Assembly: GCA_015548865.1 (NCBI GenBank)
Contig: JADMXW010000001.1
Coordinates: 186,001 to 250,000, forward strand
Direction of reading: 5' to 3'
DNA length: 64,000 bases
Source: Serratia marcescens
GTDB taxonomy: Bacteria; Pseudomonadota; Gammaproteobacteria; Enterobacterales; Enterobacteriaceae
Every line of letters begins with the position of its first letter. The stretch's first letter is position 1. Under the pieces are notes generated by a model. That model saw only the letters and a program-made list of their open reading frames with translations, was not told the DNA's origin and ran no database searches. Position numbers and translations under genes: made by a program. Positions 1 to 64,000 of this stretch are shown piece by piece.

Positions 1-1
1 C

Positions 2-1411
2 GACACTGAGAACAACAATGGTAATACGGATACCCGAGCATTGTTTGGGCAAGAAACTAACCGTATGTATCGCCAGAAGTATGCGTTAACCCATCGCGGT
101 TACTGGGACAGCGGTGTGAGCTCGTTGTCCTACTTCCAATATGAAAGAACCGACAACTCACGTATCTTCGAACAGTTGGCCGGAGGCCCTGCTGGCCGCC
201 CAACAGGAAATTATTATACCAATATAAAACTGGATGCCTACACGGCTCACAGTGAAGTCAATATTCCGTTTGAGGCGCTGTTTAACCAAACGGCGACTAT
301 TGGTGCGGAGTGGGTAGAGCAGAAGATGCACGATCCCTCTTCCAATACCCAAACCACAACGGAAGCAGGCAGCATTGGCTCGATCGCGGATACTAACCGC
401 AGCCAGGATATTTCTGCGCGTATCGCCTCTGTGTTTGTAGAAGACAATATTGAAGTGACGGACAGCACCATGCTGACGCCAGCGCTGCGTGTGGATCACC
501 ACAGTGTTGTTGGCACCAATTGGAGCCCGTCACTCAACCTGTCACAGCAGTTAGGTGATGATTTTACCTTGAAGATGGGGATTGCACAGGCTTATAAAGC
601 ACCAAACCTTTACCAGTTGAACCCGAACTATCTGCTCTATAGCCGTGGTAACGGTTGCTATGGTGGTGGTGCCTGTTATCTGATGGGTAATGATGACCTC
701 AAAGCTGAAACCAGTGTTAATAAAGAAGTTGGCATTGAATTCAAGCGTGATGGTTATCAGGCGGGTGTGACTTACTTCCGCAATGATTATCGCAATAAGA
801 TTGAATCCGGTTGGGTTAAAACGGGTAATGCGAGTGGCGGGAGTAATGCAAGTTATGCTAATGCCAATGTCTACCAATGGGAAAATGTCCCCAAAGCGCT
901 GGTAGAAGGACTTGAAGGTTCTCTGACGGTACCCGTAACAGATACTATCAACTGGAATAACAACATCACCTGGATGTTGCGCTCCGAAAATAAAACTACT
1001 GGCGATTATCTGTCTATTACGCCAGAGTTTACGTTGAATTCTTCCGTTAGTTGGCAGGCGACAGAAGATCTTTCTTTCCTTGGAACGATGACCTGGTATG
1101 GTCGTCAAAAACCGAAGAAATATAACTATCAGGGTACGCCAGTGGCATCAATACCTCTCAGTGCTGCCTATGATACTCATGAAGTAAGTCCGTATGCGGT
1201 GTTTGGTTTAAGTTCAACCTATAAAGTTAACAAAAACCTGAGCATCACCGGTGGGGTAGATAACCTGCTTGATAAACGTCAGTTCCGTGCTGGCAACGCT
1301 CAATCGTTATTAAATACGGCAGGAACGGCGGTTTCGTCTTACGGCGCAGGCGCAGCCACCTTTAACGAACCGGGTCGTACGTTCTATGTAAGCGTCAACA
1401 CCTCGTTCTAA
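2..1411 (+). CDS. fepA: TonB-dependent ferric siderophore receptor, FepA-like (5' end outside window)
   Basis: The reading frame is open from the first bases of the window, so only the last ~469 residues are present; the N-terminal plug domain and signal peptide lie upstream. What is visible is a 22-strand-type outer-membrane barrel: alternating aromatic/polar strands, a loop with a Cys pair (GCYGGGACYL) followed by NDDLKAETS, and the typical TonB-receptor C-terminus ending in Phe (FYVSVNTSF). The NPNY...GCY...GNDDLKAETS region closely resembles FepA/PfeA/IroN receptors for catecholate siderophores such as enterobactin, imported with TonB-ExbBD energy. FepA is the best guess; an IroN or another catecholate receptor cannot be excluded without the N-terminus. 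It is followed at once by a strong terminator and faces the fra operon end-on. Confidence 0.85.
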   Translation, partial: DTENNNGNTDTRALFGQETNRMYRQKYALTHRGYWDSGVSSLSYFQYERTDNSRIFEQLAGGPAGRPTGNYYTNIKLDAYTAHSEVNIPFEALFNQTATIGAEWVEQKMHDPSSNTQTTTEAGSIGSIADTNRSQDISARIASVFVEDNIEVTDSTMLTPALRVDHHSVVGTNWSPSLNLSQQLGDDFTLKMGIAQAYKAPNLYQLNPNYLLYSRGNGCYGGGACYLMGNDDLKAETSVNKEVGIEFKRDGYQAGVTYFRNDYRNKIESGWVKTGNASGGSNASYANANVYQWENVPKALVEGLEGSLTVPVTDTINWNNNITWMLRSENKTTGDYLSITPEFTLNSSVSWQATEDLSFLGTMTWYGRQKPKKYNYQGTPVASIPLSAAYDTHEVSPYAVFGLSSTYKVNKNLSITGGVDNLLDKRQFRAGNAQSLLNTAGTAVSSYGAGAATFNEPGRTFYVSVNTSF

Positions 1412-1426
1412 GCTGTATGAAAAATC

Positions 1427-1465
1427 AAACCCCCTGCATGTGCGAAACGTGCAGGGGGTTTTTTT
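1427..1465 (+). terminator. Rho-independent terminator after the FepA-like gene
   Basis: A long GC-rich stem (AAACCCCCTGCA pairing with TGCAGGGGGTTT) around a short loop is followed by seven T residues. It lies 16 bases after the receptor stop. The stem is also A-rich on the opposite side, so it may serve the convergent fra operon too. Confidence 0.9.
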
Positions 1466-1485
1466 ACGTCATGTAGAACAGCAGA

Positions 1486-2805
1486 TTAGCCTAAAACAAG
1501 CTTACCCAGTGTCAGGCCAACCACAACGGAAACAATCACATTGACCAGCCCAGGCCGCATAAAGCTGTGGTTTAGCACGTATTTGCCGATACGGGTGGTG
1601 CCGGTATCGTCAAAGGCCAACGCAGCCAGGCACTGCCCGGCAACCGGAATAAAGAAATAGCCGTTTACCGCAGGCCAGGAGCCAATCAGCGCATAAGCCG
1701 GTAATCCCAATGCCAGTCCCAGCGGTAGCAGGATCAGCGTGGTTGCTGCCTGGCTGCTGACCATGGCTGAGACAAAGAACATCATGATGGCGATAAGCCA
1801 GGTGTGGGACTGAAGCAAGGTCTGTACTTCTGCTTTGATGAGCCCAATATGGCTGCTGACGAAGGTTTCACTCATCCAGGCAAGGCCAAATGCGCACACG
1901 ATTGCCAGGGCACCCGCACGAAATACGGTGCCGCTCAGAATGTTATCTATAGGTGGGCGACACAGCAGCACGATGATGCAGGCAAAGGTCAGCATCACCA
2001 TTTGGATGGTCGCAGACATCGACAACGGCTGAAGGCCCCTTGCCGTTTCCACCAACGGGCGCAGCCCAGGCATTAGACCAAGCAGCACAATCACCACTGC
2101 ACCTGTCAGGAACAGCAGTACCGACAGCTTCGCATGCGGTGCGATTTCGGTGCTTTTTTCGGTGTGTTCGGTGGGCTTAAGCAATCCTGCTGCCAACCGG
2201 CGTTGATATTCCGGATCATCCGCCAATTCTTTGCCCTTGTTAAAGGTGGCGATAGCACCCGCTGCGACGCCTATCAATGTAGCCGGCACGCAAATCATCA
2301 TAATGGTGGCGATGGAAACACCCAGCGGTGCCATCAAACCGATCATGGCTGCCATTGCGGCAGAAATGGGACTGGCGGTAATCGCTTGCTGTGAGGCAAT
2401 CACCGAAATCGACAGTGGACGTTCCGGACGGATCCCTGAGCCTCGGGCAACTTCAGAGATAACGGGGAGCAGGCTATACACCACATGTCCGGTGCCCGAC
2501 ATAAAGGTGAAGAGGTAGCAGATAAAGGGGGCCAGCAGGGTAATGTGGCGCGGATGACGGCGTAGCATTTTCTCCGCGAGCCGTACCAGAAGATCTAACC
2601 CGCCGGATGCTTGCAATGAGGACGCAGCCAGGACCACGGCGAGGATAATTAAAATCACGTCAATCGGTGGAGAAGAGGGCGTTAAACCAAAAATAAACAC
2701 CAGTACGGCGACGCCGAGACCGCCAACCATACCTAAAAATACCCCTCCGACCCTGGCACCAAAAACCAAAGCAACAAGAATAAAGGCTAATTCCGTCCAA
2801 AACAT
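1486..2805 (-). CDS. fraA: Dcu-family transporter, FraA-like (fructose-asparagine/aspartate uptake)
   Basis: A 439-residue inner-membrane protein of the anaerobic C4-dicarboxylate (DcuA/DcuB) family, with about 10-12 hydrophobic segments. It keeps DcuB-like blocks such as LQASGGLD, SGTGHVVYSLLP, SGIRPERPLS and SSQAATTLILLP. The start is at 2805 (MFWTELAF) because it is preceded by a GGGGGG-rich ribosome site and aligns with DcuB; an upstream in-frame ATG would add 17 residues encoded by a flanking ERIC-like repeat. In Salmonella the Dcu-family member FraA is the transporter of the fra locus, and here the gene is the last of a fraB-fraD-fraA run, so substrate is inferred to be fructose-asparagine or -aspartate rather than fumarate/succinate. 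A gap of about 120 bases holding the repeat separates it from fraD. Confidence 0.85.
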   Translation of the reverse strand: MFWTELAFILVALVFGARVGGVFLGMVGGLGVAVLVFIFGLTPSSPPIDVILIILAVVLAASSLQASGGLDLLVRLAEKMLRRHPRHITLLAPFICYLFTFMSGTGHVVYSLLPVISEVARGSGIRPERPLSISVIASQQAITASPISAAMAAMIGLMAPLGVSIATIMMICVPATLIGVAAGAIATFNKGKELADDPEYQRRLAAGLLKPTEHTEKSTEIAPHAKLSVLLFLTGAVVIVLLGLMPGLRPLVETARGLQPLSMSATIQMVMLTFACIIVLLCRPPIDNILSGTVFRAGALAIVCAFGLAWMSETFVSSHIGLIKAEVQTLLQSHTWLIAIMMFFVSAMVSSQAATTLILLPLGLALGLPAYALIGSWPAVNGYFFIPVAGQCLAALAFDDTGTTRIGKYVLNHSFMRPGLVNVIVSVVVGLTLGKLVLG

Positions 2806-2844
2806 ACCTACCCCCCTATTATTACGGGCTGAATTCCAGACATG

Positions 2845-2908
2845 TATACCCGTCATACTTCACGTAGCAGATGTGTTGGCTGCAACTCGAGTTAATCAGG
2901 GTAAATTA
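2845..2908. repeat. Truncated ERIC-like palindromic repeat
   Basis: The two terminal arms of the element (TATACCCGTCATACTTCA and AACTCGAGTTAATCAGGGTA) are joined with only ~20 bases of the interior (GCAGATGTGTTGGCTGC). It is a deletion form of the longer copy at 50596-50788. It lies between fraD and fraA and would be transcribed within the operon. Confidence 0.7.
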
Positions 2909-2924
2909 TGTGAAGGGCCTTTTA

Positions 2925-3770
2925 TTATTCGGAATATGATTTTCCAAACCCGAAGGCACCATAATGATTAAGCACATGGCGTGCCGCTATTCCGCCAGCC
3001 GCCATAGCATGAAGAATGGTTTCTTCGCTAGGTTCGGATTGTTTGGCGATTAATAGTGACAGCATAAATCCGGTTAAAAATGCATCTCCGGCCCCTAACG
3101 TATCTACCGGTTCGATATATTCAGGCTGCCAGGTGATGTGTGTTTTTTCAGAATAGTAATAAACATGTTCATGTCCCCGAGTGGCGATAATATGACGGCA
3201 ACCATAATCATAAAGTTGCCTTATTTTTGTTTGTGTTTCATCGGGTGTTAGCGCTCCGCAGGAGACAAAACCATAATCTACCCACGGGCAAACCTGTTTA
3301 AAATAGTCATCCGTTCCCCGTGCGGAGAAATCAAATGACAGTGTGATGTTGCGTTGTTTTATTTTTTCCAGTTCCGTTTCGAGATGTCCATTTAAACTGG
3401 AATGCACCATGTCAAACTGCGCGATATAATCCAAATCCTCGGGTGTCAAATGCAGGGGATGTTCGCGCAGTACGCCATTTTTATTGCTGGTGACAAATTC
3501 CCTGTCTCCCTGATTCAATCGAATGCAGGCATAGCCATTCTCGCCGTCGTAGTGGCGGCAACGTTGCGTATCGATGGCCAGTTCGCGCAGTGTCGCCTGC
3601 ACATGGTGAGCGGCGTTGTCATTACCGAATGCCCCCAGAAATGCACTCTCATGGCCGGCGAGTCGAGCATAGACGGCAAAATTTAGCGCATTGCCGCCGG
3701 GGTACATGATGCCGGTATGCAGATATTTATCGACGACATTGTCACCAATGCCTATCACCTTAATGCTCAT
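2925..3770 (-). CDS. fraD: PfkB-family sugar kinase, FraD/FrlD-like
   Basis: A 281-residue ribokinase/PfkB-family kinase. The N-terminal half holds the substrate-binding GGNALNFAVYAARL-like region (YPGGNALNFAVYARLAG) and the C-terminus has the PfkB signature DTLGAGDAF with the catalytic Asp. FrlD and FraD phosphorylate the C6 hydroxyl of Amadori compounds (fructose-lysine or fructose-aspartate) after uptake. Its neighbour is clearly FraB-like, so 6-phosphofructose-aspartate is the likely product. It is 63 bases downstream of fraB on the same strand. FrlD (fructoselysine 6-kinase) is the alternative name; the Dcu-type transporter next door argues for Fra. Confidence 0.85.
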   Translation of the reverse strand: MSIKVIGIGDNVVDKYLHTGIMYPGGNALNFAVYARLAGHESAFLGAFGNDNAAHHVQATLRELAIDTQRCRHYDGENGYACIRLNQGDREFVTSNKNGVLREHPLHLTPEDLDYIAQFDMVHSSLNGHLETELEKIKQRNITLSFDFSARGTDDYFKQVCPWVDYGFVSCGALTPDETQTKIRQLYDYGCRHIIATRGHEHVYYYSEKTHITWQPEYIEPVDTLGAGDAFLTGFMLSLLIAKQSEPSEETILHAMAAGGIAARHVLNHYGAFGFGKSYSE

Positions 3771-3833
3771 CGTGATTCCTTGTGCGCTAACGTTATTGGA
3801 GGCGTCCCTGCCAGTCTATTTCCTTGGATGAAA

Positions 3834-4808
3834 TCAGTATTCCACTTTCCACATATAACGACGGGTGGTTAATGGATGCTGGCGAATATCAGCCAGTGCA
3901 CGGTTATATACCGGGTACACATTGTTAAACAGTGAGTGGTTGAAATAATCAATAACGCTGGGTTTGATGGTGGAGAGACCCAATTCTTTTGCATCCACCA
4001 CTTCTATCCGACGGCCATATTTTCTCAGAAAGTTGATGGCACGCTCATCGACTGCGCGCGTGCTGCCTTCTGAAAACTGGAAGAAGAAGGGGGTGTTGGC
4101 ATCAGTAATTTCAAAAGGACCGTGGAAAAACTCACCGCTGTGAATACACGCGGAGTGGATCCATTGCATTTCCATAAAAATGCAGATGCTTTGCAAATAG
4201 GCCGCACCGTAACCGGCTCCGCTGGCCATAGTATAAATTACCTTGTCATCTTTATATTCCTGAGCGAACGCCGCAGCCCGTTTGCTCAGGTGTTCACAAG
4301 CACGATAAACAATGCGATTTATTTTGCTCAGACCATCCTGGAAATCATCATAATGGGCATAGCCTTCTGTTTGGTGCAGGATCTCCACGGCGCTGGTAAG
4401 CCCTTTCAGCGTTTTCTCCTGTGCGATATCTTTGCCATCACCAAAGCTATACGTTTCAACAAAATCGCAGTGAGCTACCAGCGGGGAGTCTGTCACCCAG
4501 GTTAACCCGATAACTGGCACGCCGCGGCTTTGTGCCAACGCTGCCGCCTGAATGGTTTCTGGCGTATTTCCCTTGTGAGAAGCCACAACCACGATTGCAT
4601 TTTCGCCTAGTGCTGCCGGTGGGTTATGAATAAATTCTCCACTGTTATACAGCCCAACAGAAACTGTTTGTGCTTCTTTCTCCAGGAACGCCTTTGCGGG
4701 ATAAAATGCCGCATAGGAGCCCCCGCAGGCGACGTAGTAAACGTGTTTCACGCTCCCTTTCTCCACTTTGCTTGCCATGATGCCGCTAATAATGTCTTTA
4801 ATACTCAT
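3834..4808 (-). CDS. fraB: 6-phosphofructose-aspartate deglycase, FraB-like SIS protein
   Basis: A 324-residue protein with two SIS sugar-isomerase domains (VACGGSYAAFYPAKAF near residue 28 and SGAGYGAAYLQS near 197). It cleaves the phosphorylated Amadori compound to glucose-6-phosphate and the amino acid. Counting from the GTG one codon upstream, Glu214 (FMEMQW) and His230 (EFFHGPFE) fall at the positions I recall as the catalytic pair of Salmonella FraB, and the C-terminus TTRRYMWKVEY matches that enzyme as I remember it. ATG 4808 is preferred to GTG 4811 because AGAGGAA sits at proper spacing. First gene of the fraBDA operon; its promoter region holds an inverted repeat. Confidence 0.9.
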   Translation of the reverse strand: MSIKDIISGIMASKVEKGSVKHVYYVACGGSYAAFYPAKAFLEKEAQTVSVGLYNSGEFIHNPPAALGENAIVVVASHKGNTPETIQAAALAQSRGVPVIGLTWVTDSPLVAHCDFVETYSFGDGKDIAQEKTLKGLTSAVEILHQTEGYAHYDDFQDGLSKINRIVYRACEHLSKRAAAFAQEYKDDKVIYTMASGAGYGAAYLQSICIFMEMQWIHSACIHSGEFFHGPFEITDANTPFFFQFSEGSTRAVDERAINFLRKYGRRIEVVDAKELGLSTIKPSVIDYFNHSLFNNVYPVYNRALADIRQHPLTTRRYMWKVEY

Positions 4809-4874
4809 CACTTTTCCTCTTTGGTCGCTGCTGACATTGGCGTTATTACGTCATGTCTTTCATATCGCTCATTT

Positions 4875-4921
4875 AATGTATCTAAATGTATTATTAAATG
4901 TGTATAACATTAAGATACATT
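4875..4921. promoter_or_regulatory. Candidate FraR operator/promoter region of fraBDA
   Basis: An inverted repeat, AATGTATCTAAA and TTAAGATACATT, flanks an AT-rich centre that itself contains TAAATGTAT and TAAATGTGTA. It lies ~65-110 bases upstream of fraB and after the fraR terminator, so it should control fraBDA only. HutC-type GntR regulators bind such short GT/AC palindromes; assignment to FraR is inference. Confidence 0.5.
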
Positions 4922-4942
4922 TGTGGCAATACGTGTGACCAT

Positions 4943-4976
4943 AAAAAATCGGGACCCGCGATGCGGATCCCGATTT
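4943..4976 (-). terminator. Terminator of fraR
   Basis: A hairpin with arms AAATCGGGA-CCGC / GCGG-TCCCGATTT and a GAT loop. Read on the minus strand it ends in a run of six T residues, 40 bases after the fraR stop. It separates the regulator from fraBDA transcription. Confidence 0.8.
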
Positions 4977-5015
4977 AAGCCGTAACAGAACGCAATGAAC
5001 AGAAAGAAAAAGTGA

Positions 5016-5732
5016 TTACACCGTGAAGCGCAGTTTGTCTCCCACCACTAATTGGTGTGAAATGCAGGATATATCGCGGTGGTTGTCCACCATTTCACTC
5101 TTGATAGAGATGAGCGGATGGCGCTCCATGACACCAAGATAGTGTGCGACATCGAAATTGGCGTACACCAGCTCGATCACTTTACTGGAGTGGGTAAACC
5201 ACACATCGTACTTTTGACGCAGGACGTCATACAGCGAGTTGTTGTTCAGATCCTCGCTAATCAAAAAAGCAAAACGCGGAGGAAACCACACGGTTTCCAG
5301 TGACACAGGCACATCGTCAGCATAGCGAATGCGCTCCAGTACCACCGCTTTTTCCTCTTTTTCCATACCAAAGCGCTCTCGAATGTCTTTACTGGCGGGC
5401 TCGAAAACGGATTTTATGGTGCGCGCGCCTGGGCGGCGCCCCTGTGAACGACAAAGCTCACTGAAGCTCATGATGCCCGTCATACTGCGCTGAAATTTAT
5501 CTTCAGAAACAAAGGTGCCTTTACCTGAAACGCGCGTCAGCAGTTTCTCACGCGTCAGCGCATCCAGCGCCTTACGTACCGTGACGCGGCTGATATTCCA
5601 ACGAGCGCTAAGATCGTTTTCGGTCGGGATTTGTTGTCCCGGTGGAAATTCACCGCTGAGGATCGCTTCTTTCAGCGCCTCTTCAAGCTGCTTATACAGC
5701 GGTGTTGCACTCGTGGTATCCGGCAGATTCAT
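5016..5732 (-). CDS. fraR: GntR/HutC-family regulator, FraR-like
   Basis: A 238-residue transcription factor. Residues ~10-75 form the GntR winged helix (PLYKQLEEALKEAI, then ISRVTVRKALDAL as recognition helix and VSGKGTFV as wing); residues ~90-235 form a UTRA ligand-binding domain typical of the HutC subfamily. It stands in the position of fraR, immediately upstream of fraBDA on the same strand but with its own terminator, as in Salmonella. The likely ligand is the Amadori compound or its phosphate, by analogy. An inverted repeat just upstream of its start suggests autoregulation. Confidence 0.85.
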   Translation of the reverse strand: MNLPDTTSATPLYKQLEEALKEAILSGEFPPGQQIPTENDLSARWNISRVTVRKALDALTREKLLTRVSGKGTFVSEDKFQRSMTGIMSFSELCRSQGRRPGARTIKSVFEPASKDIRERFGMEKEEKAVVLERIRYADDVPVSLETVWFPPRFAFLISEDLNNNSLYDVLRQKYDVWFTHSSKVIELVYANFDVAHYLGVMERHPLISIKSEMVDNHRDISCISHQLVVGDKLRFTV

Positions 5733-5745
5733 CTTAAGTATCCTT

Positions 5746-5783
5746 TTGTATTATCCTCGCCTTCGAGCAAGGATAGCATACAA
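5746..5783. promoter_or_regulatory. Inverted repeat upstream of fraR (candidate operator)
   Basis: TTGTATTATCCT and AGGATAGCATACAA form a near-perfect inverted repeat 13 bases upstream of the fraR start codon. The sequence differs from the palindrome in front of fraB, so it may bind a different factor or be an autoregulatory site. Confidence 0.4.
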
Positions 5784-5864
5784 TACTTTCTCTTATGGAT
5801 AAGGATAGCCTGCCTAAAAACATACCTGTCGTGTGCAACGTCCGCTGCCTTTCCGGTTGAGCGT

Positions 5865-7475
5865 CTAGGAAGAGGCCGCCAGACGGGGAATAAACGCCGC
5901 TGCCTGCTCCTGATAGCGTGGTACATCGTTGACCTGAAAAATCGCTACTGCCTGCGTGAGTTGGCGCGCCTGCTCCTCCAGAGAGGCGGCCGCCGCCGCA
6001 GATTGCTGTACCAGCGCGGCGTTTTGTTGCGTAACGCCATCGATATCATTAATAGCCTGGCTCACCTGATGAATGCCCTGACTTTGTTCATCAGACGCGG
6101 TGGCAATCTCCTCTATCAACGCGTTAACCTGACCGATAGCTTCAATAATGCTATCCATCACATCGCCGGTACGCGTCACATGACGTGCACCGGCATCAAC
6201 ACGCTCAACGGATTCCGCAATCAGGGTTTCAATGTCTTTGGCGGCTTGCGCGCTTTTTTGCGCCAGATTGCGCACTTCACTGGCAACCACGGCAAAACCG
6301 CGCCCTTGCTCGCCGGCACGAGCTGCCTCGACCGCAGCGTTCAGCGCGAGAATGTTGGTCTGGAACGCGATGCTGTTGATCATGCTGGTAATGTCGGTGA
6401 TTTTATGCGAACTGGCGGCGATGCTGTCCATAATGCCACCCAGCTCTTTGCCCATTTCCCAGCCCTGTTTCGCTACGCCAGTGGCCTTTTCTGCCAAGCG
6501 CGTTGCCTGATGAACATTATCGGTGTTGTGCTTGAGTGTGGTACCTAATTGCTCCATGCTGGCCGCGGTTTGCTGCAGTGCTGCAGCTTGTTGCTCGGTG
6601 CGACTGGAGAGATCGTTATTGCCTGCATAGATTTCTGACGTACCCACATAGATGGCATCGGCGCTGCCGCGAATGGCAATCACCGTTGCCTTCAGGCTGT
6701 CCTGCATTTCCCGCAAGTAGGGCACCAGTTGTCCGGCATCGTTGCGACCAAAGCCGTCCAGATTCTTCTCCAGTTTGCCTTCGGTCAAGGTGCGGAAGTG
6801 GTGGCGGATAGCGGTGAGGGGTTTGATGACACAACCGACCAGATAGCGATCGGTGAGCAGCAGGATTAAAGCTCCCGCCAGCAGTGCCACAACCAAAATG
6901 TTTTTGCACCATGACACCAGACGATCGATGGTTTGGACCGTCTGGTTGTCGGCGGCTACCGCCTGATAGCTATTGACGGCAGCAATGAATTTTTCATTCA
7001 GAGGATGAAAATCATCGCGGAATACGCGCCGATATTCAGCAAACTTTTTCTCTTGCAGCGCACTCATCATCGGTTGCAGCCCCTGTTGCAGAACGTTCTG
7101 CCAGTTTTGCACCGTTTCATCTACCGTTTGCTGTGCAACCTGGGGATGGGGCATCACTTTGAAGGCATCCAGACTGGCCGCGCTGTTTTTATATTCGTCT
7201 ACGGCCTGCGCTAGCGTGGCATCAACATCGGTCAGTTTGCCGCTTTGCATCAATGTCACTACCTGATTAAGGCGGATTGCCGTGTTCATGGATTGGTTGG
7301 CGCCCTTGGTCAGCGTATTCAGTCCTTCCACCTGCGTATTACCTACGATCAAATAGTGCGTCGCCTGATTAAGGGCAGAAAGCGTAAACCACGCAACGCC
7401 TCCCCACAGCAAAAGAAACAGCGTCAGGACCATCAGCAGCACCTTTCTGATGGTCATATTGCGTAAAAAAGACAT
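5865..7475 (-). CDS. Methyl-accepting chemotaxis protein
   Basis: A 536-residue chemoreceptor. A short cytoplasmic N-terminus ([11 protein letters not shown]) leads into a first membrane segment ([19 protein letters not shown]), a periplasmic helical domain of about 150 residues (Tar/4-helix-bundle type), a second membrane segment ([16 protein letters not shown]), a HAMP domain, and the signalling hairpin with the conserved tip [35 protein letters not shown]. The C-terminus ends PRLAASS with no NWETF-type pentapeptide, so adaptation enzymes must reach it through other receptors. The start was placed at 7475 because the longer frame adds a non-homologous 34-residue stretch. The ligand is not predictable. 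It is monocistronic, between fraR and acnB. Confidence 0.93.
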
Positions 7476-7748
7476 GATTATACCTATCCATTTTCCAACC
7501 CCTGGTGATGTTAAGCTACGGCAAGATACGGGAATTCTTACATACGTCTTTTTTATAGGTTGATAGCGGTATAACAAACTGAAATTGTTAGAAGTTACCT
7601 AATGTAAACCCCAATCGCGCTTGGGGGATATGTCGATAAGGGATGCTCGTGGTATGCTCAGATAAAAAACCGTCACATTTCCCCCTGCCTGCACATTTGC
7701 GCGGGCAAGCAATGTTGCGTTATTTATGTTGCTTTTATGTAAACGGAA

Positions 7749-7777
7749 TTAACAAAACGTTCAAAAATTGATATGCT
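7749..7777 (+). promoter_or_regulatory. Candidate sigma-70 promoter of acnB
   Basis: TTAACA and TATGCT are separated by 17 bases and would start transcription near 7784, giving a leader of about 140 bases before the acnB GTG. The rest of the 450-base gap between the divergent chemoreceptor and acnB shows nothing else I can name apart from a GC-rich hairpin around 7685-7710. Confidence 0.45.
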
Positions 7778-7926
7778 GGAATGCATGACGATCTTACTGC
7801 CGGGTACGCCACCCTACATTTTTACAGGCGGAGGACACATCGCCTGACGCGTAGCCGGGTATGGACATCACAACCGGGAGCAAGAGCGCCGGACATAATG
7901 AAGACAATGAGAGCGAGGAGAGAATC

Positions 7927-10524
7927 GTGCTAGAAGAATATCGCAAGCACGTGGCCGACCGGGCTGCACAGGGCATCGTACCCAAGCCGTTAGACGCTTC
8001 ACAGATGGCAGCGCTAGTAGACGCGCTGAAGAAACCGCCTGTTGGCGAAGAAGAGGCGTTACTGGATCTACTGGTAAACCGTGTGCCGCCTGGGGTTGAC
8101 GAAGCGGCTTATGTTAAAGCCGGTTTTTTGGCGGCCATTGCCAAAGGGGAAACACATTCTCCGTTGGTCAGCCCAGAAAAGGCCATTGAACTGCTAGGCA
8201 CCATGCAAGGCGGTTATAACATTCATCCGCTGATTGACGCGCTGGACAATGAGGCGCTGGCCTCTATTGCTGCCGATGCACTGTCGCATACGCTGCTGAT
8301 GTTTGATAACTTCTATGATGTGGAAGAGAAGGCCAAAGCCGGTAACGTGCACGCCAAACGTGTGGTGCAGTCCTGGGCTGATGCCGAGTGGTTCCTCTCT
8401 CGTCCTAAATTGGCGGATAAAATCACCGTCACCGTTTTTAAGGTCACCGGTGAGACCAATACCGATGACCTCTCTCCGGCGCCTGATGCCTGGTCCCGTC
8501 CTGATATCCCGTTGCATGCGTTGGCAATGCTGAAAAACGCCCGTGATGGCATTACGCCGGATCAACCCGGTGTTGTTGGGCCCATCAAACAGATTGAAGC
8601 GCTTAACCAGAAGGGATACCCACTGGCCTATGTGGGTGACGTTGTGGGAACCGGTTCTTCCCGTAAATCAGCCACCAACTCGGTGCTGTGGTTTATGGGC
8701 GAAGACATCCCATACGTGCCGAACAAACGCGGTGGCGGTGTGGTGTTGGGTGGTAAAATCGCGCCTATCTTTTTCAACACCATGGAAGATGCGGGCGCGC
8801 TGCCGATCGAAGTTGATGTTAACGCGTTAAATATGGGAGATGTTATCGACATCTACCCCTATAAAGGCGAAGTTCGTGTGCACGACAGCGACAAGGTGCT
8901 GGCAACTTTTGCACTTAAAACCGACGTACTGCTGGATGAAGTGCGTGCCGGCGGGCGTATTCCGCTGATCATCGGTCGCGGCCTGACGACGAAAGCGCGT
9001 GAAGCGCTGGGCCTGCCAACGAGCGATGTCTTCCGTCAGGCAAAGGATGTGGCGCAGAGCACGCGTGGCTTCTCATTGGCGCAGAAGATGGTGGGACGTG
9101 CCTGTGGCGTTGCAGGGATTCGCCCGGATCAGTATTGCGAACCCAAGATGACCTCCGTAGGCTCTCAGGATACCACTGGCCCGATGACCCGCGATGAGTT
9201 GAAAGATCTGGCTTGCCTTGGTTTCTCTGCCGATCTGGTTATGCAGTCATTCTGCCACACGGCTGCCTATCCGAAACCGGTTGACGTCACCACGCATCAC
9301 ACGTTACCGGATTTTATCATGAACCGTGGCGGTGTTTCCCTGCGTCCGGGGGATGGGGTTATCCACTCCTGGCTTAACCGCATGCTGCTGCCAGATACGG
9401 TAGGCACCGGCGGTGACTCCCATACCCGTTTCCCGATCGGTATTTCTTTCCCTGCAGGTTCAGGGCTGGTGGCTTTTGCTGCCGCCACAGGCGTCATGCC
9501 GCTGGATATGCCGGAATCGGTGCTGGTGCGCTTTAAAGGCAAGATGCAACCGGGGATTACCCTGCGCGATCTGGTGCACGCTATTCCGCTGTATGCCATC
9601 AAGCAGGGTCTGCTGACCGTAGAGAAGAAAGGCAAGAAGAACATTTTCTCTGGCCGCATTCTGGAAATAGAAGGTTTGCCCGATCTGAAAGTGGAGCAAG
9701 CGTTTGAACTGACCGATGCCTCTGCAGAGCGCTCTGCCGCCGGGTGTACCATCAAACTGGATAAAGCCCCTATTATTGAGTACCTGAACTCTAACATTGT
9801 GCTGCTCAAGTGGATGATTGCCGAAGGCTATGGCGATCGTCGGACGTTGGAGCGTCGCGTGCAGGGAATGGATAAATGGCTGGCCGATCCGCAACTGTTG
9901 GAAGCCGATCCAGATGCTGAATACGCTGCTGTGATCGATATCGATCTGGCAGAGATTAAAGAGCCGATTCTGTGTGCGCCGAACGATCCGGACGATGCTC
10001 GTTGGTTGTCTGATGTTCAGGGTGAGAAGATTGATGAAGTCTTTATCGGTTCCTGCATGACCAATATCGGGCACTTCCGCGCAGCAGGTAAACTGTTGGA
10101 TCAGCATAAAGGCCAACTGCCGACGCGCTTGTGGGTTGCGCCGCCGACCAAGATGGACGCAGCGCAACTGACAGAAGAGGGCTATTACAGCGTGTTTGGT
10201 AAGAGCGGTGCTCGCGTTGAGATCCCTGGCTGCTCCCTGTGCATGGGCAACCAGGCGCGCGTGGCTGATGGCGCAACGGTGGTATCTACCTCTACCCGTA
10301 ACTTCCCGAACCGTTTGGGTACGGGGGCTAATGTCTATCTGGCGTCTGCTGAGCTGGCCGCGGTAGCTTCATTGTTGGGTAAACTGCCGACACCTGATGA
10401 GTATCTCGCTGCGATGTCTCAGGTAGATAAAACCGCGCAGGATACCTATCGCTACCTGAATTTCGATCGATTGGATCAGTATACGGCGAAAGCGGACGGT
10501 GTGATTTTCCAAAGTGCTGTTTAG
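7927..10524 (+). CDS. acnB: Aconitate hydratase B
   Basis: An 865-residue cytoplasmic enzyme, the same length as E. coli AcnB and close to it throughout. It isomerises citrate and isocitrate in the TCA cycle and also acts on 2-methylaconitate. The HEAT-like N-terminal domain ([15 protein letters not shown]) comes first, unlike AcnA. The [4Fe-4S] ligands are visible: Cys in [10 protein letters not shown] and the pair in CSLCMGNQ. The GTG at 7927 is taken as start because it is preceded by GAGGAGA and matches the E. coli N-terminus; the open frame continues upstream to 7861 but adds unrelated residues. A strong terminator follows. Confidence 0.98.
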
Positions 10525-10897
10525 TGAATCCGTTTGATGAATAAGACAAGAGCCCACGATCTGGGCTCTTTTTTTGGGTCGCTTGCTGATTAGAATGCAG
10601 ATAAGCCTCCATTTGGTCGAAACAACGCTGAAACAGCGTGTCCAGAATGCGTTTATCTTCCGGTGTCATTGTCGGTGTAATCTGGGAGTGTTGATTGGTA
10701 TTGGTAATACGGGTAGTCATGGTGGCGATGCCAACCGGTCTTCCTTTTGAATCCTCATAAATACGATCGTCTTTCGGTAGTATTTCTCCTACCGCTACAC
10801 CCGGTATATCCATAAGTGAGTTCCGTGCACTATTTCGTGATGGCGAGTGTAAAGCATTTCCTTTTTCAGTCATGGGGAACTGCTGTCTTATTGTCAT
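10328..10897 (-). CDS. Unassigned ORF antisense to the acnB 3' end (doubtful gene)
   Basis: A 189-codon open frame on the minus strand between acnB and yacL. The first ~110 residues ([14 protein letters not shown]..., with [17 protein letters not shown] and [15 protein letters not shown]) lie in the otherwise empty 540-base gap; the frame then runs through the acnB terminator (encoding KKSPDR) and over 197 bases of acnB. The part outside acnB looks protein-like, with an acidic/basic mix and a plausible helix, while the tail is dictated by acnB. It may be a small gene that has lost its stop, or chance. I recognise no family and no good ribosome site. The gap holds nothing else clear. Confidence 0.3.
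10548..10575 (+). terminator. Terminator of acnB
   Basis: AAGAGCCCA / TGGGCTCTT stem with a five-base loop, followed by a run of T residues, 24 bases after the stop. Confidence 0.9.
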
Positions 10898-11063
10898 TGT
10901 ATTTATTGTTTCTTTCTGCCAGAGAAACGTGCGCGTTTTGCTGCGAGTGCGGGTATTATCCCCGCCGCGCTGCATGACCTTGCAATATTTGCAGGCTATC
11001 ACTGTGAGATGCCGTGTGGCCCGCTACACTGGATAATAAGCACTACCACGGGAGGATGGCGTC

Positions 11064-11429
11064 ATGGATTATGAATTTTTACGGGATGTCTCAGGCCAGG
11101 TCATTGTGCGTATGTCAATGGGGCACGAAGCCGTTGGTCATTGGTTTAATGAAGAGGTCAAAGAACAACTCACTTTGCTTGACGAGGTAGAAGAAGCGGC
11201 GCGCACTGTGGCGGGGAGTGAGCGCCAGTGGCAAAAAACAGGGCATGAATACACGCTGTTGCTGGATAGCGAAGAGGTGTTAATTCGCGCGAATCAGCTC
11301 TCTTTCGCGATGGATGAGATAGAAGAAGGCATGAGCTATTACGATGAAGAGAGTCTGGCTTTGTGCGGTCTGGATGACTTTTTAGCGCTGATAGCCAAAT
11401 ACCGGAAATTTGTGCAGCAATCAGAATAA
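11064..11429 (+). CDS. yacL: UPF0231 family protein YacL
   Basis: A 121-residue acidic cytoplasmic protein that matches E. coli YacL (120 residues) from MDYEFLRD to the end ([11 protein letters not shown]). It follows acnB, the conserved enterobacterial position. Function is unknown. The ATG is preceded by GGGAGGA at good spacing. It is followed by a compact hairpin. Confidence 0.95.
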
Positions 11430-11433
11430 CCAA

Positions 11434-11460
11434 ACGCCTGCGTCATTGATACGCAGGCGC
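11434..11460. terminator. Hairpin terminator between yacL and the hyu operon
   Basis: CGCCTGCG and CGCAGGCG form a perfect 8-base stem directly after the yacL stop. The T tail is weak, so it is probably a bidirectional end signal for the convergent units. Confidence 0.6.
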
Positions 11461-11517
11461 TATTTCCTTCAGGCGATGTTTTCTACAAATGTTCTGGAGC
11501 GCTTTGTCTCTCGCCTG

Positions 11518-13155
11518 TTATTTTTGCGCTTCCACCCAGACGTCAGACAGGGTGTTTTCAATGCCGTCCGCCGTGAGCGAGTGATCGTGTACACGCTTAT
11601 TATAAATCGTGATGTACTGCGGTGAAATCAGGCTGATATCTGGCAGTTCACGCCCGACGATTTTCTGAAATTCGATAAACTTCTGCTTACGCACTGCCGG
11701 ATCGTTCTCGGTTTGTGCCTCTTCCAGCAAACGATCGACCTCGGCATTCTGGTAGTGAGACGCATTGGAGAAAGGCACTCCTTTGCGGAAATTCTTCGAC
11801 CAATAAATGCGTTGTACTCCCACCGTAGGATCGAACAGATTGCTGTGTCCATTTAACGTAAATGAGAAATCGCGATCGGTATACACACGTTTCACAAAGG
11901 CGGATAAATCCTGCGAGCGCAGCGTGACGTCAATACCGATCTTTGCCAGAGACGAGCGCACGATCTCCCCAGTGGGTTTCAAACCGTCGGATATCGGATT
12001 GTAATCCAGCGTGGTTTTAAAGCGGATACCCTTGGCATCACGCGGATAACCCGCTTCATCCAGCAGTTGATTCGCGCGTGTGATATCCAGCCCGTAGGGA
12101 GAGGGAGACGGATCGTGGAAGGCCTTCAACCCCGGCGCGATGGGCGATGTGGTCACCGTGGCATAGCCGTAATAAGCGACTTTGCGAATCAGCTCTCGGT
12201 CTAACGTATGGGCAATCGCCTGACGGACTTTCAAGTTTTTGAAATGCTCATCATCCAGATTGAACTGAAGCGAAGATACGTTATAAGAATAGCTGGTGCC
12301 TTTGGTTTCAAACGCCAGTTTTGGTATCGCTTTCAGACGATCCAGATCGCTGAGCGCCACCGGTGAACGATAGCCGAGATCCACGGTGCCAGTTTCAAAC
12401 GCGACCGATCGCGATGAAGCGTCAGGAATAAAGCGGATGACAATCTGATCGACATACGGTTTTTCTTTGTCCCAATAGTTGGGATTGCGTTTGAGGATCA
12501 GGTGGCTACCGCGTTCCCATTGGCTAAACAGGTAGGGGCCGGTGCCGATCGGTGCACTACCGTTCGGGTTTTTAAGCGGATCGGTATTTTCGTAGATATG
12601 CTTGGGTAATATCGGCGACTCTGCTGCTGTCAGTGCGCGTAAAAGATAGGGGGCAGGCTGCGACAGTTCAATCACCGCTGTGTTGGCATCTGGCGTTCTT
12701 ACCTCTGTGACGCTGGCAAAGGTGCTGGCACCACGTGGGTGATATTTCTTGAGCAGTTCTATTGAGTAGGCCACGTCCGCCGAGGTGAAATCTTTTCCAT
12801 CATGCCATTTCACCCCTTGTCTCAAATGAAAAGTATAAGATTTACCATCAGGGCTGACTTCCCACGAGGTTGCCAACTGCGGCTGAGGATTGAGATCGAA
12901 ATCGTATTTCAGCAACCCTTCCGTCACTTTGCCGCTGACACTCAGGCTCGGTGTAGCAACAGTGGACAGCGCCACCAGTGTAGGCGGTTCGGCGTTCAAT
13001 ACGATATTCAATGTGCCGCCGCGCTGCGGCTCCGGCGTTTGTGCATATACTGTTGCACCGCTGGTGGCTAACAGGGTGTACAGCGCCAGCGTTGCTGCTA
13101 GCGTTACCGGACGCTGTTGACGCTTTTTCCCTAAACGAAAGTCTAACCAATTCAT
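11518..13155 (-). CDS. ABC transporter substrate-binding protein, family 5 (orphan)
   Basis: A 545-residue periplasmic binding protein of the peptide/opine/nickel type (SBP_bac_5, DppA/OppA fold). A basic N-terminus (KKRQQR) and hydrophobic stretch end at VYAQ, a good signal peptidase I site. The family block YTFHLRQGVKWHDGKDFTSADV and GTGPYLF are clear. ATG 13155 is preferred to the GTG two codons upstream because GAGGTG lies five bases before it. It is the last gene of the hyuA-hyuB operon, 29 bases after hyuB, so it probably delivers the substrate of those enzymes. No permease or ATPase of the Dpp type is next to it, so it must borrow a membrane complex or be a relic. Confidence 0.88.
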   Translation of the reverse strand: MNWLDFRLGKKRQQRPVTLAATLALYTLLATSGATVYAQTPEPQRGGTLNIVLNAEPPTLVALSTVATPSLSVSGKVTEGLLKYDFDLNPQPQLATSWEVSPDGKSYTFHLRQGVKWHDGKDFTSADVAYSIELLKKYHPRGASTFASVTEVRTPDANTAVIELSQPAPYLLRALTAAESPILPKHIYENTDPLKNPNGSAPIGTGPYLFSQWERGSHLILKRNPNYWDKEKPYVDQIVIRFIPDASSRSVAFETGTVDLGYRSPVALSDLDRLKAIPKLAFETKGTSYSYNVSSLQFNLDDEHFKNLKVRQAIAHTLDRELIRKVAYYGYATVTTSPIAPGLKAFHDPSPSPYGLDITRANQLLDEAGYPRDAKGIRFKTTLDYNPISDGLKPTGEIVRSSLAKIGIDVTLRSQDLSAFVKRVYTDRDFSFTLNGHSNLFDPTVGVQRIYWSKNFRKGVPFSNASHYQNAEVDRLLEEAQTENDPAVRKQKFIEFQKIVGRELPDISLISPQYITIYNKRVHDHSLTADGIENTLSDVWVEAQK

Positions 13156-13184
13156 AAGCACCTCAACCTTGTCATGCGTTGTCG

Positions 13185-14882
13185 TTATTTGTTTTCATCA
13201 CCGTAGTGGTAATCACGGCTGGCGGCTTGTGCGCTAACCAGGCCGCTGCGTACATCCTGCGCGATAGCGTGCGGTGAGCGCTCGCGCGCATCGCCCAAAC
13301 CGCCGCCGCCCGGCGTTTCTACGACAAGGTGCTCTCCCGGAGGGATTGCTTGTCGACCTTTACCTTTTAGCCGTGCGCCAGAGGCCAGACTCACTCTGCC
13401 CGGCGCGCCATCTGCACCGCCTTCTGCGCCACGAGCGGGATAAACGATGCGATCCCATGCCGCGCCCAGTAACATGGGTGCCTGTTGCCCATGCGAGATT
13501 TCGATGACTTGCCCCAGCCCTCCGCGTTGCCTGCCTGCGCCGCCGGAGTCAGGCCGGTACTCCTTACGCCAAAACACCAACGGACTCATGGTTTCCAGAA
13601 TTTCGATGGAGATATTGCGTACGCCGCTGGGGAACGAGGTGGTGGACAGCCCATCCAGCTCAGGGCGACCACCGGTACCGCCGGTTGAAAAACTGGTGAT
13701 GGTAAATCGCTGTTCATTGACCAAACGCTCGTTGGAATAGCCCGTAATGGGGTGGCCACCCGACAAGCGGATATTCCACAGCGATGAGGAGCCTTCGGCT
13801 GGCACTGTACCGGGACGCGCCTGACGCAAGCAGCCGAAAACCACATCTGGCAACAGTTGGCCGATAATGTGGCGTGCGGCCACTGCCGCAGGATAGGGGG
13901 CATTGACAATGGAACCTTCCGGCGCGGTAACACGAATGACGCCTAACGATCCGGCATTGTTGGGAATATCGGCGCCAATCAGGCAGCGAATGCCAAACGA
14001 GGTGTAGGCATCGGTATAGGCCTTAACCACATTAATGCCTTGAGGAACATACGGATCGGTACCGGTAAAATCGACTTCAATTTCGCCGTCTCGAATGTGT
14101 AGCGTAGCGCGAATGCGGATTGGCGCGTCATAGCCATCCACCAGCAGTTCATTGCTCCAGCTTCCTTGAGGCCACTGGCGTACCGCATCGCGCATCGCCT
14201 GCTCAGAGTGTTGTAATATATGCTCGCCCACTGGCACGAGTGAATCGAGGGAGAATTCATCCATCATGCGGTTGAGGAAGCGAGCGCCGACGTCGTTACA
14301 GGCGACCAGCGCCAACAAATCGCCCTCAACCTGTTCCGGTTCACGCACGTTGGCACGAATAATATCCAGCACCACCTGATTGATATGGCCGCCATCGATA
14401 AAGCGCAGCAGTGGTAAAAACAACCCTTCGTGATAGATCAACTGACCATCGGGTCCTGGGCCTAAGCCACCGATATCCGCGACGTGCAGCGTAGAAGCGA
14501 ACAGGCCAACGGCTTGTTCCTGACGAAATACGGGTGTCACCATCGTCATATCGTATAAATGGCCGGTCCCTTTCCAGGGATCGTTGGTTAAAAACACATC
14601 GCCTGGACGCATTTCTTCCAGCGGGAACGCGTGCAGGAAGTGCTTGACGGATTCCGCCATTGAATTGACATGGCCCGGTGTGCCTGTAACGGCTTGCGCG
14701 ATCATGCGTCCATCCGGCAAAAAGACCCCCGCGGATAAATCACCGGCTTCTCGGGTTGAGGTACCAAACGCGGTACGGATCAGTGCCTGCGCTTGTTCCT
14801 CCACCACGGAAATCAGCCGATTCCACATCACCTGATACTGCAATGCTGTCACTGGAGCAGGTACGGAAGTTGGGTTACTCAT
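13185..14882 (-). CDS. Hydantoinase B/oxoprolinase family protein
   Basis: A 565-residue HyuB-type subunit. HyuA/HyuB pairs carry out ATP-dependent opening of hydantoins, 5-oxoproline or related lactams, or act as carboxylases. Family features include TNDPWKGTGHLYDMTM near residue 95, PEGSIVNAPYPAAVAARH, and a C-terminal GGGGLGDARERSP. ATG 14882 overlaps the end of hyuA by eight bases (ATGAGTAA), implying coupled translation and equimolar subunits. The exact substrate cannot be read from sequence; N-methylhydantoin, 5-oxoproline and caprolactam-like compounds are all possible. Confidence 0.88.
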   Translation of the reverse strand: MSNPTSVPAPVTALQYQVMWNRLISVVEEQAQALIRTAFGTSTREAGDLSAGVFLPDGRMIAQAVTGTPGHVNSMAESVKHFLHAFPLEEMRPGDVFLTNDPWKGTGHLYDMTMVTPVFRQEQAVGLFASTLHVADIGGLGPGPDGQLIYHEGLFLPLLRFIDGGHINQVVLDIIRANVREPEQVEGDLLALVACNDVGARFLNRMMDEFSLDSLVPVGEHILQHSEQAMRDAVRQWPQGSWSNELLVDGYDAPIRIRATLHIRDGEIEVDFTGTDPYVPQGINVVKAYTDAYTSFGIRCLIGADIPNNAGSLGVIRVTAPEGSIVNAPYPAAVAARHIIGQLLPDVVFGCLRQARPGTVPAEGSSSLWNIRLSGGHPITGYSNERLVNEQRFTITSFSTGGTGGRPELDGLSTTSFPSGVRNISIEILETMSPLVFWRKEYRPDSGGAGRQRGGLGQVIEISHGQQAPMLLGAAWDRIVYPARGAEGGADGAPGRVSLASGARLKGKGRQAIPPGEHLVVETPGGGGLGDARERSPHAIAQDVRSGLVSAQAASRDYHYGDENK

Positions 14883-17010
14883 GATGAAAATCCTCTGTGC
14901 CAAGCTCAAGTATCAGATGCCCCTGTGGACTAAGATGGGCTGAAAAACCGCTGTCCACGACGGTGGTGGTTTCCTCTTCCACAACCAGCGCCGGACCAGG
15001 TATATAGTGCTCCTGCGTTAACGCCGTGCGCTCATGGAGTGGCGTGGCAGTGAAGGCGTTATGCTCAATCTGAAACACCGAACGCTGGTGTTGCGATGGG
15101 GCGGCGACCCGCGTGCTACTCGGCGTCCAGCGAGCTGCCGCTGGCGCAAGGTCGTCATGGGTCGAAGCGGCAACCGACCAACTGATAGCCTCAACCGGCA
15201 CATGGTCGAGACTGCGGCCATACAGCTCGCGATAGCGCTGTGCGAAACGCGTTTGCAGTAGGTGAACAGTTTGCGCCTGCACGGTACCGTCCGGCAGTTC
15301 GATAGGGACTTCATGCCCTTGGCCTGCATAACGCAGATAGACGATGCGCTGTACCTGAATATCCCCTTGCGGCGCAGCCTGACGCACAATGGCGGTCGCT
15401 TGTTCGGTTAATCCGGCTAGCAGCGCGTTGATCTCATCATGGTTCACACCATCCAGCCGTTGATAGAAACTGCGTACCGCCTGATAGGCGATAGGGGCCC
15501 AGAGGAAACCCAGCGCCGAGCCAACACCGGCAGAACGAGGGATCACGACGCGGTTAATACCCAGCTTGCGAGCTAATCGTGCCGCCTGAAGCGGTGCGGC
15601 ACCGCCAAAGGCGATAAGGGTATAGTGCTCAACGTGTTTGCCTTGTTCGCTGGCATGTACGCGTGCTGCGTTAGCCATATTCTCTGCCACGATCTCCGCG
15701 ACAGAGAGCGCCGCCAGATCGGCGGAGTAGCCCAGCAGTGCACCAATTTGTGCGGCGAGTGCCTGCTGTGCTGCTTCAATGTTTAAGGCCACTTTACCGC
15801 GGGCGAAGCGCGCTGGGTCCAAACGACCGAGTACCGCATTGGCATCGGTTACCGTGGCCTGCGTGCCGCCTAATCCATAGCTGACTGGCCCCGGTTCAGA
15901 ACCGGCGCTGTCCGGCCCAACCTGAATGCGTTGCAAGGTATCAACACGAGCAATCGAGCCGCCACCTGCACCGATCTCCACCATTTCGATCACCGGAATA
16001 CGGATCGGCAGTCCTGATCCTTTTTGGTAACGGTGCACGCGGCCAAATTCGAAGTTGCGGGAAATTTGCGGCTGATAATCATCGATAAAGCAGATTTTCG
16101 CTGTGGTCCCTCCCATATCGAACGACAGCGCTCGGGTTTCACCTAATTCTGCTGCCACGCGCTGCGCCAGAATAGCGCCACCCGCCGGGCCGGATTCAAC
16201 CAGTCGTACCGGTTGTTCGATGCCGGTTTGCAGCGTAGTGATCCCGCCGCCAGAGGTCATAAGAAATAGCGGTATGTGCAGCCCGCGCGAGGTTAACAGT
16301 TGCTCCAAACGTGACAGATAGCCTGCCACTTGTGGTTGCACGTAAGCGTTCGCGCAGGTTGTAGAAAGTCGTTCGTATTCGCGCACTTCCGGGCAGACCA
16401 CACTGGAAAGCGACACGGTGAGGTGAGGCAATTCTTGTTGCAGGATCTCGGCAACGCGTTGTTCATGCTTCGGATTACGATAGCTGTGCAGCAGCACCAC
16501 GGCGACGCTGTCAATATCTTCATCACGCAGCGTCTGCGCAATGCGCCTCACATCGTCTTCATTGAGCGGCAGCAGCACGTCTCCCTGCGCGTTGATGCGT
16601 TCGGTGACGCCAAAGCGCCAATAACGCGGCACCAACGGAGCGGGTTTTTGCAGGAATACATCGTACTGCGCGAAGCGGTCTTCCAGGCCGATTTCAACCA
16701 GATCGCGAAATCCCTGGGTGGTGATCAATGCTGTGCGCGCCCCTTTGCGCTCAATCAGCGCATTGGTGGCAAGCGTGGTACCGAGTATCAACAGATCAAC
16801 ATCATGCAGCGTCCTGCCTGCGAACTTAAGGTTCTCTTCGATACCTTGCAGTACACCCTGTTCCGGCTCAGTGGGCGTGGTCAGGGTTTTTGACGTATAA
16901 CGTCGTTCACCATCAAGCAATACAACATCGGTAAAGGTGCCACCAACATCAACAGCCAGACGTATTGCGGACTCCGGTTTATCTTGCGGGGAAAGCGGTA
17001 ATTCAGACAT
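14875..17010 (-). CDS. Hydantoinase A/oxoprolinase family protein
   Basis: A 711-residue HyuA-type ATPase subunit of the ASKHA fold. Phosphate-binding loops are visible: DVGGTFTDVVLLDG near residue 22 and SFDMGGTTAKICF near 300, with ATNALIERKG and GPVSYGLGGTQATVTDANAVLGRL typical of the family. It is the first gene of hyuA-hyuB-SBP. The start at 17010 (MSELPLSP) is chosen because upstream codons are not family-like, although the ribosome site is weak. The 256 bases upstream to the next gene are AT-rich with no recognised operator. Confidence 0.88.
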   Translation of the reverse strand: MSELPLSPQDKPESAIRLAVDVGGTFTDVVLLDGERRYTSKTLTTPTEPEQGVLQGIEENLKFAGRTLHDVDLLILGTTLATNALIERKGARTALITTQGFRDLVEIGLEDRFAQYDVFLQKPAPLVPRYWRFGVTERINAQGDVLLPLNEDDVRRIAQTLRDEDIDSVAVVLLHSYRNPKHEQRVAEILQQELPHLTVSLSSVVCPEVREYERLSTTCANAYVQPQVAGYLSRLEQLLTSRGLHIPLFLMTSGGGITTLQTGIEQPVRLVESGPAGGAILAQRVAAELGETRALSFDMGGTTAKICFIDDYQPQISRNFEFGRVHRYQKGSGLPIRIPVIEMVEIGAGGGSIARVDTLQRIQVGPDSAGSEPGPVSYGLGGTQATVTDANAVLGRLDPARFARGKVALNIEAAQQALAAQIGALLGYSADLAALSVAEIVAENMANAARVHASEQGKHVEHYTLIAFGGAAPLQAARLARKLGINRVVIPRSAGVGSALGFLWAPIAYQAVRSFYQRLDGVNHDEINALLAGLTEQATAIVRQAAPQGDIQVQRIVYLRYAGQGHEVPIELPDGTVQAQTVHLLQTRFAQRYRELYGRSLDHVPVEAISWSVAASTHDDLAPAAARWTPSSTRVAAPSQHQRSVFQIEHNAFTATPLHERTALTQEHYIPGPALVVEEETTTVVDSGFSAHLSPQGHLILELGTEDFHHE

Positions 17011-17266
17011 AACGCGAACGTGTTCCAATGCTGTTTCTAAACCATCACCGCGCTGCGTGTGAAAACACACAACGCGTGGCAATGCTCAGGGGAGATGACT
17101 CGATGGAAGCACTATCGGGGGATATAACGGACAAAACAATAAAGTATATTTGCTAACAATATGCAGAATAAGCAATAGGGTGCTATGTGGTTTGCCACCT
17201 TCCACGGGTTGTCTTGCGATGAGCATGAGGATGGCGGCAATCACGTTAGGGTATGTATCGAGGAAA

Positions 17267-17956
17267 CTACAACGATGCTCCACCGCAGATAACCAACTGC
17301 TGGCCGGTAATGGCTGCGGCAGACGGTGAGAGCAGATAGCACACCAGATCGGCCACTTCCTGCGGCTGGATGAAACGGCCGATCGGGGGTAACTTCGGCG
17401 GTGAACTCTGTCTGCCAGGCTGGTTTAGCATAGGGGTTTCCGTGGCTCCCGGTGCCACGATATTGACCGTGATACCGCGCGGTGCCAATTCTGCCGCCCA
17501 ACTTCTTACCATACCGATCATGGCGGATTTAGTGGTCACATACTGGCTGCGTCCTGCTGCGCCGCTGGAGGTTCGGCTACCGAGCAGTATGATACGTCCA
17601 CCGCTCGGCAATTTATCTACCAGTCTATCGGCCAGCACTTCTGCAACCTGCACATGTAAACGCCACAGCTTTTCGCTGTCACCCACATTGAGTTGGCCCA
17701 ACGGGGCCGCTTTCATCATACCTGCAGCGTGAATCACGGCATCGACTTGTGCGATGTGCGCAAGATAACCTTGCAGCGCGTCGAGATCGGTGACGTCCAA
17801 CGCTTGGTGGGTAAACTGCGGATGCGTGAGCGCGCCGGGGTGACGCGACAACCCTGTCACTGTCCATCCCTGATCCAACAGCGTTTGGGCAATGGCGGCA
17901 CCAATGCCGGAGCTGGTGCCGGTAATCAGCGCATGTTTGCGTTCGCTGACAGCCAT
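17267..17956 (-). CDS. Short-chain dehydrogenase/reductase
   Basis: A 229-residue classical SDR. The nucleotide-binding glycine motif TGTSSGIG is at residues 12-19, HAAGMM replaces NNAG, the catalytic Ser lies in LLGSRTS and the Tyr/Lys pair in YVTTK; the C-terminus has the usual GQQLVICGG. Last of a six-gene operon running from the iron alcohol dehydrogenase, 32 bases behind the YhcH-type gene. Its substrate is probably an intermediate or epimer of the sugar acid handled by the operon, but this is inference. Confidence 0.88.
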   Translation of the reverse strand: MAVSERKHALITGTSSGIGAAIAQTLLDQGWTVTGLSRHPGALTHPQFTHQALDVTDLDALQGYLAHIAQVDAVIHAAGMMKAAPLGQLNVGDSEKLWRLHVQVAEVLADRLVDKLPSGGRIILLGSRTSSGAAGRSQYVTTKSAMIGMVRSWAAELAPRGITVNIVAPGATETPMLNQPGRQSSPPKLPPIGRFIQPQEVADLVCYLLSPSAAAITGQQLVICGGASL

Positions 17957-17988
17957 AAGGTGCTCTCCTGTATTAAGATCGGCCAGTG

Positions 17989-18465
17989 CTACAACTGGGC
18001 TAAATAGCTGACGGGCACTTTAAACACCGCTTTTTTTACCGGTGCGGGAATATCGCCTATCGCGCACAGCGCCTGATGCGGTTCTCCGGGGTAGAACGTG
18101 ACAAAATCCCCTGTGCGCAAGAGGATCTGATGAGGTACCTGAGGATTATCTAAAATATAGAGATCTGGCTTACGCTCGGTAGCGGGTTGCCCAATGACAC
18201 TGTTCAGCCCATAACCGATGATCTCTTCCCCGGCCAGAATTAACTGAATATCCAGAAAGTTGTGGTGAAACTCGGTATGACGTTCTGCCTGTGGTGCGGT
18301 AGATACGGTACCAATACTGTAAAACCAGTCAGCGCCTTCCAGCTGATATTTCCCTTCCGGTTTGGCGTTTAATTCATCCAACGTCATGCCGGGCGAGGAG
18401 AGAATCGCTAACAGCGGTGCGGGCAGCGTCGCCAAGGGTAAATGCTGCAAATTGCCTGCAATCAT
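17989..18465 (-). CDS. YhcH/YjgK/YiaL family protein (sugar-acid anomerase type)
   Basis: A 158-residue DUF386 cupin. Metal-binding histidines are visible in ERHTEFHHNFLDIQ and in PGEPHQA. Known relatives include NanQ (YhcH), the N-acetylneuraminate anomerase, and YiaL/YjgK of sugar-acid operons. Its presence next to a sialidase-like protein and an aldolase suggests it opens the ring of an ulosonic acid before cleavage. The start at 18465 is fixed by CAGGAG seven bases upstream; a longer frame begins at 18492. Confidence 0.88.
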   Translation of the reverse strand: MIAGNLQHLPLATLPAPLLAILSSPGMTLDELNAKPEGKYQLEGADWFYSIGTVSTAPQAERHTEFHHNFLDIQLILAGEEIIGYGLNSVIGQPATERKPDLYILDNPQVPHQILLRTGDFVTFYPGEPHQALCAIGDIPAPVKKAVFKVPVSYLAQL

Positions 18466-18484
18466 GGTGTAGCTCCTGATGAAA

Positions 18485-18510
18485 AGAGACACCGCAAACG
18501 CGGTGTCTCT
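18485..18510. terminator. Intra-operon hairpin (attenuator or processing site)
   Basis: AGAGACACCGC and GCGGTGTCTCT form a perfect 11-base stem with a four-base loop in the 52-base gap after the sialidase-like gene. On the minus strand it is followed by CTTTT, a weak terminator, so it probably reduces expression of the YhcH-type and SDR genes or stabilises the upstream mRNA. Confidence 0.6.
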
Positions 18511-18517
18511 CGGTGTA

Positions 18518-19696
18518 TCAACCTTTTACCCATGCCTCATCGACACACACATACTTGATGGCCTGACGGAAATAGGTGAAGGCCACATGCAATTTCCCTT
18601 CCGGTCCCTGCTTGATGCTGGGATAGGAGAACTCGCGGTTCAGCTTCTGCTGCGAGTTATTGGTCATGCAATAGCCGTCGCCCACTTCGATATTTCGCTG
18701 CCACGGCCAGGTCTTGCCGCCATCTTCCGAAATGGCCAGCGTCATGGGGGCGCGCGGTGCACCCCAGAAGGCGCTGCGCCCTTCGGTAATTTCCGGCATC
18801 TTGGCGTCATTGCCACCTTCTTCATCTTCGATTTCGTCATACAGCGACACGCGGCGCTCGGTGGCATCGGCTGCGCTCATGTGGTTGAATACCAGCGCCA
18901 GATGGCCATTTTGCAGCGTAGTCACCTGAATGGACGAGTTATTGTTTGGCAACGTGGTGGGCACCGGCACCGACCAGGTTTTGCCGCCATCCGTGGAGTG
19001 GCTACGATAAATAAAGTCAGCCCACCGGCTGCGGAACAGCGCCAGCAGTGAACCGTCCGCCAGCGGCGTGATGTTCATGTGGACACAGCCTGTGCTGTTC
19101 GGCACTGGGTATTCCTGCCAGGTTTTACCCTGATCGCTGGAGATTTTGACAGCGCTGTCGTCGTTGTTACCTACCCACTTCTCACCCGGCTCTACGCGGC
19201 AATAGAACACCGGCAGCAGCCAGTCACCGTTCGGCAGTACGGTGATCGGCTGGCGAATAAAGGTGCCCGGCTGATCGAGCAGTGTGCCGATTTCCCCCCA
19301 GGTGTGGCCCAAGTCGGTAGATTGACGGTAACGCACAATGGCGGTGTCCTGATTACCGGATTTCTGTGCGGTATACAGCAGCCACAGCACGCCGTCTGGT
19401 GCCAGAAACAGCACCGGGTTCTGCTCGGAGCGCGTAGCATCTTCCGATAACTTAACCGCTTGTGACCACTGCGCGCTGCCGTTAGCCAGACGCGACTGGT
19501 AAATCGAGATATCCGCAATCCCTTCCTGCGTACCGCCAAACCAGACGCACAGCACATCGCCATTCGGCAGATGCAGCAGGTTGGCCGCGTGGTTTTGTGG
19601 GCAGACGGAGGGCAGATAGGCATCAATGCGCTGCGCATCCCCTTCGACCTGATGAATTACGCCAGTACGTTCTACGGTGATGGTTTCAGTCGTCAT
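18518..19696 (-). CDS. Sialidase-like BNR/Asp-box protein
   Basis: A 392-residue six-bladed propeller protein of the BNR_2/sialidase superfamily. Four Asp boxes are visible: STDLGHTW (126-133), SSDQGKTW (~187), STDGGKTW (234) and SEDGGKTW (323). Candidate active-site arginines occur (RQPITVLP, FRSRWADF). No FRIP motif and no signal peptide are seen, so it is cytoplasmic and not a standard sialidase. Annotation pipelines call this family exo-alpha-sialidase, but sialic acid is not a plant sugar; relatives in GH33 act on Kdo or Dha of rhamnogalacturonan II. It is six bases from the symporter gene, so the two are tightly coupled: uptake of a glycoside then internal cleavage is a reasonable reading. 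Confidence 0.82.
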   Translation of the reverse strand: MTTETITVERTGVIHQVEGDAQRIDAYLPSVCPQNHAANLLHLPNGDVLCVWFGGTQEGIADISIYQSRLANGSAQWSQAVKLSEDATRSEQNPVLFLAPDGVLWLLYTAQKSGNQDTAIVRYRQSTDLGHTWGEIGTLLDQPGTFIRQPITVLPNGDWLLPVFYCRVEPGEKWVGNNDDSAVKISSDQGKTWQEYPVPNSTGCVHMNITPLADGSLLALFRSRWADFIYRSHSTDGGKTWSVPVPTTLPNNNSSIQVTTLQNGHLALVFNHMSAADATERRVSLYDEIEDEEGGNDAKMPEITEGRSAFWGAPRAPMTLAISEDGGKTWPWQRNIEVGDGYCMTNNSQQKLNREFSYPSIKQGPEGKLHVAFTYFRQAIKYVCVDEAWVKG

Positions 19697-19702
19697 GACG
19701 AA

Positions 19703-21121
19703 TTAGGCTCCTGGTTGAGTAACGGATGTTTTCTTTTCTGACCGAATCGCGTTCTTGTTCGGAATCAGACGATCCAGGCACATCACGATGGCAGGGGTTG
19801 CCAATGCAACATACATGTTATCGATGCCAAACGGGTTGCCCATCACATACCATACTGATGTCACCACGCAGGCAGCAATCAGGCTGGCATTGGCACCGCG
19901 AGCGCTGTTAAAGAACGGCAGGTAGAAGGCAATCATTGCAACCACCGAGATGGACAGACGAATGGCACGGGTAAAGAACGACAGCTTCAGCACTTCAGGC
20001 ACCAGCAGCACGAAGACCAGCGGCAGGAAACCGATGATGAGCGAGAACACACGCGTCATCTTCATCTCTTTTTCCGGCGTCGGGTTGTAGTACGGTACGT
20101 AGAAGTCTTTCACGATCAGCGAAGCAATTGCCAGTGCCACGGTACTTACGCTGATAAAGATAGATGCAACCAGCGAGGTGGTGACCAGACCGGCGACCCA
20201 CGGGTTCATGTCTTGCAGGAACACCGGCAGTGCATACAGGCTCTTGATTTCTGGGTGGACGAACTTGGCAGCCACACCGATCACTGCGATAGCCAGTGCA
20301 ATCGGCATACAGAACAGGAAGGCAATCCAGGTGGCGCGTTTGGCGGATGCTGCATCTTTGGTCGCGGAAATCGCCTGAATCACGAACTGGGTACAGAAAA
20401 TCGAACCGATAGTACCGATCAACCAAGCGAAGATAGTACTCGCACCGATGTTGCCATCCCAGGTCCAGTAGAACTCTGGCATCTGCTGAACCATCGGGGT
20501 AATACCGCCGGTCATTTTCAAGGCCACGTACAGGATGATCATTACACCGATGTACTTCACGCCGCTGTGGATCAGGGTGACATACGCCACGCCTTTCAAC
20601 CCACCGAAGTAGAAGTAGAAAGTACTGACGATCGCCGTGATCAAGGCTGCCACCGGCAGAGAGATTTTCAGTACGGTGGAGATAGCCGCCGCGCCGCTGA
20701 CGTAGTTACCCACGTTCACCAGCAACAGGGCATAGATCATGATGATCGAAATAATGTTTTTAGTCGATGTACCGTACTTCTCGGCGATAGCGCCGGAAAT
20801 GGTGACTTTACCGGTGTTATAGATCTTCTTTACCAGGATCATGCCGAACAGCAGGAAGCCGATGGCGGCACCGATCACGGACCAAGAGGCGGCGATGCCA
20901 CTTTCAAATGCGGCCTGCGCAGTACCTACCGTGGATTTTGCGCCGATAAACTCGGTCATCAGCAAAATACCGACGATAAACGCGGGCAGCGCGCGCGACC
21001 CTTCCATGAATTCGGAGCTGGATTTACTGCGTAATTTCAGCGTCAGCCAGGAGGTGAACGCGATATAAAACACTATCATCCCGATGATGATGAGGGTGTC
21101 TGTCAGATCAAAATGGTTCAT
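19703..21121 (-). CDS. Sodium:solute symporter (SSS family)
   Basis: A 472-residue inner-membrane protein with about 13 predicted transmembrane helices. The N-terminus is SSS-like (SWLTLKLRSKSSSEFMEGSRALPAFIVG, then GAKSTVGTAQAAFESG), and SISTVALAIASLIVKDFY corresponds to the sodium-site helix. Members of this family import sialic acids, sugars, pantothenate and proline. Operon position between the DapA-like and sialidase-like genes points to a sugar acid or its glycoside as cargo. Confidence 0.88.
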   Translation of the reverse strand: MNHFDLTDTLIIIGMIVFYIAFTSWLTLKLRSKSSSEFMEGSRALPAFIVGILLMTEFIGAKSTVGTAQAAFESGIAASWSVIGAAIGFLLFGMILVKKIYNTGKVTISGAIAEKYGTSTKNIISIIMIYALLLVNVGNYVSGAAAISTVLKISLPVAALITAIVSTFYFYFGGLKGVAYVTLIHSGVKYIGVMIILYVALKMTGGITPMVQQMPEFYWTWDGNIGASTIFAWLIGTIGSIFCTQFVIQAISATKDAASAKRATWIAFLFCMPIALAIAVIGVAAKFVHPEIKSLYALPVFLQDMNPWVAGLVTTSLVASIFISVSTVALAIASLIVKDFYVPYYNPTPEKEMKMTRVFSLIIGFLPLVFVLLVPEVLKLSFFTRAIRLSISVVAMIAFYLPFFNSARGANASLIAACVVTSVWYVMGNPFGIDNMYVALATPAIVMCLDRLIPNKNAIRSEKKTSVTQPGA

Positions 21122-21182
21122 ATCTTTCGACCTATCGTTGTTGTCGCAGGGTTGTTGTTATTAAACAGGGTGATAAATGTTC

Positions 21183-22064
21183 TTATGCAAACGGGCTGAC
21201 AATCTGACGGATAGCCGCTTCATCCTGTTCAGAGAACTGAATGGGATAGCGACTGACGCCAACGTCATGTCCCATTAACGTCAGCGCTTTTTTCACTGCC
21301 GCAGGAGAGAACGCAACGGCATACAGCGTTTTTCTTAGCTCGCTGACCTGTTCTTGCGCCTGACGTGAGCCTTCGATATCGCCGGCGTGGAAGCGGTGCC
21401 AGATTTGGCTGATAGCCTCTGGCGCCACATTGGCCAGCCCGGAAATACAGGCGGAGCAACCTTCGATGAAGCCTTGGTGAATCAATGAATCCGGCCCGTT
21501 GAGGACATCAAAATTCGGTATACCTTTAGCCGCTTGCAGGAAACCATTGAGGCTTTCATAGCTACCAGCACTGTCCTTGATGCCGATGATGTTGGGATGA
21601 TCGGCCAGAATGCGCACAGTTTCGGGCGTAAGCGTATTTCCAGTGCGTGCAGGGATGTTGTAGAGGAACACTGGAACGGTTAACGCATCTGCCACTGCGC
21701 GGTAATGTGCGATCAGTTCTTCTTGTTTCAGCGGAATAAAATAAGGTGTGATAACCGAAACCGCATCGACGCCCAGTGCTGCAATACGCTTGCCGAGTTT
21801 GATGGTTTCACGCGTAGAAATTTCACCGATGTGGCCTACCACCGGCACTTTACCTGCCACTTCATCGACACAGGTTTCGGTGACCGCGACTTTTTCGTCG
21901 GTGTGTAATACGAAAAATTCACCATTGGTACCATTACAGAAGATACCGTTGCCATACTGCATCTGGCGCTGGATCTGCGCGCGCAGAGCCGTTGGATTGA
22001 ATTCACCCTGACCGTCAAAGGGCGTGACGATTGCGGTCAACACGCCGGTAATACGTTTGCTCAT
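21183..22064 (-). CDS. DapA/NanA-family pyruvate aldolase
   Basis: A 293-residue TIM-barrel class I aldolase. The Schiff-base lysine is K163 (GIKDSAGS), the catalytic Tyr is Y135 and the pyruvate loop is GTNGEF (45-50). Y135 sits in YNIPARTGN: the Arg-Thr-Gly is that of dihydrodipicolinate synthases, where the Arg binds the carboxylate of aspartate semialdehyde, not the YNIPALSG of sialate lyases. This suggests a product or substrate that is a carboxylated aldehyde. It is unlikely to be the housekeeping DapA because of the catabolic operon context (49 bases after Fe-ADH, before the symporter). Confidence 0.88.
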   Translation of the reverse strand: MSKRITGVLTAIVTPFDGQGEFNPTALRAQIQRQMQYGNGIFCNGTNGEFFVLHTDEKVAVTETCVDEVAGKVPVVGHIGEISTRETIKLGKRIAALGVDAVSVITPYFIPLKQEELIAHYRAVADALTVPVFLYNIPARTGNTLTPETVRILADHPNIIGIKDSAGSYESLNGFLQAAKGIPNFDVLNGPDSLIHQGFIEGCSACISGLANVAPEAISQIWHRFHAGDIEGSRQAQEQVSELRKTLYAVAFSPAAVKKALTLMGHDVGVSRYPIQFSEQDEAAIRQIVSPFA

Positions 22065-22113
22065 TGTTTTTCCTCGTTACTGCGTAATCAAAAAAGAACA
22101 TCAAGTCTGTGAA

Positions 22114-23250
22114 TTAGAACAGCGTTAAATAAATATCACGCACGTCGTCCGCCTTCACCGCGGCGGGCACGTTTTTCATAAGACGCTGAACCTGCAAAGC
22201 CCCTTCAACCAGATCGGGCAAATGCGTTTTTTCGATACCTAATTGTTGCAGTGAGCTGGGCAGCGCGAGGCGCTGTACCAGATCGGTGAAATAGGTGACC
22301 AGTGCGTGCGACTTCTCTGTGACGGAGAGCGACAGGTTGGCTTCGGGCAGCAGGTCATAGGCCTGTGCAAATTTCTCTTCTACTGCCGGGCGTACAAAGC
22401 GCATGCAAGGAGCCAGCAGGATGGCATTCGCCACGCCGTGGGGAATATGGTATTTGCCGCCTAACGGGTAAGACATGGCATGTACCAGATGCGTGCCCGC
22501 GTGGGCAATGGCGGCACCACCGTAATAGGATGCCCACAGCATGTTCAGCCGTGCTTCCAGATTCTCGGGTTCACGAATGGACAGTTCGATATTGGCAAAC
22601 AGCTTTTTTAAACCGATCAGTGCGTAGTTATCCCCTACCGGGTTGGCGATTGTCGCGGTGAAGCATTCAATCAGATGGCAAAGCGCATCAATACCAGTAG
22701 ACGCCGCAATGTGAGACGGCATGCTGGTGGTCAATTCTGGCACCAGCGCGACATAGTCCGGCAGCATAACGGGTGTGATGATGCCGACCTTGGTCGCTTT
22801 CTCAGGAATCGCCAGAATGGCGTTCGGTGTGGCCTCTGAGCCCGTACCAGCGGTGGTGGGGATCAATAAAGAGGCGGTGCGACGTGTCGGTTTTTCACCC
22901 GCCAACAACGTTTCAAGGGAGACTGCATCATCGCCCACGCACAGCAGCGACAGTAGTTTGGCAACATCCAATACGCTGCCGCCGCCTACGCCAATCACCA
23001 GTTCAGTGCGGGCGTTGGGCAGCGCTTCAAGAATATGGGAGACATCGTGTTGGCTTGGTTCTGGCGGCACATTATCAATCAGAGTGATGGCCGGCACGTT
23101 CGCTTTAACCTGATTGAGCAGCGCCTGTACGCCTGGTTGCTGCACGATATTGCGGTCAGTCACGAAAAGAACGTGCTGGCGCGAGGTTAACAGGTAGCGG
23201 ATATCGTTAATGGCCTGGCTGCCGCTGATGATAGTGCTATTGATGTTCAT
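22114..23250 (-). CDS. Iron-containing alcohol dehydrogenase
   Basis: A 378-residue group III alcohol dehydrogenase. NAD-binding GVGGGSVLDVAK (87-98) and PTTAGTGSEAT (131-141) are followed by the metal ligands D188 and H192 (GIDALCHLIE), H257 and H271 (HAMSYPLGGKYHIPHG). Family members include succinic semialdehyde and lactaldehyde reductases. It is the first gene of the six-gene operon and is divergent from the kinase operon. The best-fitting role is reduction of a C4 semialdehyde acid released by the adjacent aldolase (inference). Confidence 0.88.
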   Translation of the reverse strand: MNINSTIISGSQAINDIRYLLTSRQHVLFVTDRNIVQQPGVQALLNQVKANVPAITLIDNVPPEPSQHDVSHILEALPNARTELVIGVGGGSVLDVAKLLSLLCVGDDAVSLETLLAGEKPTRRTASLLIPTTAGTGSEATPNAILAIPEKATKVGIITPVMLPDYVALVPELTTSMPSHIAASTGIDALCHLIECFTATIANPVGDNYALIGLKKLFANIELSIREPENLEARLNMLWASYYGGAAIAHAGTHLVHAMSYPLGGKYHIPHGVANAILLAPCMRFVRPAVEEKFAQAYDLLPEANLSLSVTEKSHALVTYFTDLVQRLALPSSLQQLGIEKTHLPDLVEGALQVQRLMKNVPAAVKADDVRDIYLTLF

Positions 23251-23392
23251 GGCGTTCCTTTACAGTGTTCACGCAGTGAAAGTGATTTTTATCAATCAAT
23301 ACGTGCTTTGAGATCGTGTGTTGACGTAATGGCGTCATTTTGTAGGGTGATTTATAGGCTAAATTGCTTTTAAATAATTTGATGTTGCTCAC

Positions 23393-23422
23393 ATATAATC
23401 AAATATGATTCAATATGATCAT
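23393..23422. promoter_or_regulatory. Three tandem 10-base repeats, candidate DeoR operator
   Basis: ATATAATCAA, ATATGATTCA and ATATGATCAT follow each other without a gap, so equivalent bases face the same side of the helix. They lie in the 230-base region between the divergent Fe-ADH and kinase operons, 58 bases before the kinase ATG, the expected place for the operator of the DeoR regulator encoded in the kinase operon. Confidence 0.5.
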
Positions 23423-23480
23423 TATCAGGTGATCGACACACAATCGTCGGTATGCCGTTATCGATAAATAAGGGGTGGAT

Positions 23481-24791
23481 ATGCCACAGCGGCAAGATGT
23501 CAGCCTGGAAAAAACAGCAAGCCAGGTGTTGGTCGTCGCGGATGATTTCACCGGGGCTAACGATGCCGGGGTTGGATTGGCTCTTCAGCAGGCTCAGGTC
23601 AATGTGATTCTGGATTTGGATGCATTGACGACGGGAACCCTGCATGAGGTGACGGTTATCAATACGGATAGCCGGGCGCAGGCCGCGCAAGACGCTGCGC
23701 TGCGCGTAATGCATGCCGTGACCCGCTGGCGCGAAGCGGGCGGAAACGGTTGGGTATTTAAGAAGATTGACTCCACGCTGCGTGGCAACCTCGGCGCGGA
23801 GATTGCGGCGGCCTTGACTGCCAGCGATGCAGCGATGGCATTGATTGCGCCAGCGGTACCGGCGCTGGGTCGTATCACGCGAGACGGGAAAGTCTGGGTC
23901 AACGGAAAACTGCTGACTGAAACTGAATTTGCCAGCGACCCGAAAACGCCGGTGCATAGTGCAGACATTGCCGAACGCATTGCCGAACAGAGTGCTTTGA
24001 CGATGGCGACACTCATTGTGAGTGAAAATAATCATTCTGCTCTTGCCGCGCAGCTTTTGCGTTTGCGTGACGAAGGTATCAAAGGCGTCATTATTGATGC
24101 CCATACGCCGCAGGATTTGGAGCTGATCGTAGCTGCAGCACAAACATTGCCAGTGAAACCACTGTTAGTGGGGGCTGCCGGGCTCAGTGATGCGTTAGCT
24201 CAGGCGCTGTGTTTTACCCCGCGTCCTCGGCCTGCATTACTGGCTGTAGTTGGCTCGATGAGTGAAATGACGCACAAGCAGATTACTGCGGTGAGCGCGC
24301 TGTCACAGGTGACATTGCTCGATGTGGATATCCGTCCTTTATTTACGCCTGCGGGAGCCGCATTGGCACAAGACACCGCGCGTGTGGCGGCCGCCGCGCT
24401 GCTGGCTGGCAAGCACTGCTTGGTTCGCACCTGCCGTGATGAACAACAGCGTCACGAGATTACGCAGTTATGCCAACAGTACGCCCTTAGTCGCCAGCAA
24501 TTGGGTGAACGCATCAGTGATTTTCTGGGGGAAATGGTGCGTTGCACAGTGGCTCTGTGCCGCCCGGCAGGGCTTTATCTTTCCGGTGGCGACGTGGCGA
24601 TTTCAGTGGCTGCTGCGCTCGGTGCTACCGGGTTCCATATCAAAGGACAACTTGCGTCCTGTGTACCTTGGGGACGCTTCATCGACAGCATCGTCGGCGA
24701 TATCCCTGTCATGACTAAAGCAGGCGGCTTCGGTGATGAAGCCACCTTGCATCACGTTTTACGCTTTATTGAGGAGAGAGTGAGTGAGTAA
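23481..24791 (+). CDS. dtnK: Four-carbon acid sugar kinase (DUF1537), DtnK-like
   Basis: A kinase of 436 residues in the DUF1537 family. The N-terminal domain has VVADDFTGANDAG and FKKIDSTLRGN, which bind the acid substrate; the C-terminal ATP domain contains YLSGGDVAISVAAALG and ends in TKAGGFGDEATLHHVL. Characterised members phosphorylate D-threonate (DtnK), D-erythronate/L-threonate or 3-oxo-tetronate. Pairing with PdxA2 is the D-threonate arrangement (kinase plus dehydrogenase giving DHAP). ATG 23481 is chosen because AAGGGG lies five bases upstream. It overlaps the next gene by eight bases. Confidence 0.87.
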   Translation: MPQRQDVSLEKTASQVLVVADDFTGANDAGVGLALQQAQVNVILDLDALTTGTLHEVTVINTDSRAQAAQDAALRVMHAVTRWREAGGNGWVFKKIDSTLRGNLGAEIAAALTASDAAMALIAPAVPALGRITRDGKVWVNGKLLTETEFASDPKTPVHSADIAERIAEQSALTMATLIVSENNHSALAAQLLRLRDEGIKGVIIDAHTPQDLELIVAAAQTLPVKPLLVGAAGLSDALAQALCFTPRPRPALLAVVGSMSEMTHKQITAVSALSQVTLLDVDIRPLFTPAGAALAQDTARVAAAALLAGKHCLVRTCRDEQQRHEITQLCQQYALSRQQLGERISDFLGEMVRCTVALCRPAGLYLSGGDVAISVAAALGATGFHIKGQLASCVPWGRFIDSIVGDIPVMTKAGGFGDEATLHHVLRFIEERVSE

Positions 24792-25764
24792 AATTATCGC
24801 GATAACGATGGGCGACCCTGCGGGTATCGGTCCTGAGATTATTATTAAATCCCTGGCACAAGGGGAATTGTCTGGTGCGCCTGCTGTCGTCGTGGGCTGT
24901 GTGCAAACGCTGCGTCGTGTCCTCGCGTTGAACATTGTGCCTCAGGTTGAGCTAAATGTGATTGACGAACCGGCCCAGGCGCGCTTTGCCCCTGGTATCA
25001 TTAATGTGATTGATGAGCCTGTAGCCGATTCCGAAGCGCTCAAGCCGGGCGTGGTGCAGGCACAGGCAGGCGATCTGGCCTATCGCTGCATTAAAAAAGC
25101 CACTGCGCTTGCTTTGGCTGGAGAGGTTCAGGCGATTGCTACCGCGCCGTTGAATAAGGAAGCGATGCATTCTGCGGGGCATATCTACCCTGGGCATACC
25201 GAGCTGTTGGCGAAACTGACGAATAGTCGGGATTACGCCATGGTGCTGTATACCGACAAACTAAAAGTCATTCATGTGACAACGCACATTGCATTGCGCA
25301 AATTCCTGGATACCCTAAACCGCGACCGTGTAGAAACGGTGATTGGCATGGCGGATACGTTCCTGAAACGCGTTGGTTACACCAAGCCGCGTATTGCGGT
25401 TGCTGGCGTTAACCCGCACGCGGGGGAAAATGGTCTGTTTGGTGATGAAGAAATTACCATTGTCGGGCCAGCCGTTGAGACCATGAAAGCCAAAGGGCTG
25501 GATGTGTACGGTCCCTGTGCGCCGGATACCGTCTATCTGCAAGCCTATGAAGGGCAGTATGATATGGTGGTGGCAATGTATCACGATCAGGGGCATATTC
25601 CGCTTAAGCTGCTTGGCTTTTATGATGGGGTGAATTTAACCGCAGGCTTGCCGTTTATTCGCACCTCTGCCGATCACGGAACGGCATTTGATATCGCCTG
25701 GACAGGTAAAGCGAAGTCTGAGAGCATGGCTATCTCGATCCAACTCGCCATGCAGCTTGCCTGA
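24784..25764 (+). CDS. pdxA2: 4-phospho-D-threonate 3-dehydrogenase, PdxA2-like
   Basis: A 326-residue PdxA-family enzyme, starting with [20 protein letters not shown] and carrying divalent-metal histidines in [11 protein letters not shown] and [13 protein letters not shown]. PdxA2 oxidises 4-phospho-D-threonate at C3 with loss of CO2 to form dihydroxyacetone phosphate. It lies in an operon with a DUF1537 kinase, not with pyridoxine or ksgA genes, so catabolic PdxA2 rather than vitamin B6 PdxA is favoured. The GTG start overlaps the kinase stop (GTGAGTAA), indicating translational coupling. Confidence 0.9.
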
Positions 25765-25784
25765 CAGGGGAGGGGATTCAACTC

Positions 25785-26600
25785 GTGGACATCGTTGTGG
25801 GGCAAACAGTGAGTGATGCTTTCCGCGTCAGCGGAGATAGAGTTAAAGGGCAGAGCCGTCTTGACCAGATTATGGATTATCTGAAAAGCCATAACCTGGT
25901 GACGGTAGACGAACTGGTTGCCGTGATCGACGCCTCTCCGGCGACGATCCGTCGCGATCTCATCAAGCTTGATGAACAGGGCGTGATTAGCCGCAGCCAT
26001 GGCGGCGTCACGCTCAACCGTTTTATTCCCTCTCAACCCACTACCAATGAGAAACTGCATCGCAATCTGGCGGAGAAGCAGGCGATTGCCCGTTACGCGG
26101 CCTCACTGGTACAACCGGGTGACGCCGTGGTGCTGGATGCGGGCACCACAACCCTCGAGTTGGCGCGCAACCTGACTCACCTGCCGCTGCGTGTAATCAC
26201 GGCAGATTTGCAGATTGCGCTGTTCTTATCGGAATTCAAACAGATTGAAGTCACCATTATTGGTGGTCGTATTGATGACAGCAGCCAGTCTTGCATTGGT
26301 GAACATGGTCGCCGCCTGTTACGCAGTATCTACCCTGATATTGCCTTTATCAGCTGTAACTCATGGAGTATGGAAAAAGGTATCACTACGCCAACAGAAG
26401 AGAAAGCAGGGGTAAAACAGGATTTGGGTATGAATGCCAGCCGCCGTGTGCTGCTTGCTGACAGCAGCAAATACGGTGCCTATTCGCTGTTTTGCGTTAC
26501 GCCGCTAACGGCACTCACCGACATCGTCACCGACAGCGCGCTTGCACCGGAGACACAGCAACTGCTTCATGCACAACCAGTGCAACTGCATTTGGTGTAA
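25785..26600 (+). CDS. DeoR-family transcriptional regulator
   Basis: A 271-residue repressor-type regulator. Residues ~25-80 form the DeoR helix-turn-helix ([42 protein letters not shown]) and the rest is a sugar-phosphate-binding DeoRC domain ([12 protein letters not shown]). The start is uncertain: GTG at 25785 follows GGGGAGGGGATT; a later GTG at 25809 is also possible. Third gene of the dtnK-pdxA2 operon, 20 bases downstream, so it probably senses a phosphorylated four-carbon acid and controls both divergent operons via the repeats at 23393-23422. Confidence 0.9.
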
Positions 26601-26633
26601 GTACCTTTGCCGTTTCGGATAACGCTGCTCAGA

Positions 26634-28208
26634 TTATGATTCAATAGGCGGGCAGCGATAACGTTCAGGTTCGATAAACTGATCAATGCTCACTGGTCGG
26701 CCAAAATACCACCCTTGTACAATTGCATTTGGGCAGTGTCGCGCCACATAAGCAGCCTGTTCCTGAGTTTCCACGCCCTCGACTACAATGCTTGCATCCT
26801 GCTTTTGCACCAGTGAGAACAACACATCGGTAAAGGCGGCGTTAACTGAATCCGTACCAATAGCACCCACAAAAATCTTATCTATCTTCACCAGATTGAA
26901 TGAGAAACGGCTCAGGTAATCCAGGTTTGAATAGCCGGTGCCGAAATCATCCAGCGCGATTTTATGCCCTTGCTGCTGCAACGATTCCAAAGCAACCTCC
27001 AGCGCGTGCGGTGAGGCCGTAGAGCGTTCTGTCAGTTCTAAAATCACACGCTCGCGCATCACCCCGTAGCGTTCGCACTCATGCTGCAAAAAGCGGTGGT
27101 AGTCGGGAGAGATGATGTCGCTAACTGCGAGGTTGATGCTGAGCGTAAAGGATGATGGCTGGGTCAGATAAGGCTGCATATCCCGAATTGCGCAGCGGGT
27201 GATAGCCCGGGTTAAATCATCGATCATGCCGTTTTCTTCGGCGATGCGAACAAACACTTCAGGCGATATCTCCTCGCCTTTGCCATTGCGCCAACGCGCC
27301 AATGCTTCCACGCCAACTAACGAGCGGCTGGCAAGACTGACCAGCGGTTGGTAGTGAGCGCGCAGTTGATTGTTTTTTAGCGCCCGCTCTAATTGACTGG
27401 GCAGCGAATGGCGTTTCTCATGATAGAGTGAGTAACACAGCGTAAAGCTGCCACCTAGCGCTGCTCCCATCAGGATAATGCCGGCAATCACATACCACGG
27501 GCGGTATAACACGCCCGCGTCCTCGAACTGCGCCAACACACAGATGTCAAAATTGTTTGAGCAGGTGAAAAAATGACGTTTACCGAGGGTGAGCCAGCCA
27601 TTTTTTAATCTACTTAAGTCTTCTTTATGGGGAAGAGTGAGGGAGCCAAAGGTTTGATAGGGATGGTCGAGATTTTTATTGATTAAGATTGAGCTGTAGC
27701 CCTGTGGCGGTTGTGAATAGCGACGAAAAGCGGCAGAAGCGGTAATGGTCGCTACGCCTCCTTGGCTGGCGATATCGGCGGTTATCCTGGGATCGACCAA
27801 CCTTTCCATGGCTGTCCACAGCTGTGTTCCCGTCGAGGTGGTCAGATCGGGCGGCAGCAGCGCGATGGGGGGATTGAGCCTTCCCCATCCCGCTGAACAG
27901 ATCAGACGATCATTTTCGATCCGCCCTACGTCACGCAGATTAAGCGCATAAAATGATAACAGGCGTAGTTCACGTAAATCGGCATCAGAGCAGGGGATAT
28001 TGCCCAGTAATAATATGCGCTGCACCGTGTCCCGGCTCTCTTGCGCCACGGCAACCCCTTGCGCTAGCACTTCTTGCGCATAGCTCACCAGACGCTTCTG
28101 TTCCGACTGTGCAATAAAGGATTGGCCAATGAACAGCGCCAGAATGGCGCTGAGCAGCATGATGATGATTAATCTGAACCATAATCCGGCATTGTTGGAG
28201 GATAGCAT
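26634..28208 (-). CDS. EAL-domain c-di-GMP phosphodiesterase with CSS-motif sensor
   Basis: A 524-residue membrane enzyme. A first transmembrane helix (LIIIMLLSAILALFIGQSF) leads to a ~200-residue periplasmic CSS-type domain with a Cys-Ser element (IPCSDADLRELR) and a second Cys (LICSAGW). A second helix (YVIAGIILMGAALGGSFTL) precedes the EAL domain: VEALARW, LAVSDI, ELTERS, DDFGTGYSNLDYL, KIDKIFV and EGVETQEQ, so active-site residues are intact and c-di-GMP hydrolysis is expected. Disulfide state of the periplasmic part is thought to control such enzymes. The start at 28208 is chosen by the TM boundary; 28238 is possible. Confidence 0.92.
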   Translation of the reverse strand: MLSSNNAGLWFRLIIIMLLSAILALFIGQSFIAQSEQKRLVSYAQEVLAQGVAVAQESRDTVQRILLLGNIPCSDADLRELRLLSFYALNLRDVGRIENDRLICSAGWGRLNPPIALLPPDLTTSTGTQLWTAMERLVDPRITADIASQGGVATITASAAFRRYSQPPQGYSSILINKNLDHPYQTFGSLTLPHKEDLSRLKNGWLTLGKRHFFTCSNNFDICVLAQFEDAGVLYRPWYVIAGIILMGAALGGSFTLCYSLYHEKRHSLPSQLERALKNNQLRAHYQPLVSLASRSLVGVEALARWRNGKGEEISPEVFVRIAEENGMIDDLTRAITRCAIRDMQPYLTQPSSFTLSINLAVSDIISPDYHRFLQHECERYGVMRERVILELTERSTASPHALEVALESLQQQGHKIALDDFGTGYSNLDYLSRFSFNLVKIDKIFVGAIGTDSVNAAFTDVLFSLVQKQDASIVVEGVETQEQAAYVARHCPNAIVQGWYFGRPVSIDQFIEPERYRCPPIES

Positions 28209-28593
28209 CGTTATTATCCAATCAGTGGTGATGAACATAACTCGGCATGTGGATTCAGATATCGCATCCTTGCCAATCTGGTGAAGTTATCGGCCATGTC
28301 TACCGCGGCTTGAGAAAAGGCATTTCAGTTTGCCGCATGACGCAAGGTTTACCCTGCATGATGTCGGTGTTGCTGAGAATGATAATTATAAATGCCGATT
28401 GTCAATCAGGGTAATTTTTTAATTAATATAAATTATTTGGAGTGTTAGATTTTTTATACAGATATCAGCATCGACATCGCTCAACGGTGTGCTCTTTTTT
28501 ATGCGCGACGTTGGAGATATTGCCGTAGGTGATCCCTGTCGGGATTCGGCGTATTGTTGGCGGGGCATTGGACGACATGGAGGCTGGGAAACA
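28209..28593. other. Intergenic region upstream of the EAL gene and dsdA
   Basis: About 385 bases without a convincing gene. It holds a possible Fur-like box (28375-28393) and an AT-rich stretch near 28410-28450 that probably contains the dsdA promoter. An in-frame extension upstream of dsdA (from 28489) does not look like protein. Confidence 0.5.
28375..28393. promoter_or_regulatory. Weak Fur-like box
   Basis: GAGAATGATAATTATAAAT matches 14 of 19 positions of GATAATGATAATCATTATC by eye. Neither flanking gene is an obvious iron gene, so this may be chance. Confidence 0.25.
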
Positions 28594-29925
28594 ATGGTTG
28601 ATATTCACATCAAAACGTTGGTTGAGCGCGATCCGCTCATGGCCGATCTGGTTGCACTACGTGATGTGACCTGGTTTAACCCTGAGAGTACGACGCTTGC
28701 TGAGGGGTTGCCCTACGTTGGGCTGACGCACGTTGATGTACAGGAAGCAGAGGCGCGTTTACGCCGTTTTGCTCCTTACCTGCGCCAGGTTTTTCCTGCG
28801 CTGGAGGCTAGTGATGGCATTATTGAGTCTGACGTCATTGAGTTAGCTGCGATGCAAACGGCGTTGGACTCCCGTTATGGCAAGGTCTTGCCCGGTAAAC
28901 TGTGGCTGAAAAAAGACAGTCACTTGCCTATCTCCGGATCGATCAAAGCGCGAGGCGGTATCTATGAAGTGCTCGCCCACGCTGAGCAATTGGCATTAAA
29001 GGCGGGATTGATCGGAATATCGGATGACTATCGCCAACTGGCAAGCGAAGACGCGCGGCACTTCTTTAGCCAATACCGGATTGCTGTGGGCTCGACCGGC
29101 AATCTCGGTATGTCGATCGGTATTATGGGGGCGACCCTTGGTTTCAAGGTTTCGGTACACATGTCGGCTGATGCGCGCCAATGGAAAAAAGAGAGATTAC
29201 GTGCGCATGGCGTTGAGGTTGTGGAATATCAGCAAGATTACGGCGTCGCCGTCGCGCAAGGCCGAAAGGCTGCTCAGGACGATCCCTACTGTTTCTTTAT
29301 TGATGACGAAAATTCTCGCTCTCTGTTTCTTGGCTACGCTGTAGCGGGCGGTCGACTCAAAGCCCAGTTCGCCGAACGTGGCCTCGTGGTGGATGCGGAG
29401 CATCCTCTGTTTGTCTATCTGCCTTGTGGCGTAGGGGGAGGACCGGGCGGTGTGGCTTTTGGCTTGAAACTGGCATTTGGCGATCACGTACACTGTATCT
29501 TCGCTGAGCCGACGCATTCACCTTGTATGCTGCTGGGCGTTTATACGGGCTTGCATGACGGTATTGCGGTACAGGATCTGGGGATCGACAACGTGACCGC
29601 TGCTGATGGATTGGCCGTAGGGCGTCCATCCGGTTTTGTCGGGCGTGCCATGGCGCGGCTCATTGACGGCTATTACACCCTAAGCGACGATGAAATGTAT
29701 CGCTTGCTGGCAATGTTGGCACAAACTGAGGCGGTCTGTCTGGAACCCTCTGCGTTGGCTGGGATGGCAGGGCCATGGCGTGTGGCGGGTAATGCTGATT
29801 ATCTGTCGCGCCTGTCATTGTCAGCGTTGGTGATGCAACAAGCAACGCATTTGGTCTGGGCGACGGGCGGTGGGATGGTGCCAGAAACGGAGATGCAGAA
29901 ATATCTGGCGCAAGGGGCAAAATAG
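28594..29925 (+). CDS. dsdA: D-serine dehydratase
   Basis: A 443-residue PLP enzyme (E. coli DsdA is 442) that deaminates D-serine to pyruvate and ammonia and detoxifies it. The PLP lysine lies in [15 protein letters not shown]; the phosphate-binding loop is [11 protein letters not shown] and [13 protein letters not shown] follows. ATG 28594 matches the family N-terminus. No dsdX permease or dsdC regulator adjoins it, so it stands alone. It is convergent with the metal ABC operon. Confidence 0.96.
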
Positions 29926-29946
29926 CCCTCACGCCAGAGGCCGTAT

Positions 29947-30825
29947 TTATTTCATGCTGGCGGCAATGGTGTCTACATTGTGTTTGAACGCGGCGGTATA
30001 GCTGGCGGCTGGACCTGTACTGTCAGTTAACGCTTCCGGGTAGAGTTCACCTCCCGGCAGTGCACCGCTGGCGTTGGCTATTTGTTTCACCAAACGGGGG
30101 TCTGTCTGGTTCTCAATAAAATAGCTGGCGACCTTCTCTTGTTTTATCTGGCGGATTAGCTCTGCGACGTGTTTGCTACTGGCTTCAGATTCGGTTGAAT
30201 AACCCTGCGGTGCCAGAAATGTTACGCCGTAGGCCTGGCTGAAATAGCCAAACGCATCGTGGCTGGTAAGCACTTTGCGTTTTTCTGGCGCAATGGCGGA
30301 AAAGGTCTTTTTGGCATAATCATCCAATGCTTGAAGCTGCTTAATATAGGCTTTCCCTTGCTGACGGAAATAGTCAGCATCCTGTGGCACGGCGTTGGCT
30401 AACGCATCAATGATATTCTGTGCGTAGATAACCCCATTTGCAGCGCTGTTCCAGGCGTGAGGGTCGGTCTGGGTTTTCCCTTCTTCTTCCATCGTTAGCG
30501 TGTGGATGCCCTGCGAGGCTGTCACCACTTTTCCCTGATAGCCGGAAGCGGATACCAGACGCGTTAACCAACCTTCCAGACCGAGTCCGTTGACAAAAAC
30601 CAGATCTGCTTTTGCCAGCGTTTTGCTGTCTTGTGGAGAGGGTTCGAATTCATGCGGATCGCCATTGGGTTTGACCAAATCGGTGACGACGATACGATCG
30701 CCGCCAATATGACTGACCATATCTCCCAAAACGGAAAAGCTCGCTACAACGTGCAGCGGCTTTGCCATTGCGAATGTGCTAAATAACAAGCTGGAAAGTG
30801 CCAGTGCGATAACAGGATGTTTCAT
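29947..30825 (-). CDS. Zinc-type ABC transporter substrate-binding protein
   Basis: A 292-residue periplasmic cluster A-I binding protein (ZnuA/TroA/SitA fold). Signal peptide MKHPVIALALSSLLFSTFAMA ends at A-K. Metal ligands are visible: His in NGDPHEFEPSPQD, His in TQTDPHAWNS, and later His/Glu/Asp in SHDAFGYF and FIENQTDPRL. The His-rich loop of true ZnuA is replaced by a short EEEGKTQTD stretch. Mn and Fe relatives share the fold; the Zur box at the operon head points to zinc. Last gene of the operon, 30 bases after the permease. Confidence 0.9.
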   Translation of the reverse strand: MKHPVIALALSSLLFSTFAMAKPLHVVASFSVLGDMVSHIGGDRIVVTDLVKPNGDPHEFEPSPQDSKTLAKADLVFVNGLGLEGWLTRLVSASGYQGKVVTASQGIHTLTMEEEGKTQTDPHAWNSAANGVIYAQNIIDALANAVPQDADYFRQQGKAYIKQLQALDDYAKKTFSAIAPEKRKVLTSHDAFGYFSQAYGVTFLAPQGYSTESEASSKHVAELIRQIKQEKVASYFIENQTDPRLVKQIANASGALPGGELYPEALTDSTGPAASYTAAFKHNVDTIAASMK

Positions 30826-30855
30826 GATTTCCTCATAGATGACATGTGGATTACG

Positions 30856-31704
30856 TTAGCGACGCACGCGCAGTACGCCGCCCTCTGAACCGAATGCGAC
30901 AGAGCACGCGAAAAACAGCGTTGCGGTGAGGATGATGGCGGGCCCCGCCGGCAGTGAGGCAGAGTAGGACCACAGCAGGCCGATAAAGCTGGACGCAATG
31001 CCCACCAGTACAGCGATACCCAGCATGACGGGCAAGCGCTGTGTCCAGAAACGGGCACAGGTGGCGGGCAACATCATCATGCCGACTGTCATCAACGTGC
31101 CTAACAGTTGAAAGCCAGCCACCAGATTGAGTACCACCAAGGCCAGAAACAACGCGTGGATCAGCGTCCGCCTTCGTGGCGACGTGAGCCGCATAAACGT
31201 GGCGTCAAACGATTCCACTACCAGCGCGCGATAGAGCGCTGCCAGCAGCAGTATTGATGCTGAACAGATCAGGCCGATATCGATCAGTGCCCCACGATCT
31301 ACGGCCAAAATAGATCCAAACAGCACATGCAGCAGATCGACGCTAGAGCCGCGGAGTGAAACCAGTGTCACACCGAGCGCCAACGAACCCAGATAGAGTC
31401 CGGCAAAGCTGGCATCTTCCTTTAACGCGGTGTTACGGCTGACAAAACCGGAAAGTAGTGCCACAGACAGGCCTGCGATAAACCCCCCTGTGCCCATGGC
31501 CAACAGTGACATACCGGAGAGCAGATATCCAATGGCAACGCCGGGTAGCACAGCATGGGAAAGTGCATCACCGATTAAACTCATGCGGCGCAATAACAGA
31601 AAACACCCTAGCGGTGTAGCACTAAGCGTGAGTGCCAGACAGCCCACCAGCGCCCGGCGCATAAATCCGAATTCGATCAGCGGGGAAAAGAGACTGATAA
31701 TCAT
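30856..31704 (-). CDS. Zinc-type ABC transporter permease
   Basis: A 282-residue ABC-3 family (ZnuB/TroC) permease with about eight hydrophobic helices. The family motif LLRRMSLIGDALSHAVLPGVAIGYLL is near residue 37 and LVAGFQLLGTLMTVGMMMLPA near 205. Its ATGA start overlaps the ATPase stop by four bases. It pairs with the adjacent ATPase and binding protein for inner-membrane metal uptake. Confidence 0.92.
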   Translation of the reverse strand: MIISLFSPLIEFGFMRRALVGCLALTLSATPLGCFLLLRRMSLIGDALSHAVLPGVAIGYLLSGMSLLAMGTGGFIAGLSVALLSGFVSRNTALKEDASFAGLYLGSLALGVTLVSLRGSSVDLLHVLFGSILAVDRGALIDIGLICSASILLLAALYRALVVESFDATFMRLTSPRRRTLIHALFLALVVLNLVAGFQLLGTLMTVGMMMLPATCARFWTQRLPVMLGIAVLVGIASSFIGLLWSYSASLPAGPAIILTATLFFACSVAFGSEGGVLRVRR

Positions 31705-32408
31705 ATTGCCGCCCTTACTCGAACCCGATCACTGCGGACGTCGCGGTCTGGCGAGGGGAAGATGTCCTGAGTACATCCCCAGCGGTGACCTGTGGTACTG
31801 AGTTGTAGCACCAGAGGAAAATGGTGCTCGACAATGGCACGATCGTGTAGCACGGCTAGAATGGTGCACCCTTGCTGATGACGCTGATGGAGCAATGTCA
31901 GCAGTGCTTGCGTTGTGTCTGCATCTACGCCGGTAAAAGGCTCGTCCAGCAGTAGCACGGGTGTGTCTGCCAGCAACAAGCGGGCAAACAAAACGCGTTG
32001 TAACTGGCCTCCGGACAAATGACCGATAGGCCGAGTCGCAAAGGCTGTCATCGCAACTGCTTCCAGCGCGGCGTGAGCTTTGCGCCGCCAAACGAGGTTG
32101 AGACTGCTGAAGAGTCCGCGTTGCGGTAGGCTCCCCATCAAAACCAAATCCAGTACGCTTAGCGGAAACTGGCGATCAAACTCCGACAGCTGTGGCAAAT
32201 AGCCCATGCGCGGCAGTACGCTGCGAGCGGGTGAAAGCGATCCTGCCAGCGGTGGAATAAGCCCAGCGAGAGTTTTTAGCAGTGTCGATTTACCGCTACC
32301 GTTTTCTCCGACAATGGCAGTCAGTGATCCTGCACTGAAACTGCCGCTCAGCGTGCCAAGAGGAGAAGAGGATGTGTAGCCGAAAGTCAGGTTGTGTAGT
32401 GTGATCAT
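31701..32408 (-). CDS. Zinc-type ABC transporter ATPase
   Basis: A 235-residue cytoplasmic ATPase. Walker A is GENGSGKSTLL, Q-loop MGYLPQ, signature LSGGQLQRVLFARLLL, Walker B VLLLDEPF and the H-loop follows (AVLHDRAI). The start at 32408 (MITLHNLTFGY) is family-like; the long open frame upstream to 32555 would add 49 unrelated residues that cover a separate small gene and run into the Zur box. The ATG overlaps the stop of that small gene (ATGA), implying translational coupling. Confidence 0.92.
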   Translation of the reverse strand: MITLHNLTFGYTSSSPLGTLSGSFSAGSLTAIVGENGSGKSTLLKTLAGLIPPLAGSLSPARSVLPRMGYLPQLSEFDRQFPLSVLDLVLMGSLPQRGLFSSLNLVWRRKAHAALEAVAMTAFATRPIGHLSGGQLQRVLFARLLLADTPVLLLDEPFTGVDADTTQALLTLLHQRHQQGCTILAVLHDRAIVEHHFPLVLQLSTTGHRWGCTQDIFPSPDRDVRSDRVRVRAAI

Positions 32409-32506
32409 GGTAGCGCTACAGCCCAAGCGATTAACGCCCATAACAACGACAGGAGTGCCAGTGCGATGCTGATACGCGCCAAGGAGGAAAGAGAATAGAA
32501 GCTCAC
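32405..32506 (-). CDS. 33-residue hydrophobic peptide at head of the Zur operon
   Basis: A GTG-initiated frame of 33 codons ends in TGA that overlaps the ATPase start as ATGA. It encodes a short polar N-terminus (MSFYSLSSLAR) followed by one hydrophobic helix of about 21 residues rich in Ala, Leu, Ile and Trp, ending at Pro. An in-frame TAA upstream fixes the 5' limit and GTG is the only plausible start. Position between the Zur box and the ATPase, and the exact ATGA overlap, suggest a real small membrane protein or coupling leader. I recognise no family. Confidence 0.6.
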   Translation of the reverse strand: MSFYSLSSLARISIALALLSLLWALIAWAVALP

Positions 32507-32535
32507 CCGAGAATGCCATGCAGAGAGAAATTATT

Positions 32536-32558
32536 GTTATGTTATAATATAACAATAT
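32536..32558. promoter_or_regulatory. Zur-binding site
   Basis: TGTTATAATATAACA (32540-32554) is the exact symmetrical core of the enterobacterial Zur consensus, GAAATGTTATANTATAACATTTC. It lies ~30 bases upstream of the small gene and ~130 upstream of the ATPase, so zinc-dependent repression of the whole operon is expected. Confidence 0.85.
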
Positions 32559-32752
32559 TACTGATGGTAGAAAGGCGTAAGAAAATGTGACACAGAGGCC
32601 TTGGCGCTATCGTCTGTGCGCCAATGTTCCTGTGGTTGTTATTGCGTTAACCATCGACAGTGTAGAGATAAGCGGTAGGAAAGGGGGACTGATGAGTTCA
32701 GTGATTTCTCGCGAATACCGTTTAGCAGCGGCCCCGCAAACACAGGGATAAT

Positions 32753-33805
32753 ATGACAATGGCGACATTAAAGGACATTGCGGAGTGTGCAGGCGTTTCT
32801 ATCAGTACCGTTTCTCGTGTGCTGAATGGCACTGCGCCCATCAGTGCCAAAGTGAAACAGCAGATATTGGCTATTGCCGCTGAACAGGGTTACCCGATGC
32901 ACAAGCTGGCGAAGCCCGTATCAGAAATAATCGAACCCTTGCACCATGTCTTGCTGGCCACGCCGAGAAATTTGATGCTGGAGAGCGGTTACAATCTGGT
33001 CTCTCTGTCATTAATCAATGCGCTCAAGACTGTGTGCGCGCAGCGTAATATTCGCCTAAGTCCATTTTCTGTAGAGTACGACGCCACTGCGGAGCAACAA
33101 CTGATCGCAGCACTGCACGGTGGGCGATATAGCGGTATTCTGATCGTCAATGATGACAGCCTCCCCTTGTTGCAGGCCGTGGTGAAAAGCGGGATGCCAG
33201 CCGTGCTGATTAACGGTGAAGATCCTTCTATGAGTATAAATAGCGTTATGCCTGCCAACTATTCCGCAGCGGTCTGTGCAGTTCGTCACCTGATAGAACA
33301 CGGACACCGCCGTATTCTGCATTTGACCTGGCCATCTTGTGTAACGATCAAACAACGAGAGCGTGGCTACCGTGACGCTTTACTTCGGGCGAGTATTGCT
33401 GTCGATGAATCCCTTATTCTTGATTTACCTGATTTTCACCCCTTAACCGCACGCGATGCCATGCTGCGCTGGCTCTCGGCACACCCCGACCGCTTGGGCG
33501 TTACCGCCATTTTTTGCGCTGCGGACTATCAGGCTGTGGGCGTAGTGGATGCGTTGGCGCAGCGTGGTATCCGCATTCCTGATGATATTTCTTTGGTCGG
33601 GATGGATAATATTTTGCCCTTGGATATGCTGCCGGTGTCGCTGACCACGGTGCATTTGCCGCTTGATGCGGTTGTCAGAGCTGCATTGCAATTATTATCT
33701 CAGCTACTTATTCCCGCTCAGTCGCTCGGTGTGACACAGCATGTTGAATTGGCTGGTCATTTGGTGGTGCGTGAATCAGTAAAACGCCTTAATGCATCCG
33801 TCTGA
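32753..33805 (+). CDS. LacI-family transcriptional regulator
   Basis: A 350-residue regulator. The N-terminal headpiece is standard (ATLKDIAECAGVSISTVSRVLNGTAPIS, hinge helix near residue 50) and the C-terminal domain is a periplasmic-binding-protein-like sensor ending PLDAVVRAALQLLSQL. A LacI-type signature for PurR/GalR members is present (IPDDISLVGMDN). No sugar genes adjoin it, so its target is unlinked or lost together with the decayed genes downstream. ATG 32753 or 32759 could start it. Confidence 0.9.
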   Translation: MTMATLKDIAECAGVSISTVSRVLNGTAPISAKVKQQILAIAAEQGYPMHKLAKPVSEIIEPLHHVLLATPRNLMLESGYNLVSLSLINALKTVCAQRNIRLSPFSVEYDATAEQQLIAALHGGRYSGILIVNDDSLPLLQAVVKSGMPAVLINGEDPSMSINSVMPANYSAAVCAVRHLIEHGHRRILHLTWPSCVTIKQRERGYRDALLRASIAVDESLILDLPDFHPLTARDAMLRWLSAHPDRLGVTAIFCAADYQAVGVVDALAQRGIRIPDDISLVGMDNILPLDMLPVSLTTVHLPLDAVVRAALQLLSQLLIPAQSLGVTQHVELAGHLVVRESVKRLNASV

Positions 33806-33812
33806 TGTCAAC

Positions 33813-34455
33813 CTAAAACCCTGTGGCTGTGGCGACGGCCAGGGCATCTATTGCCATACGTAAGCGGGGTAACATTATGGGCGTGGAACGCCATAAGGCA
33901 TGAATGGGCAAATGGTCGGCAATAGCGTTGTCCAATACGCTAACCAGCAAGCCGCTGTCGAGTTCTTCTTTGACCAACCAATAGGGAACCCTACCGAGAC
34001 CATACCCCCGCTTTTATTGCGTTGACTGTCAGCAGTGCGCCATCCAGTAATAAATGACTCTCCGGAGTGATAACCCGACGTGTCTTGTCCGCTAACTGAA
34101 AATGCCAGGGTGCGGTATGTCCCTCTTTCAGGGGACCAATCAGGGTGTGCTGGTGGAGATCGTCTATGCAGTGGATCGGTGGAGATTGGGAAAAGTAGCT
34201 CGGAGTGCCGTACAGCAGGAGGTGTTGCGTTCCTAACCTTTTAGCGATTATCCCAGCAGCGTCCGGCAACTCTCCAACAGGCACGGCAAGATCGACATAT
34301 CCATCGAACAGATCGGTCATTTCGACAGAGGCCGAGATACTGACACTCGACTGCGGCCACTGCTGGCACAGCGCCAACAATGCAGGCGTAACATGCGGCG
34401 TGCAATACCGCGCTGGAGGGGCTAGCTCGCGGACTGGCGGTTGAGTTGTCATCAC
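33813..34455 (-). pseudogene. LysR-type regulator remnant (no DNA-binding domain, frameshifted)
   Basis: Residues typical of a LysR substrate-binding domain (TPALLALCQQWPQSSVSISAS, MTDLFDGYVDLAVPVGEL, RLGTQHLLLYGTPSYF) run to KAG at ~34005, then the frame hits a stop; the other frame resumes as GYGLGRVPYWLVKEELDSG and runs to a stop at 33813. One base has been lost or gained in a GGGGG run. The helix-turn-helix domain is absent upstream. It is divergent to an SDR remnant, so a deletion probably removed the start of both. Confidence 0.8.
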
Positions 34456-34500
34456 TCAGAGTGAACTGCTTATCGCCGGGGACAACGAGACAGTACATTG

Positions 34501-34677
34501 TGGCAGCAACGTTCGGTTGAAGTTCGCGAAGCAGCTTACCAGCAATGGTGCAAACTCAATGTGTTGCAACGCCCTGCCACAGTGGAAGAACAGGCTCACG
34601 CAGCGCTATTCCTACTCGACAACACACACATGATGGGCAATACACTCTATTGTGATGGTGGGTATACGTTGCGTTAA
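34501..34677 (+). pseudogene. 3' fragment of a short-chain dehydrogenase gene
   Basis: The frame reads VEVREAAYQQW..., then LQRPATVEEQAHAALFLLDNTHMMGNTLYCDGGYTLR and a stop. NT-x2-G-x-T-x4-DGGYTLR is the conserved C-terminus of classical SDRs. No start, nucleotide-binding motif or catalytic Tyr/Lys remains. It lies directly beside the LysR remnant in divergent orientation. Confidence 0.7.
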
Positions 34678-34799
34678 TCGGTAGACACCGTCTGTTTCAT
34701 ATGGCCGCGAGCGCAGATTTTCAGCTATAAATGAAAGATCATCCATCCAACACCTTTTACCATTTATATTAAAATTCATAGATAAAAGGTATTAATGGT

Positions 34800-35321
34800 A
34801 TGTCAATTATTTCACCAGTGAAAAGCCATCAGATCAATGCGATAACCTCAAAGCCTATAACCAGTGAAAAAACTGTCCATATGAAGGATGTTTCCACAAT
34901 AAAGGCAGCACTGAATAATGTGAGGAATAGCATAGATGATTTTTGTAAAGATCTTGATAAACCAGGGATCTTCAAACCAGGTAAAGAGAGTTTCAATCGT
35001 TTACAGGTCGCTTTGAAAGGATTAAGTGACGGTGCAAATAAATTGTTGAGTAAAATAGACAGTTCCTCATACCAGCATCATGCATCGAAGCGGGCCAACT
35101 TAGAAAAAATAAGTGTCAAAGTCGATCTTTTGAATAAGGAGATGAGTAATAAATTCAATGGATCGCAGCGAAATGCACAATTTATGCGGGAAGTGGAAGA
35201 CAGATACAGGGCAAATCAAACGGAACGCGCAAAAGCGAATTTTGCGCGTAAGCAACATGCCAAAGAGATGATTAAAGCAGGAAGAGGGGATGAGTTGTTT
35301 AACGGTGGCATGGTGAAATAA
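34800..35321 (+). CDS. AT-rich orphan protein of unknown function
   Basis: A 173-residue, basic, largely helical protein. The first ~25 residues are Ser/Thr/Ile-rich with few charges (MSIISPVKSHQINAITSKP), then helices follow (DVSTIKAALNNVRNSIDDFC, RANLEKISVKVDLLNKEMS) and a charged C-terminus ends NGGMVK. No known domain or membrane segment is seen. Its DNA is visibly more AT-rich than its neighbours, and it sits next to degraded genes, which points to horizontal gain. The flexible N-terminus would suit a type III secreted protein, but I see no hrp box upstream. A perfect 14-base-stem terminator follows. Confidence 0.6.
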   Translation: MSIISPVKSHQINAITSKPITSEKTVHMKDVSTIKAALNNVRNSIDDFCKDLDKPGIFKPGKESFNRLQVALKGLSDGANKLLSKIDSSSYQHHASKRANLEKISVKVDLLNKEMSNKFNGSQRNAQFMREVEDRYRANQTERAKANFARKQHAKEMIKAGRGDELFNGGMVK

Positions 35322-35360
35322 CGGGCTTTTAGCGCAGTTGCATCCTTGTGGATAGCTTGA

Positions 35361-35397
35361 ACGTAACGCCCTGCATTAGCAGGGCGTTACGTTTTGA
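35361..35397. terminator. Strong hairpin between the orphan gene and ssb
   Basis: ACGTAACGCCCTGC and its perfect complement surround an ATTA loop; TTTT follows on the plus strand. It ends the plus-strand orphan gene and can also serve ssb on the other strand. Confidence 0.8.
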
Positions 35398-35424
35398 CTA
35401 AACTCTGTTTTACACACACAACAC

Positions 35425-35967
35425 TCAGAATGGAATGTCGTCGTCAAAGTCCATTGGTGGTTCATTGCCGCTCGGCATGGGCGCATTGTTTTGCTGACGC
35501 GGTGCTTGTTGTGCACCCCCGCTAAAGGCTTGTCCACCCTGAGGCTGCTGCGGTTGGCCCCAACCACCCTGCGGCGCGCTGTTGCCTGCATTGCCACCTG
35601 CCGGTGCGCCACCGCCTTGACGGCCGCCCAGCATTTGCATTGAGCCGGAAATATCGACCACCACTTCCGTGGTGTAGCGATCCTGCCCGCTTTGATCCTG
35701 CCATTTACGTGTACGCAACTGGCCTTCGACATACACCTGTGAACCTTTACGCAGGTATTCCCCAGCCACTTCAGCCAGCTTTCCGTACAGCGTGACACGG
35801 TGCCATTCTGTACGTTCTTTTTGCTCGCCGGTCTGCTTGTCGCGCCAGGTATCTGACGTGGCCAGAGTCAGGTTAGCAACGGCACCACCGTTCGGCAGAT
35901 AACGGACTTCTGGGTCTTGCCCCAGATTCCCGACAAGAATCACTTTATTAACGCCTCTGCTGGCCAT
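35425..35967 (-). CDS. ssb: Single-stranded DNA-binding protein
   Basis: A 180-residue SSB. The OB-fold occupies residues 1-110 ([49 protein letters not shown]); a Gly/Gln-rich linker follows, and the C-terminal tip [10 protein letters not shown] is the conserved partner-binding motif. It coats single-stranded DNA in replication and repair. It is divergent from uvrA with a shared LexA box between them, and starts after CAGGAG. Confidence 0.98.
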
Positions 35968-36092
35968 GCTTGTGTCTCCTGATAAGTCAATACTAAAAGT
36001 CTAAGCGAGAAATGATAACATGCCAGCCTTGTGCTGAGTACCCGCGATGTCGCATCCACACTTTTTTTATTGGTTACATTGTTGCATTGGAA

Positions 36093-36112
36093 TACTGGAT
36101 ATTTATTCAGTT
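36093..36112. promoter_or_regulatory. LexA (SOS) box between ssb and uvrA
   Basis: TACTGGATATTTATTCAG keeps CTG-N10-CAG, matching the SOS consensus TACTGTATATATATACAGTA at most positions. It lies in the 305-base ssb/uvrA gap, as in E. coli, where uvrA is LexA-controlled. Confidence 0.8.
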
Positions 36113-36272
36113 TTTTGTTAGCGTATTTCTCCTGCTTGTTCCCTTACAGGGCCGCCTTCTGCGGTGCTAAAAAACGCAGCTGGTGTTTTTTTGTGTCATA
36201 ATTGCACGTTTCGTACCGGTTATCTCCGCCTGCGGGATGATGAAAATAGCGTTAACTCCGGGATGTATGTGA

Positions 36273-39104
36273 ATGGATAAGATCGAAGTTCGTGGTGCCC
36301 GTACTCATAACCTCAAAAATATCAATCTGATAATTCCGCGCGATAAACTGATTGTGGTCACCGGGCTGTCGGGGTCCGGTAAGTCTTCGCTGGCGTTTGA
36401 TACTCTGTATGCGGAAGGACAGCGGCGCTATGTGGAATCGTTGTCTGCCTATGCGCGCCAGTTTCTTTCTTTGATGGAGAAACCGGACGTAGATCACATC
36501 GAAGGGTTGTCTCCGGCAATTTCTATCGAGCAAAAATCCACTTCCCATAACCCGCGTTCAACCGTAGGCACCATTACCGAGATCCACGATTATCTGCGTC
36601 TGCTATTTGCCCGAGTGGGCGAGCCGCGCTGTCCCGATCACGATGTGCCACTGGCCGCCCAGACCGTCAGCCAGATGGTGGATAACGTGCTGGCACAACC
36701 GGAAGGTGCGCGCCTGATGCTGCTCGCGCCCATTATCAAAGATCGTAAGGGTGAGCATACCAAAACGCTGGAAAATCTGGCGACACAAGGCTATATCCGT
36801 GCTCGTATTGACGGCGAAGTGTGCGATCTCTCCGATCCGCCCAAACTGGAGCTACAGAAGAAGCACACCATTGAAGTGGTTGTCGATCGTTTCAAAGTGC
36901 GTGAGGATTTGGCTCAGCGTCTGGCTGAATCGTTTGAAACCGCGCTGGAGCTTTCCGGTGGTAGCGCCATCGTGGCGGATATGGATGACAGTAAACAGCC
37001 TGAATTGTTGTTCTCTGCCAACTTCGCTTGCCCGCAGTGTGGCTACAGTATGCATGAGCTGGAGCCGCGCATGTTCTCCTTTAACAACCCGGCAGGCGCT
37101 TGCCCGAGCTGTGATGGGTTAGGTGTGCAGCAGTTCTTCGATCCCGCTCGCGTAGTGCAGAACGGTGAGCTGTCGCTGGCGGGCGGTGCGATTCGCGGCT
37201 GGGATCGGCGTAACTTTTACTATTTTCAGATGCTGCGCTCGCTGGCGGACCATTACCGCTTTGATGTAGAAGTGCCTTACGACAGCCTGAATGAAAAAAT
37301 CCGCCACATTATTCTCTATGGTTCAGGCAAAGAAACTATCGAGTTTAAGTACATCAACGATCGTGGTGATACTTCCGTGCGACGTCATCCCTTCGAAGGG
37401 GTGTTGAACAACATGGAACGGCGCTACAAGGAAACAGAATCGAGCGCGGTGCGAGAAGAATTGGCTAAGTTCATCAGCAACCGTCCTTGCACCAGTTGTA
37501 ATGGCACGCGTTTACGCAAAGAAGCGCGTCATGTGTTTGTCGAACAGACTACGCTGCCACAGATTTCCGATATGAGTATTGGCCATGCGATGACGTTCTT
37601 CCAAAATATGAAGTTGAGCGGGCAACGCGCGCAGATCGCTGAAAAAGTGTTGAAAGAGATCGGCGATCGTTTGAAGTTTCTGGTCAACGTGGGATTGAAC
37701 TACCTGTCGTTGTCGCGTTCTGCTGAGACACTTTCCGGTGGTGAAGCACAGCGTATTCGTCTGGCAAGCCAAATTGGCGCTGGGTTGGTCGGGGTTATGT
37801 ACGTGTTGGATGAGCCCTCTATTGGCCTACACCAGCGAGATAACGAACGTTTGTTGGAAACGCTTATTCACCTGCGCAATCTGGGTAACACGGTGATTGT
37901 GGTGGAGCATGATGAAGATGCCATTCGTGCGGCGGATCATGTGATTGATATTGGGCCGGGTGCGGGTGTGCACGGTGGGCAGGTTGTGGCTGAAGGCTCG
38001 GTAGAGCAGATCATGGCGGTGCCAGAATCGCTGACCGGCCAGTATCTCAGTGGTGAACGAAAAATTTCAGTACCATCGCAACGCGTACCTGCCGATCCGA
38101 CCAAAGTGTTGAAATTGGTTGGCGCCAAGGGTAACAACCTGAAAGATGTTACGCTGACGCTGCCTGTTGGGTTGTTCACTTGCATTACCGGTGTCTCAGG
38201 TTCAGGTAAATCAACGCTGATTAATGATACCTTGTTCCCGCTGGCGCAACGGCAGCTCAATGGTGCGACGTTGGCAGAGCCAGCGCCCTATCGTGAAATT
38301 CACGGCCTTGAGCATTTTGATAAGGTAATCGATATCGATCAAAGCCCCATTGGGCGCACGCCGCGTTCCAACCCTGCCACCTACACCGGCGTGTTTACGC
38401 CTATTCGTGAGTTGTTTGCTGGTGTGCCAGAGGCCAGAAGCCGAGGGTATAACCCAGGGCGTTTCAGTTTTAACGTGCGTGGTGGGCGCTGTGAGGCGTG
38501 TCAGGGGGATGGTGTCATCAAAGTGGAGATGCACTTCCTGCCGGATATTTATGTGCCGTGCGATCAGTGCAAGGGCAAACGCTACAATCGTGAAACGCTG
38601 GAAATCAAATACAAAGGTAAAAGCATTCACGAAGTGTTGGAGATGACGATTGAAGAAGCGCGTGACTTCTTTGATGCTATTCCTGCGTTGGCGCGTAAGC
38701 TGCAAACTCTAATTGACGTTGGCCTTTCCTATATCCGTCTTGGTCAGTCGGCTACAACGCTTTCAGGCGGTGAAGCGCAACGTGTGAAACTCTCTCGCGA
38801 GTTGTCCAAGCGGGGAACAGGTCAAACTCTCTATATTCTTGACGAGCCGACCACCGGGCTGCATTTTGCTGATATTCAACAACTATTGGATGTTTTGCAC
38901 CAGTTGCGCGATCAGGGTAATACTATTGTGGTGATTGAGCATAATCTGGATGTGATTAAAACGGCAGACTGGATTGTGGATCTTGGCCCTGAGGGAGGAA
39001 GCGGCGGTGGTCAAATTCTGGTATCCGGCACCCCTGAAACAGTAGCGAATTGTGAGCAATCACACACTGCGCGTTTCCTTAAGCCGATATTAGCGCGCGG
39101 TTAG
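36273..39104 (+). CDS. uvrA: UvrABC excinuclease subunit A
   Basis: A 943-residue nucleotide excision repair ATPase. Two ABC-type modules are seen: Walker [14 protein letters not shown] near residue 31 with signature [14 protein letters not shown] and Walker [10 protein letters not shown], and Walker [15 protein letters not shown] near 640 with [15 protein letters not shown] and ILDEPTTGL. Zinc-binding cysteines appear in CPQCGYS...CPSCDG and CEACQGDG...CDQCKG. UvrA dimers locate damage and load UvrB. Length equals E. coli UvrA (940). Expected SOS induction from the upstream LexA box. Confidence 0.98.
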
Positions 39105-39249
39105 CGTTGTTTACGACGCTCGGTGTCATGCCGGGCGTCATTTATATACCTGTCATCTTTCTTTTATTTCGATAAGCCTCTGCTTATTGTGCTACTATTA
39201 TTTCGGGCGAAAAAATCTCTCTCTACACGTATCAATATAGAAATATTTT

Positions 39250-39380
39250 CTATGCTTGCCACTATTTTAAGTGGCAGGTATGTTGGCTGCGTTCGCTCAC
39301 TCGGATCATTTATCTGAGTAAACTTATCCGAGTTCACTCATTTGTTGCCGTCCTGCAACTCGAATTATTTAAGGTGTATA
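39250..39380. repeat. ERIC-like palindromic repeat (diverged copy)
   Basis: TTGGCTGCGTTCGCTCAC, then an inverted pair CTCGGAT...ATCCGAG, then CTGCAACTCGAATTATTT match the interior and right arm of the copy at 50596-50788; the left arm is degraded. It lies in the 775-base gene-free gap between uvrA and the chemoreceptor. Confidence 0.65.
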
Positions 39381-39531
39381 TTCTTTGCGTGCCTCATGTA
39401 ATTTTTTCCGTTAAGAAATATATGCAGAGGCATTTTTTATCTATTGCATGATTCTGTCGATCGATCTGCTTATATTGATAGGTTTTATCTTTTATTTATT
39501 ATTTTTTAAGTGATTAAAACGATCAATAAGG

Positions 39532-39558
39532 TAAAGATGATGTGCTTATTGCCGATAA
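39532..39558 (+). promoter_or_regulatory. Sigma-28 (FliA) promoter for the chemoreceptor
   Basis: TAAA, a 15-base spacer and GCCGATAA match the flagellar class 3 promoter consensus exactly. Transcription would start near 39566, giving a leader of about 310 bases before the receptor ATG. The leader contains an 8-base stem (TGCTATTT / AAATAGCA) near 39711-39733, but no known riboswitch that I can recognise. Confidence 0.75.
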
Positions 39559-39879
39559 ACCTAGAGACATCAGAGGTAAGTTGGAGCGAAGCGAAGCAGA
39601 TAATAACAATCATCAACGTATCATGACGACGATTGCTCGTTAACATTAAGCAGCGATACTTCGCGTCAGGTTTTATTTTTTCGATGATAGCACTGAATCA
39701 TAGGTGAGGGGATGCTATTTCCCTTACATCGGTAAAATAGCAATTTATATTGCTTGGTGTTAACGCGAGACAGGCGATTCTATGTGCTTCGCTAGCAACG
39801 GGTCATTACTCATTCTGATGGTATTAAACAATGGAAGAATAACCTGACTGTGGTATGCAATATGGAAAAGGAGTGAATA

Positions 39880-41547
39880 ATGAATATCGCTAACTGGCGC
39901 ATCGGCTATCGCTTGGGCAGTGGATTTGCTTTTCTGGTGCTAATGCTGTTTGTGGTTAATGCTTTCTCAATCACTAAATTGTCGTTGTTTCATGAAGATG
40001 CAAAGCTGATTGTGACTCGGGTTTATCCAGATACGGTGACTACTACCGATCTGATCGATGTGGTCAACAGCACACTGGTTGCCTACCAGCGGTTGTTGCT
40101 GGTTACCGATCCTGCAGAAGTAAAAAGTACGCTAGACATGTTGGGTGACCTGCGTAAACGCGGAGGTCAACTGCTGGATAAGTTGGTCGCCAGTAACAGC
40201 CCTGAAGCGTCTCAAAAGGTCATTCGTGATATTCAACAGATTCGCCCACAATTTCTGGCATCGGGCGATAGAATTATCGCATCTCTGACCGCGGGCGAGA
40301 GAGACAGTGGTATTCGAGAATTCACCACTACCATGAATGAAGTGCAACGCAGCTACCGAGAACAAGTACGCAAACTGGTTGCTTTTCAAAATGGGACTAT
40401 GACCAAAACCCTCGATACAATGACAGCGACGTACAATGAAACTCGCCTGTTGCTGGTGTTGATCTGTCTGCTAGCGGCCGTCGCGGGGGGCGTGATTGCC
40501 TGGTTGATTACCCGCAGCGTGATCCGTCCAATTAATCAGGCGCTAGCATTGGCCGATCGTGTTGCGCAGGGCGATCTTACTTTTCGAGTACAGGTTGCTC
40601 ACCAGGATGAAACCGGGCTGTTGCTCAAAGCGCTGGATAACATGAACAGCAGCTTACGGCATATTGTTGGTCAGGTTCGTGATGGGGCAGAGGCTATTTC
40701 AACGGCTGCTTCGCAGATTGCAGCAGGTAATCAGGATCTTTCAGCACGCACAGAAGAACAGGCCAGCTCACTGGAGCAAACGGCGTCTTCCATGGAAGAG
40801 CTGACCTCAACCATCAAGAACACGGCGGATAACACGCGTCAGGCAACGTCGGTCTCTCATCAAGCATCTGATGCGGCCAAAAATAGCAGTGAAGTAATGC
40901 TGTCAGTAACACAAAAAATGCGTGGTATTCAATCTTCATCTCAGCGCATGGCTGAGATTATCGGCGTTATCGATAGTATTGCGTTTCAAACCAATATACT
41001 GGCGCTGAATGCTGCCGTTGAAGCGGCGCGTGCAGGTGAGCAGGGACGCGGCTTTGCTGTGGTTGCGAGCGAGGTGCGCTCGTTAGCGCAGCGTAGTGCG
41101 ACGGCGGCCAAAGAGATTAAGGAACTGATCGATGATTCTGTTAGCAAAATTCAGGATGGGATGAATTTGGTGGACAGCGCTGATGATACGTTGGGCCGTT
41201 TGACTAATCATGTACAGGAAGTTAACGCGATCATTGCTGAGATTTCCCAAGCGAGCCAAGAGCAAAGCGAAGGTGTCAGCCAGATCAACGTTGCGGTTGG
41301 ACAAATTGATACTACGACGCAGCAAAATGCTGCGCTGGTTGAAGAATCTGCGGCGGCAGCGATATCGCTGCAATCTCAGGCTTCAGCATTAACCCAGATG
41401 GTGAGTGCATTTAAACTCACAGCGGGAGAGACAGTTTCAGCGTCGTCGGCGCAGCGCGAATCAGCCTCGGTGATGTCTACTAAACCCGCATTAGCGTTGG
41501 CTACGGGCACGTCAGTGAAGAATAACCAGGACTGGACGTCGTTTTGA
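39880..41547 (+). CDS. Methyl-accepting chemotaxis protein with CheR/CheB docking tail
   Basis: A 555-residue receptor. TM1 ([16 protein letters not shown]) leads to a four-helix-bundle periplasmic domain of ~155 residues, TM2 ([21 protein letters not shown]), a HAMP domain ([20 protein letters not shown]) and the methylation/signalling helices with the tip [26 protein letters not shown]. The very C-terminus is DWTSF, of the xWxxF type that docks CheR and CheB, unlike the receptor at 5865-7475. Ribosome site AAGGAG precedes the ATG. Ligand unknown. Confidence 0.95.
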
Positions 41548-41601
41548 GTTGCATTTGGGCGCCGTATTTCTAGCGCCCAGTTTTCTTCCCTCCGTCCAGC
41601 A

Positions 41602-43221
41602 CTAATCATTTTGCTGCTTATGTAGCATCAGCGCCAAATCTTCCGGGATGTCTTGCACAATCACTTTATTGCGCCCAGCCTTTTTGGCGCGATAGAGCGC
41701 ATTATCAGCGGTTTTCAATGCTGCATCGATAGGGACTTCTTTCGGCAAAAAGGAGGTTACACCAATAGAAATGGTGATGTGCTGGCAGATGGGAAACGCC
41801 ATGTCAGCGACGTTTTTGCGTAACCGTTCAGCGATGACGACAGCCAGATGGATATCAATACCGGGCAGCAGCATTAAAAATTCTTCTCCTCCTGTTCGGC
41901 ATACCAGATCTGTTTTACGCGAGTGGGTTTTTAAATGTCGTCCCAGCATTTTGATGACTTCATCACCCACATCGTGTCCGTAGGTGTCATTCACGTTTTT
42001 AAAATGATCGATATCGATGACAATCACTGAAACGACACTGTTATTGAGCAGCGACATCTCAATATTTTCATGCAGACCACGTCGGTTGAGAAGGCCTGTG
42101 AGAGGATCGGTGTGGGCCTGTGAGCTGAGTTTACCGATACGTTTATGCAGAAGAATGGTGCCCCACAGAATAACGCGTTTAAGGTGTTCAACCTCAAAAT
42201 ACCAAGAGGAAACTGCGCGAATTTTGCTGATTACGTCGGGGTCGTCCATTCGACTTGCAGCCAATCCCAACATGCGCAATGGTTTAGCTATATAAATGGT
42301 AAGAAGGGTAATTATAAACATAGTTATGAGCACCACGGGGGCACTTTTCTTTGTCACATCAATCATCACATTATTTAATGCCTGAGTGACGATCTGCTCG
42401 GTTTGCAACGTAAGAATAATCCAATCCGCACCTTTAACTTTCGCAAATCCGGCTAAAAATGTTGCCCCGTGTAAATCAGTCAACCGAAAGTTTCCTTTAT
42501 TTCCTAGCAAGGCCATTTGTTGTAGTGAGTTATCATCAATTTTCTGGCCGATTTTGTTTTTATCATGATGATAAATAATCGTACCATCTTTATTAAGGAC
42601 AAACGTATCGTAATTGTCATCATCAAATTGAGAATTCATGAATTCATTTGTAGAATTGCGGTTGTTAAGATAAATAGAACCGCCAACATATCCAAGCTGT
42701 GTGCCTTCTGCATTGCGGATAGGAACTGAAATATAGACGATAAGGTTACCAATCAAGGAAACATAGGGCTGACTGATGAAAAAAGTATTGGCTTCAATGG
42801 TGGCTGCATGGGATGGCGATGTCAGACGAGCATCAATGACCCCCGGCTGTAAAGGTGAAAAGGCGCGAATGTAACCCTGCTTATCTATGACAGAGACGGA
42901 GTTGAAACGGTGGCCAATCTGTCGAATCCTTTCTACTTCTTTTTGCAGGGTATCAGCATTTTTCATGTTATCTGCGAGCTGTTGAGCGCTATAGCTGAGT
43001 TGTGCTTGGGAGGAAGAAAAAAAAGTTTCGACAGTATTCGCGAGTTTTAATGAATAGTTAAGATTTATTTTAAAAAACTGATCGGTCAATAATTTTTTTT
43101 GTGTATCGTAGAAAGCGAAATAGCTATTTACAAAAATAACTGACATGCCGGAAAGTGCGATAAAAAGGATGAGTCGTCGTAAATTGACCTGAAGAATGAA
43201 ATGCTTCTGAAGTGATTTCAT
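41602..43221 (-). CDS. Membrane diguanylate cyclase with dCACHE sensor
   Basis: A 539-residue protein. TM1 (LILFIALSGMSVIFVNSYFAF), a periplasmic double-Cache domain of ~240 residues (SVIDKQGYIRAFSPLQ, DTFVLNKDGTIIYHH), TM2 (APVVLITMFIITLLTIYI), then a GGDEF domain: DPLTGLLNRRG, IDIDHFKNVNDTYGHDVGDEVI and the active site RTGGEEF. All catalytic residues are intact, so c-di-GMP synthesis is expected. No RxxD inhibitory site is clear five residues before GGEEF. Convergent with the chemoreceptor and preceded by a FliA-like promoter. Confidence 0.95.
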   Translation of the reverse strand: MKSLQKHFILQVNLRRLILFIALSGMSVIFVNSYFAFYDTQKKLLTDQFFKINLNYSLKLANTVETFFSSSQAQLSYSAQQLADNMKNADTLQKEVERIRQIGHRFNSVSVIDKQGYIRAFSPLQPGVIDARLTSPSHAATIEANTFFISQPYVSLIGNLIVYISVPIRNAEGTQLGYVGGSIYLNNRNSTNEFMNSQFDDDNYDTFVLNKDGTIIYHHDKNKIGQKIDDNSLQQMALLGNKGNFRLTDLHGATFLAGFAKVKGADWIILTLQTEQIVTQALNNVMIDVTKKSAPVVLITMFIITLLTIYIAKPLRMLGLAASRMDDPDVISKIRAVSSWYFEVEHLKRVILWGTILLHKRIGKLSSQAHTDPLTGLLNRRGLHENIEMSLLNNSVVSVIVIDIDHFKNVNDTYGHDVGDEVIKMLGRHLKTHSRKTDLVCRTGGEEFLMLLPGIDIHLAVVIAERLRKNVADMAFPICQHITISIGVTSFLPKEVPIDAALKTADNALYRAKKAGRNKVIVQDIPEDLALMLHKQQND

Positions 43222-43541
43222 TTATTATCTTTCTGCTTATTATTGTTGTCGCAAAACAGCGAGCGATCGGCTGTTCAACATCATGATGTAAGTTAATGAT
43301 TAAGAAAGTGAATGTAAAAAAACTCTTTCTCTTTCACTGTAGGAGGAGACCCGCTCCCATTCACCTCAGATTCAACTGAGGACTTCGCCCTATCCACCGA
43401 CATCTGCTGGGTAATAAATTGTGGGATATCACATAAGTAGTAGTTCAGAGCTAGCGGGGTGTCAATGGCGCCCTATATAAAAGTTTCTTATGAATCACAG
43501 GGAAAGGCGAAGAGTGAGGGGGCGTGAGAGGGTAAAAGAGA
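43222..43541. other. Intergenic region between tyrB and the diguanylate cyclase gene
   Basis: About 320 bases with no credible ORF. It carries the FliA-like promoter near its left end and a hairpin (CCTCAGATTCAACTGAGG, 43362-43379) in the middle; the rest shows nothing I can name. Confidence 0.5.
43264..43290 (-). promoter_or_regulatory. Candidate sigma-28 promoter of the diguanylate cyclase gene
   Basis: On the minus strand TACA, a 15-base spacer and GCCGATCG resemble the FliA consensus TAAA-N15-GCCGATAA (9 of 12 bases, correct spacing). It would start transcription about 35 bases before the ATG. Confidence 0.45.
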
Positions 43542-43567
43542 AAGGCTTAACGTTAGCGTTAAGCCTT
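43542..43567 (-). terminator. Terminator of tyrB
   Basis: AAGGCTTAACG and CGTTAAGCCTT form a perfect 11-base stem with a TTAG loop, followed on the minus strand by TCTTTT. It begins nine bases after the tyrB stop. Confidence 0.85.
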
Positions 43568-43575
43568 ATAAAATA

Positions 43576-44769
43576 TTATTGAACCGCAGCGAACGCTTTG
43601 GCTACGCGTGCGACGTTACCTGAGTTCAGGCCAGCAACGCACATTCTGCCGCTGGCAATCAGATATACACCAAACTCGTCACGTAAGCGATCAACCTGTA
43701 GCGGGCTGAAACCGGTGTAGCTGAACATTCCACGCTGTGTTAGCAGGTAGTCAAAATTGCGCGCTGGCAGTTCCGCTTTCAGGGCATCAACCAGCGCTTT
43801 ACGCATGGAGAGAATACGTGAACGCATTTCTTCGACTTCAGCTTTCCACTCCGCATTACGCGCAGCATCATTCAGCACGTTAGAAACAACCTGTGCGCCG
43901 TAATTCGGTGGTGTTGAGTAGTTGCGACGCACCGTGGCTTTCAGTTGCCCTAATACTCGCTGTGCGCTATCGGCATCTTCACACACTACGGAGAGCCCGC
44001 CAACGCGTTCACTATAGAGTGAAAAAATCTTGGAGAAGGAGTTGGCAATCAAGGCTGGAACGCCCGCGCTGGCAACGGCGCGCAATGCGTAAGCATCGGC
44101 ATCAATGCCGCCACCAAAGCCTTGATAGGCGATATCCATAAACGGGATCAGTTCATGTTTGATAACAGTTTCAATAATGCGATCCCATTGCGTATTGGTC
44201 AGATCGGAACCTGTTGGGTTATGGCAGCACGGGTGCAACAATATAATGCTACGTGCTGGCAAACTTTCCAGCGTAGCGAGCATGGCGTCAAAATTTACGC
44301 CCAGCGTCTGCGCATCAAAGTAGGGATAGGTATGAACCTTGAATCCTGCACCGGCAAAAATAGCGATGTGGTTTTCCCAAGTCGGATCGCTGACCCAAAC
44401 CTCAGATTCAGGGAAATAGTGTTTCAAGAAGTCAGCGCCCACTTTCAGCGCGCCAGAACCGCCGAGTGTTTGAATGGTTGCAATGCGGTTTGCTGCCAGC
44501 GCCGGGTGTTCTTTGCCGAACAACAGTGTCTGAATAGCGGAACGATACGGCTGAAAACCTTCCATGGGTAGATAAGAAGTAGCCGCTTTAGGCTGCGCTT
44601 CAAGCACATCAATAGCGCTGCTCACGGCGCGTAGTTGCGGGATAATATTCTGTTCGTTGTAATAGAGCCCGATACTGAGATTGATCTTATCCGCGCGTGG
44701 ATCCTGCTTATATTTTTCCATCAGAGACAGGATAGGATCTCCGGCATAGGTATCGACATGTTGAAACAC
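43576..44769 (-). CDS. tyrB: Aromatic amino acid aminotransferase
   Basis: A 397-residue class I aminotransferase, the same length as E. coli TyrB/AspC. The PLP lysine lies in [15 protein letters not shown]; substrate arginines are in the C-terminal [10 protein letters not shown] region. It makes tyrosine and phenylalanine from the keto acids with glutamate and can act on leucine. Its place next to alr-dnaB is the E. coli tyrB locus, so TyrB is preferred to AspC. The leader just upstream contains a CCACGC/GCGTGG hairpin; I see no clear TyrR box. Confidence 0.95.
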
Positions 44770-44864
44770 GTTTTTTTCTCCTGAAATAATCGTCTGCCAC
44801 GCTTTATGCGTGGCGTGGTATCGGGGTAAATCATTATTATAGCTTGTGCGTAACCCTAAGGGGG

Positions 44865-45479
44865 TTAGACCGTATAACGCCCTGGGCGGTGATTCATTGC
44901 AATGATCAGGTTGAGGATCACGGCACCCAATACGGAAACGACCAGCATAGGTATGCTTACCACAAACAGGGAAGCCAGCACAATCACCACATCAAGCGCC
45001 ATTTGAAACTTGCCGGCGCGGATACCGTAATGATCCTGGAGGTAGAGTGCTAAAATATTGACGCCACCCAGGCTCGCCTTATGGCGAAACAGTACGATAA
45101 AGCCCAGACCGATAATGATGTTGCCAAACAGCGTGGCATAGAAAGGCTGAAGTTTATCGAAGTGGACAAACAGAGGATGTACGTCCGACAGCACGGAAAC
45201 CAAGCCGACGGCACAGAATGTCTTGATGGTAAAATGCCAGCCCATGCGGCGAACGGCCAGATAGTAAAACGGCAGGTTGATGAGAAAGAAAATAGTGCCA
45301 AAGGAAATGTGCGTGATGTAGTGCAGCAGGAAAGCCATCCCCGCTGTGCCACCCGTGAGCGCGCCAGATTGACGTAATAAGATGATCCCGAACGACACCA
45401 TCAATGAGCCAATCAACAGGGCCAGAACATCTTCCAGCAGGGTGTGTTTTAGATTTTCAGTTGTAACAACGTTATCCAT
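44865..45479 (-). CDS. YitT family membrane protein
   Basis: A 204-residue inner-membrane protein with about five to six hydrophobic helices ([56 protein letters not shown]). [11 protein letters not shown] and [11 protein letters not shown] are typical of the YitT/DUF161 family, whose function is unknown but is often linked to transport. The start is set at 45479 ([10 protein letters not shown]). It sits upstream of tyrB on the same strand and downstream of an Lrp-type regulator gene, an insertion relative to the E. coli tyrB-alr order. Confidence 0.85.
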
Positions 45480-45656
45480 GGTGCGCTCAATGGCAGAAAA
45501 AAATAAATGTGGGAATAACCCAAGCAAGAAGTGCACCAAATAGAGTGCTACTTAAGGGGATTCAGGGTGATTAGCGCTATTAATAAGCGTAACTTATTGA
45601 AATGTAAAAGTCAGTAATTGCACAAAAAACGCATTTTATCTCTTATTATTGCTATC

Positions 45657-45687
45657 TTTGCGCATAAAAAACAAATTTATGCGTAAA
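45657..45687. promoter_or_regulatory. Inverted repeat upstream of the YitT gene
   Basis: TTTGCGCATAAA and TTTATGCGTAAA are near-perfect 12-base inverted arms around a seven-base spacer. It lies between the Lrp-type gene and yitT, about 180 bases before the latter, and could be an operator for the adjacent regulator or an end hairpin. Confidence 0.4.
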
Positions 45688-45742
45688 TCGACTACCGCTT
45701 CGCACCAAAAAGAGGCGTTACGCTCCATGATGGTGCGAGCGC

Positions 45743-46207
45743 TCAGTTCGGTAACATGAGCCCGTTCTCTTTCAGACGATTTAAAACGACGGACGTCTTC
45801 AAGTGAGATACGCTCTTGTTTTGTGACAAAATGCGGCTGATAAGGTCGCTCAGCCCTTGCAGATCCGCCACCGCAACTTTCAGCAAATAGTCCGCATCGC
45901 CAGTGGTTTTATAGGCGTCAATAATCGCATCTACCTCTCCCAGCATCTGGTGGAAGCGTTCTACATAGTCGGTGGTATGGTTGATAAGCCGTACTTCTAT
46001 CAAACCGAGGCACTCCAGACCGATAGCATTAGGGGCCAGCCGGGCATGATAGCCCAGGATCTGCTGGGCCTGCTCAAGCGCAATGCGACGGCGCGAACAC
46101 TGCGATGCCGATAACCCAATCAGATCGCTTAACTCCTGATTGGTCAATCGGCCATTGGTTTGCAGCAAGGTCAGCATTTTCAAATCATAATCGTCTATCT
46201 GGTACAT
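45743..46207 (-). CDS. Lrp/AsnC-family transcriptional regulator
   Basis: A 154-residue regulator. Helix-turn-helix residues ~1-60 (DDYDLKMLTLLQTNGRLTNQELSDLIGLSASQCSRRRIALE) are followed by the RAM ligand-binding domain (TTGDADYLLKVAVADLQGL, a classical Lrp block). It is divergent from the aroP-like permease across 361 bases and upstream of the YitT gene, so both are candidate targets. An amino acid, plausibly aromatic, is the expected effector. Confidence 0.92.
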   Translation of the reverse strand: MYQIDDYDLKMLTLLQTNGRLTNQELSDLIGLSASQCSRRRIALEQAQQILGYHARLAPNAIGLECLGLIEVRLINHTTDYVERFHQMLGEVDAIIDAYKTTGDADYLLKVAVADLQGLSDLISRILSQNKSVSHLKTSVVLNRLKENGLMLPN

Positions 46208-46568
46208 AGTGCTTTATCCGCATGATGTATCGGGGGATAAAACAGACTAACAGCTTTTTTATCCGGTCGTGTCGGTTCTTTTCATGTACAGGGAGGCTGG
46301 CGGGTTACACAAGAAATGGTCATGCACCGTATTGGCGCAATATCGTGCATTGAGTGATTCCTTTAAGGGCACTTTGTGCATTTTAATGCTTATTTATGCA
46401 TCAATCTACTTTTGCTGATGATGCAATATCACGCAATGTGATAGTAAAAATAATTAATATATTCATGATATTAGTTTCATTTATGCGACGAGTACTCTGC
46501 ATAATTACAGAGGCTGGCTTGATTGTTGCTATGAGGTTCCCAACACTTCATCTTATTCGGGGAATGTC
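46208..46568. other. Control region between the Lrp-type gene and the permease
   Basis: 361 bases, AT-rich near 46430-46480, with repeated TGCAT words (GTGCAT, TTGTGCATTTTAATGC, TTATGCATCAA) at 46345-46405 that could be regulator contacts. No ORF is credible. Confidence 0.4.
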
Positions 46569-47951
46569 ATGGATACACCGCAGACAACGGATCAGCTAAA
46601 AAGAGGGTTAAAAAACCGCCATATTCAGTTGATCGCATTAGGGGGCGCGGTAGGTACCGGGCTGTTTCTGGGGATTGCGCAAACCATTAAAATGGCTGGG
46701 CCTTCGGTATTGTTGGGCTATGCGATTGCCGGGGTTATCGCTTTCTTTATTATGCGTCAACTGGGGGAAATGGTGGTGGAAGAGCCCGTAGCAGGCTCCT
46801 TTAGCCATTTTGCCAATAAATATTGGGGTAGCTTTGCAGGCTTTATGTCTGGTTGGAACTACTGGGTACTCTATGTGCTGGTCAGCATGGCAGAGCTTTC
46901 TGCGGTTGGTATCTATATCCAATACTGGTTTCCTGATGTGCCGACCTGGGTTTCCGCAGCCGTTTTCTTTCTGTTGATTAACGCTGTCAATCTTACCAAT
47001 GTCAAAGTCTATGGTGAAATGGAGTTCTGGTTTGCCATCATTAAAGTGGCGGCTATCATCGGTATGATTGTTTTCGGTGGTTATCTGTTGATGAGTGGTC
47101 GTGGTGGGCCAGAGGCGAGTGTCGCTAATCTGTGGCAGTATGGCGGGTTCTTTCCCAACGGGTTTGGCGGCCTGGTGATGGCGATGGCCGTCATCATGTT
47201 TTCTTTTGGCGGTCTGGAACTGGTAGGAATAACCGCTGCCGAGGCCAGCGAGCCGGAGAAAAGCATTCCGCGCGCCACCAATCAGGTTATTTACCGCATT
47301 CTTCTGTTTTATGTGGGCGCGTTAGCGGTGCTGCTATCTCTTTATCCCTGGCAGAAGGTGGTGGAAGGCGGCAGCCCGTTCGTGCTGATTTTTCACGCGC
47401 TGGATAGCAACGTGGTGGCGACCGTGCTCAATCTGGTGGTGCTTTCAGCTGCGCTCTCGGTGTACAACAGCTGTGTCTATTGTAACAGCCGTATGTTGTT
47501 TGGCTTGGCTAAACAGGGCAATGCGCCACGCGCGCTGCTAAACATCAATAAGCGTGGCATTCCTTTGACAGCGCTGGGCGTATCGGCATTGGCGACCGGG
47601 CTGTGTGTGGTGCTCAACTATTTGATGCCGGGCAAAGCGTTTGAACTGTTGATGGCGCTGGTGGTGTCTGCATTGGTGATTAACTGGGCGATGATTTGCA
47701 TTACGCATCTTAAGTTTCGCCATGCGATGCAGGTGGCCGCAAAGGAAACGCGTTTTAAAAGCTGGGGCTACCCGGTGACGAATGTGATTTGCCTGCTGTT
47801 TCTGGCGGGAATTTTGGTAATCATGGCGATGACGCCCGGCATCCAAATCTCGGTATGGCTGATTCCCGTGTGGCTGGTGGTGATGGCTATTGCTTATCGC
47901 GTGAGGAACCGTAACAGTGCGTCGGCAGATATTGCGGTCAGTGACGTGTAA
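46569..47951 (+). CDS. aroP: Aromatic amino acid permease, AroP-like
   Basis: A 460-residue APC-family transporter with 12 membrane helices. It is close to AroP and PheP of E. coli throughout: LKRGLKNRHIQLIALGGAVGTGLF, MRQLGEMVVEEPVAGSFSHFA, VIMFSFGGLELVGITAAEA and SVYNSCVYCNSRMLFGLA. Closest by eye is AroP, general uptake of Phe, Tyr and Trp by proton symport. Divergence from an Lrp-type regulator and closeness to tyrB suggest a local aromatic amino-acid function. Ends before a bidirectional terminator. Confidence 0.88.
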   Translation: MDTPQTTDQLKRGLKNRHIQLIALGGAVGTGLFLGIAQTIKMAGPSVLLGYAIAGVIAFFIMRQLGEMVVEEPVAGSFSHFANKYWGSFAGFMSGWNYWVLYVLVSMAELSAVGIYIQYWFPDVPTWVSAAVFFLLINAVNLTNVKVYGEMEFWFAIIKVAAIIGMIVFGGYLLMSGRGGPEASVANLWQYGGFFPNGFGGLVMAMAVIMFSFGGLELVGITAAEASEPEKSIPRATNQVIYRILLFYVGALAVLLSLYPWQKVVEGGSPFVLIFHALDSNVVATVLNLVVLSAALSVYNSCVYCNSRMLFGLAKQGNAPRALLNINKRGIPLTALGVSALATGLCVVLNYLMPGKAFELLMALVVSALVINWAMICITHLKFRHAMQVAAKETRFKSWGYPVTNVICLLFLAGILVIMAMTPGIQISVWLIPVWLVVMAIAYRVRNRNSASADIAVSDV

Positions 47952-47957
47952 TTGATG

Positions 47958-47986
47958 AAAAAAGGCGTACCCTGCGGTACGCCTTT
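47958..47986. terminator. Bidirectional terminator between aroP-like gene and alr
   Basis: AAAGGCGTACC and GGTACGCCTTT form an 11-base stem; the minus strand reads TTTTTT after it, ending alr, and the plus strand ends the permease gene. Confidence 0.85.
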
Positions 47987-47991
47987 AAGCG

Positions 47992-49071
47992 TTAATCGTC
48001 GAGATATTCCAACGCCAGACGCTGTGTTACGCGGGTAATCAGCTCGTAAGCACTGATGCCTGTGTGAGCGGCGATCCGCTCTGCGGGCAGTGCTTCTCCC
48101 CACAAAACAACCTCATCACCGACCTGCTCCTGCGCGTTTGGCCCAAGATCGACCGTCAACATATCCATCGACACCCGTCCCACCAATGGCACTTCACGGC
48201 CATTGACCAACACGGGTGTACCAAACGGTGCTGTGCGTGGATAGCCATCGCCGTAACCCATCGCGACCACACCTAGCAAGGTGTCGCGTTCGCTGGTCCA
48301 AGTACAACCGTACCCCTCGGATTCACCTGCTTTGTGCTCACGCACCGCGATCAGGCGTGAGGTGAGCGTCATGGCAGGTTGCAGACCAAAATGTGTGGCC
48401 GTTTCCGAGGACAGCGGCGAGACGCCGTAGAGAATTATCCCCGGTCGTACCTGGCTGCGGTGTGCCTGGGGCCAGAGCAGAATTCCGCCGGAGGCAGCAA
48501 TAGATTGCGCGCCAGGTTTCCCTTCGACAAAAGCATCAAAACAGGCGATCTGCTTCAGAGTAGTATTAAACTCAGGTTCATCGGCGCGGCAAAAATGGCT
48601 CATGATATTCACTGGTTGCACCACATTGCGGCACTGTGTCAGCCGTTGATAAAACGCTTCTGCCTTATCGGGACGCACTCCCAGTCGGTGCATGCCGGTA
48701 TCGAGTTTCATCCACACGGTAAGGGGGTGAGGTAAATCGACTTGCTCCAATGCCACCAACTGTTCAACGCTGTGTACAGCGGTTTCCAATTGATGCTGCG
48801 CCAATAGGGGAAGATCGTCTGCTGAGAAAAAACCTTCGAGCAGCAGGATGGGCTTTTTGATGCCTGCCTTACGCAGCGCAAGCGCTTCCGAGAGTCGGGC
48901 AACGCCGAAGCAGTCGGCATCTTGAAGGGTATTGGCGCATTCTACTGCGCCATGGCCGTATGCATTGGCCTTGATGACGGCGACCAGCCGACTATTAGGC
49001 GCTAACTGACGCACGCGCTGCATATTGTGACGCAATGCGCGGCGGCTGATGACGGCGGTTGCCGTTTTCAT
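47992..49071 (-). CDS. alr: Alanine racemase
   Basis: A 359-residue PLP fold-type III enzyme that makes D-alanine for peptidoglycan. The PLP lysine is in [11 protein letters not shown] near residue 34; the catalytic Tyr lies in the [13 protein letters not shown] block near 254, and [10 protein letters not shown] is conserved. It is 38 bases downstream of dnaB on the same strand, the standard enterobacterial arrangement, so this is Alr rather than DadX. Confidence 0.96.
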
Positions 49072-49109
49072 TTCTACTGTCCTTAACGCAGTCCGCTCAG
49101 GTGCGTTAT

Positions 49110-50516
49110 TTATTCATCATCGTATTGTGGACCGGCGTAATTATCAAAACGCGACCACTGCCCGTTGAAGGTCAACCGAACGGTACCGATAGGACCGTTA
49201 CGCTGTTTCCCCAAGATAATCTCAGCGATACCTTTCAAATCGCTGTTTTCATGATAAACCTCATCACGATAGATAAACATAATCAGGTCGGCATCCTGCT
49301 CGATAGAACCGGATTCACGCAGGTCCGAGTTGACTGGACGTTTGTCCGCTCGCTGCTCCAGACTACGGTTAAGCTGAGAGAGTGCGACCACTGGCACTTG
49401 CAATTCTTTTGCCAATGCTTTGAGTGAACGGGAAATTTCGGCTATCTCGAGCGTTCGGTTATCCGAAAGGGCGGGTACCCGCATCAATTGCAGGTAGTCA
49501 ATCATGATCATGCTCAAGCCGTCGTGTTCGCGGAAAACGCGACGTGCGCGTGAGCGCACTTCTGTGGGGGTCAGGCCGGAAGAGTCATCAATATACATGT
49601 TCTTCTTCTCCAGCAGGATACCCATGGTGCTGGAAATGCGAGCCCAATCTTCGTCATCTAGCTGGCCGGTACGGATACGGGTTTGATCAACCCGAGACAA
49701 CGATGCGAGCATACGCATCATGATCTGTTCACCGGGCATTTCCAGGCTGAAGATCAGTACCGGCTTTTCTTGCATCATGGCCGCATTTTCACACAGGTTC
49801 ATCGCGAAGGTCGTTTTCCCCATTGAGGGGCGCGCTGCGACGATGATCAAATCCGATTTTTGCAACCCGGCGGTTTTCTTATCCAGATCCTGATAACCAG
49901 TAGAGACGCCGGTCACCCCGTCGTGCGGGCGCTGATACAACTGCTCAATACGTGAGACGGTATCTTCCAGAATGCGATCGATACTTTTTGGGCCTTCATC
50001 TTTGCTGGCACGGTTTTCGGCTATCTGAAACACGCGCGATTCCGCCAGATCCAGCAGATCTTCACTGCTGCGACCCTGCGGATCGTAGCCCGCATCGGCA
50101 ATCTCGTGAGCGACGGCGATCATTTCACGCACCACGGCCCGTTCGCGCACGATATCGGCATAGGCGCTGATGTTGGCGGCGCTGGGGGTGTTTTTGGCCA
50201 ATTCTGCCAGATACGCAAAACCGCCGACGGTATCCAGCTCGCCCTTTTGCTCCAATGATTCGGACAAGGTGATCAAATCGATGGGTTTGCTCATTTCCAG
50301 CAGACGCTGCATTTCGCTGAAAATCAGACGGTGTGCGCGATTATAAAAGTCGTTAGCAACGACGCGTTCTGCGACGTTATCCCAGCGCTCGTTGTCGAGC
50401 ATTAGCCCGCCCAGAACCGACTGTTCCGCTTCCAGTGAATGAGGAGGAAGTTTTAATCCTTCCACCTGTCGGTCACGGGGCGGAGTCGAAGATTGTGCGG
50501 TGCGCTTTTCTGCCAT
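49110..50516 (-). CDS. dnaB: Replicative DNA helicase
   Basis: A 468-residue hexameric 5'-3' helicase. The N-terminal collar domain ([19 protein letters not shown]) and RecA-like C-terminal domain are complete: Walker [14 protein letters not shown], Walker [11 protein letters not shown], and [31 protein letters not shown]. Length is near E. coli DnaB (471). It is upstream of alr, with qor divergent across an ERIC-like repeat. Confidence 0.98.
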
Positions 50517-50595
50517 GGGATTGCGTTCTTTATCGGTTGATTTGTCATTCTATAAAGGGGCATTGTATACGAAACTGACGTGATAAAAACCGTTC

Positions 50596-50788
50596 TATAC
50601 CCGTCATACTTCAAGTTGCAGATGTGTTGGCTGCGTTCGCTCACCCGAATCACTTACTTGCGTAAGCTCACCGGGATGAATGAATCTATTCACCCTACGG
50701 GCCAGCGCAGGCGCTGTTCAAATCTGTTCCAGACGGATTTGTCACGCATTTGCTGCCTTTCTGCAACTCGAACTATTTAGGGTATATA
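50596..50788. repeat. Full-length ERIC-like palindromic repeat
   Basis: Arms TATACCCGTCATACTTCAAG and ...CGAACTATTTAGGGTATA are imperfect inverted repeats. The interior TTCGCTCACCCGAATCACTT...GTAAGCTCACCGGGAT matches the classical ERIC core. About 193 bases, longer than the 127-base E. coli form. It occupies most of the gap between dnaB and qor, so the qor promoter may lie inside or just after it. Confidence 0.8.
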
Positions 50789-50835
50789 CACTGGCATCCG
50801 CGTGTTTATCGCATGGGATTGTACAAGGAGAAAAC

Positions 50836-51825
50836 ATGGCAAAACGCATTCAATTCAGCGCCCACGGTGGCCCTGATGTGTTGGAGTACGTTGATTTTAC
50901 CCCGCGTGAACCGGCGGCGGGTGAAGTGCAAATTGAAAACCGCGCAGTCGGGATTAACTTTATCGATACCTATGTGCGCAGTGGACTTTACCCGGTGCAG
51001 GCCTTTCCGTCAGGGTTGGGCACTGAAGCTGCTGGGGTGGTGGTGAACATTGGCTCTGGTGTGAACGATTTTCAGGTTGGCGATCGCGTGGTGTATGCGC
51101 AAGCTGGGTTAGGTGCTTATAGCGAGGTGCACAACGTGGTGGCGGATCGCGTGGCGCATCTGCCAGGTGCCATCAGTTTTGAACAGGGGGCGGCATCCTT
51201 CCTTAAAGGACTGACGGTGTACTACCTGCTGCGTGAAACGTATGAGATTAAGTCTGGTGAGACATTCCTGTTCCACGCGGCAGCCGGTGGTGTTGGCCTG
51301 ATCGCTTGCCAATGGGCCAAAGCGTTGGGCGCGAAACTTATCGGCACGGTCGGGTCAGACGACAAGGCTGCGCTGGCGAGTCAGGCTGGCGCCTGGGCTA
51401 CCATCAACTATCGTAGCGAGAATATTGCGCAGCGCATACTGGAATTAACCGATGGGCAGAAAGTGCCTGTGGTGTACGACTCCGTAGGCAAAGACACGTG
51501 GGAGGCATCTCTTGATAGCCTGCGCCGTCGCGGTTTGATGGTGAGTTTCGGTAACGCTTCTGGTCCAGTCACCGGCGTGAATCTGGGCATTCTGAACCAG
51601 AAAGGATCGCTTTATGTGACGCGTCCGTCTCTGTTTGGTTATGTGACCAATCGCGCCGAGTTGGATAAAGCGAGCAGCGAGCTGTTTTCTTTGATTGCCA
51701 GCGGTGCCATTAAGGTGGATGTAGCTGCCAGCCAAATCTTCGGGCTGTCGGAGGCCCAGAAAGCGCATCGCGCACTGGAAAGCCGCCAGACGCACGGTTC
51801 CAGCCTGCTGATCCCTGGTCGCTAA
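50836..51825 (+). CDS. qor: Quinone oxidoreductase (zeta-crystallin type)
   Basis: A 329-residue MDR-family NADPH:quinone reductase matching E. coli QorA (327). NADP-binding AAAGGVGLIACQWAKALGAK is near residue 150; no zinc ligands are present. The start at 50836 is fixed by AAGGAG; the longer open frame reads through the upstream repeat. The position divergent from dnaB is conserved. Confidence 0.95.
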   Translation: MAKRIQFSAHGGPDVLEYVDFTPREPAAGEVQIENRAVGINFIDTYVRSGLYPVQAFPSGLGTEAAGVVVNIGSGVNDFQVGDRVVYAQAGLGAYSEVHNVVADRVAHLPGAISFEQGAASFLKGLTVYYLLRETYEIKSGETFLFHAAAGGVGLIACQWAKALGAKLIGTVGSDDKAALASQAGAWATINYRSENIAQRILELTDGQKVPVVYDSVGKDTWEASLDSLRRRGLMVSFGNASGPVTGVNLGILNQKGSLYVTRPSLFGYVTNRAELDKASSELFSLIASGAIKVDVAASQIFGLSEAQKAHRALESRQTHGSSLLIPGR

Positions 51826-51844
51826 TCGCGTTGGACGATAAAAG

Positions 51845-51870
51845 TAAGGGCCCCAAATGGGGCCCTTGTT
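51845..51870 (+). terminator. Terminator after qor
   Basis: TAAGGGCCCC and GGGGCCCTTG form a 10-base GC-rich stem with an AAAT loop 20 bases after the stop. T tail is short (TTGTTA). Confidence 0.65.
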
Positions 51871-52195
51871 ACTGCATTATTTCTGATATTTCATCATGCT
51901 GTATGTAGGGTACAGCGTGGCGAACGTCAGCGCATCGAGGCGTAGTTTTTTTGGATGATGATGCTCTGACGCGGATGAAATCATTTTTATTGATTCACAC
52001 AGGCCGCGAGACCTGTGAGTATTACCGGTTACGTAAACCGCCTTGCTACATGGAGGCAGTCATAGTGACCAAGAGCCGCCATCCTAGCAGCGGCTCAAGG
52101 GAAAAAATATCTGCTGGCGCACAAAATTGGAGTAAATCGTGGCGGAGCTACGCTGATAGAAGCGGTATTTGCTGCTGATGTCACAGTGCGCTGTC
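51871..52195. other. Gene-free region with a cluster of hairpins
   Basis: Between the qor terminator and pspG. Four hairpins follow one another within ~110 bases: CACAGG/CCTGTG, CGGTT/AACCG, GCC/GGC and GAGCCGC/GCGGCTC (about 51997-52105). One frame across it reads GRETCEYYRLRK, faintly like the middle of Hok-type toxins, but without their membrane segment. It may be a small RNA or a decayed type I toxin locus. Confidence 0.3.
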
Positions 52196-52417
52196 TTAGC
52201 GGTAATCACGTAGCGGTTTTTGCTGCCAATGGCGCCATAGCCAAACGATCGCCACGGCCAACAGCAGCCAGGGCAATACCTTTATGGCTGTTACAATCAC
52301 CCCGCCCACCAGCATCACCACGGCAGCAATCACCAGCGCGCACAGCACGCCGATCAGTGAAATGCCAGTTACCATCAACATTATAAAAAAGCCCACAACG
52401 AACAAAAACTCCAGCAT
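52196..52417 (-). CDS. pspG: Envelope stress protein PspG
   Basis: A 73-residue inner-membrane protein with three hydrophobic stretches; MLEFLFVVGFFIMLMVTG and IKVLPWLLLAVAIVW match E. coli PspG (80 residues). It belongs to the phage-shock response to membrane damage. It is in its standard place between qor and dusA and is preceded by a sigma-54 promoter. Confidence 0.93.
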   Translation of the reverse strand: MLEFLFVVGFFIMLMVTGISLIGVLCALVIAAVVMLVGGVIVTAIKVLPWLLLAVAIVWLWRHWQQKPLRDYR

Positions 52418-52471
52418 GATTCCTCTCCTCTGTCAGGTGTCCCGGTGCAACGGCAATCTCTGAAGCGTTAT

Positions 52472-52488
52472 TACAAAAAATATGCCAA
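52472..52488 (-). promoter_or_regulatory. Sigma-54 promoter of pspG
   Basis: On the minus strand TTGGCATATTTTTTGTA fits the -24/-12 consensus (YTGGCACGNNNNTTGCW) with the GG and the T-tract at proper spacing. The predicted start near 52460 lies ~43 bases before the ATG. PspF-dependent activation is expected from E. coli. Confidence 0.75.
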
Positions 52489-52494
52489 CAGTGA

Positions 52495-52525
52495 CCCTCT
52501 GATAACTTATTGATTTATCAGAGGG
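52495..52525. repeat. Perfect 11-base inverted repeat next to the pspG promoter
   Basis: CCCTCTGATAA and TTATCAGAGGG surround a nine-base spacer, seven bases upstream of the -24 element. Either a dusA end hairpin (55 bases after its stop, but without a T tail) or a protein-binding site for pspG. Confidence 0.55.
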
Positions 52526-52579
52526 TGATTCGATTGAAAGAGGTAAGTTGTGGTGGTTTTTACTAATTGTTGGTTTTTT

Positions 52580-53584
52580 TTATGCTACGCGATGGCGCAC
52601 TAATGCCAATGCGGCTTCCAGCACGGGAATGCCCGCACCGGGCTTGTGGGCATTTTCACTTAAATGGCGACGCCATTGGCGCGCGCCGGGGATACCCTGG
52701 AATAAACCGAGCATATGGCGGGTAATGTGACCGAGACTGGCACCGTATGTCAGCTCATGTTCAATGTAAGGGTACATTGCTTCCACCACCTGAACGGAGT
52801 TGGCAGCAGGTGCCTTGGCACCAAACAGGTACGTATCGACATTCAGCAGTAGATCCGGGTTCTGATAGGCTTCACGCCCCATCATCACGCCATCGAGCTG
52901 CGCCAAATGCGTTTTTGCTTCTTCCAATGTTTTTACGCCGCCGTTAATAGCGATGGTCAACGTAGGGAAATCACGTTTGAGTTGATAGACGCGAGGATAA
53001 TCCAACGGAGGAATTTCGCGATTCTCTTTTGGGCTCAGGCCGGAAAGCCAAGCTTTACGCGCATGAATAATAAAGGTGTCACATTGGCCGCGTTCTGCCA
53101 CCGTGTGAATAAAATCGCACAGGAAGGCGTAACTATCCTGATCGTCAATGCCGATTCGGGTTTTTACCGTGACGGGTATTGCGACCCGATCGCGCATTGC
53201 TTTGATGCAATCGGCAACCAACTCAGCTTCTGCCATCAGGCAGGCACCAAAGCGCCCATTTTGCACTCGATCTGAAGGACAGCCGACGTTAAGGTTGATT
53301 TCATCGTAGCCACGCTGCTCCGCCAACTGTGCGCATTGCGCCAGTGCGGCCGGATCGCTGCCGCCCAGTTGTAGTGCCACTGGGTGCTCTTCTTCGCTAT
53401 ACGCCAGATAGTCGCCCTTGCCGTGAAGAATGGCACCGGTGGTCACCATCTCGGTATACAGCAGTGTTTGACGCGTTAACTGGCGGTGGAAATAACGGCA
53501 ATGGCGATCGGTCCAATCGAGCATAGGCGCGATGGAGAAGCGTTGTGCAGGGAAAGGGCGATGAGTATCAGAAGATGGGTGCAT
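52580..53584 (-). CDS. dusA: tRNA-dihydrouridine(20/20a) synthase
   Basis: A 334-residue FMN enzyme reducing uridines 20 and 20a in tRNA D-loops. The flavin barrel begins [40 protein letters not shown] carries the catalytic Cys; the C-terminal helical domain ([21 protein letters not shown]) binds tRNA. The start at 53584 (MHPSSDTH) is nearer the E. coli length (345) than the longer frame. dusA is a frequent integration target, but both ends are intact here. Confidence 0.96.
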
Positions 53585-53740
53585 ACGTCTTACTGTGTCT
53601 GGTAAATATCTATCCCTATACAGGGAAACCTGAGCACATTGTATCATTGAAAGCCGGTGTCATCGACACCGGCTTGAGGTTGCAGACAAACCCGTCTAAA
53701 GCAGACATTCCTGCCTAACGCCATCATTCCCACCCACCAC

Positions 53741-53875
53741 CGTCATTCCCGCGCAGGCGGGAATCTCTTGCAGGTGAAACGCGTTTCCTCTCTCAGAGAT
53801 CCCCGGCTTTCGCCGAGGATGACGCAGAGGAAGCCAAGGATGACGAAGGGAAAGTCAAGGATGACGGTAAAGCAG
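53741..53875. repeat. Short palindrome and 21-base tandem repeat
   Basis: CGTCATTCCCGCGCAGGCGG forms an inverted repeat with the following GGAAT (ATTCCCGC/GCGGGAAT), then GAGATCCCCGGC, then two full 21-base units starting AGGATGACG at 53816 and 53837 and a partial one at 53858. This is a REP-like element in the 312-base gap upstream of dusA. No gene is visible there. Confidence 0.65.
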
Positions 53876-53896
53876 TTTACGCTTTGTGAACGTAGC

Positions 53897-54553
53897 TTAT
53901 GCCACCAAATCGCCGATTTTGATCTGCAAAAAAGCGCGCCATGCGGTCATGTTGCCTAGAAACTCGACCGTCTGCACAATCTCTCTGCTGCCGTCGGCGG
54001 TTTCCAACACAAAGGTGGGAAAACCGTGCCCACCTGTTTTTGCCAGTAATGCGCGACTGTGCTTGAAATGTTGCTCCAGACCATCAGCATTGACGAAAGC
54101 ATACTCATTGGCAAAGGCAACACTGTCCAACCCGATTTCACTGGCACACTGTGTTAACACGGTGACATCCGCAATTTTTCTGCCCTGTTCGTAATGCGCA
54201 CGTTGCACGTGGTGCAGCATCTCATAGCCTTTGTTTGCCATACGCTCCGCCGCAAGAACGGCGGCTGTCGGCGGTGCGGAATCCAGTACCACACTGGTGT
54301 CGCGCAGCAGCTTATCGAAGTAAGGCTGACCAAAAGGCTGGCCGGTCAGCGCTGCGATACGCTGATCGTGAGGCAGTACGTAGTCATGCCACTGCGGCGT
54401 GACCTGACGACGGTTACTGCCCGTCATCATGCCGCCACCGTGCAGCACCACATTGACGCCTGACATCTCATGTGCGGCCTGTGCCAGTGGCGCGGCACCG
54501 TAGCACCAGCCACACAGCGGGTCATAAATATAGTGCAGGGTTACTGCGGCCAT
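53897..54553 (-). CDS. DsbA-family thioredoxin-fold protein (FrnE-like)
   Basis: A 218-residue protein with the redox motif CGWC (YDPLCGWCYGAAPL) at residues ~14-17 and cis-Pro loop GGHGFPTFVLE near 180. The helical insertion between them is typical of the FrnE/2-hydroxychromene isomerase-like DsbA group. No signal peptide is seen, so a cytoplasmic thiol-disulfide or thiol-conjugate role is likely. Its start overlaps the end of the MBL-fold gene by 13 bases, so the two are translationally coupled. Confidence 0.85.
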   Translation of the reverse strand: MAAVTLHYIYDPLCGWCYGAAPLAQAAHEMSGVNVVLHGGGMMTGSNRRQVTPQWHDYVLPHDQRIAALTGQPFGQPYFDKLLRDTSVVLDSAPPTAAVLAAERMANKGYEMLHHVQRAHYEQGRKIADVTVLTQCASEIGLDSVAFANEYAFVNADGLEQHFKHSRALLAKTGGHGFPTFVLETADGSREIVQTVEFLGNMTAWRAFLQIKIGDLVA

Positions 54554-55419
54554 TTCATTTCACCTTTGAGCACTTTTGCGCTCAGTTCCAAACTGGATTC
54601 TTCGTGAAGAGCAGGGTAATGCTTTTTCATTGTTTCAATCAATTCGGCAGAATCTTTACTGGTAGCCAGCGCTTTTTCCAGCGTGTTCAGGTAATTCAGG
54701 CTGAACGTGACGCTACTCAGGCTGTAATCCACCGGCGGCAAAAAGTGACCAGGAATCACTTGTTTCGGCTTCAGTTGTTCAATCTGTTGTAGCGTCTGGC
54801 GCCAGTCAGCGCGAGATTGCGGTGTTTGCGTATCGGCAATCCACAGGTGGATATTAGCAGAAACCGGAATCCCCCCAACTACGGTACTCAGAGACGGGAT
54901 CCACACGAAGGTGCGATCCGGTGTCGGACCCGTCAGGCCTTTCACTTCGAGCTTCTGGCCGTCGACGGTGAAGCTGTCACCCTGCAACGGGGTTGGGACG
55001 ATGATTTTTTGCGGTGCATTTTCTTTCATAATCGGGCCCCAGTAGGCCACTTTACCTGCTTGGCTGGCTTCAATCGCCTCGATAGTTGCAGGAGTAGCAA
55101 TCACTTTCGCATCCGGGAAGGCGGCTTTGATCACATCCAGACCAAAGTAATAGTCCGGATCGGAATGGCTGATATAAATGGTTTTCAGCGGTTTGCCCGT
55201 CGCTTTAATGCGATCTACCAGCGTTTGTGCATCGTTACGTTGGAACTGGGCGTCAATCAGTGCCACTTCATGTTCACCGACAATCAGAGAGGAGGATACA
55301 GGGAAAATACTGGCTTCACCGGGGTTAAAGACTTCAAGCTTCAGAGGTGAAGCGGCGTGAACCACGGAAGTCATACTGAGGGCGGCAGCGGCAACCAGCG
55401 TTAAGGTAGATTTTTTCAT
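54541..55419 (-). CDS. Exported MBL-fold protein with altered zinc motif
   Basis: A 292-residue protein with a signal peptide (MKKSTLTLVAAAALSMTSVVHA). The metallo-beta-lactamase fold is recognisable: SSSLIVGEHEVALIDAQF, then IYISHSDPDYYFG and, late, VIPGHFLPP. The canonical HxHxDH reads HSDPDY, so two of the three histidines are missing while the Asp and later His remain; one or both metal sites are probably changed. Start at 55419 fits GGAG and the signal peptide. It lies upstream of and overlaps the DsbA-like gene and is divergent from a LysR-type regulator. Confidence 0.85.
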   Translation of the reverse strand: MKKSTLTLVAAAALSMTSVVHAASPLKLEVFNPGEASIFPVSSSLIVGEHEVALIDAQFQRNDAQTLVDRIKATGKPLKTIYISHSDPDYYFGLDVIKAAFPDAKVIATPATIEAIEASQAGKVAYWGPIMKENAPQKIIVPTPLQGDSFTVDGQKLEVKGLTGPTPDRTFVWIPSLSTVVGGIPVSANIHLWIADTQTPQSRADWRQTLQQIEQLKPKQVIPGHFLPPVDYSLSSVTFSLNYLNTLEKALATSKDSAELIETMKKHYPALHEESSLELSAKVLKGEMKWPQ

Positions 55420-55452
55420 CGCAGGAACTCCATTCATTATTCGGTAAAAGGT

Positions 55453-55560
55453 TATACCCGTCATACTTCAAGCTGCATGTACGCTCGTCCTAAAGGGCCA
55501 GCGCACGCGCTGTTCAAAACGTTAACGTTTTGTCCTGCAACTCGAATTATTTTGGGTAAT
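55453..55560. repeat. ERIC-like palindromic repeat (short copy)
   Basis: TATACCCGTCATACTTCAAG at one end and CTGCAACTCGAATTATTTTG at the other match the arms of the copy at 50596-50788; the ERIC core is mostly deleted but GGGCCAGCGCACGCGCTGTT remains. It lies in the divergent promoter region between the MBL-fold and LysR-type genes. Confidence 0.75.
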
Positions 55561-55658
55561 TTCATTTAAAAGTACGCAACGGGGGCTATCTTAGGTTGCA
55601 TTTATCGAAATAAAAATGGCTAAATAGTGGCTTCTCTGTTGCATAAATCGAGCTAATC

Positions 55659-56582
55659 ATGGATCGCATCACTGCTGCTGAGGTGTTTGTCGCTATTGTT
55701 GATCGGGGGAGTATGAGTGCTGCTGCCGATGTGTTGGATATGTCGCGAGCCATGGTGAGCCGTTATCTGAATGAAATGGAAACCTGGGCACAGGCGCGCC
55801 TACTGCACCGTACTACGCGTAAATTGAGTTTAACGGATGCGGGTGAAAAAACCCTGCAACGCTGCCGTGAAATGCTGGCGCTGTCAGGTGATATGGGGGT
55901 AGAAAACGCGTCGGATATTGCCTCTATAAGTGGATTATTACGCGTCAGTTGTTCGCAATCGCTTGGGCAGACAGCGCTGGGTGTAGCGGTAACGGCATTT
56001 TTGCAACGTCACCCACGCGTGGCGGTGGATATGCAGATGAATAACCGTTCGGTCAATCTGGTGGAAGATCGCATCGATCTGGCGCTGAGGATTACCAATG
56101 CCCTCGATCCAAACCTTATCGCTCGTCCGCTTGGACAATGCGCATCCGTGCTGTGCGCCGCGCCCGCTTACCTTGCAAAGCAGGGGATGCCGCGTCAACT
56201 GAGCGACCTTTCGCTACACAATTGCCTGACTTACACTTATTTTGGCAAAAGTCTGTGGCATTTTACCCATGAGAGTGAGCCGTTTACGGTGCCCGTGAGC
56301 GGCAATCTGAGCGGCAATGAATCGTTGGTGTTGCTATCCAGCGCACTGGAAGGGGCTGGCATTACGCTGCAACCGCGCTATTCGGTTCAGCGTCATCTCG
56401 CCAGTGGCGCGTTGGTACCGTTGCTCACAGAGTACCGAGCGCAGGATATGGGCATTTACGGCATCTATGCCTCTCGTCAGCATATGCCGCCTGCGCTGCG
56501 GGCGCTGCTGGATTTTTTAGTGCACTGGTTTGCCCATGAACCGCGTTGGCTGGCGTTGCAAGCAGAGAAATGCTCACTTTAG
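55659..56582 (+). CDS. LysR-family transcriptional regulator
   Basis: A 307-residue regulator. Helix-turn-helix residues 1-60 (DRITAAEVFVAIVDRGSMSAAADVLDMSRAMVSRYLNEME) lead to a LysR substrate domain (GLLRVSCSQSLGQTAL, HPRVAVDMQMNNRSVNLVEDRIDLALRI) of the AaeR/DmlR-like group. Divergent to the MBL/DsbA-like pair, its likely target. Its stop overlaps the end of lysR by four bases in convergent orientation. Confidence 0.92.
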   Translation: MDRITAAEVFVAIVDRGSMSAAADVLDMSRAMVSRYLNEMETWAQARLLHRTTRKLSLTDAGEKTLQRCREMLALSGDMGVENASDIASISGLLRVSCSQSLGQTALGVAVTAFLQRHPRVAVDMQMNNRSVNLVEDRIDLALRITNALDPNLIARPLGQCASVLCAAPAYLAKQGMPRQLSDLSLHNCLTYTYFGKSLWHFTHESEPFTVPVSGNLSGNESLVLLSSALEGAGITLQPRYSVQRHLASGALVPLLTEYRAQDMGIYGIYASRQHMPPALRALLDFLVHWFAHEPRWLALQAEKCSL

Positions 56583-57502
56583 CGTGCCAGCACGGCATCT
56601 AATTGATCGGCAATGCCCGCCGTGTAGCGTGTCAGGTGATCGATCACAGTATCGACCAGCGCGGAAGCCGGGCGGTGCAACGGACGAATCAGGCTGACGG
56701 TAAAAGGCACTGCCACGCTGAACGGGCGTACCACTACGCCCGAGGCGGCATAATCCAGTGCAGTAAGTGGATTGACGATAGAAATACCGACTCCGGCGCG
56801 CACCATGGCACACACTGAAGCCGCACTGTGGGTTTCCAGCACCATGTCACGCGTTATCCCTGCGGTGTCAAACAGTTTGTCCAACAGTTGGCGATAGCTG
56901 TCGCTGCTTGAAAGGCTGATGAATCGCTCATTGTGAAAATCTTCTGGCTTCAACATCTGGCGTGAGGCTAAACGGTGCTGCGCTGGCAGCACGCACACTT
57001 CGTTCAGCGTGAGCAGGGTATGACGCTCAGTACCTGCGGGGGTTACGCTGTTTTCCGTCAGCCCGAGATCGTGACGCTGAGCTGACAACCATTCCTCCAA
57101 CAGGGGGGACTCCTGAGGAATGACATGAAGGCTGAGTGATGGGTAACTGTCCAGTAACGGCTTGCACACGCTGGGCAACAGAGACTGAGAAAACACCGGC
57201 AGGCAAGCAATAGAAAGCTGTGCCTGTTCAAAACGCCGAATGTCTCTAGCGGCATTGATGATGCGATCCAATCCGTAGTAAGAGCGTTGCACTTCTTCGA
57301 ACAATTGCAACCCCTGCGCTGTAGGGTGAAGGCGCCCGCGCACTCGCTCGAATAGGGGCATTTGTACCAGATGCTCGAAGCGCGCCAGCTCGCGGCTGAC
57401 AGTCGGTTGCGAGGTATTGAGCAGCGCGGCAGCCTCGGTGAGGTTACCGGTGGTCATGACGGCATGAAAAATTTCGATGTGGCGCAGTGAAATGGTCGGC
57501 AT
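56579..57502 (-). CDS. lysR: Transcriptional activator of lysA
   Basis: A 307-residue LysR protein very close to E. coli LysR: LRHIEIFHAVMTTGNLTEAAALLNTSQPTVSRELARFE, IACLPVFSQSLLP, QESPLLEEWLSAQRHDLGLTE and ETHSAASVCAMVRAGVGISIVNPLTALDYAASG. It activates diaminopimelate decarboxylase gene lysA when diaminopimelate is high. In E. coli lysR and lysA are adjacent and divergent; here a four-gene ABC operon and ~4.3 kb lie between them. The start is 57502 with GAGG upstream. Confidence 0.95.
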   Translation of the reverse strand: MPTISLRHIEIFHAVMTTGNLTEAAALLNTSQPTVSRELARFEHLVQMPLFERVRGRLHPTAQGLQLFEEVQRSYYGLDRIINAARDIRRFEQAQLSIACLPVFSQSLLPSVCKPLLDSYPSLSLHVIPQESPLLEEWLSAQRHDLGLTENSVTPAGTERHTLLTLNEVCVLPAQHRLASRQMLKPEDFHNERFISLSSSDSYRQLLDKLFDTAGITRDMVLETHSAASVCAMVRAGVGISIVNPLTALDYAASGVVVRPFSVAVPFTVSLIRPLHRPASALVDTVIDHLTRYTAGIADQLDAVLAR

Positions 57503-57951
57503 CGGTGCCTCAGTCGTGGTTGCCCTACTGACCGATATCATAAATGAATAGCTATGGCGGAGTTTATTTGTTTTTTCACTAAATGCGGGGAGAATCGCGT
57601 TGGGTTGCTGCCTGGTCAAAGACGAAGCACATTTTCTGCGGTTAATGTCACATGACGGTAATGTTATTACCGTGGTTCACGGCCTCTGAATGGATGAAGC
57701 CATGAGGCTGAACTATCATCGGTTTACAGCTCTTCATGTAAGGGCATTTCACCAGAATTAAACACCGATATCGCGCAATGTGCACCATGACAGGGAGTGG
57801 GGGACATAACTCGACCGGTTCGCTGTCTTCCCTTCTTGCGCTGACATACGGTTGTCATACACCCGACATATAACTTTCATCCCTCTGTGCTGAATTGGCG
57901 TAGTTATTGCTGGCTAGACCAGCGTCGCGAACCTATGAAATCAGGAGCATC
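57503..57951. other. Intergenic region upstream of lysR and the ABC operon
   Basis: 449 bases without a gene. It contains the perfect inverted repeat at 57655-57673 and should hold both divergent promoters. The lysR side may keep an ancestral LysR site, but I cannot place one with confidence. Confidence 0.5.
57655..57673. promoter_or_regulatory. Perfect inverted repeat between lysR and the ABC operon
   Basis: ACGGTAAT-GTT-ATTACCGT, an 8-base perfect palindrome ~150 bases upstream of lysR and ~280 before the binding-protein gene. Operator-like, but the protein is unknown. Confidence 0.45.
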
Positions 57952-59025
57952 ATGATGAAGAAATTGTTGTCTTCCGTGTTAATCAGTAGCGCACTGTTCT
58001 CCTCAATCGCCTTTGTTTCTACCCCTGTGCTGGCGCAAGATGTTACTGCGCTTGAAAAAGCGGCGCGAGCCGAAGGTGCAGTAAACAGCGTAGGAATGCC
58101 AGACAGTTGGGCCAACTGGAAAGATACCTGGCAGGCTCTCTCTACCCAATATGGTTTGAAGCACAGTGATACCGATATGTCTTCAGCGCAGGAAATCGCT
58201 AAATTTGCGGCTGAAAAAGAGAATGCCAGTGCTGATATCGGTGACGTAGGTGCAGCGTTCGGCCCGATTGCGGTGCAAAAAGGTGTAACACAACCCTATA
58301 AACCGACGACCTGGGAACAAGTGCCTGACTGGGCGAAAGATAAAGACGGACACTGGGCGCTGGCATACACAGGCTCTATCGCTTTTATTATCGATAAACA
58401 GCAGGTGAAAGAGATTCCACACAGTTGGGCCGATCTGCTCAAGGGCGACTATGTGGTGACCATCGGTGATGTTAACTCTGCTTCGCAGGCGGTAAGCGGT
58501 GTGTTGGCCGCTAATTTTGCGCTGGGCGGTGACGAGAAAAACCTGAAACCGGCGCTGGAATTTTTTGGCAAACTGGCAAAAGCGGGGCGTCTTGGCGTCA
58601 CGGATCCGGTGATCTCTAATATTGAAAAAGGAGAAGTGCAGGTTGGCGTGGTGTGGGATTTTAACGGCTTGAACTACCGTGACAAAATCAACAAAGATCG
58701 CTTTGAAGTGCTAATTCCTTCCGATGGCTCGGTGATCTCCGGTTACACCACCATCATCAATAAATATGCCAAAAATCCTAATGCAGCCAAGCTGGCGCGT
58801 GAGTACATCTTCTCTGATGCAGGACAGATCAACCTGGCGCGTGGCTATGCTCGCCCAATCCGTGCTCAGCACTTAACGCTGCCGGATGACGTGAAGGCTA
58901 AACTGTTGCCGGAAGAACAGTACAAAAGTGTACGCCCGATTGCTGACAGCGAAGCTTGGGATAAAACTGTGAAAACGTTGCCGCGCCAGTGGCAAGAGCA
59001 CGTCATTATCAACATGAAACAGTAA
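57952..59025 (+). CDS. ABC transporter substrate-binding protein, family 1
   Basis: A 357-residue periplasmic protein. Signal peptide MKKLLSSVLISSALFSSIAF...VLAQ is cleaved before DVTAL. The body resembles the polyamine/iron/phosphonate group of family 1 binding proteins (AFGPIAVQKG, GSIAFIIDKQQVKEIPHSWADLL, VGVVWDFNGLNYRD). Start at 57952 follows CAGGAG; the second ATG could also serve. First gene of a four-gene importer operon. Substrate not identifiable; no ferric-binding Tyr pair is obvious. Confidence 0.9.
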   Translation: MMKKLLSSVLISSALFSSIAFVSTPVLAQDVTALEKAARAEGAVNSVGMPDSWANWKDTWQALSTQYGLKHSDTDMSSAQEIAKFAAEKENASADIGDVGAAFGPIAVQKGVTQPYKPTTWEQVPDWAKDKDGHWALAYTGSIAFIIDKQQVKEIPHSWADLLKGDYVVTIGDVNSASQAVSGVLAANFALGGDEKNLKPALEFFGKLAKAGRLGVTDPVISNIEKGEVQVGVVWDFNGLNYRDKINKDRFEVLIPSDGSVISGYTTIINKYAKNPNAAKLAREYIFSDAGQINLARGYARPIRAQHLTLPDDVKAKLLPEEQYKSVRPIADSEAWDKTVKTLPRQWQEHVIINMKQ

Positions 59026-59110
59026 GTCATTCTTCTGTGCACACAGTGTCCGATGACGGATGCTGTGGCACGTGTGAGGTGGGTTTCATGCGAGAGAGGG
59101 AGGATAACAT

Positions 59111-59953
59111 GTGAAAAAAAACTGGCTTGCTGCAGGGATTCTACTGCCGTTTTTTGCCGTGTTTTTCGCGTTTCAGATAGCGCCGCTTATCTGGATTCTG
59201 GTGAACAGCTTTTACAGCCAAACCGAAGAGGCATGGGGGCTGGCGAACTATACGGATATTCTTTCCTCGCCGTTTTACCTTCAGGCGATACGTTTTTCGT
59301 TGGATATCTCGTTTTGGTCCAGTTTCTACGGAGTGATTATTGCCCTGATAGGGGGCTACTCGCTACGTCAATTGGGGACGGGGCGTTTGCAGCGGTTCGT
59401 GTTGTCGTTTGCCAATATGACCAGCAACTTTGCAGGCGTTCCGCTGGCCTTCGCCTTCGTGATTATGGTGGGACTGAACGGTTTTTTTACATTATTGCTG
59501 AAAAAATATGGCGTGATCGACGGTTTCAACATTTACTCCCGCGACGGTTTGATCCTGATATACACCTATTTTCAGATCCCTCTGGGGATACTGCTGCTCT
59601 ATCCCGCCTTTGATGGGTTGCGCAATGAGTGGCAGGAATCGGCAGCGCTGCTGGGCGCGCCGCGCTGTCGCTTCTGGCTGCATATCGGTATTCCGGTGCT
59701 GATGCCGGCATTGCTCGGCACCTTTGTTATCCTGCTCGCCAATGCGCTTGGGGCATACGCGACCATTTACGCGCTGACCACCGGAAATTTCAACGTGGTG
59801 CCGATACGTATTGCGGCGCTGGTTGCGGGAGATATCACCTTGGACCCTAATCTGGGCAGCGCACTTTCCGTGTTGCTGGTGTTGCTGATGGCGCTGATTA
59901 CTGTCGTTCACCAGTGGTTGCTGCGACGGAGTTATCTCCATGCCACGTCGTAA
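59111..59953 (+). CDS. ABC transporter permease (PotB-type)
   Basis: A 280-residue inner-membrane permease with about six helices and the EAA-like loop (EWQESAALLGAPRCRFWLHIGIPVL). It begins at GTG 59111, the preceding ATG being followed directly by a stop (ATGTGA); GAGGGAGGA lies upstream. First of two permeases in the operon, 85 bases after the binding protein. Confidence 0.9.
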   Translation: MKKNWLAAGILLPFFAVFFAFQIAPLIWILVNSFYSQTEEAWGLANYTDILSSPFYLQAIRFSLDISFWSSFYGVIIALIGGYSLRQLGTGRLQRFVLSFANMTSNFAGVPLAFAFVIMVGLNGFFTLLLKKYGVIDGFNIYSRDGLILIYTYFQIPLGILLLYPAFDGLRNEWQESAALLGAPRCRFWLHIGIPVLMPALLGTFVILLANALGAYATIYALTTGNFNVVPIRIAALVAGDITLDPNLGSALSVLLVLLMALITVVHQWLLRRSYLHATS

Positions 59954-59973
59954 TCTCATCACCGGAGGTCGCC

Positions 59974-60759
59974 ATGTCGTATCTTGAACGGCGCTATCAT
60001 CAGGCGGTAGTACTGCTGGTGTTGCTTGTCTTGTTATTGCCGCTGCTCGCCACCTTGGGTTATGCGCTGGCGACAGAGTGGGGAGCCACCATTCTGCCTA
60101 ATGGCGTGACGCTGAAATGGTTTATTACCTTGTGGGGAGATAGCCGGTTTTTGGTGGCGCTAGGCCATTCACTGCTGATCTGCTTTGGTGCACTGCTGTT
60201 TTCGCTACTGCTGGTGTTGCCCGCGATGTTTGTTATTGCCTGGCGGTTTCCACGCTTGGATGGGGTAATGAACGTGTTGATTTTGTTGCCGTTCTCCGTG
60301 CCACCGGTGGTCTCTTCTGTAGGATTATTGCAACTCTATTCCTCTGGCCCTCTTGCCATTACTGGTACACCGTGGATTCTGATCGGCTGCTACTTTGCTA
60401 TCGCATTACCTTTTATTTATCGCGCCATTTCCAACAATATTCAGGCGATCAATCTCAAAGAACTGCTTGATGCTGCACACCTGCTGGGCGCCAGTACGTG
60501 GCAGGCAGCGCTGTGGGTTGTGCTACCTAATCTGCGTAAAGGTGTGATGATTGCGGTCTTGCTCTCTTTCTCCTTTCTTATTGGCGAGTTTGTGTTTGCC
60601 AACTTGCTGGTAGGTACCCGCTTTGAAACGTTACAGGTGTATCTCTACAACAAGCGTAATGATAGCGGACATTTTACCAGTGCGTTGGTTATCTCTTATT
60701 TCCTCGTCGTGTTGCTGGTGACCTGGCTGGCTAATATTCTCAACCGGGAGAAATCCTGA
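59974..60759 (+). CDS. ABC transporter permease (PotC-type)
   Basis: A 261-residue permease with about six helices and the coupling loop LLDAAHLLGASTWQAALWVVLPNL. ATG 59974 is preceded by GGAGG; 20 bases separate it from the first permease gene. It ends one base before the ATPase gene (TGATATG), so the two are coupled. Confidence 0.92.
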   Translation: MSYLERRYHQAVVLLVLLVLLLPLLATLGYALATEWGATILPNGVTLKWFITLWGDSRFLVALGHSLLICFGALLFSLLLVLPAMFVIAWRFPRLDGVMNVLILLPFSVPPVVSSVGLLQLYSSGPLAITGTPWILIGCYFAIALPFIYRAISNNIQAINLKELLDAAHLLGASTWQAALWVVLPNLRKGVMIAVLLSFSFLIGEFVFANLLVGTRFETLQVYLYNKRNDSGHFTSALVISYFLVVLLVTWLANILNREKS

Positions 60760-60760
60760 T

Positions 60761-61753
60761 ATGCCCTATCTTGATGTAAAACAACTCAATAAATGCTATG
60801 GGCCAACCAAGGTCTTTAACAACATTGATTTTTCTGCGGCGGAAGGGGAGTTTGTTACCCTGTTGGGGCCGAGTGGCTGCGGAAAATCGACGCTGTTGCG
60901 CTGTCTGGCGGGGCTTACCTCCGTAGACAGTGGGAAGATCCTATTGCAAGGGCAGGATATTGTGCCGGTATCTCCCCAAAAACGTGGTATTGGCATGGTG
61001 TTCCAGAATTATGCGCTGTTCCCTAATATGACAGCGGAAGGCAACGTGGCTTTCGGGTTAAAAATGCAGAAGCTCGGCGCGGAGGAAATTCGCCAACGAG
61101 TGGCCGAAGTGCTGGCGCTGGTTGAACTGAATGAATTTGCGCACCGTTACCCGCACCAGCTTTCTGGCGGTCAGTGTCAGCGTGTGGCGTTGGCACGCTC
61201 GCTGGTCACGCGCCCGCGTTTGTTGCTACTGGATGAGCCGCTCTCTGCGCTGGATGCGCGTATTCGCCGCCACTTGCGCGAACAAATCCGTCGCATCCAG
61301 CGTGAACTGAATCTGACGGCTATCTTTGTCACCCACGATCAGGAAGAGGCGTTGACACTCTCCGATCGCATCGTGCTGATGAACAACGGTGAGATTGTGC
61401 AGGATGGCGATGCAGTATCGCTGTATACCCAGCCGACCAGCCTGTTTGCCGCCAGCTTTATTGGCAGCTATAACCTGCTGAGTGCCATGCAGGCACAGCA
61501 GTTGACGGGAGAACTCTTTACCGGTCAGGTGGCACTTCGTCCTGAATCCATTACGCTTGGTGCGCCTGAACAGGGCATGGCTGGGGAGATTCTGAACCAT
61601 AGTCTTCTGGGAAATGTGGTGCGCTATCGGATATTGGTTAACGGTGTGGAGCTTGCTGTGGATGTATTGAATCGTGCGCCTTGCGATCTGTATAGCATGG
61701 GCTGTAGGGTGGGCGTGACTATTTCGGCAGATGCACTGCGTGAAGTGGTGTAG
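60761..61753 (+). CDS. ABC transporter ATPase (PotA/FbpC-type)
   Basis: A 330-residue ATPase. Walker A GPSGCGKSTLLR, Q-loop VFQNYALFPNMT, signature LSGGQCQRVALARSL, Walker B LLLLDEPLSALD and H-loop VTHDQEEAL are intact; a C-terminal regulatory TOBE domain follows (from ~residue 235, QVALRPESITLG). It energises the importer encoded just upstream. CysA/PotA/FbpC-like length, so a small anion or cation cargo. Confidence 0.93.
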   Translation: MPYLDVKQLNKCYGPTKVFNNIDFSAAEGEFVTLLGPSGCGKSTLLRCLAGLTSVDSGKILLQGQDIVPVSPQKRGIGMVFQNYALFPNMTAEGNVAFGLKMQKLGAEEIRQRVAEVLALVELNEFAHRYPHQLSGGQCQRVALARSLVTRPRLLLLDEPLSALDARIRRHLREQIRRIQRELNLTAIFVTHDQEEALTLSDRIVLMNNGEIVQDGDAVSLYTQPTSLFAASFIGSYNLLSAMQAQQLTGELFTGQVALRPESITLGAPEQGMAGEILNHSLLGNVVRYRILVNGVELAVDVLNRAPCDLYSMGCRVGVTISADALREVV

Positions 61754-61778
61754 TTAATTCATATCATGAATGAATAGA

Positions 61779-61796
61779 ATATGCGAAAAGCGATAT
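61779..61796. promoter_or_regulatory. Possible LysR site upstream of lysA
   Basis: ATATGCGAAAAGCGATAT is a quasi-palindrome with a T-N11-A-like spacing, 65 bases before lysA. Weak evidence. Confidence 0.25.
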
Positions 61797-61860
61797 TTGT
61801 TTAAATCGTTGCGGCCCGTTACCGTATGGCAATTATTCCCATTTGTTGTACGGAAACGCT

Positions 61861-63123
61861 ATGCCACACGATCTGAATGACCTCACCTATGCGCTTAACG
61901 CGAATAGCCTGCGTGAATTACCCACTCGCTTTGGATGCCCGGTATGGGCCTATGATGCGCACACCATTGTGGCGCGCATTGCACAACTCCGCCAGTTTGA
62001 CACCATTCGCTTTGCGCAGAAAGCCTGTTCCAACACGCACATTCTGCGTCTTATGCGTGCAAATGGCGTCAAGGTAGATTCGGTATCGCTGGGGGAAATT
62101 GAGCGGGCGTTGGCGGCAGGATTTGTTCCAGGCACGGCAGATCATGAAATTGTGTTCACTGCAGACATGCTGGATTTGCCGACGTTGGCGCGCGTCGTGG
62201 AACTGAATATTCCGGTAAACGCCGGTTCGGTGGATATGTTGGCGCAGCTGGGGGCGGCTAAATCAGGTCATCCGGTGTGGCTACGTGTTAATCCAGGGTT
62301 TGGTCACGGTCATAGTCAGAAAACCAACACGGGTGGCGAAAACAGCAAACACGGTATCTGGTATGCCGATTTGCCGCTGGCGTTGGCGCAAATCCAACGT
62401 TATTCCCTTAAACTGGTGGGGATTCATATGCACATCGGCTCCGGCGTGGACTACGGCCATCTGGAACAAGTATGTGATGCCATGGTGCGTCAGGTGATTG
62501 AGTTCGGCCAGGATATTGACGCCATTTCTGCAGGGGGGGGGCTTTCCATTCCCTATCGTGCGGATGAACCCGTGATTGATACCGCGCACTACTTCGGTTT
62601 GTGGCATGCGGCACGTCAGCGTATTGAAGCGCACCTTGGTCATTCTGTGACGCTAGAGATAGAACCAGGGCGTTTTTTGGTGGCGGAATCTGGCGTGTTG
62701 GTGGCGCAGGTGCGTGCTGTTAAAAACATGGGAAGTCGCCACTTTGTGCTGGTGGATGCTGGGTTTAACGATTTAATGCGTCCGGCCATGTATGGCAGCT
62801 ATCACCATATTTCGCTGTTGCCAGCAGATAAGCGTTCTCTTGCTGGCGTACCATTGCGCGATACCGTAGTAGCAGGACCATTGTGTGAATCCGGTGATGT
62901 GTTTACGCAACAAGCTGGTGGCGGCGTGGAAACGGTGGCGTTACCCGCAGCGCAGGTAGGAGACTATCTGGTGTTCCATGATACCGGTGCGTATGGTGCA
63001 TCCATGTCCTCCAACTACAACAGCCGTCCGCTTCTGCCGGAGGTGTTGTTTGAAAATGGAGAAGCACGTCTGATTCGCCGTCGCCAAACCATTGAAGAAT
63101 TGCTGGCGCTCGAGGCGCTATAA
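61861..63123 (+). CDS. lysA: Diaminopimelate decarboxylase
   Basis: A 420-residue PLP fold-type III enzyme, the same length as E. coli LysA, that makes lysine from meso-diaminopimelate. FAQKACSN carries the PLP lysine; HMHIGSGVDYGHLEQV, ISAGGGLSIPY, EPGRFLVAESG and the Cys block GPLCESGDVFTQ are conserved. ATG 61861 aligns with E. coli. It is separated from lysR by the ABC operon. Confidence 0.98.
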   Translation: MPHDLNDLTYALNANSLRELPTRFGCPVWAYDAHTIVARIAQLRQFDTIRFAQKACSNTHILRLMRANGVKVDSVSLGEIERALAAGFVPGTADHEIVFTADMLDLPTLARVVELNIPVNAGSVDMLAQLGAAKSGHPVWLRVNPGFGHGHSQKTNTGGENSKHGIWYADLPLALAQIQRYSLKLVGIHMHIGSGVDYGHLEQVCDAMVRQVIEFGQDIDAISAGGGLSIPYRADEPVIDTAHYFGLWHAARQRIEAHLGHSVTLEIEPGRFLVAESGVLVAQVRAVKNMGSRHFVLVDAGFNDLMRPAMYGSYHHISLLPADKRSLAGVPLRDTVVAGPLCESGDVFTQQAGGGVETVALPAAQVGDYLVFHDTGAYGASMSSNYNSRPLLPEVLFENGEARLIRRRQTIEELLALEAL

Positions 63124-63508
63124 CCGTTCCTGATGGTATGTCTTCCTCAGCATCAGTGGGGGCTGAGGACACGGATGACACCACGATAAGCCGCAGGAAT
63201 GCGGCTCTCCTCCCTTTGCAATGTGATAAACCTCTCGCTTTCTTGTTCTGCAACACAAAAATTTTTATACAAATGCCCAATTTTTTCGTGTTGTGACACA
63301 TAGGTTATTTTATCGTCAGGTCATAGAATAATTCCCAATCCATAAGAGCGTGTGATAAGGAATTATTTATCGGTTCTGATTTTTTCTGAAAGAAAGATAT
63401 TGAGAACGGCGTGATTTATTACCGCATTAAATAATGCAAATTCCACCAGGAATGTATTTGCATTAGCACCCTATTGTCGATGACATATAAAATATAAGAG
63501 GTCTCATT
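63124..63508. other. Intergenic region after lysA
   Basis: 385 bases with no gene. Two hairpins follow lysA: CCTCAGC/GCTGAGG (63145-63168) and AGCCGC/GCGGCT (63189-63206), the second near TCCTCCCTTT, probably the end signal. The AT-rich part from ~63330 should contain the promoter of the next gene. Confidence 0.5.
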
Positions 63509-64000
63509 ATGCATACCATAGAACCCTTGGCATGGTACGGCGCGTTAATTGGTCTTTTTATTGCCATTGCGCTTATTCTGAAAAAAATTAATCCTGTTTA
63601 TTCATTGTTTCTCGGTGCCATTCTCGGTGCCGTGATCGGTGGTGGCAGTCTTGAGCAGACCATCGGGCTGCTGACTTCTGGCACACAAAGCGTGATGGGC
63701 ACCGTCATCCGTGTGTTGGCCGCCGGTGTACTGGCTGGCGTGATGATGGAATCGGGCGCGGCGGAAACCATCGCCCAAGCGATTGTGAGGAAAATGGGGG
63801 AGAGTAAAGCTATTTTAGCGCTGGCGCTGGCCACGATGATCATCACCGCGGTGGGCGTATTTATTCCCGTTGCAGTATTAATTGTTGCACCCATTGCGTT
63901 ATCCGTCGGTAATAAAATGGGGATTTCCAAGTTGGCATTATTATTGGCACTTTCTGGTGGCGGAAAAGCTGGGAATATTATTTCCCCTAATCCCAATACG
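63509..64000 (+). CDS. GntP-family permease (3' end outside window)
   Basis: The ATG at 63509 follows AAGAGG and the frame is open for 164 codons to the window end. It encodes hydrophobic helices (YGALIGLFIAIALILKKINPVYSLFLGAILGA, VMGTVIRVLAAGVLAGVMMESGAAETIA) typical of gluconate:H+ symporter family permeases (GntP, YgbN, GarP-like glycerate/gluconate carriers). Cargo is probably a sugar acid. Antisense frames here are shadows. Confidence 0.85.
   Translation, partial: MHTIEPLAWYGALIGLFIAIALILKKINPVYSLFLGAILGAVIGGGSLEQTIGLLTSGTQSVMGTVIRVLAAGVLAGVMMESGAAETIAQAIVRKMGESKAILALALATMIITAVGVFIPVAVLIVAPIALSVGNKMGISKLALLLALSGGGKAGNIISPNPNT

Follow-up and report, generated by a model that had tools for sequence, protein, structure and literature searches.

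Two divergent operons of Serratia marcescens, found in the 64,000-nucleotide stretch of DNA analyzed here (the window), form a single pathway and a single regulon, a conclusion supported by their gene sets, by the nested distribution of these genes among genomes, and by a shared operator; the initial annotation, which had joined the two operons into one pathway, is borne out in this respect. The aldolase and the iron-containing alcohol dehydrogenase (Fe-ADH) of one operon very probably feed the D-threonate catabolism encoded by the other, giving pyruvate, DHAP, and CO2. The regulon would break down an ulosonic dicarboxylic acid. Dha (3-deoxy-D-lyxo-hept-2-ulosarate), which occurs in the rhamnogalacturonan II (RG-II) of plants, is the most likely one, and we put the probability that it is the substrate at roughly one in two.

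A check of the open reading frames in the window found all nine open and intact in two divergent operons, and families assigned with Pfam and NCBIfam profiles (Table 1) confirmed the nine-gene arrangement described earlier. The DtnK and PdxA2 reading frames are adjacent, with an overlap of 8 bases.

Table 1. Genes and conserved element of the two divergent operons (window positions; scores in bits).
Feature	Position	Strand	Profile evidence and remarks
SDR oxidoreductase	17267..17956	-	Pfam/NCBIfam; accessory
YhcH/YjgK/YiaL protein (YhcH/DUF386)	17989..18492	-	PF04074, 99 bits; TIGR00022, 98 vs cut-off 45.5
Sialidase-like BNR_2, GH33-fold protein	18518..19696	-	core gene
SSS sodium:solute symporter	19703..21121	-	PF00474
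DapA-type aldolase (DHDPS family)	21183..22064	-	PF00701, 225 bits; core gene
Fe-containing alcohol dehydrogenase (Fe-ADH)	22114..23250	-	PF00465/PF25137; core gene
Operator-like conserved element, TGATCATATTGAATCATATTTGATTATATGTGAGCAA	23385..23421	-	between the divergent operons
DUF1537 D-threonate kinase (DtnK)	23475..24791	+	NF047819, 563 bits vs cut-off 450; core gene
PdxA2, D-threonate-4-phosphate dehydrogenase	24784..25764	+	NF002891, 675 bits vs cut-off 583; core gene
DeoR-family regulator	25785..26600	+	PF00455/PF08220; presumed operator binder

Conservation of the gene set and a shared operator

The genes encoding the GH33-fold sialidase-like protein, the DapA-type aldolase, the Fe-ADH, the DUF1537 kinase, and PdxA were taken as the core, and 80 related loci fetched with the sialidase-like protein were surveyed (loci L001-L045 lie outside this census). 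Within the fetched DNA, all five core genes occur together in 62 of the 80 loci, from several phyla, which argues against a chance neighbourhood; the core includes the aldolase-ADH-DtnK-PdxA set whose conservation the initial annotation had proposed to examine. The full core is missing in 18 loci (L057, L061, L062, L064, L065, L066, L070, L071, L076, L080, L092, L096, L099, L100, L101, L104, L110, and L115), some of which sit on short or cut contigs. A search for PdxA2 in 13 genomes with incomplete loci gave a PdxA-family match in every one, the weaker of which may be the vitamin B6 enzyme or fragments. Regions were fetched for ten of these genomes (G297, G301, and G303 were left out), and the aldolase, ADH, kinase, and PdxA lie together elsewhere in nine of the ten stretches, the core cluster being absent from the remaining one (L155).

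Across 295 genomes of the family, the sialidase-like gene (BNR) is accompanied by DapA in 31 of 32 genomes (Fisher p 1.5e-31), and DapA by ADH in 42 of 42 (p 2.4e-50) and by PdxA2 in 41 of 42 (p 6e-29), relatedness being ignored in all three tests. The BNR count omits 20 of the 52 matched genomes, which had distant, partial matches only (best E 4e-15 to 1e-7). The distributions are nested, BNR (32 genomes) within DapA and ADH (42 and 43) and these within PdxA2 (73), with G028 (49% complete) and G236 as the exceptions.

The remaining genes are more variable. An SDR match was present in 59 of the 80 loci and was not found in E. coli (L160), nor in L067, L068, L074 (Klebsiella), L082, L084, L093 (Gilliamella), or L095 (Lucifera). 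YhcH-type proteins occur in 38 loci and the SSS symporter in 68, the other loci having SLC13, TRAP, or NRAMP-like proteins; an ABC transporter takes this place in rhizobial and Roseateles records. The class of transporter is thus exchanged among related clusters. On a Pantoea stewartii plasmid (L039), about 500 bases separate PdxA2 from ADH, and a kinase homologue was not found in this copy; the Sinorhizobium meliloti copy (L042) is fragmented in the ORF calls. Carriers include Pectobacterium, Dickeya, rhizobia, bacilli, and the bee and koala bacteria Gilliamella and Lonepinella; plant-associated organisms are numerous among them, and E. coli and Klebsiella are also carriers. A megablast search of E. 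coli with the whole cluster gave no match. When one gene was used in a distant search, 1043 of the 5426 complete E. coli genomes proved to have a relative of the sialidase-like gene. This E. coli relative, the exchange of transporters, the shared operator, and a cluster type that lacks BNR are additions to the initial annotation.

The operator element between the two operons scores 61.4, and the next independent best site in the window scores -14.5. It is present in all but one of 37 kinase/ADH intergenic regions and in 43 of the 295 genomes, with no hit of the reversed control among the matches listed. In all seven Pantoea loci examined, it precedes a physically separate SSS-BNR-SDR unit, with scores of 22.7-45.5 vs at most -1.2 for the next best site, and where dtnK-pdxA2 is split from ADH-DapA, both halves carry it (L166 with L173, and L167 with L174). 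One of the 42 DapA genomes (G180) lacked the operator in a search allowing up to three mismatches, and the element is weak in L093 (24/37). A D-threonate-only cluster (L206, genome G114), encoding a KdgT-like permease, a DtnK scoring 530 bits, and PdxA2, is flanked by the operator and a DeoR relative. The DeoR protein is presumed to bind this conserved, computed operator and would thereby control both operons. One of the 47 operator sites (G196:C1, three mismatches) is at a distance from the cluster and could be a chance match.

A probable link from the aldolase to D-threonate catabolism

The kinase and dehydrogenase resemble solved structures, DtnK matching PDB 4xfm with E 1.2e-145 and PdxA2 matching PDB 6e85 with E 8e-176. 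The kinase of a Pectobacterium cluster of the same type (L052) differs little from the solved chain 4xfm, with which it aligns from end to end. With both enzymes above their curated cut-offs, phosphorylation of D-threonate to D-threonate 4-phosphate by DtnK and its conversion to DHAP and CO2 by PdxA2 are strong assignments, and the ending claimed earlier for the pathway is retained. More distant clusters have kinases that do not reach the 450 bits of the D-threonate model (Agrobacterium 96, Azospirillum 115, Rhizobium 128, a Paraburkholderia fusion 189, Metabacillus 285, Lonepinella 423) and, in two cases, PdxA proteins that score under 583 (Azospirillum 289, Paraburkholderia 325).

Catabolism of D-threonate by DtnK-PdxA2 was reportedly described by Zhang et al. 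in 2016. The present cluster is like this known system in its adjacent kinase and dehydrogenase above the cut-offs and in the DeoR-type regulator beside them, whereas here D-threonate is apparently made inside the cell by the aldolase and the ADH, under the same operator. Their work is cited in excerpts of PMC10971088.

In the aldolase we located the Schiff-base lysine K163, Y135, and a putative carboxylate-binding arginine, R140. K163 is kept in all 70 aligned cluster aldolases, and the R140 position holds Arg in 54 and Lys in 13 of them (basic in 67/70), L041, L102, and L121 having no basic residue there. Among seven of the eight DapA-family paralogs of the same genome, this position holds Arg in two and Leu or Pro in five. 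The Arg of the RTG motif, to which the initial annotation had drawn attention, is real; it stands at the position of Arg138 of E. coli DHDPS and is a putative DHDPS-type residue for binding a carboxylated aldehyde. The aldolase itself scores below the DapA equivalog TIGR00674 (193 vs 206). For the Fe-ADH, the NCBIfam rows are nearly tied at 209 (4-hydroxybutyrate dehydrogenase), 207 (ErcA), and 207 bits (lactaldehyde reductase), all far below their cut-offs (209 vs 500 for NF058672, the first of these). The enzyme is a putative C4-semialdehyde reductase, and the near tie with lactaldehyde reductase counts against this role. The linkage of the core genes, their nesting, the operator, the curated cut-offs, and the DHDPS-type Arg together make the delivery of D-threonate by the aldolase and the ADH very probable.

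Dha as candidate substrate and the alternatives

In the proposed route, the SSS symporter would import Dha or a small Dha conjugate, the cytosolic sialidase-like protein would free or rearrange its ring form, and the YhcH protein would open the ring. The aldolase, judged by family, residues, and context, would split the open chain of Dha into pyruvate and 2,3-dihydroxy-4-oxobutanoate while R140 holds the far carboxylate; the Fe-ADH would reduce this aldehyde to D-threonate, and DtnK and PdxA2 would complete the route. Redrawn by hand, the stereochemistry from Dha to D-threonate given in the initial annotation holds. Dha is a diagnostic sugar of RG-II and, to our knowledge, the sole natural C7 2-keto-3-deoxy-aldarate that comes into question. 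A reading as an ulosonic acid fits the GH33 fold and the YhcH protein. The surroundings point to pectin: nine of the 80 loci (Pantoea, Erwinia, and Bacillus; checked with Pfam for L061, L079, and L088) have GH28 matches no more than about 10 kb away, and a gene of the altronate/galactarate dehydratase family adjoins the Bacillus GH28 locus. The permease of the E. coli cluster is only weakly DASS-like (57 bits vs a cut-off of 199), which makes it a poor argument for a dicarboxylate.

The alternative that survives best, although we consider it unlikely, keeps the downstream steps but starts from a different C7 2-keto-3-deoxy-aldarate, for instance the C4 epimer with D-xylo configuration, or from such an acid in conjugated or reduced form; the core would then be a general funnel into D-threonate with varied upstream modules. 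Derived by hand, D-threonate sets only C5 and C6 of its precursor and leaves C4 free. Two upstream modules do occur on the same core, one with BNR/YhcH and various transporters and the other with an MFS carrier and a 2-hydroxyacid dehydrogenase, and Erwinia mallotivora (L079) and Lucifera (L095) have both. In the clusters that lack BNR and share the aldolase/ADH core, the MFS carrier is present in 11 of 11 genomes and the 2-hydroxyacid dehydrogenase in 10 of 11, and pure Dha chemistry leaves these clusters unexplained. Against another C7 acid stand the pectin-related neighbours and the ulosonic-acid-type proteins, which suit Dha. A combined reading, which in our estimate falls somewhat short of an even chance, is that these loci encode the first complete microbial Dha route, from Bacillus to rhizobia, in which the cytosolic GH33-fold protein, with its His at the place of the catalytic Glu, would be a new kind of Dha-processing enzyme, the aldolase and the ADH would turn Dha into pyruvate and D-threonate, and the MFS carrier with the D-2-hydroxyacid dehydrogenase would be a second entry for a related, unnamed acid.

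It is improbable that an additional oxidative branch operates beside the aldolase, with the SDR oxidizing C4 of the 2-keto-3-deoxy acid and an FAH-family hydrolase releasing pyruvate and tartrate from the diketo acid, as in the L-rhamnonate LRA5/LRA6 route. SDR and FAH genes follow the sialidase-like gene in Azospirillum, and in Pantoea rwandensis (L061) SSS-BNR-SDR has a divergent tartrate dehydrogenase gene (572 vs a cut-off of 470) in its vicinity. The latter, however, may be part of a common D-malate/tartrate unit, and the FAH family is absent among the nine genes. Among solved structures, the SDR is closest to reductases of the FabG type, and 2-deoxy-D-gluconate 3-dehydrogenase ranks lower.

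A cluster for sialic acid, Kdo, or Kdn, with a NanA-like lyase, a NanQ-like anomerase, a sialidase, and an SSS sialic acid transporter beside unrelated D-threonate genes, is still less probable, despite the sialidase fold, the YhcH protein, and the NAL/DHDPS-family aldolase. The aldolase falls far short of either NanA cut-off (168 vs 281; 137 vs 382), no nanE- or nanK-type gene is among the nine, and the aldolase co-occurs with PdxA2 in 41 of 42 genomes; the sialic acid reading was set aside. NanA-type lyases are not known to have Arg at the R140 position, and Kdo would, by our hand derivation, yield D-arabinose, on which no enzyme of the cluster evidently acts. Sialic acid catabolism (NanA, NanQ, sialidase) shares superfamilies with our cluster and differs from it in the NanA and NanQ scores, the DHDPS-type Arg, and a C4-acid instead of a hexosamine branch.

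A vitamin B6 side route, in which the DUF1537 kinase and the PdxA homologue would make or recycle 4-phosphohydroxy-L-threonine, was set aside as very improbable. DUF1537 kinases can phosphorylate 4-hydroxythreonine according to excerpts of PMC10971088 and PMC7954711, but another PdxA is encoded elsewhere in the genome, both proteins pass the curated D-threonate models, and B6 synthesis would have no use for the aldolase, the ADH, the transporter, or the sialidase-like protein.

The sialidase-like protein and described systems

Fold comparison gives the sialidase-like protein a GH33 sialidase beta-propeller, and phmmer against the PDB found short matches only. The Glu of the sialidase Tyr/Glu pair is catalytic, and in profile alignments with sialidase B and NanC its position is occupied by His206, invariant in 35 aligned rows, so plain ketoside hydrolysis is uncertain; R222 corresponds to one Arg of the sialidase triad. 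For the Arg triad, the acid/base Asp, and the nucleophile Tyr of sialidases, hand alignment to the sialidase motifs gave H36, D62, R315, and Y358 as tentative matches. Of the features expected of a Dha/Kdo hydrolase, as suggested by the initial annotation, the protein has the GH33 fold and lacks the catalytic Glu. The YhcH protein, below the NanQ equivalog NF040884 (100 vs 160), likely opens or mutarotates a cyclic ulosonic acid.

In the RG-II loci of Bacteroides thetaiotaomicron, BT1020 is said to be the RG-II Dha hydrolase. The presumed ligand and the GH33-type fold are alike; unlike in those loci, our protein is cytosolic by sequence, His stands for the catalytic Glu, and RG-II glycosidases are absent from the window and, by Pfam/NCBIfam, from the nine cluster genes. 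BT1020 was not among the Foldseek and VIA-align matches listed, which carries no weight either way.

Among the records listed by our literature searches there was no route for Dha dissimilation. Excerpts of PMC12928451 describe an ExPEC genomic region, GR6 (nagE-glnS), that holds this gene set as "uncharacterized" and matches our E. coli locus L160 (DUF1537, PdxA, Fe-ADH, DapA, COG4692, EbgC/YhcH-like, and CitT-like); they point out a similar S. meliloti cluster, read the E. coli DUF1537/PdxA2 pair as B6-related, and propose no substrate or pathway. What is in print there is the gene set, without the complete route outlined in the initial annotation.

If the Dha assignment is true, a function would be named for this gene set in Pectobacterium, Dickeya, rhizobia, bacilli, Gilliamella, and Lonepinella, the regulon would, judged by the sialidase-like gene, occur in roughly one in five complete E. 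coli genomes, and a cellular source of D-threonate would be explained. A cytosolic sialidase-like family without assigned function would gain a clear bench test, and even if Dha is wrong, the link from aldolase and ADH to D-threonate and the operator define a regulon that can be screened for its substrate.

The sialidase-like protein had no PADLOC match. Its Monoglobus relative (26%), for which the PDB held no match at E 1e-5, adjoins GH51-, GH106-, and GH95-type enzymes, a weak context.

Conservation of the gene set and its probable D-threonate end

The initial annotation had placed nine open reading frames in the two divergent operons; all proved intact with their coordinates correct, and family searches returned the same names that it had given. 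The kinase scored 563 bits, above the curated D-threonate kinase cut-off of 450, and the PdxA homologue scored 675 bits, above the cut-off of 583 for D-threonate 4-phosphate dehydrogenase. The best solved relative of the kinase is 4xfm, a structure which we take to contain D-threonate and which aligned over the full length, with few differences, with the kinase of a Pectobacterium cluster of the same type; that of PdxA2 is 6e85, named D-threonate 4-phosphate dehydrogenase. According to PMC10971088, with reference to Zhang et al. 2016, DtnK is a kinase of D-threonate.

An alignment of the sialidase-like (BNR) protein was scanned against the contigs of 84,980 species genomes, 560 relatives were confirmed, and the best 80 loci were taken. 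Within these 80, the closest genome for this protein was Candidatus Symbiopectobacterium sp. NZEC151 (99%), which makes this genus the probable origin of the window, and five core genes, encoding the sialidase-like protein, the DapA-type aldolase, the Fe-ADH (ADH), the DUF1537 kinase and PdxA, were found together in 62 loci. Carriers of the full core include Pectobacterium, Dickeya, Rahnella, Erwinia, Klebsiella, Gilliamella, Lonepinella, Burkholderia and relatives, Azospirillum, Bacillus, Priestia and Lucifera. The same set lies on plasmid records of Azospirillum, Rhizobium binae, Agrobacterium fabrum and Roseateles, and in S. meliloti it is present but broken into pieces by the ORF calls. 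A kinase-PdxA fusion was found in Paraburkholderia, and a Burkholderiales locus likewise has both domains in a single long ORF. On a Pantoea stewartii plasmid, about 500 bases containing the operator separate PdxA2 from ADH and no kinase match lies within the 21 kb examined; perhaps the kinase gene was lost or sits elsewhere.

A related sialidase-like gene occurs in 1043 of 5426 complete E. coli genomes; in the one genome examined, glnS and nagE flank the cluster, and its SLC13 permease matched the DASS model weakly (57 bits against a cut-off of 199). An ABC transporter replaces the symporter in the rhizobial, agrobacterial and Roseateles clusters. Named from their sequences are a TerC-family protein, encoded between the aldolase and sialidase-like genes in the clusters of E. 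coli and Klebsiella, and NRAMP-like proteins, which take the position of the symporter in Metabacillus and Priestia; both families are usually metal-linked. In Candidatus Symbiopectobacterium endolongispinus (L054), the kinase, symporter and sialidase-like genes are in pieces, a stop cuts the aldolase and the operator is weakened; this cluster is apparently decayed, which would fit gene loss in a symbiont of insects.

A shared operator and the order of dependence

A conserved element, TGATTATATTsAATCAnnnTTGATTATATGTGAGCAA, was found between the two operons in 36 of 37 such regions. It also lies 5' of a separate transporter-sialidase module in 7/7 Pantoea loci that had been kept out of matrix building, with scores of 22.7-45.5 and a runner-up of at most -1.2 per locus, and it precedes both halves where dtnK-pdxA2 is split from ADH-DapA (L166 with L173, L167 with L174). 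Among 295 genomes of the family, the operator was present in 43 (47 sites), including 41 of the 42 with the aldolase, and the reversed control gave zero among the matches listed. One site (G196:C1) is away from the cluster, and in genome G114 the operator and a DeoR relative accompany a cluster for D-threonate only, whose permease is KdgT-like. The operator ties the sialidase-like gene, aldolase, ADH and D-threonate catabolism into one regulon, independently of gene order.

All 13 genomes searched whose sialidase-like locus misses core genes have a PdxA-family match, and aldolase, ADH, kinase and PdxA were together in 9 of 10 stretches (12-18 kb) fetched from split-locus genomes, the exception being L155. 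The split loci thus define two modules, aldolase-ADH-DtnK-PdxA2 and transporter-sialidase-like-(YhcH)-(SDR). Orthologs were counted over the 295 genomes with E cut-offs of 1e-60 (aldolase, ADH) and 1e-100 (PdxA2), excluding from the BNR count 20 genomes whose sialidase-like matches were all distant; this gave 32 genomes for the sialidase-like protein, 42 for the aldolase, 43 for ADH and 73 for PdxA2. With kinship ignored, the aldolase occurred in 31/32 BNR genomes, and ADH and PdxA2 in 42/42 and 41/42 aldolase genomes, the exceptions being G028 (49% complete) and G236. PdxA2 also occurs without the other genes, aldolase and ADH almost only with PdxA2, and the sialidase module almost only with aldolase and ADH, which is the order expected for a pathway ending in D-threonate.

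Features of the cluster, its variants and its neighbours
Feature	Location	Strand	Remark
Operator-like element	window 23385-23421	minus	conserved between divergent operons
BNR-less form: MFS + D-2-hydroxyacid dehydrogenase	L161-L172; also L079:6010-8405, L095:4674-7012, L149:12506-14936		beside same aldolase/ADH core, same operator
Kinase-PdxA fusion	L107:5982-8471		829 aa, Pfam-checked
Single kinase-PdxA ORF	L108:5870-8377
PdxA2-ADH gap	L039, between 5944 and 6448
TerC-family protein	L160:10135-10893		between aldolase and sialidase-like gene
NRAMP-like proteins	L100:8608-9963; L106:8587-9957
FAH-family hydrolase + SDR	L040:11281-12765		Azospirillum
Tartrate dehydrogenase	L061:6262-7380		Pantoea rwandensis, near SSS-BNR-SDR
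Glycyl-radical enzyme + activase (apparent)	L047:13229-16520; also L048, L050, L051		several Pectobacterium species, adjoining the cluster
Second sialidase-like + DapA-family pair	L205:5885-12434 (G000:C55)		own genome
Family-5 binding protein + HyuB/HyuA-like ORFs	window 11518-17082		downstream of cluster

Identity of the keto-deoxy acid

The aldolase carries the tyrosine of YNIP, the Schiff-base lysine K163, which is conserved in 70/70 cluster aldolases, and R140, which stands where DHDPS contacts the carboxylate group of its C4 aldehyde substrate. This position is Arg in 54 and Lys in 13 of the 70; the aldolases of L041, L102 and L121 have neither and group with the Rhizobium-type aldolase. 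Of seven DapA-family paralogs in the own genome, two have Arg there and five Leu or Pro. The second product is thus likely a carboxylated four-carbon aldehyde. We infer that the cluster ADH reduces it; its top NCBIfam model, that of the C4-semialdehyde enzyme 4-hydroxybutyrate dehydrogenase, scores 209, far below the cut-off of 500 and in a near tie with ErcA and lactaldehyde reductase.

Derived by hand, the Fischer projection of Dha has C4 left, C5 left and C6 right, and C3-C4 cleavage gives pyruvate and OHC-C5-C6-COOH. Once the aldehyde is reduced and the chain is turned, C2 points left and C3 right, the configuration of D-threonate, in agreement with the initial annotation; D-threonate fixes only C5 and C6, and the C4 epimer of Dha would give the same product. 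Dha is a sugar of RG-II, as stated in parts of PMC6353982 and PMC7939467. Nine of the 80 loci, from Pantoea, Erwinia mallotivora, Bacillus altitudinis, pumilus and safensis, have a GH28 match at a distance of about 10 kb or less, with a single GH28 per genome in 14 of a chosen set of 20 that includes these nine. An altronate/galactarate dehydratase-family gene adjoins the Bacillus GH28 gene, and none of the window's nine genes encodes an RG-II enzyme. Support from plant-substrate context is moderate, since these pectin neighbourhoods represent perhaps three independent events.

The gene observation of the initial annotation is confirmed, and a regulon making D-threonate from a keto-deoxy acid via aldolase and ADH is well supported (probability about 0.85). 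The best single candidate for this acid is Dha, at roughly even odds. Among the open-access full-text matches listed, no title or abstract described a Dha catabolic route, which does not prove that none has been published. Parts of PMC12928451 term the E. coli gene set uncharacterized, mention a similar S. meliloti cluster, and interpret DUF1537/PdxA2 as B6-related.

Variant clusters and neighbouring genes

Some features fit the Dha reading poorly. In eleven of the 295 genomes, aldolase and ADH occur but the sialidase module does not. Each of the 11 encodes an MFS carrier that is closest to the D-galactonate type and scores under that cut-off, and 10 have a D-2-hydroxyacid dehydrogenase beside the core, for which simple Dha chemistry offers no obvious role. 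Erwinia mallotivora L079 and Lucifera L095 contain both modules. The kinases and PdxA homologues of distant clusters fall short of the D-threonate model cut-offs. The SDR, whose solved relatives are mostly FabG-type, was not found in the E. coli cluster examined, in five Klebsiella/Escherichia/Pseudocitrobacter loci or in Gilliamella. From the neighbours in Azospirillum and Pantoea rwandensis, an oxidative side branch to pyruvate and tartrate is possible.

The family-5 binding protein is probably unrelated to the cluster, because among the 80 loci it adjoins it at high score only in Symbiopectobacterium L046 and L054; the HyuB/HyuA-like ORFs beside it, like the Pectobacterium glycyl-radical enzyme and activase, were named from sequence only, as were two proteins accompanying the second sialidase-like and DapA-family pair, apparently the binding protein of a transporter and a kinase of FGGY type. 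Pairings of this kind may recur.
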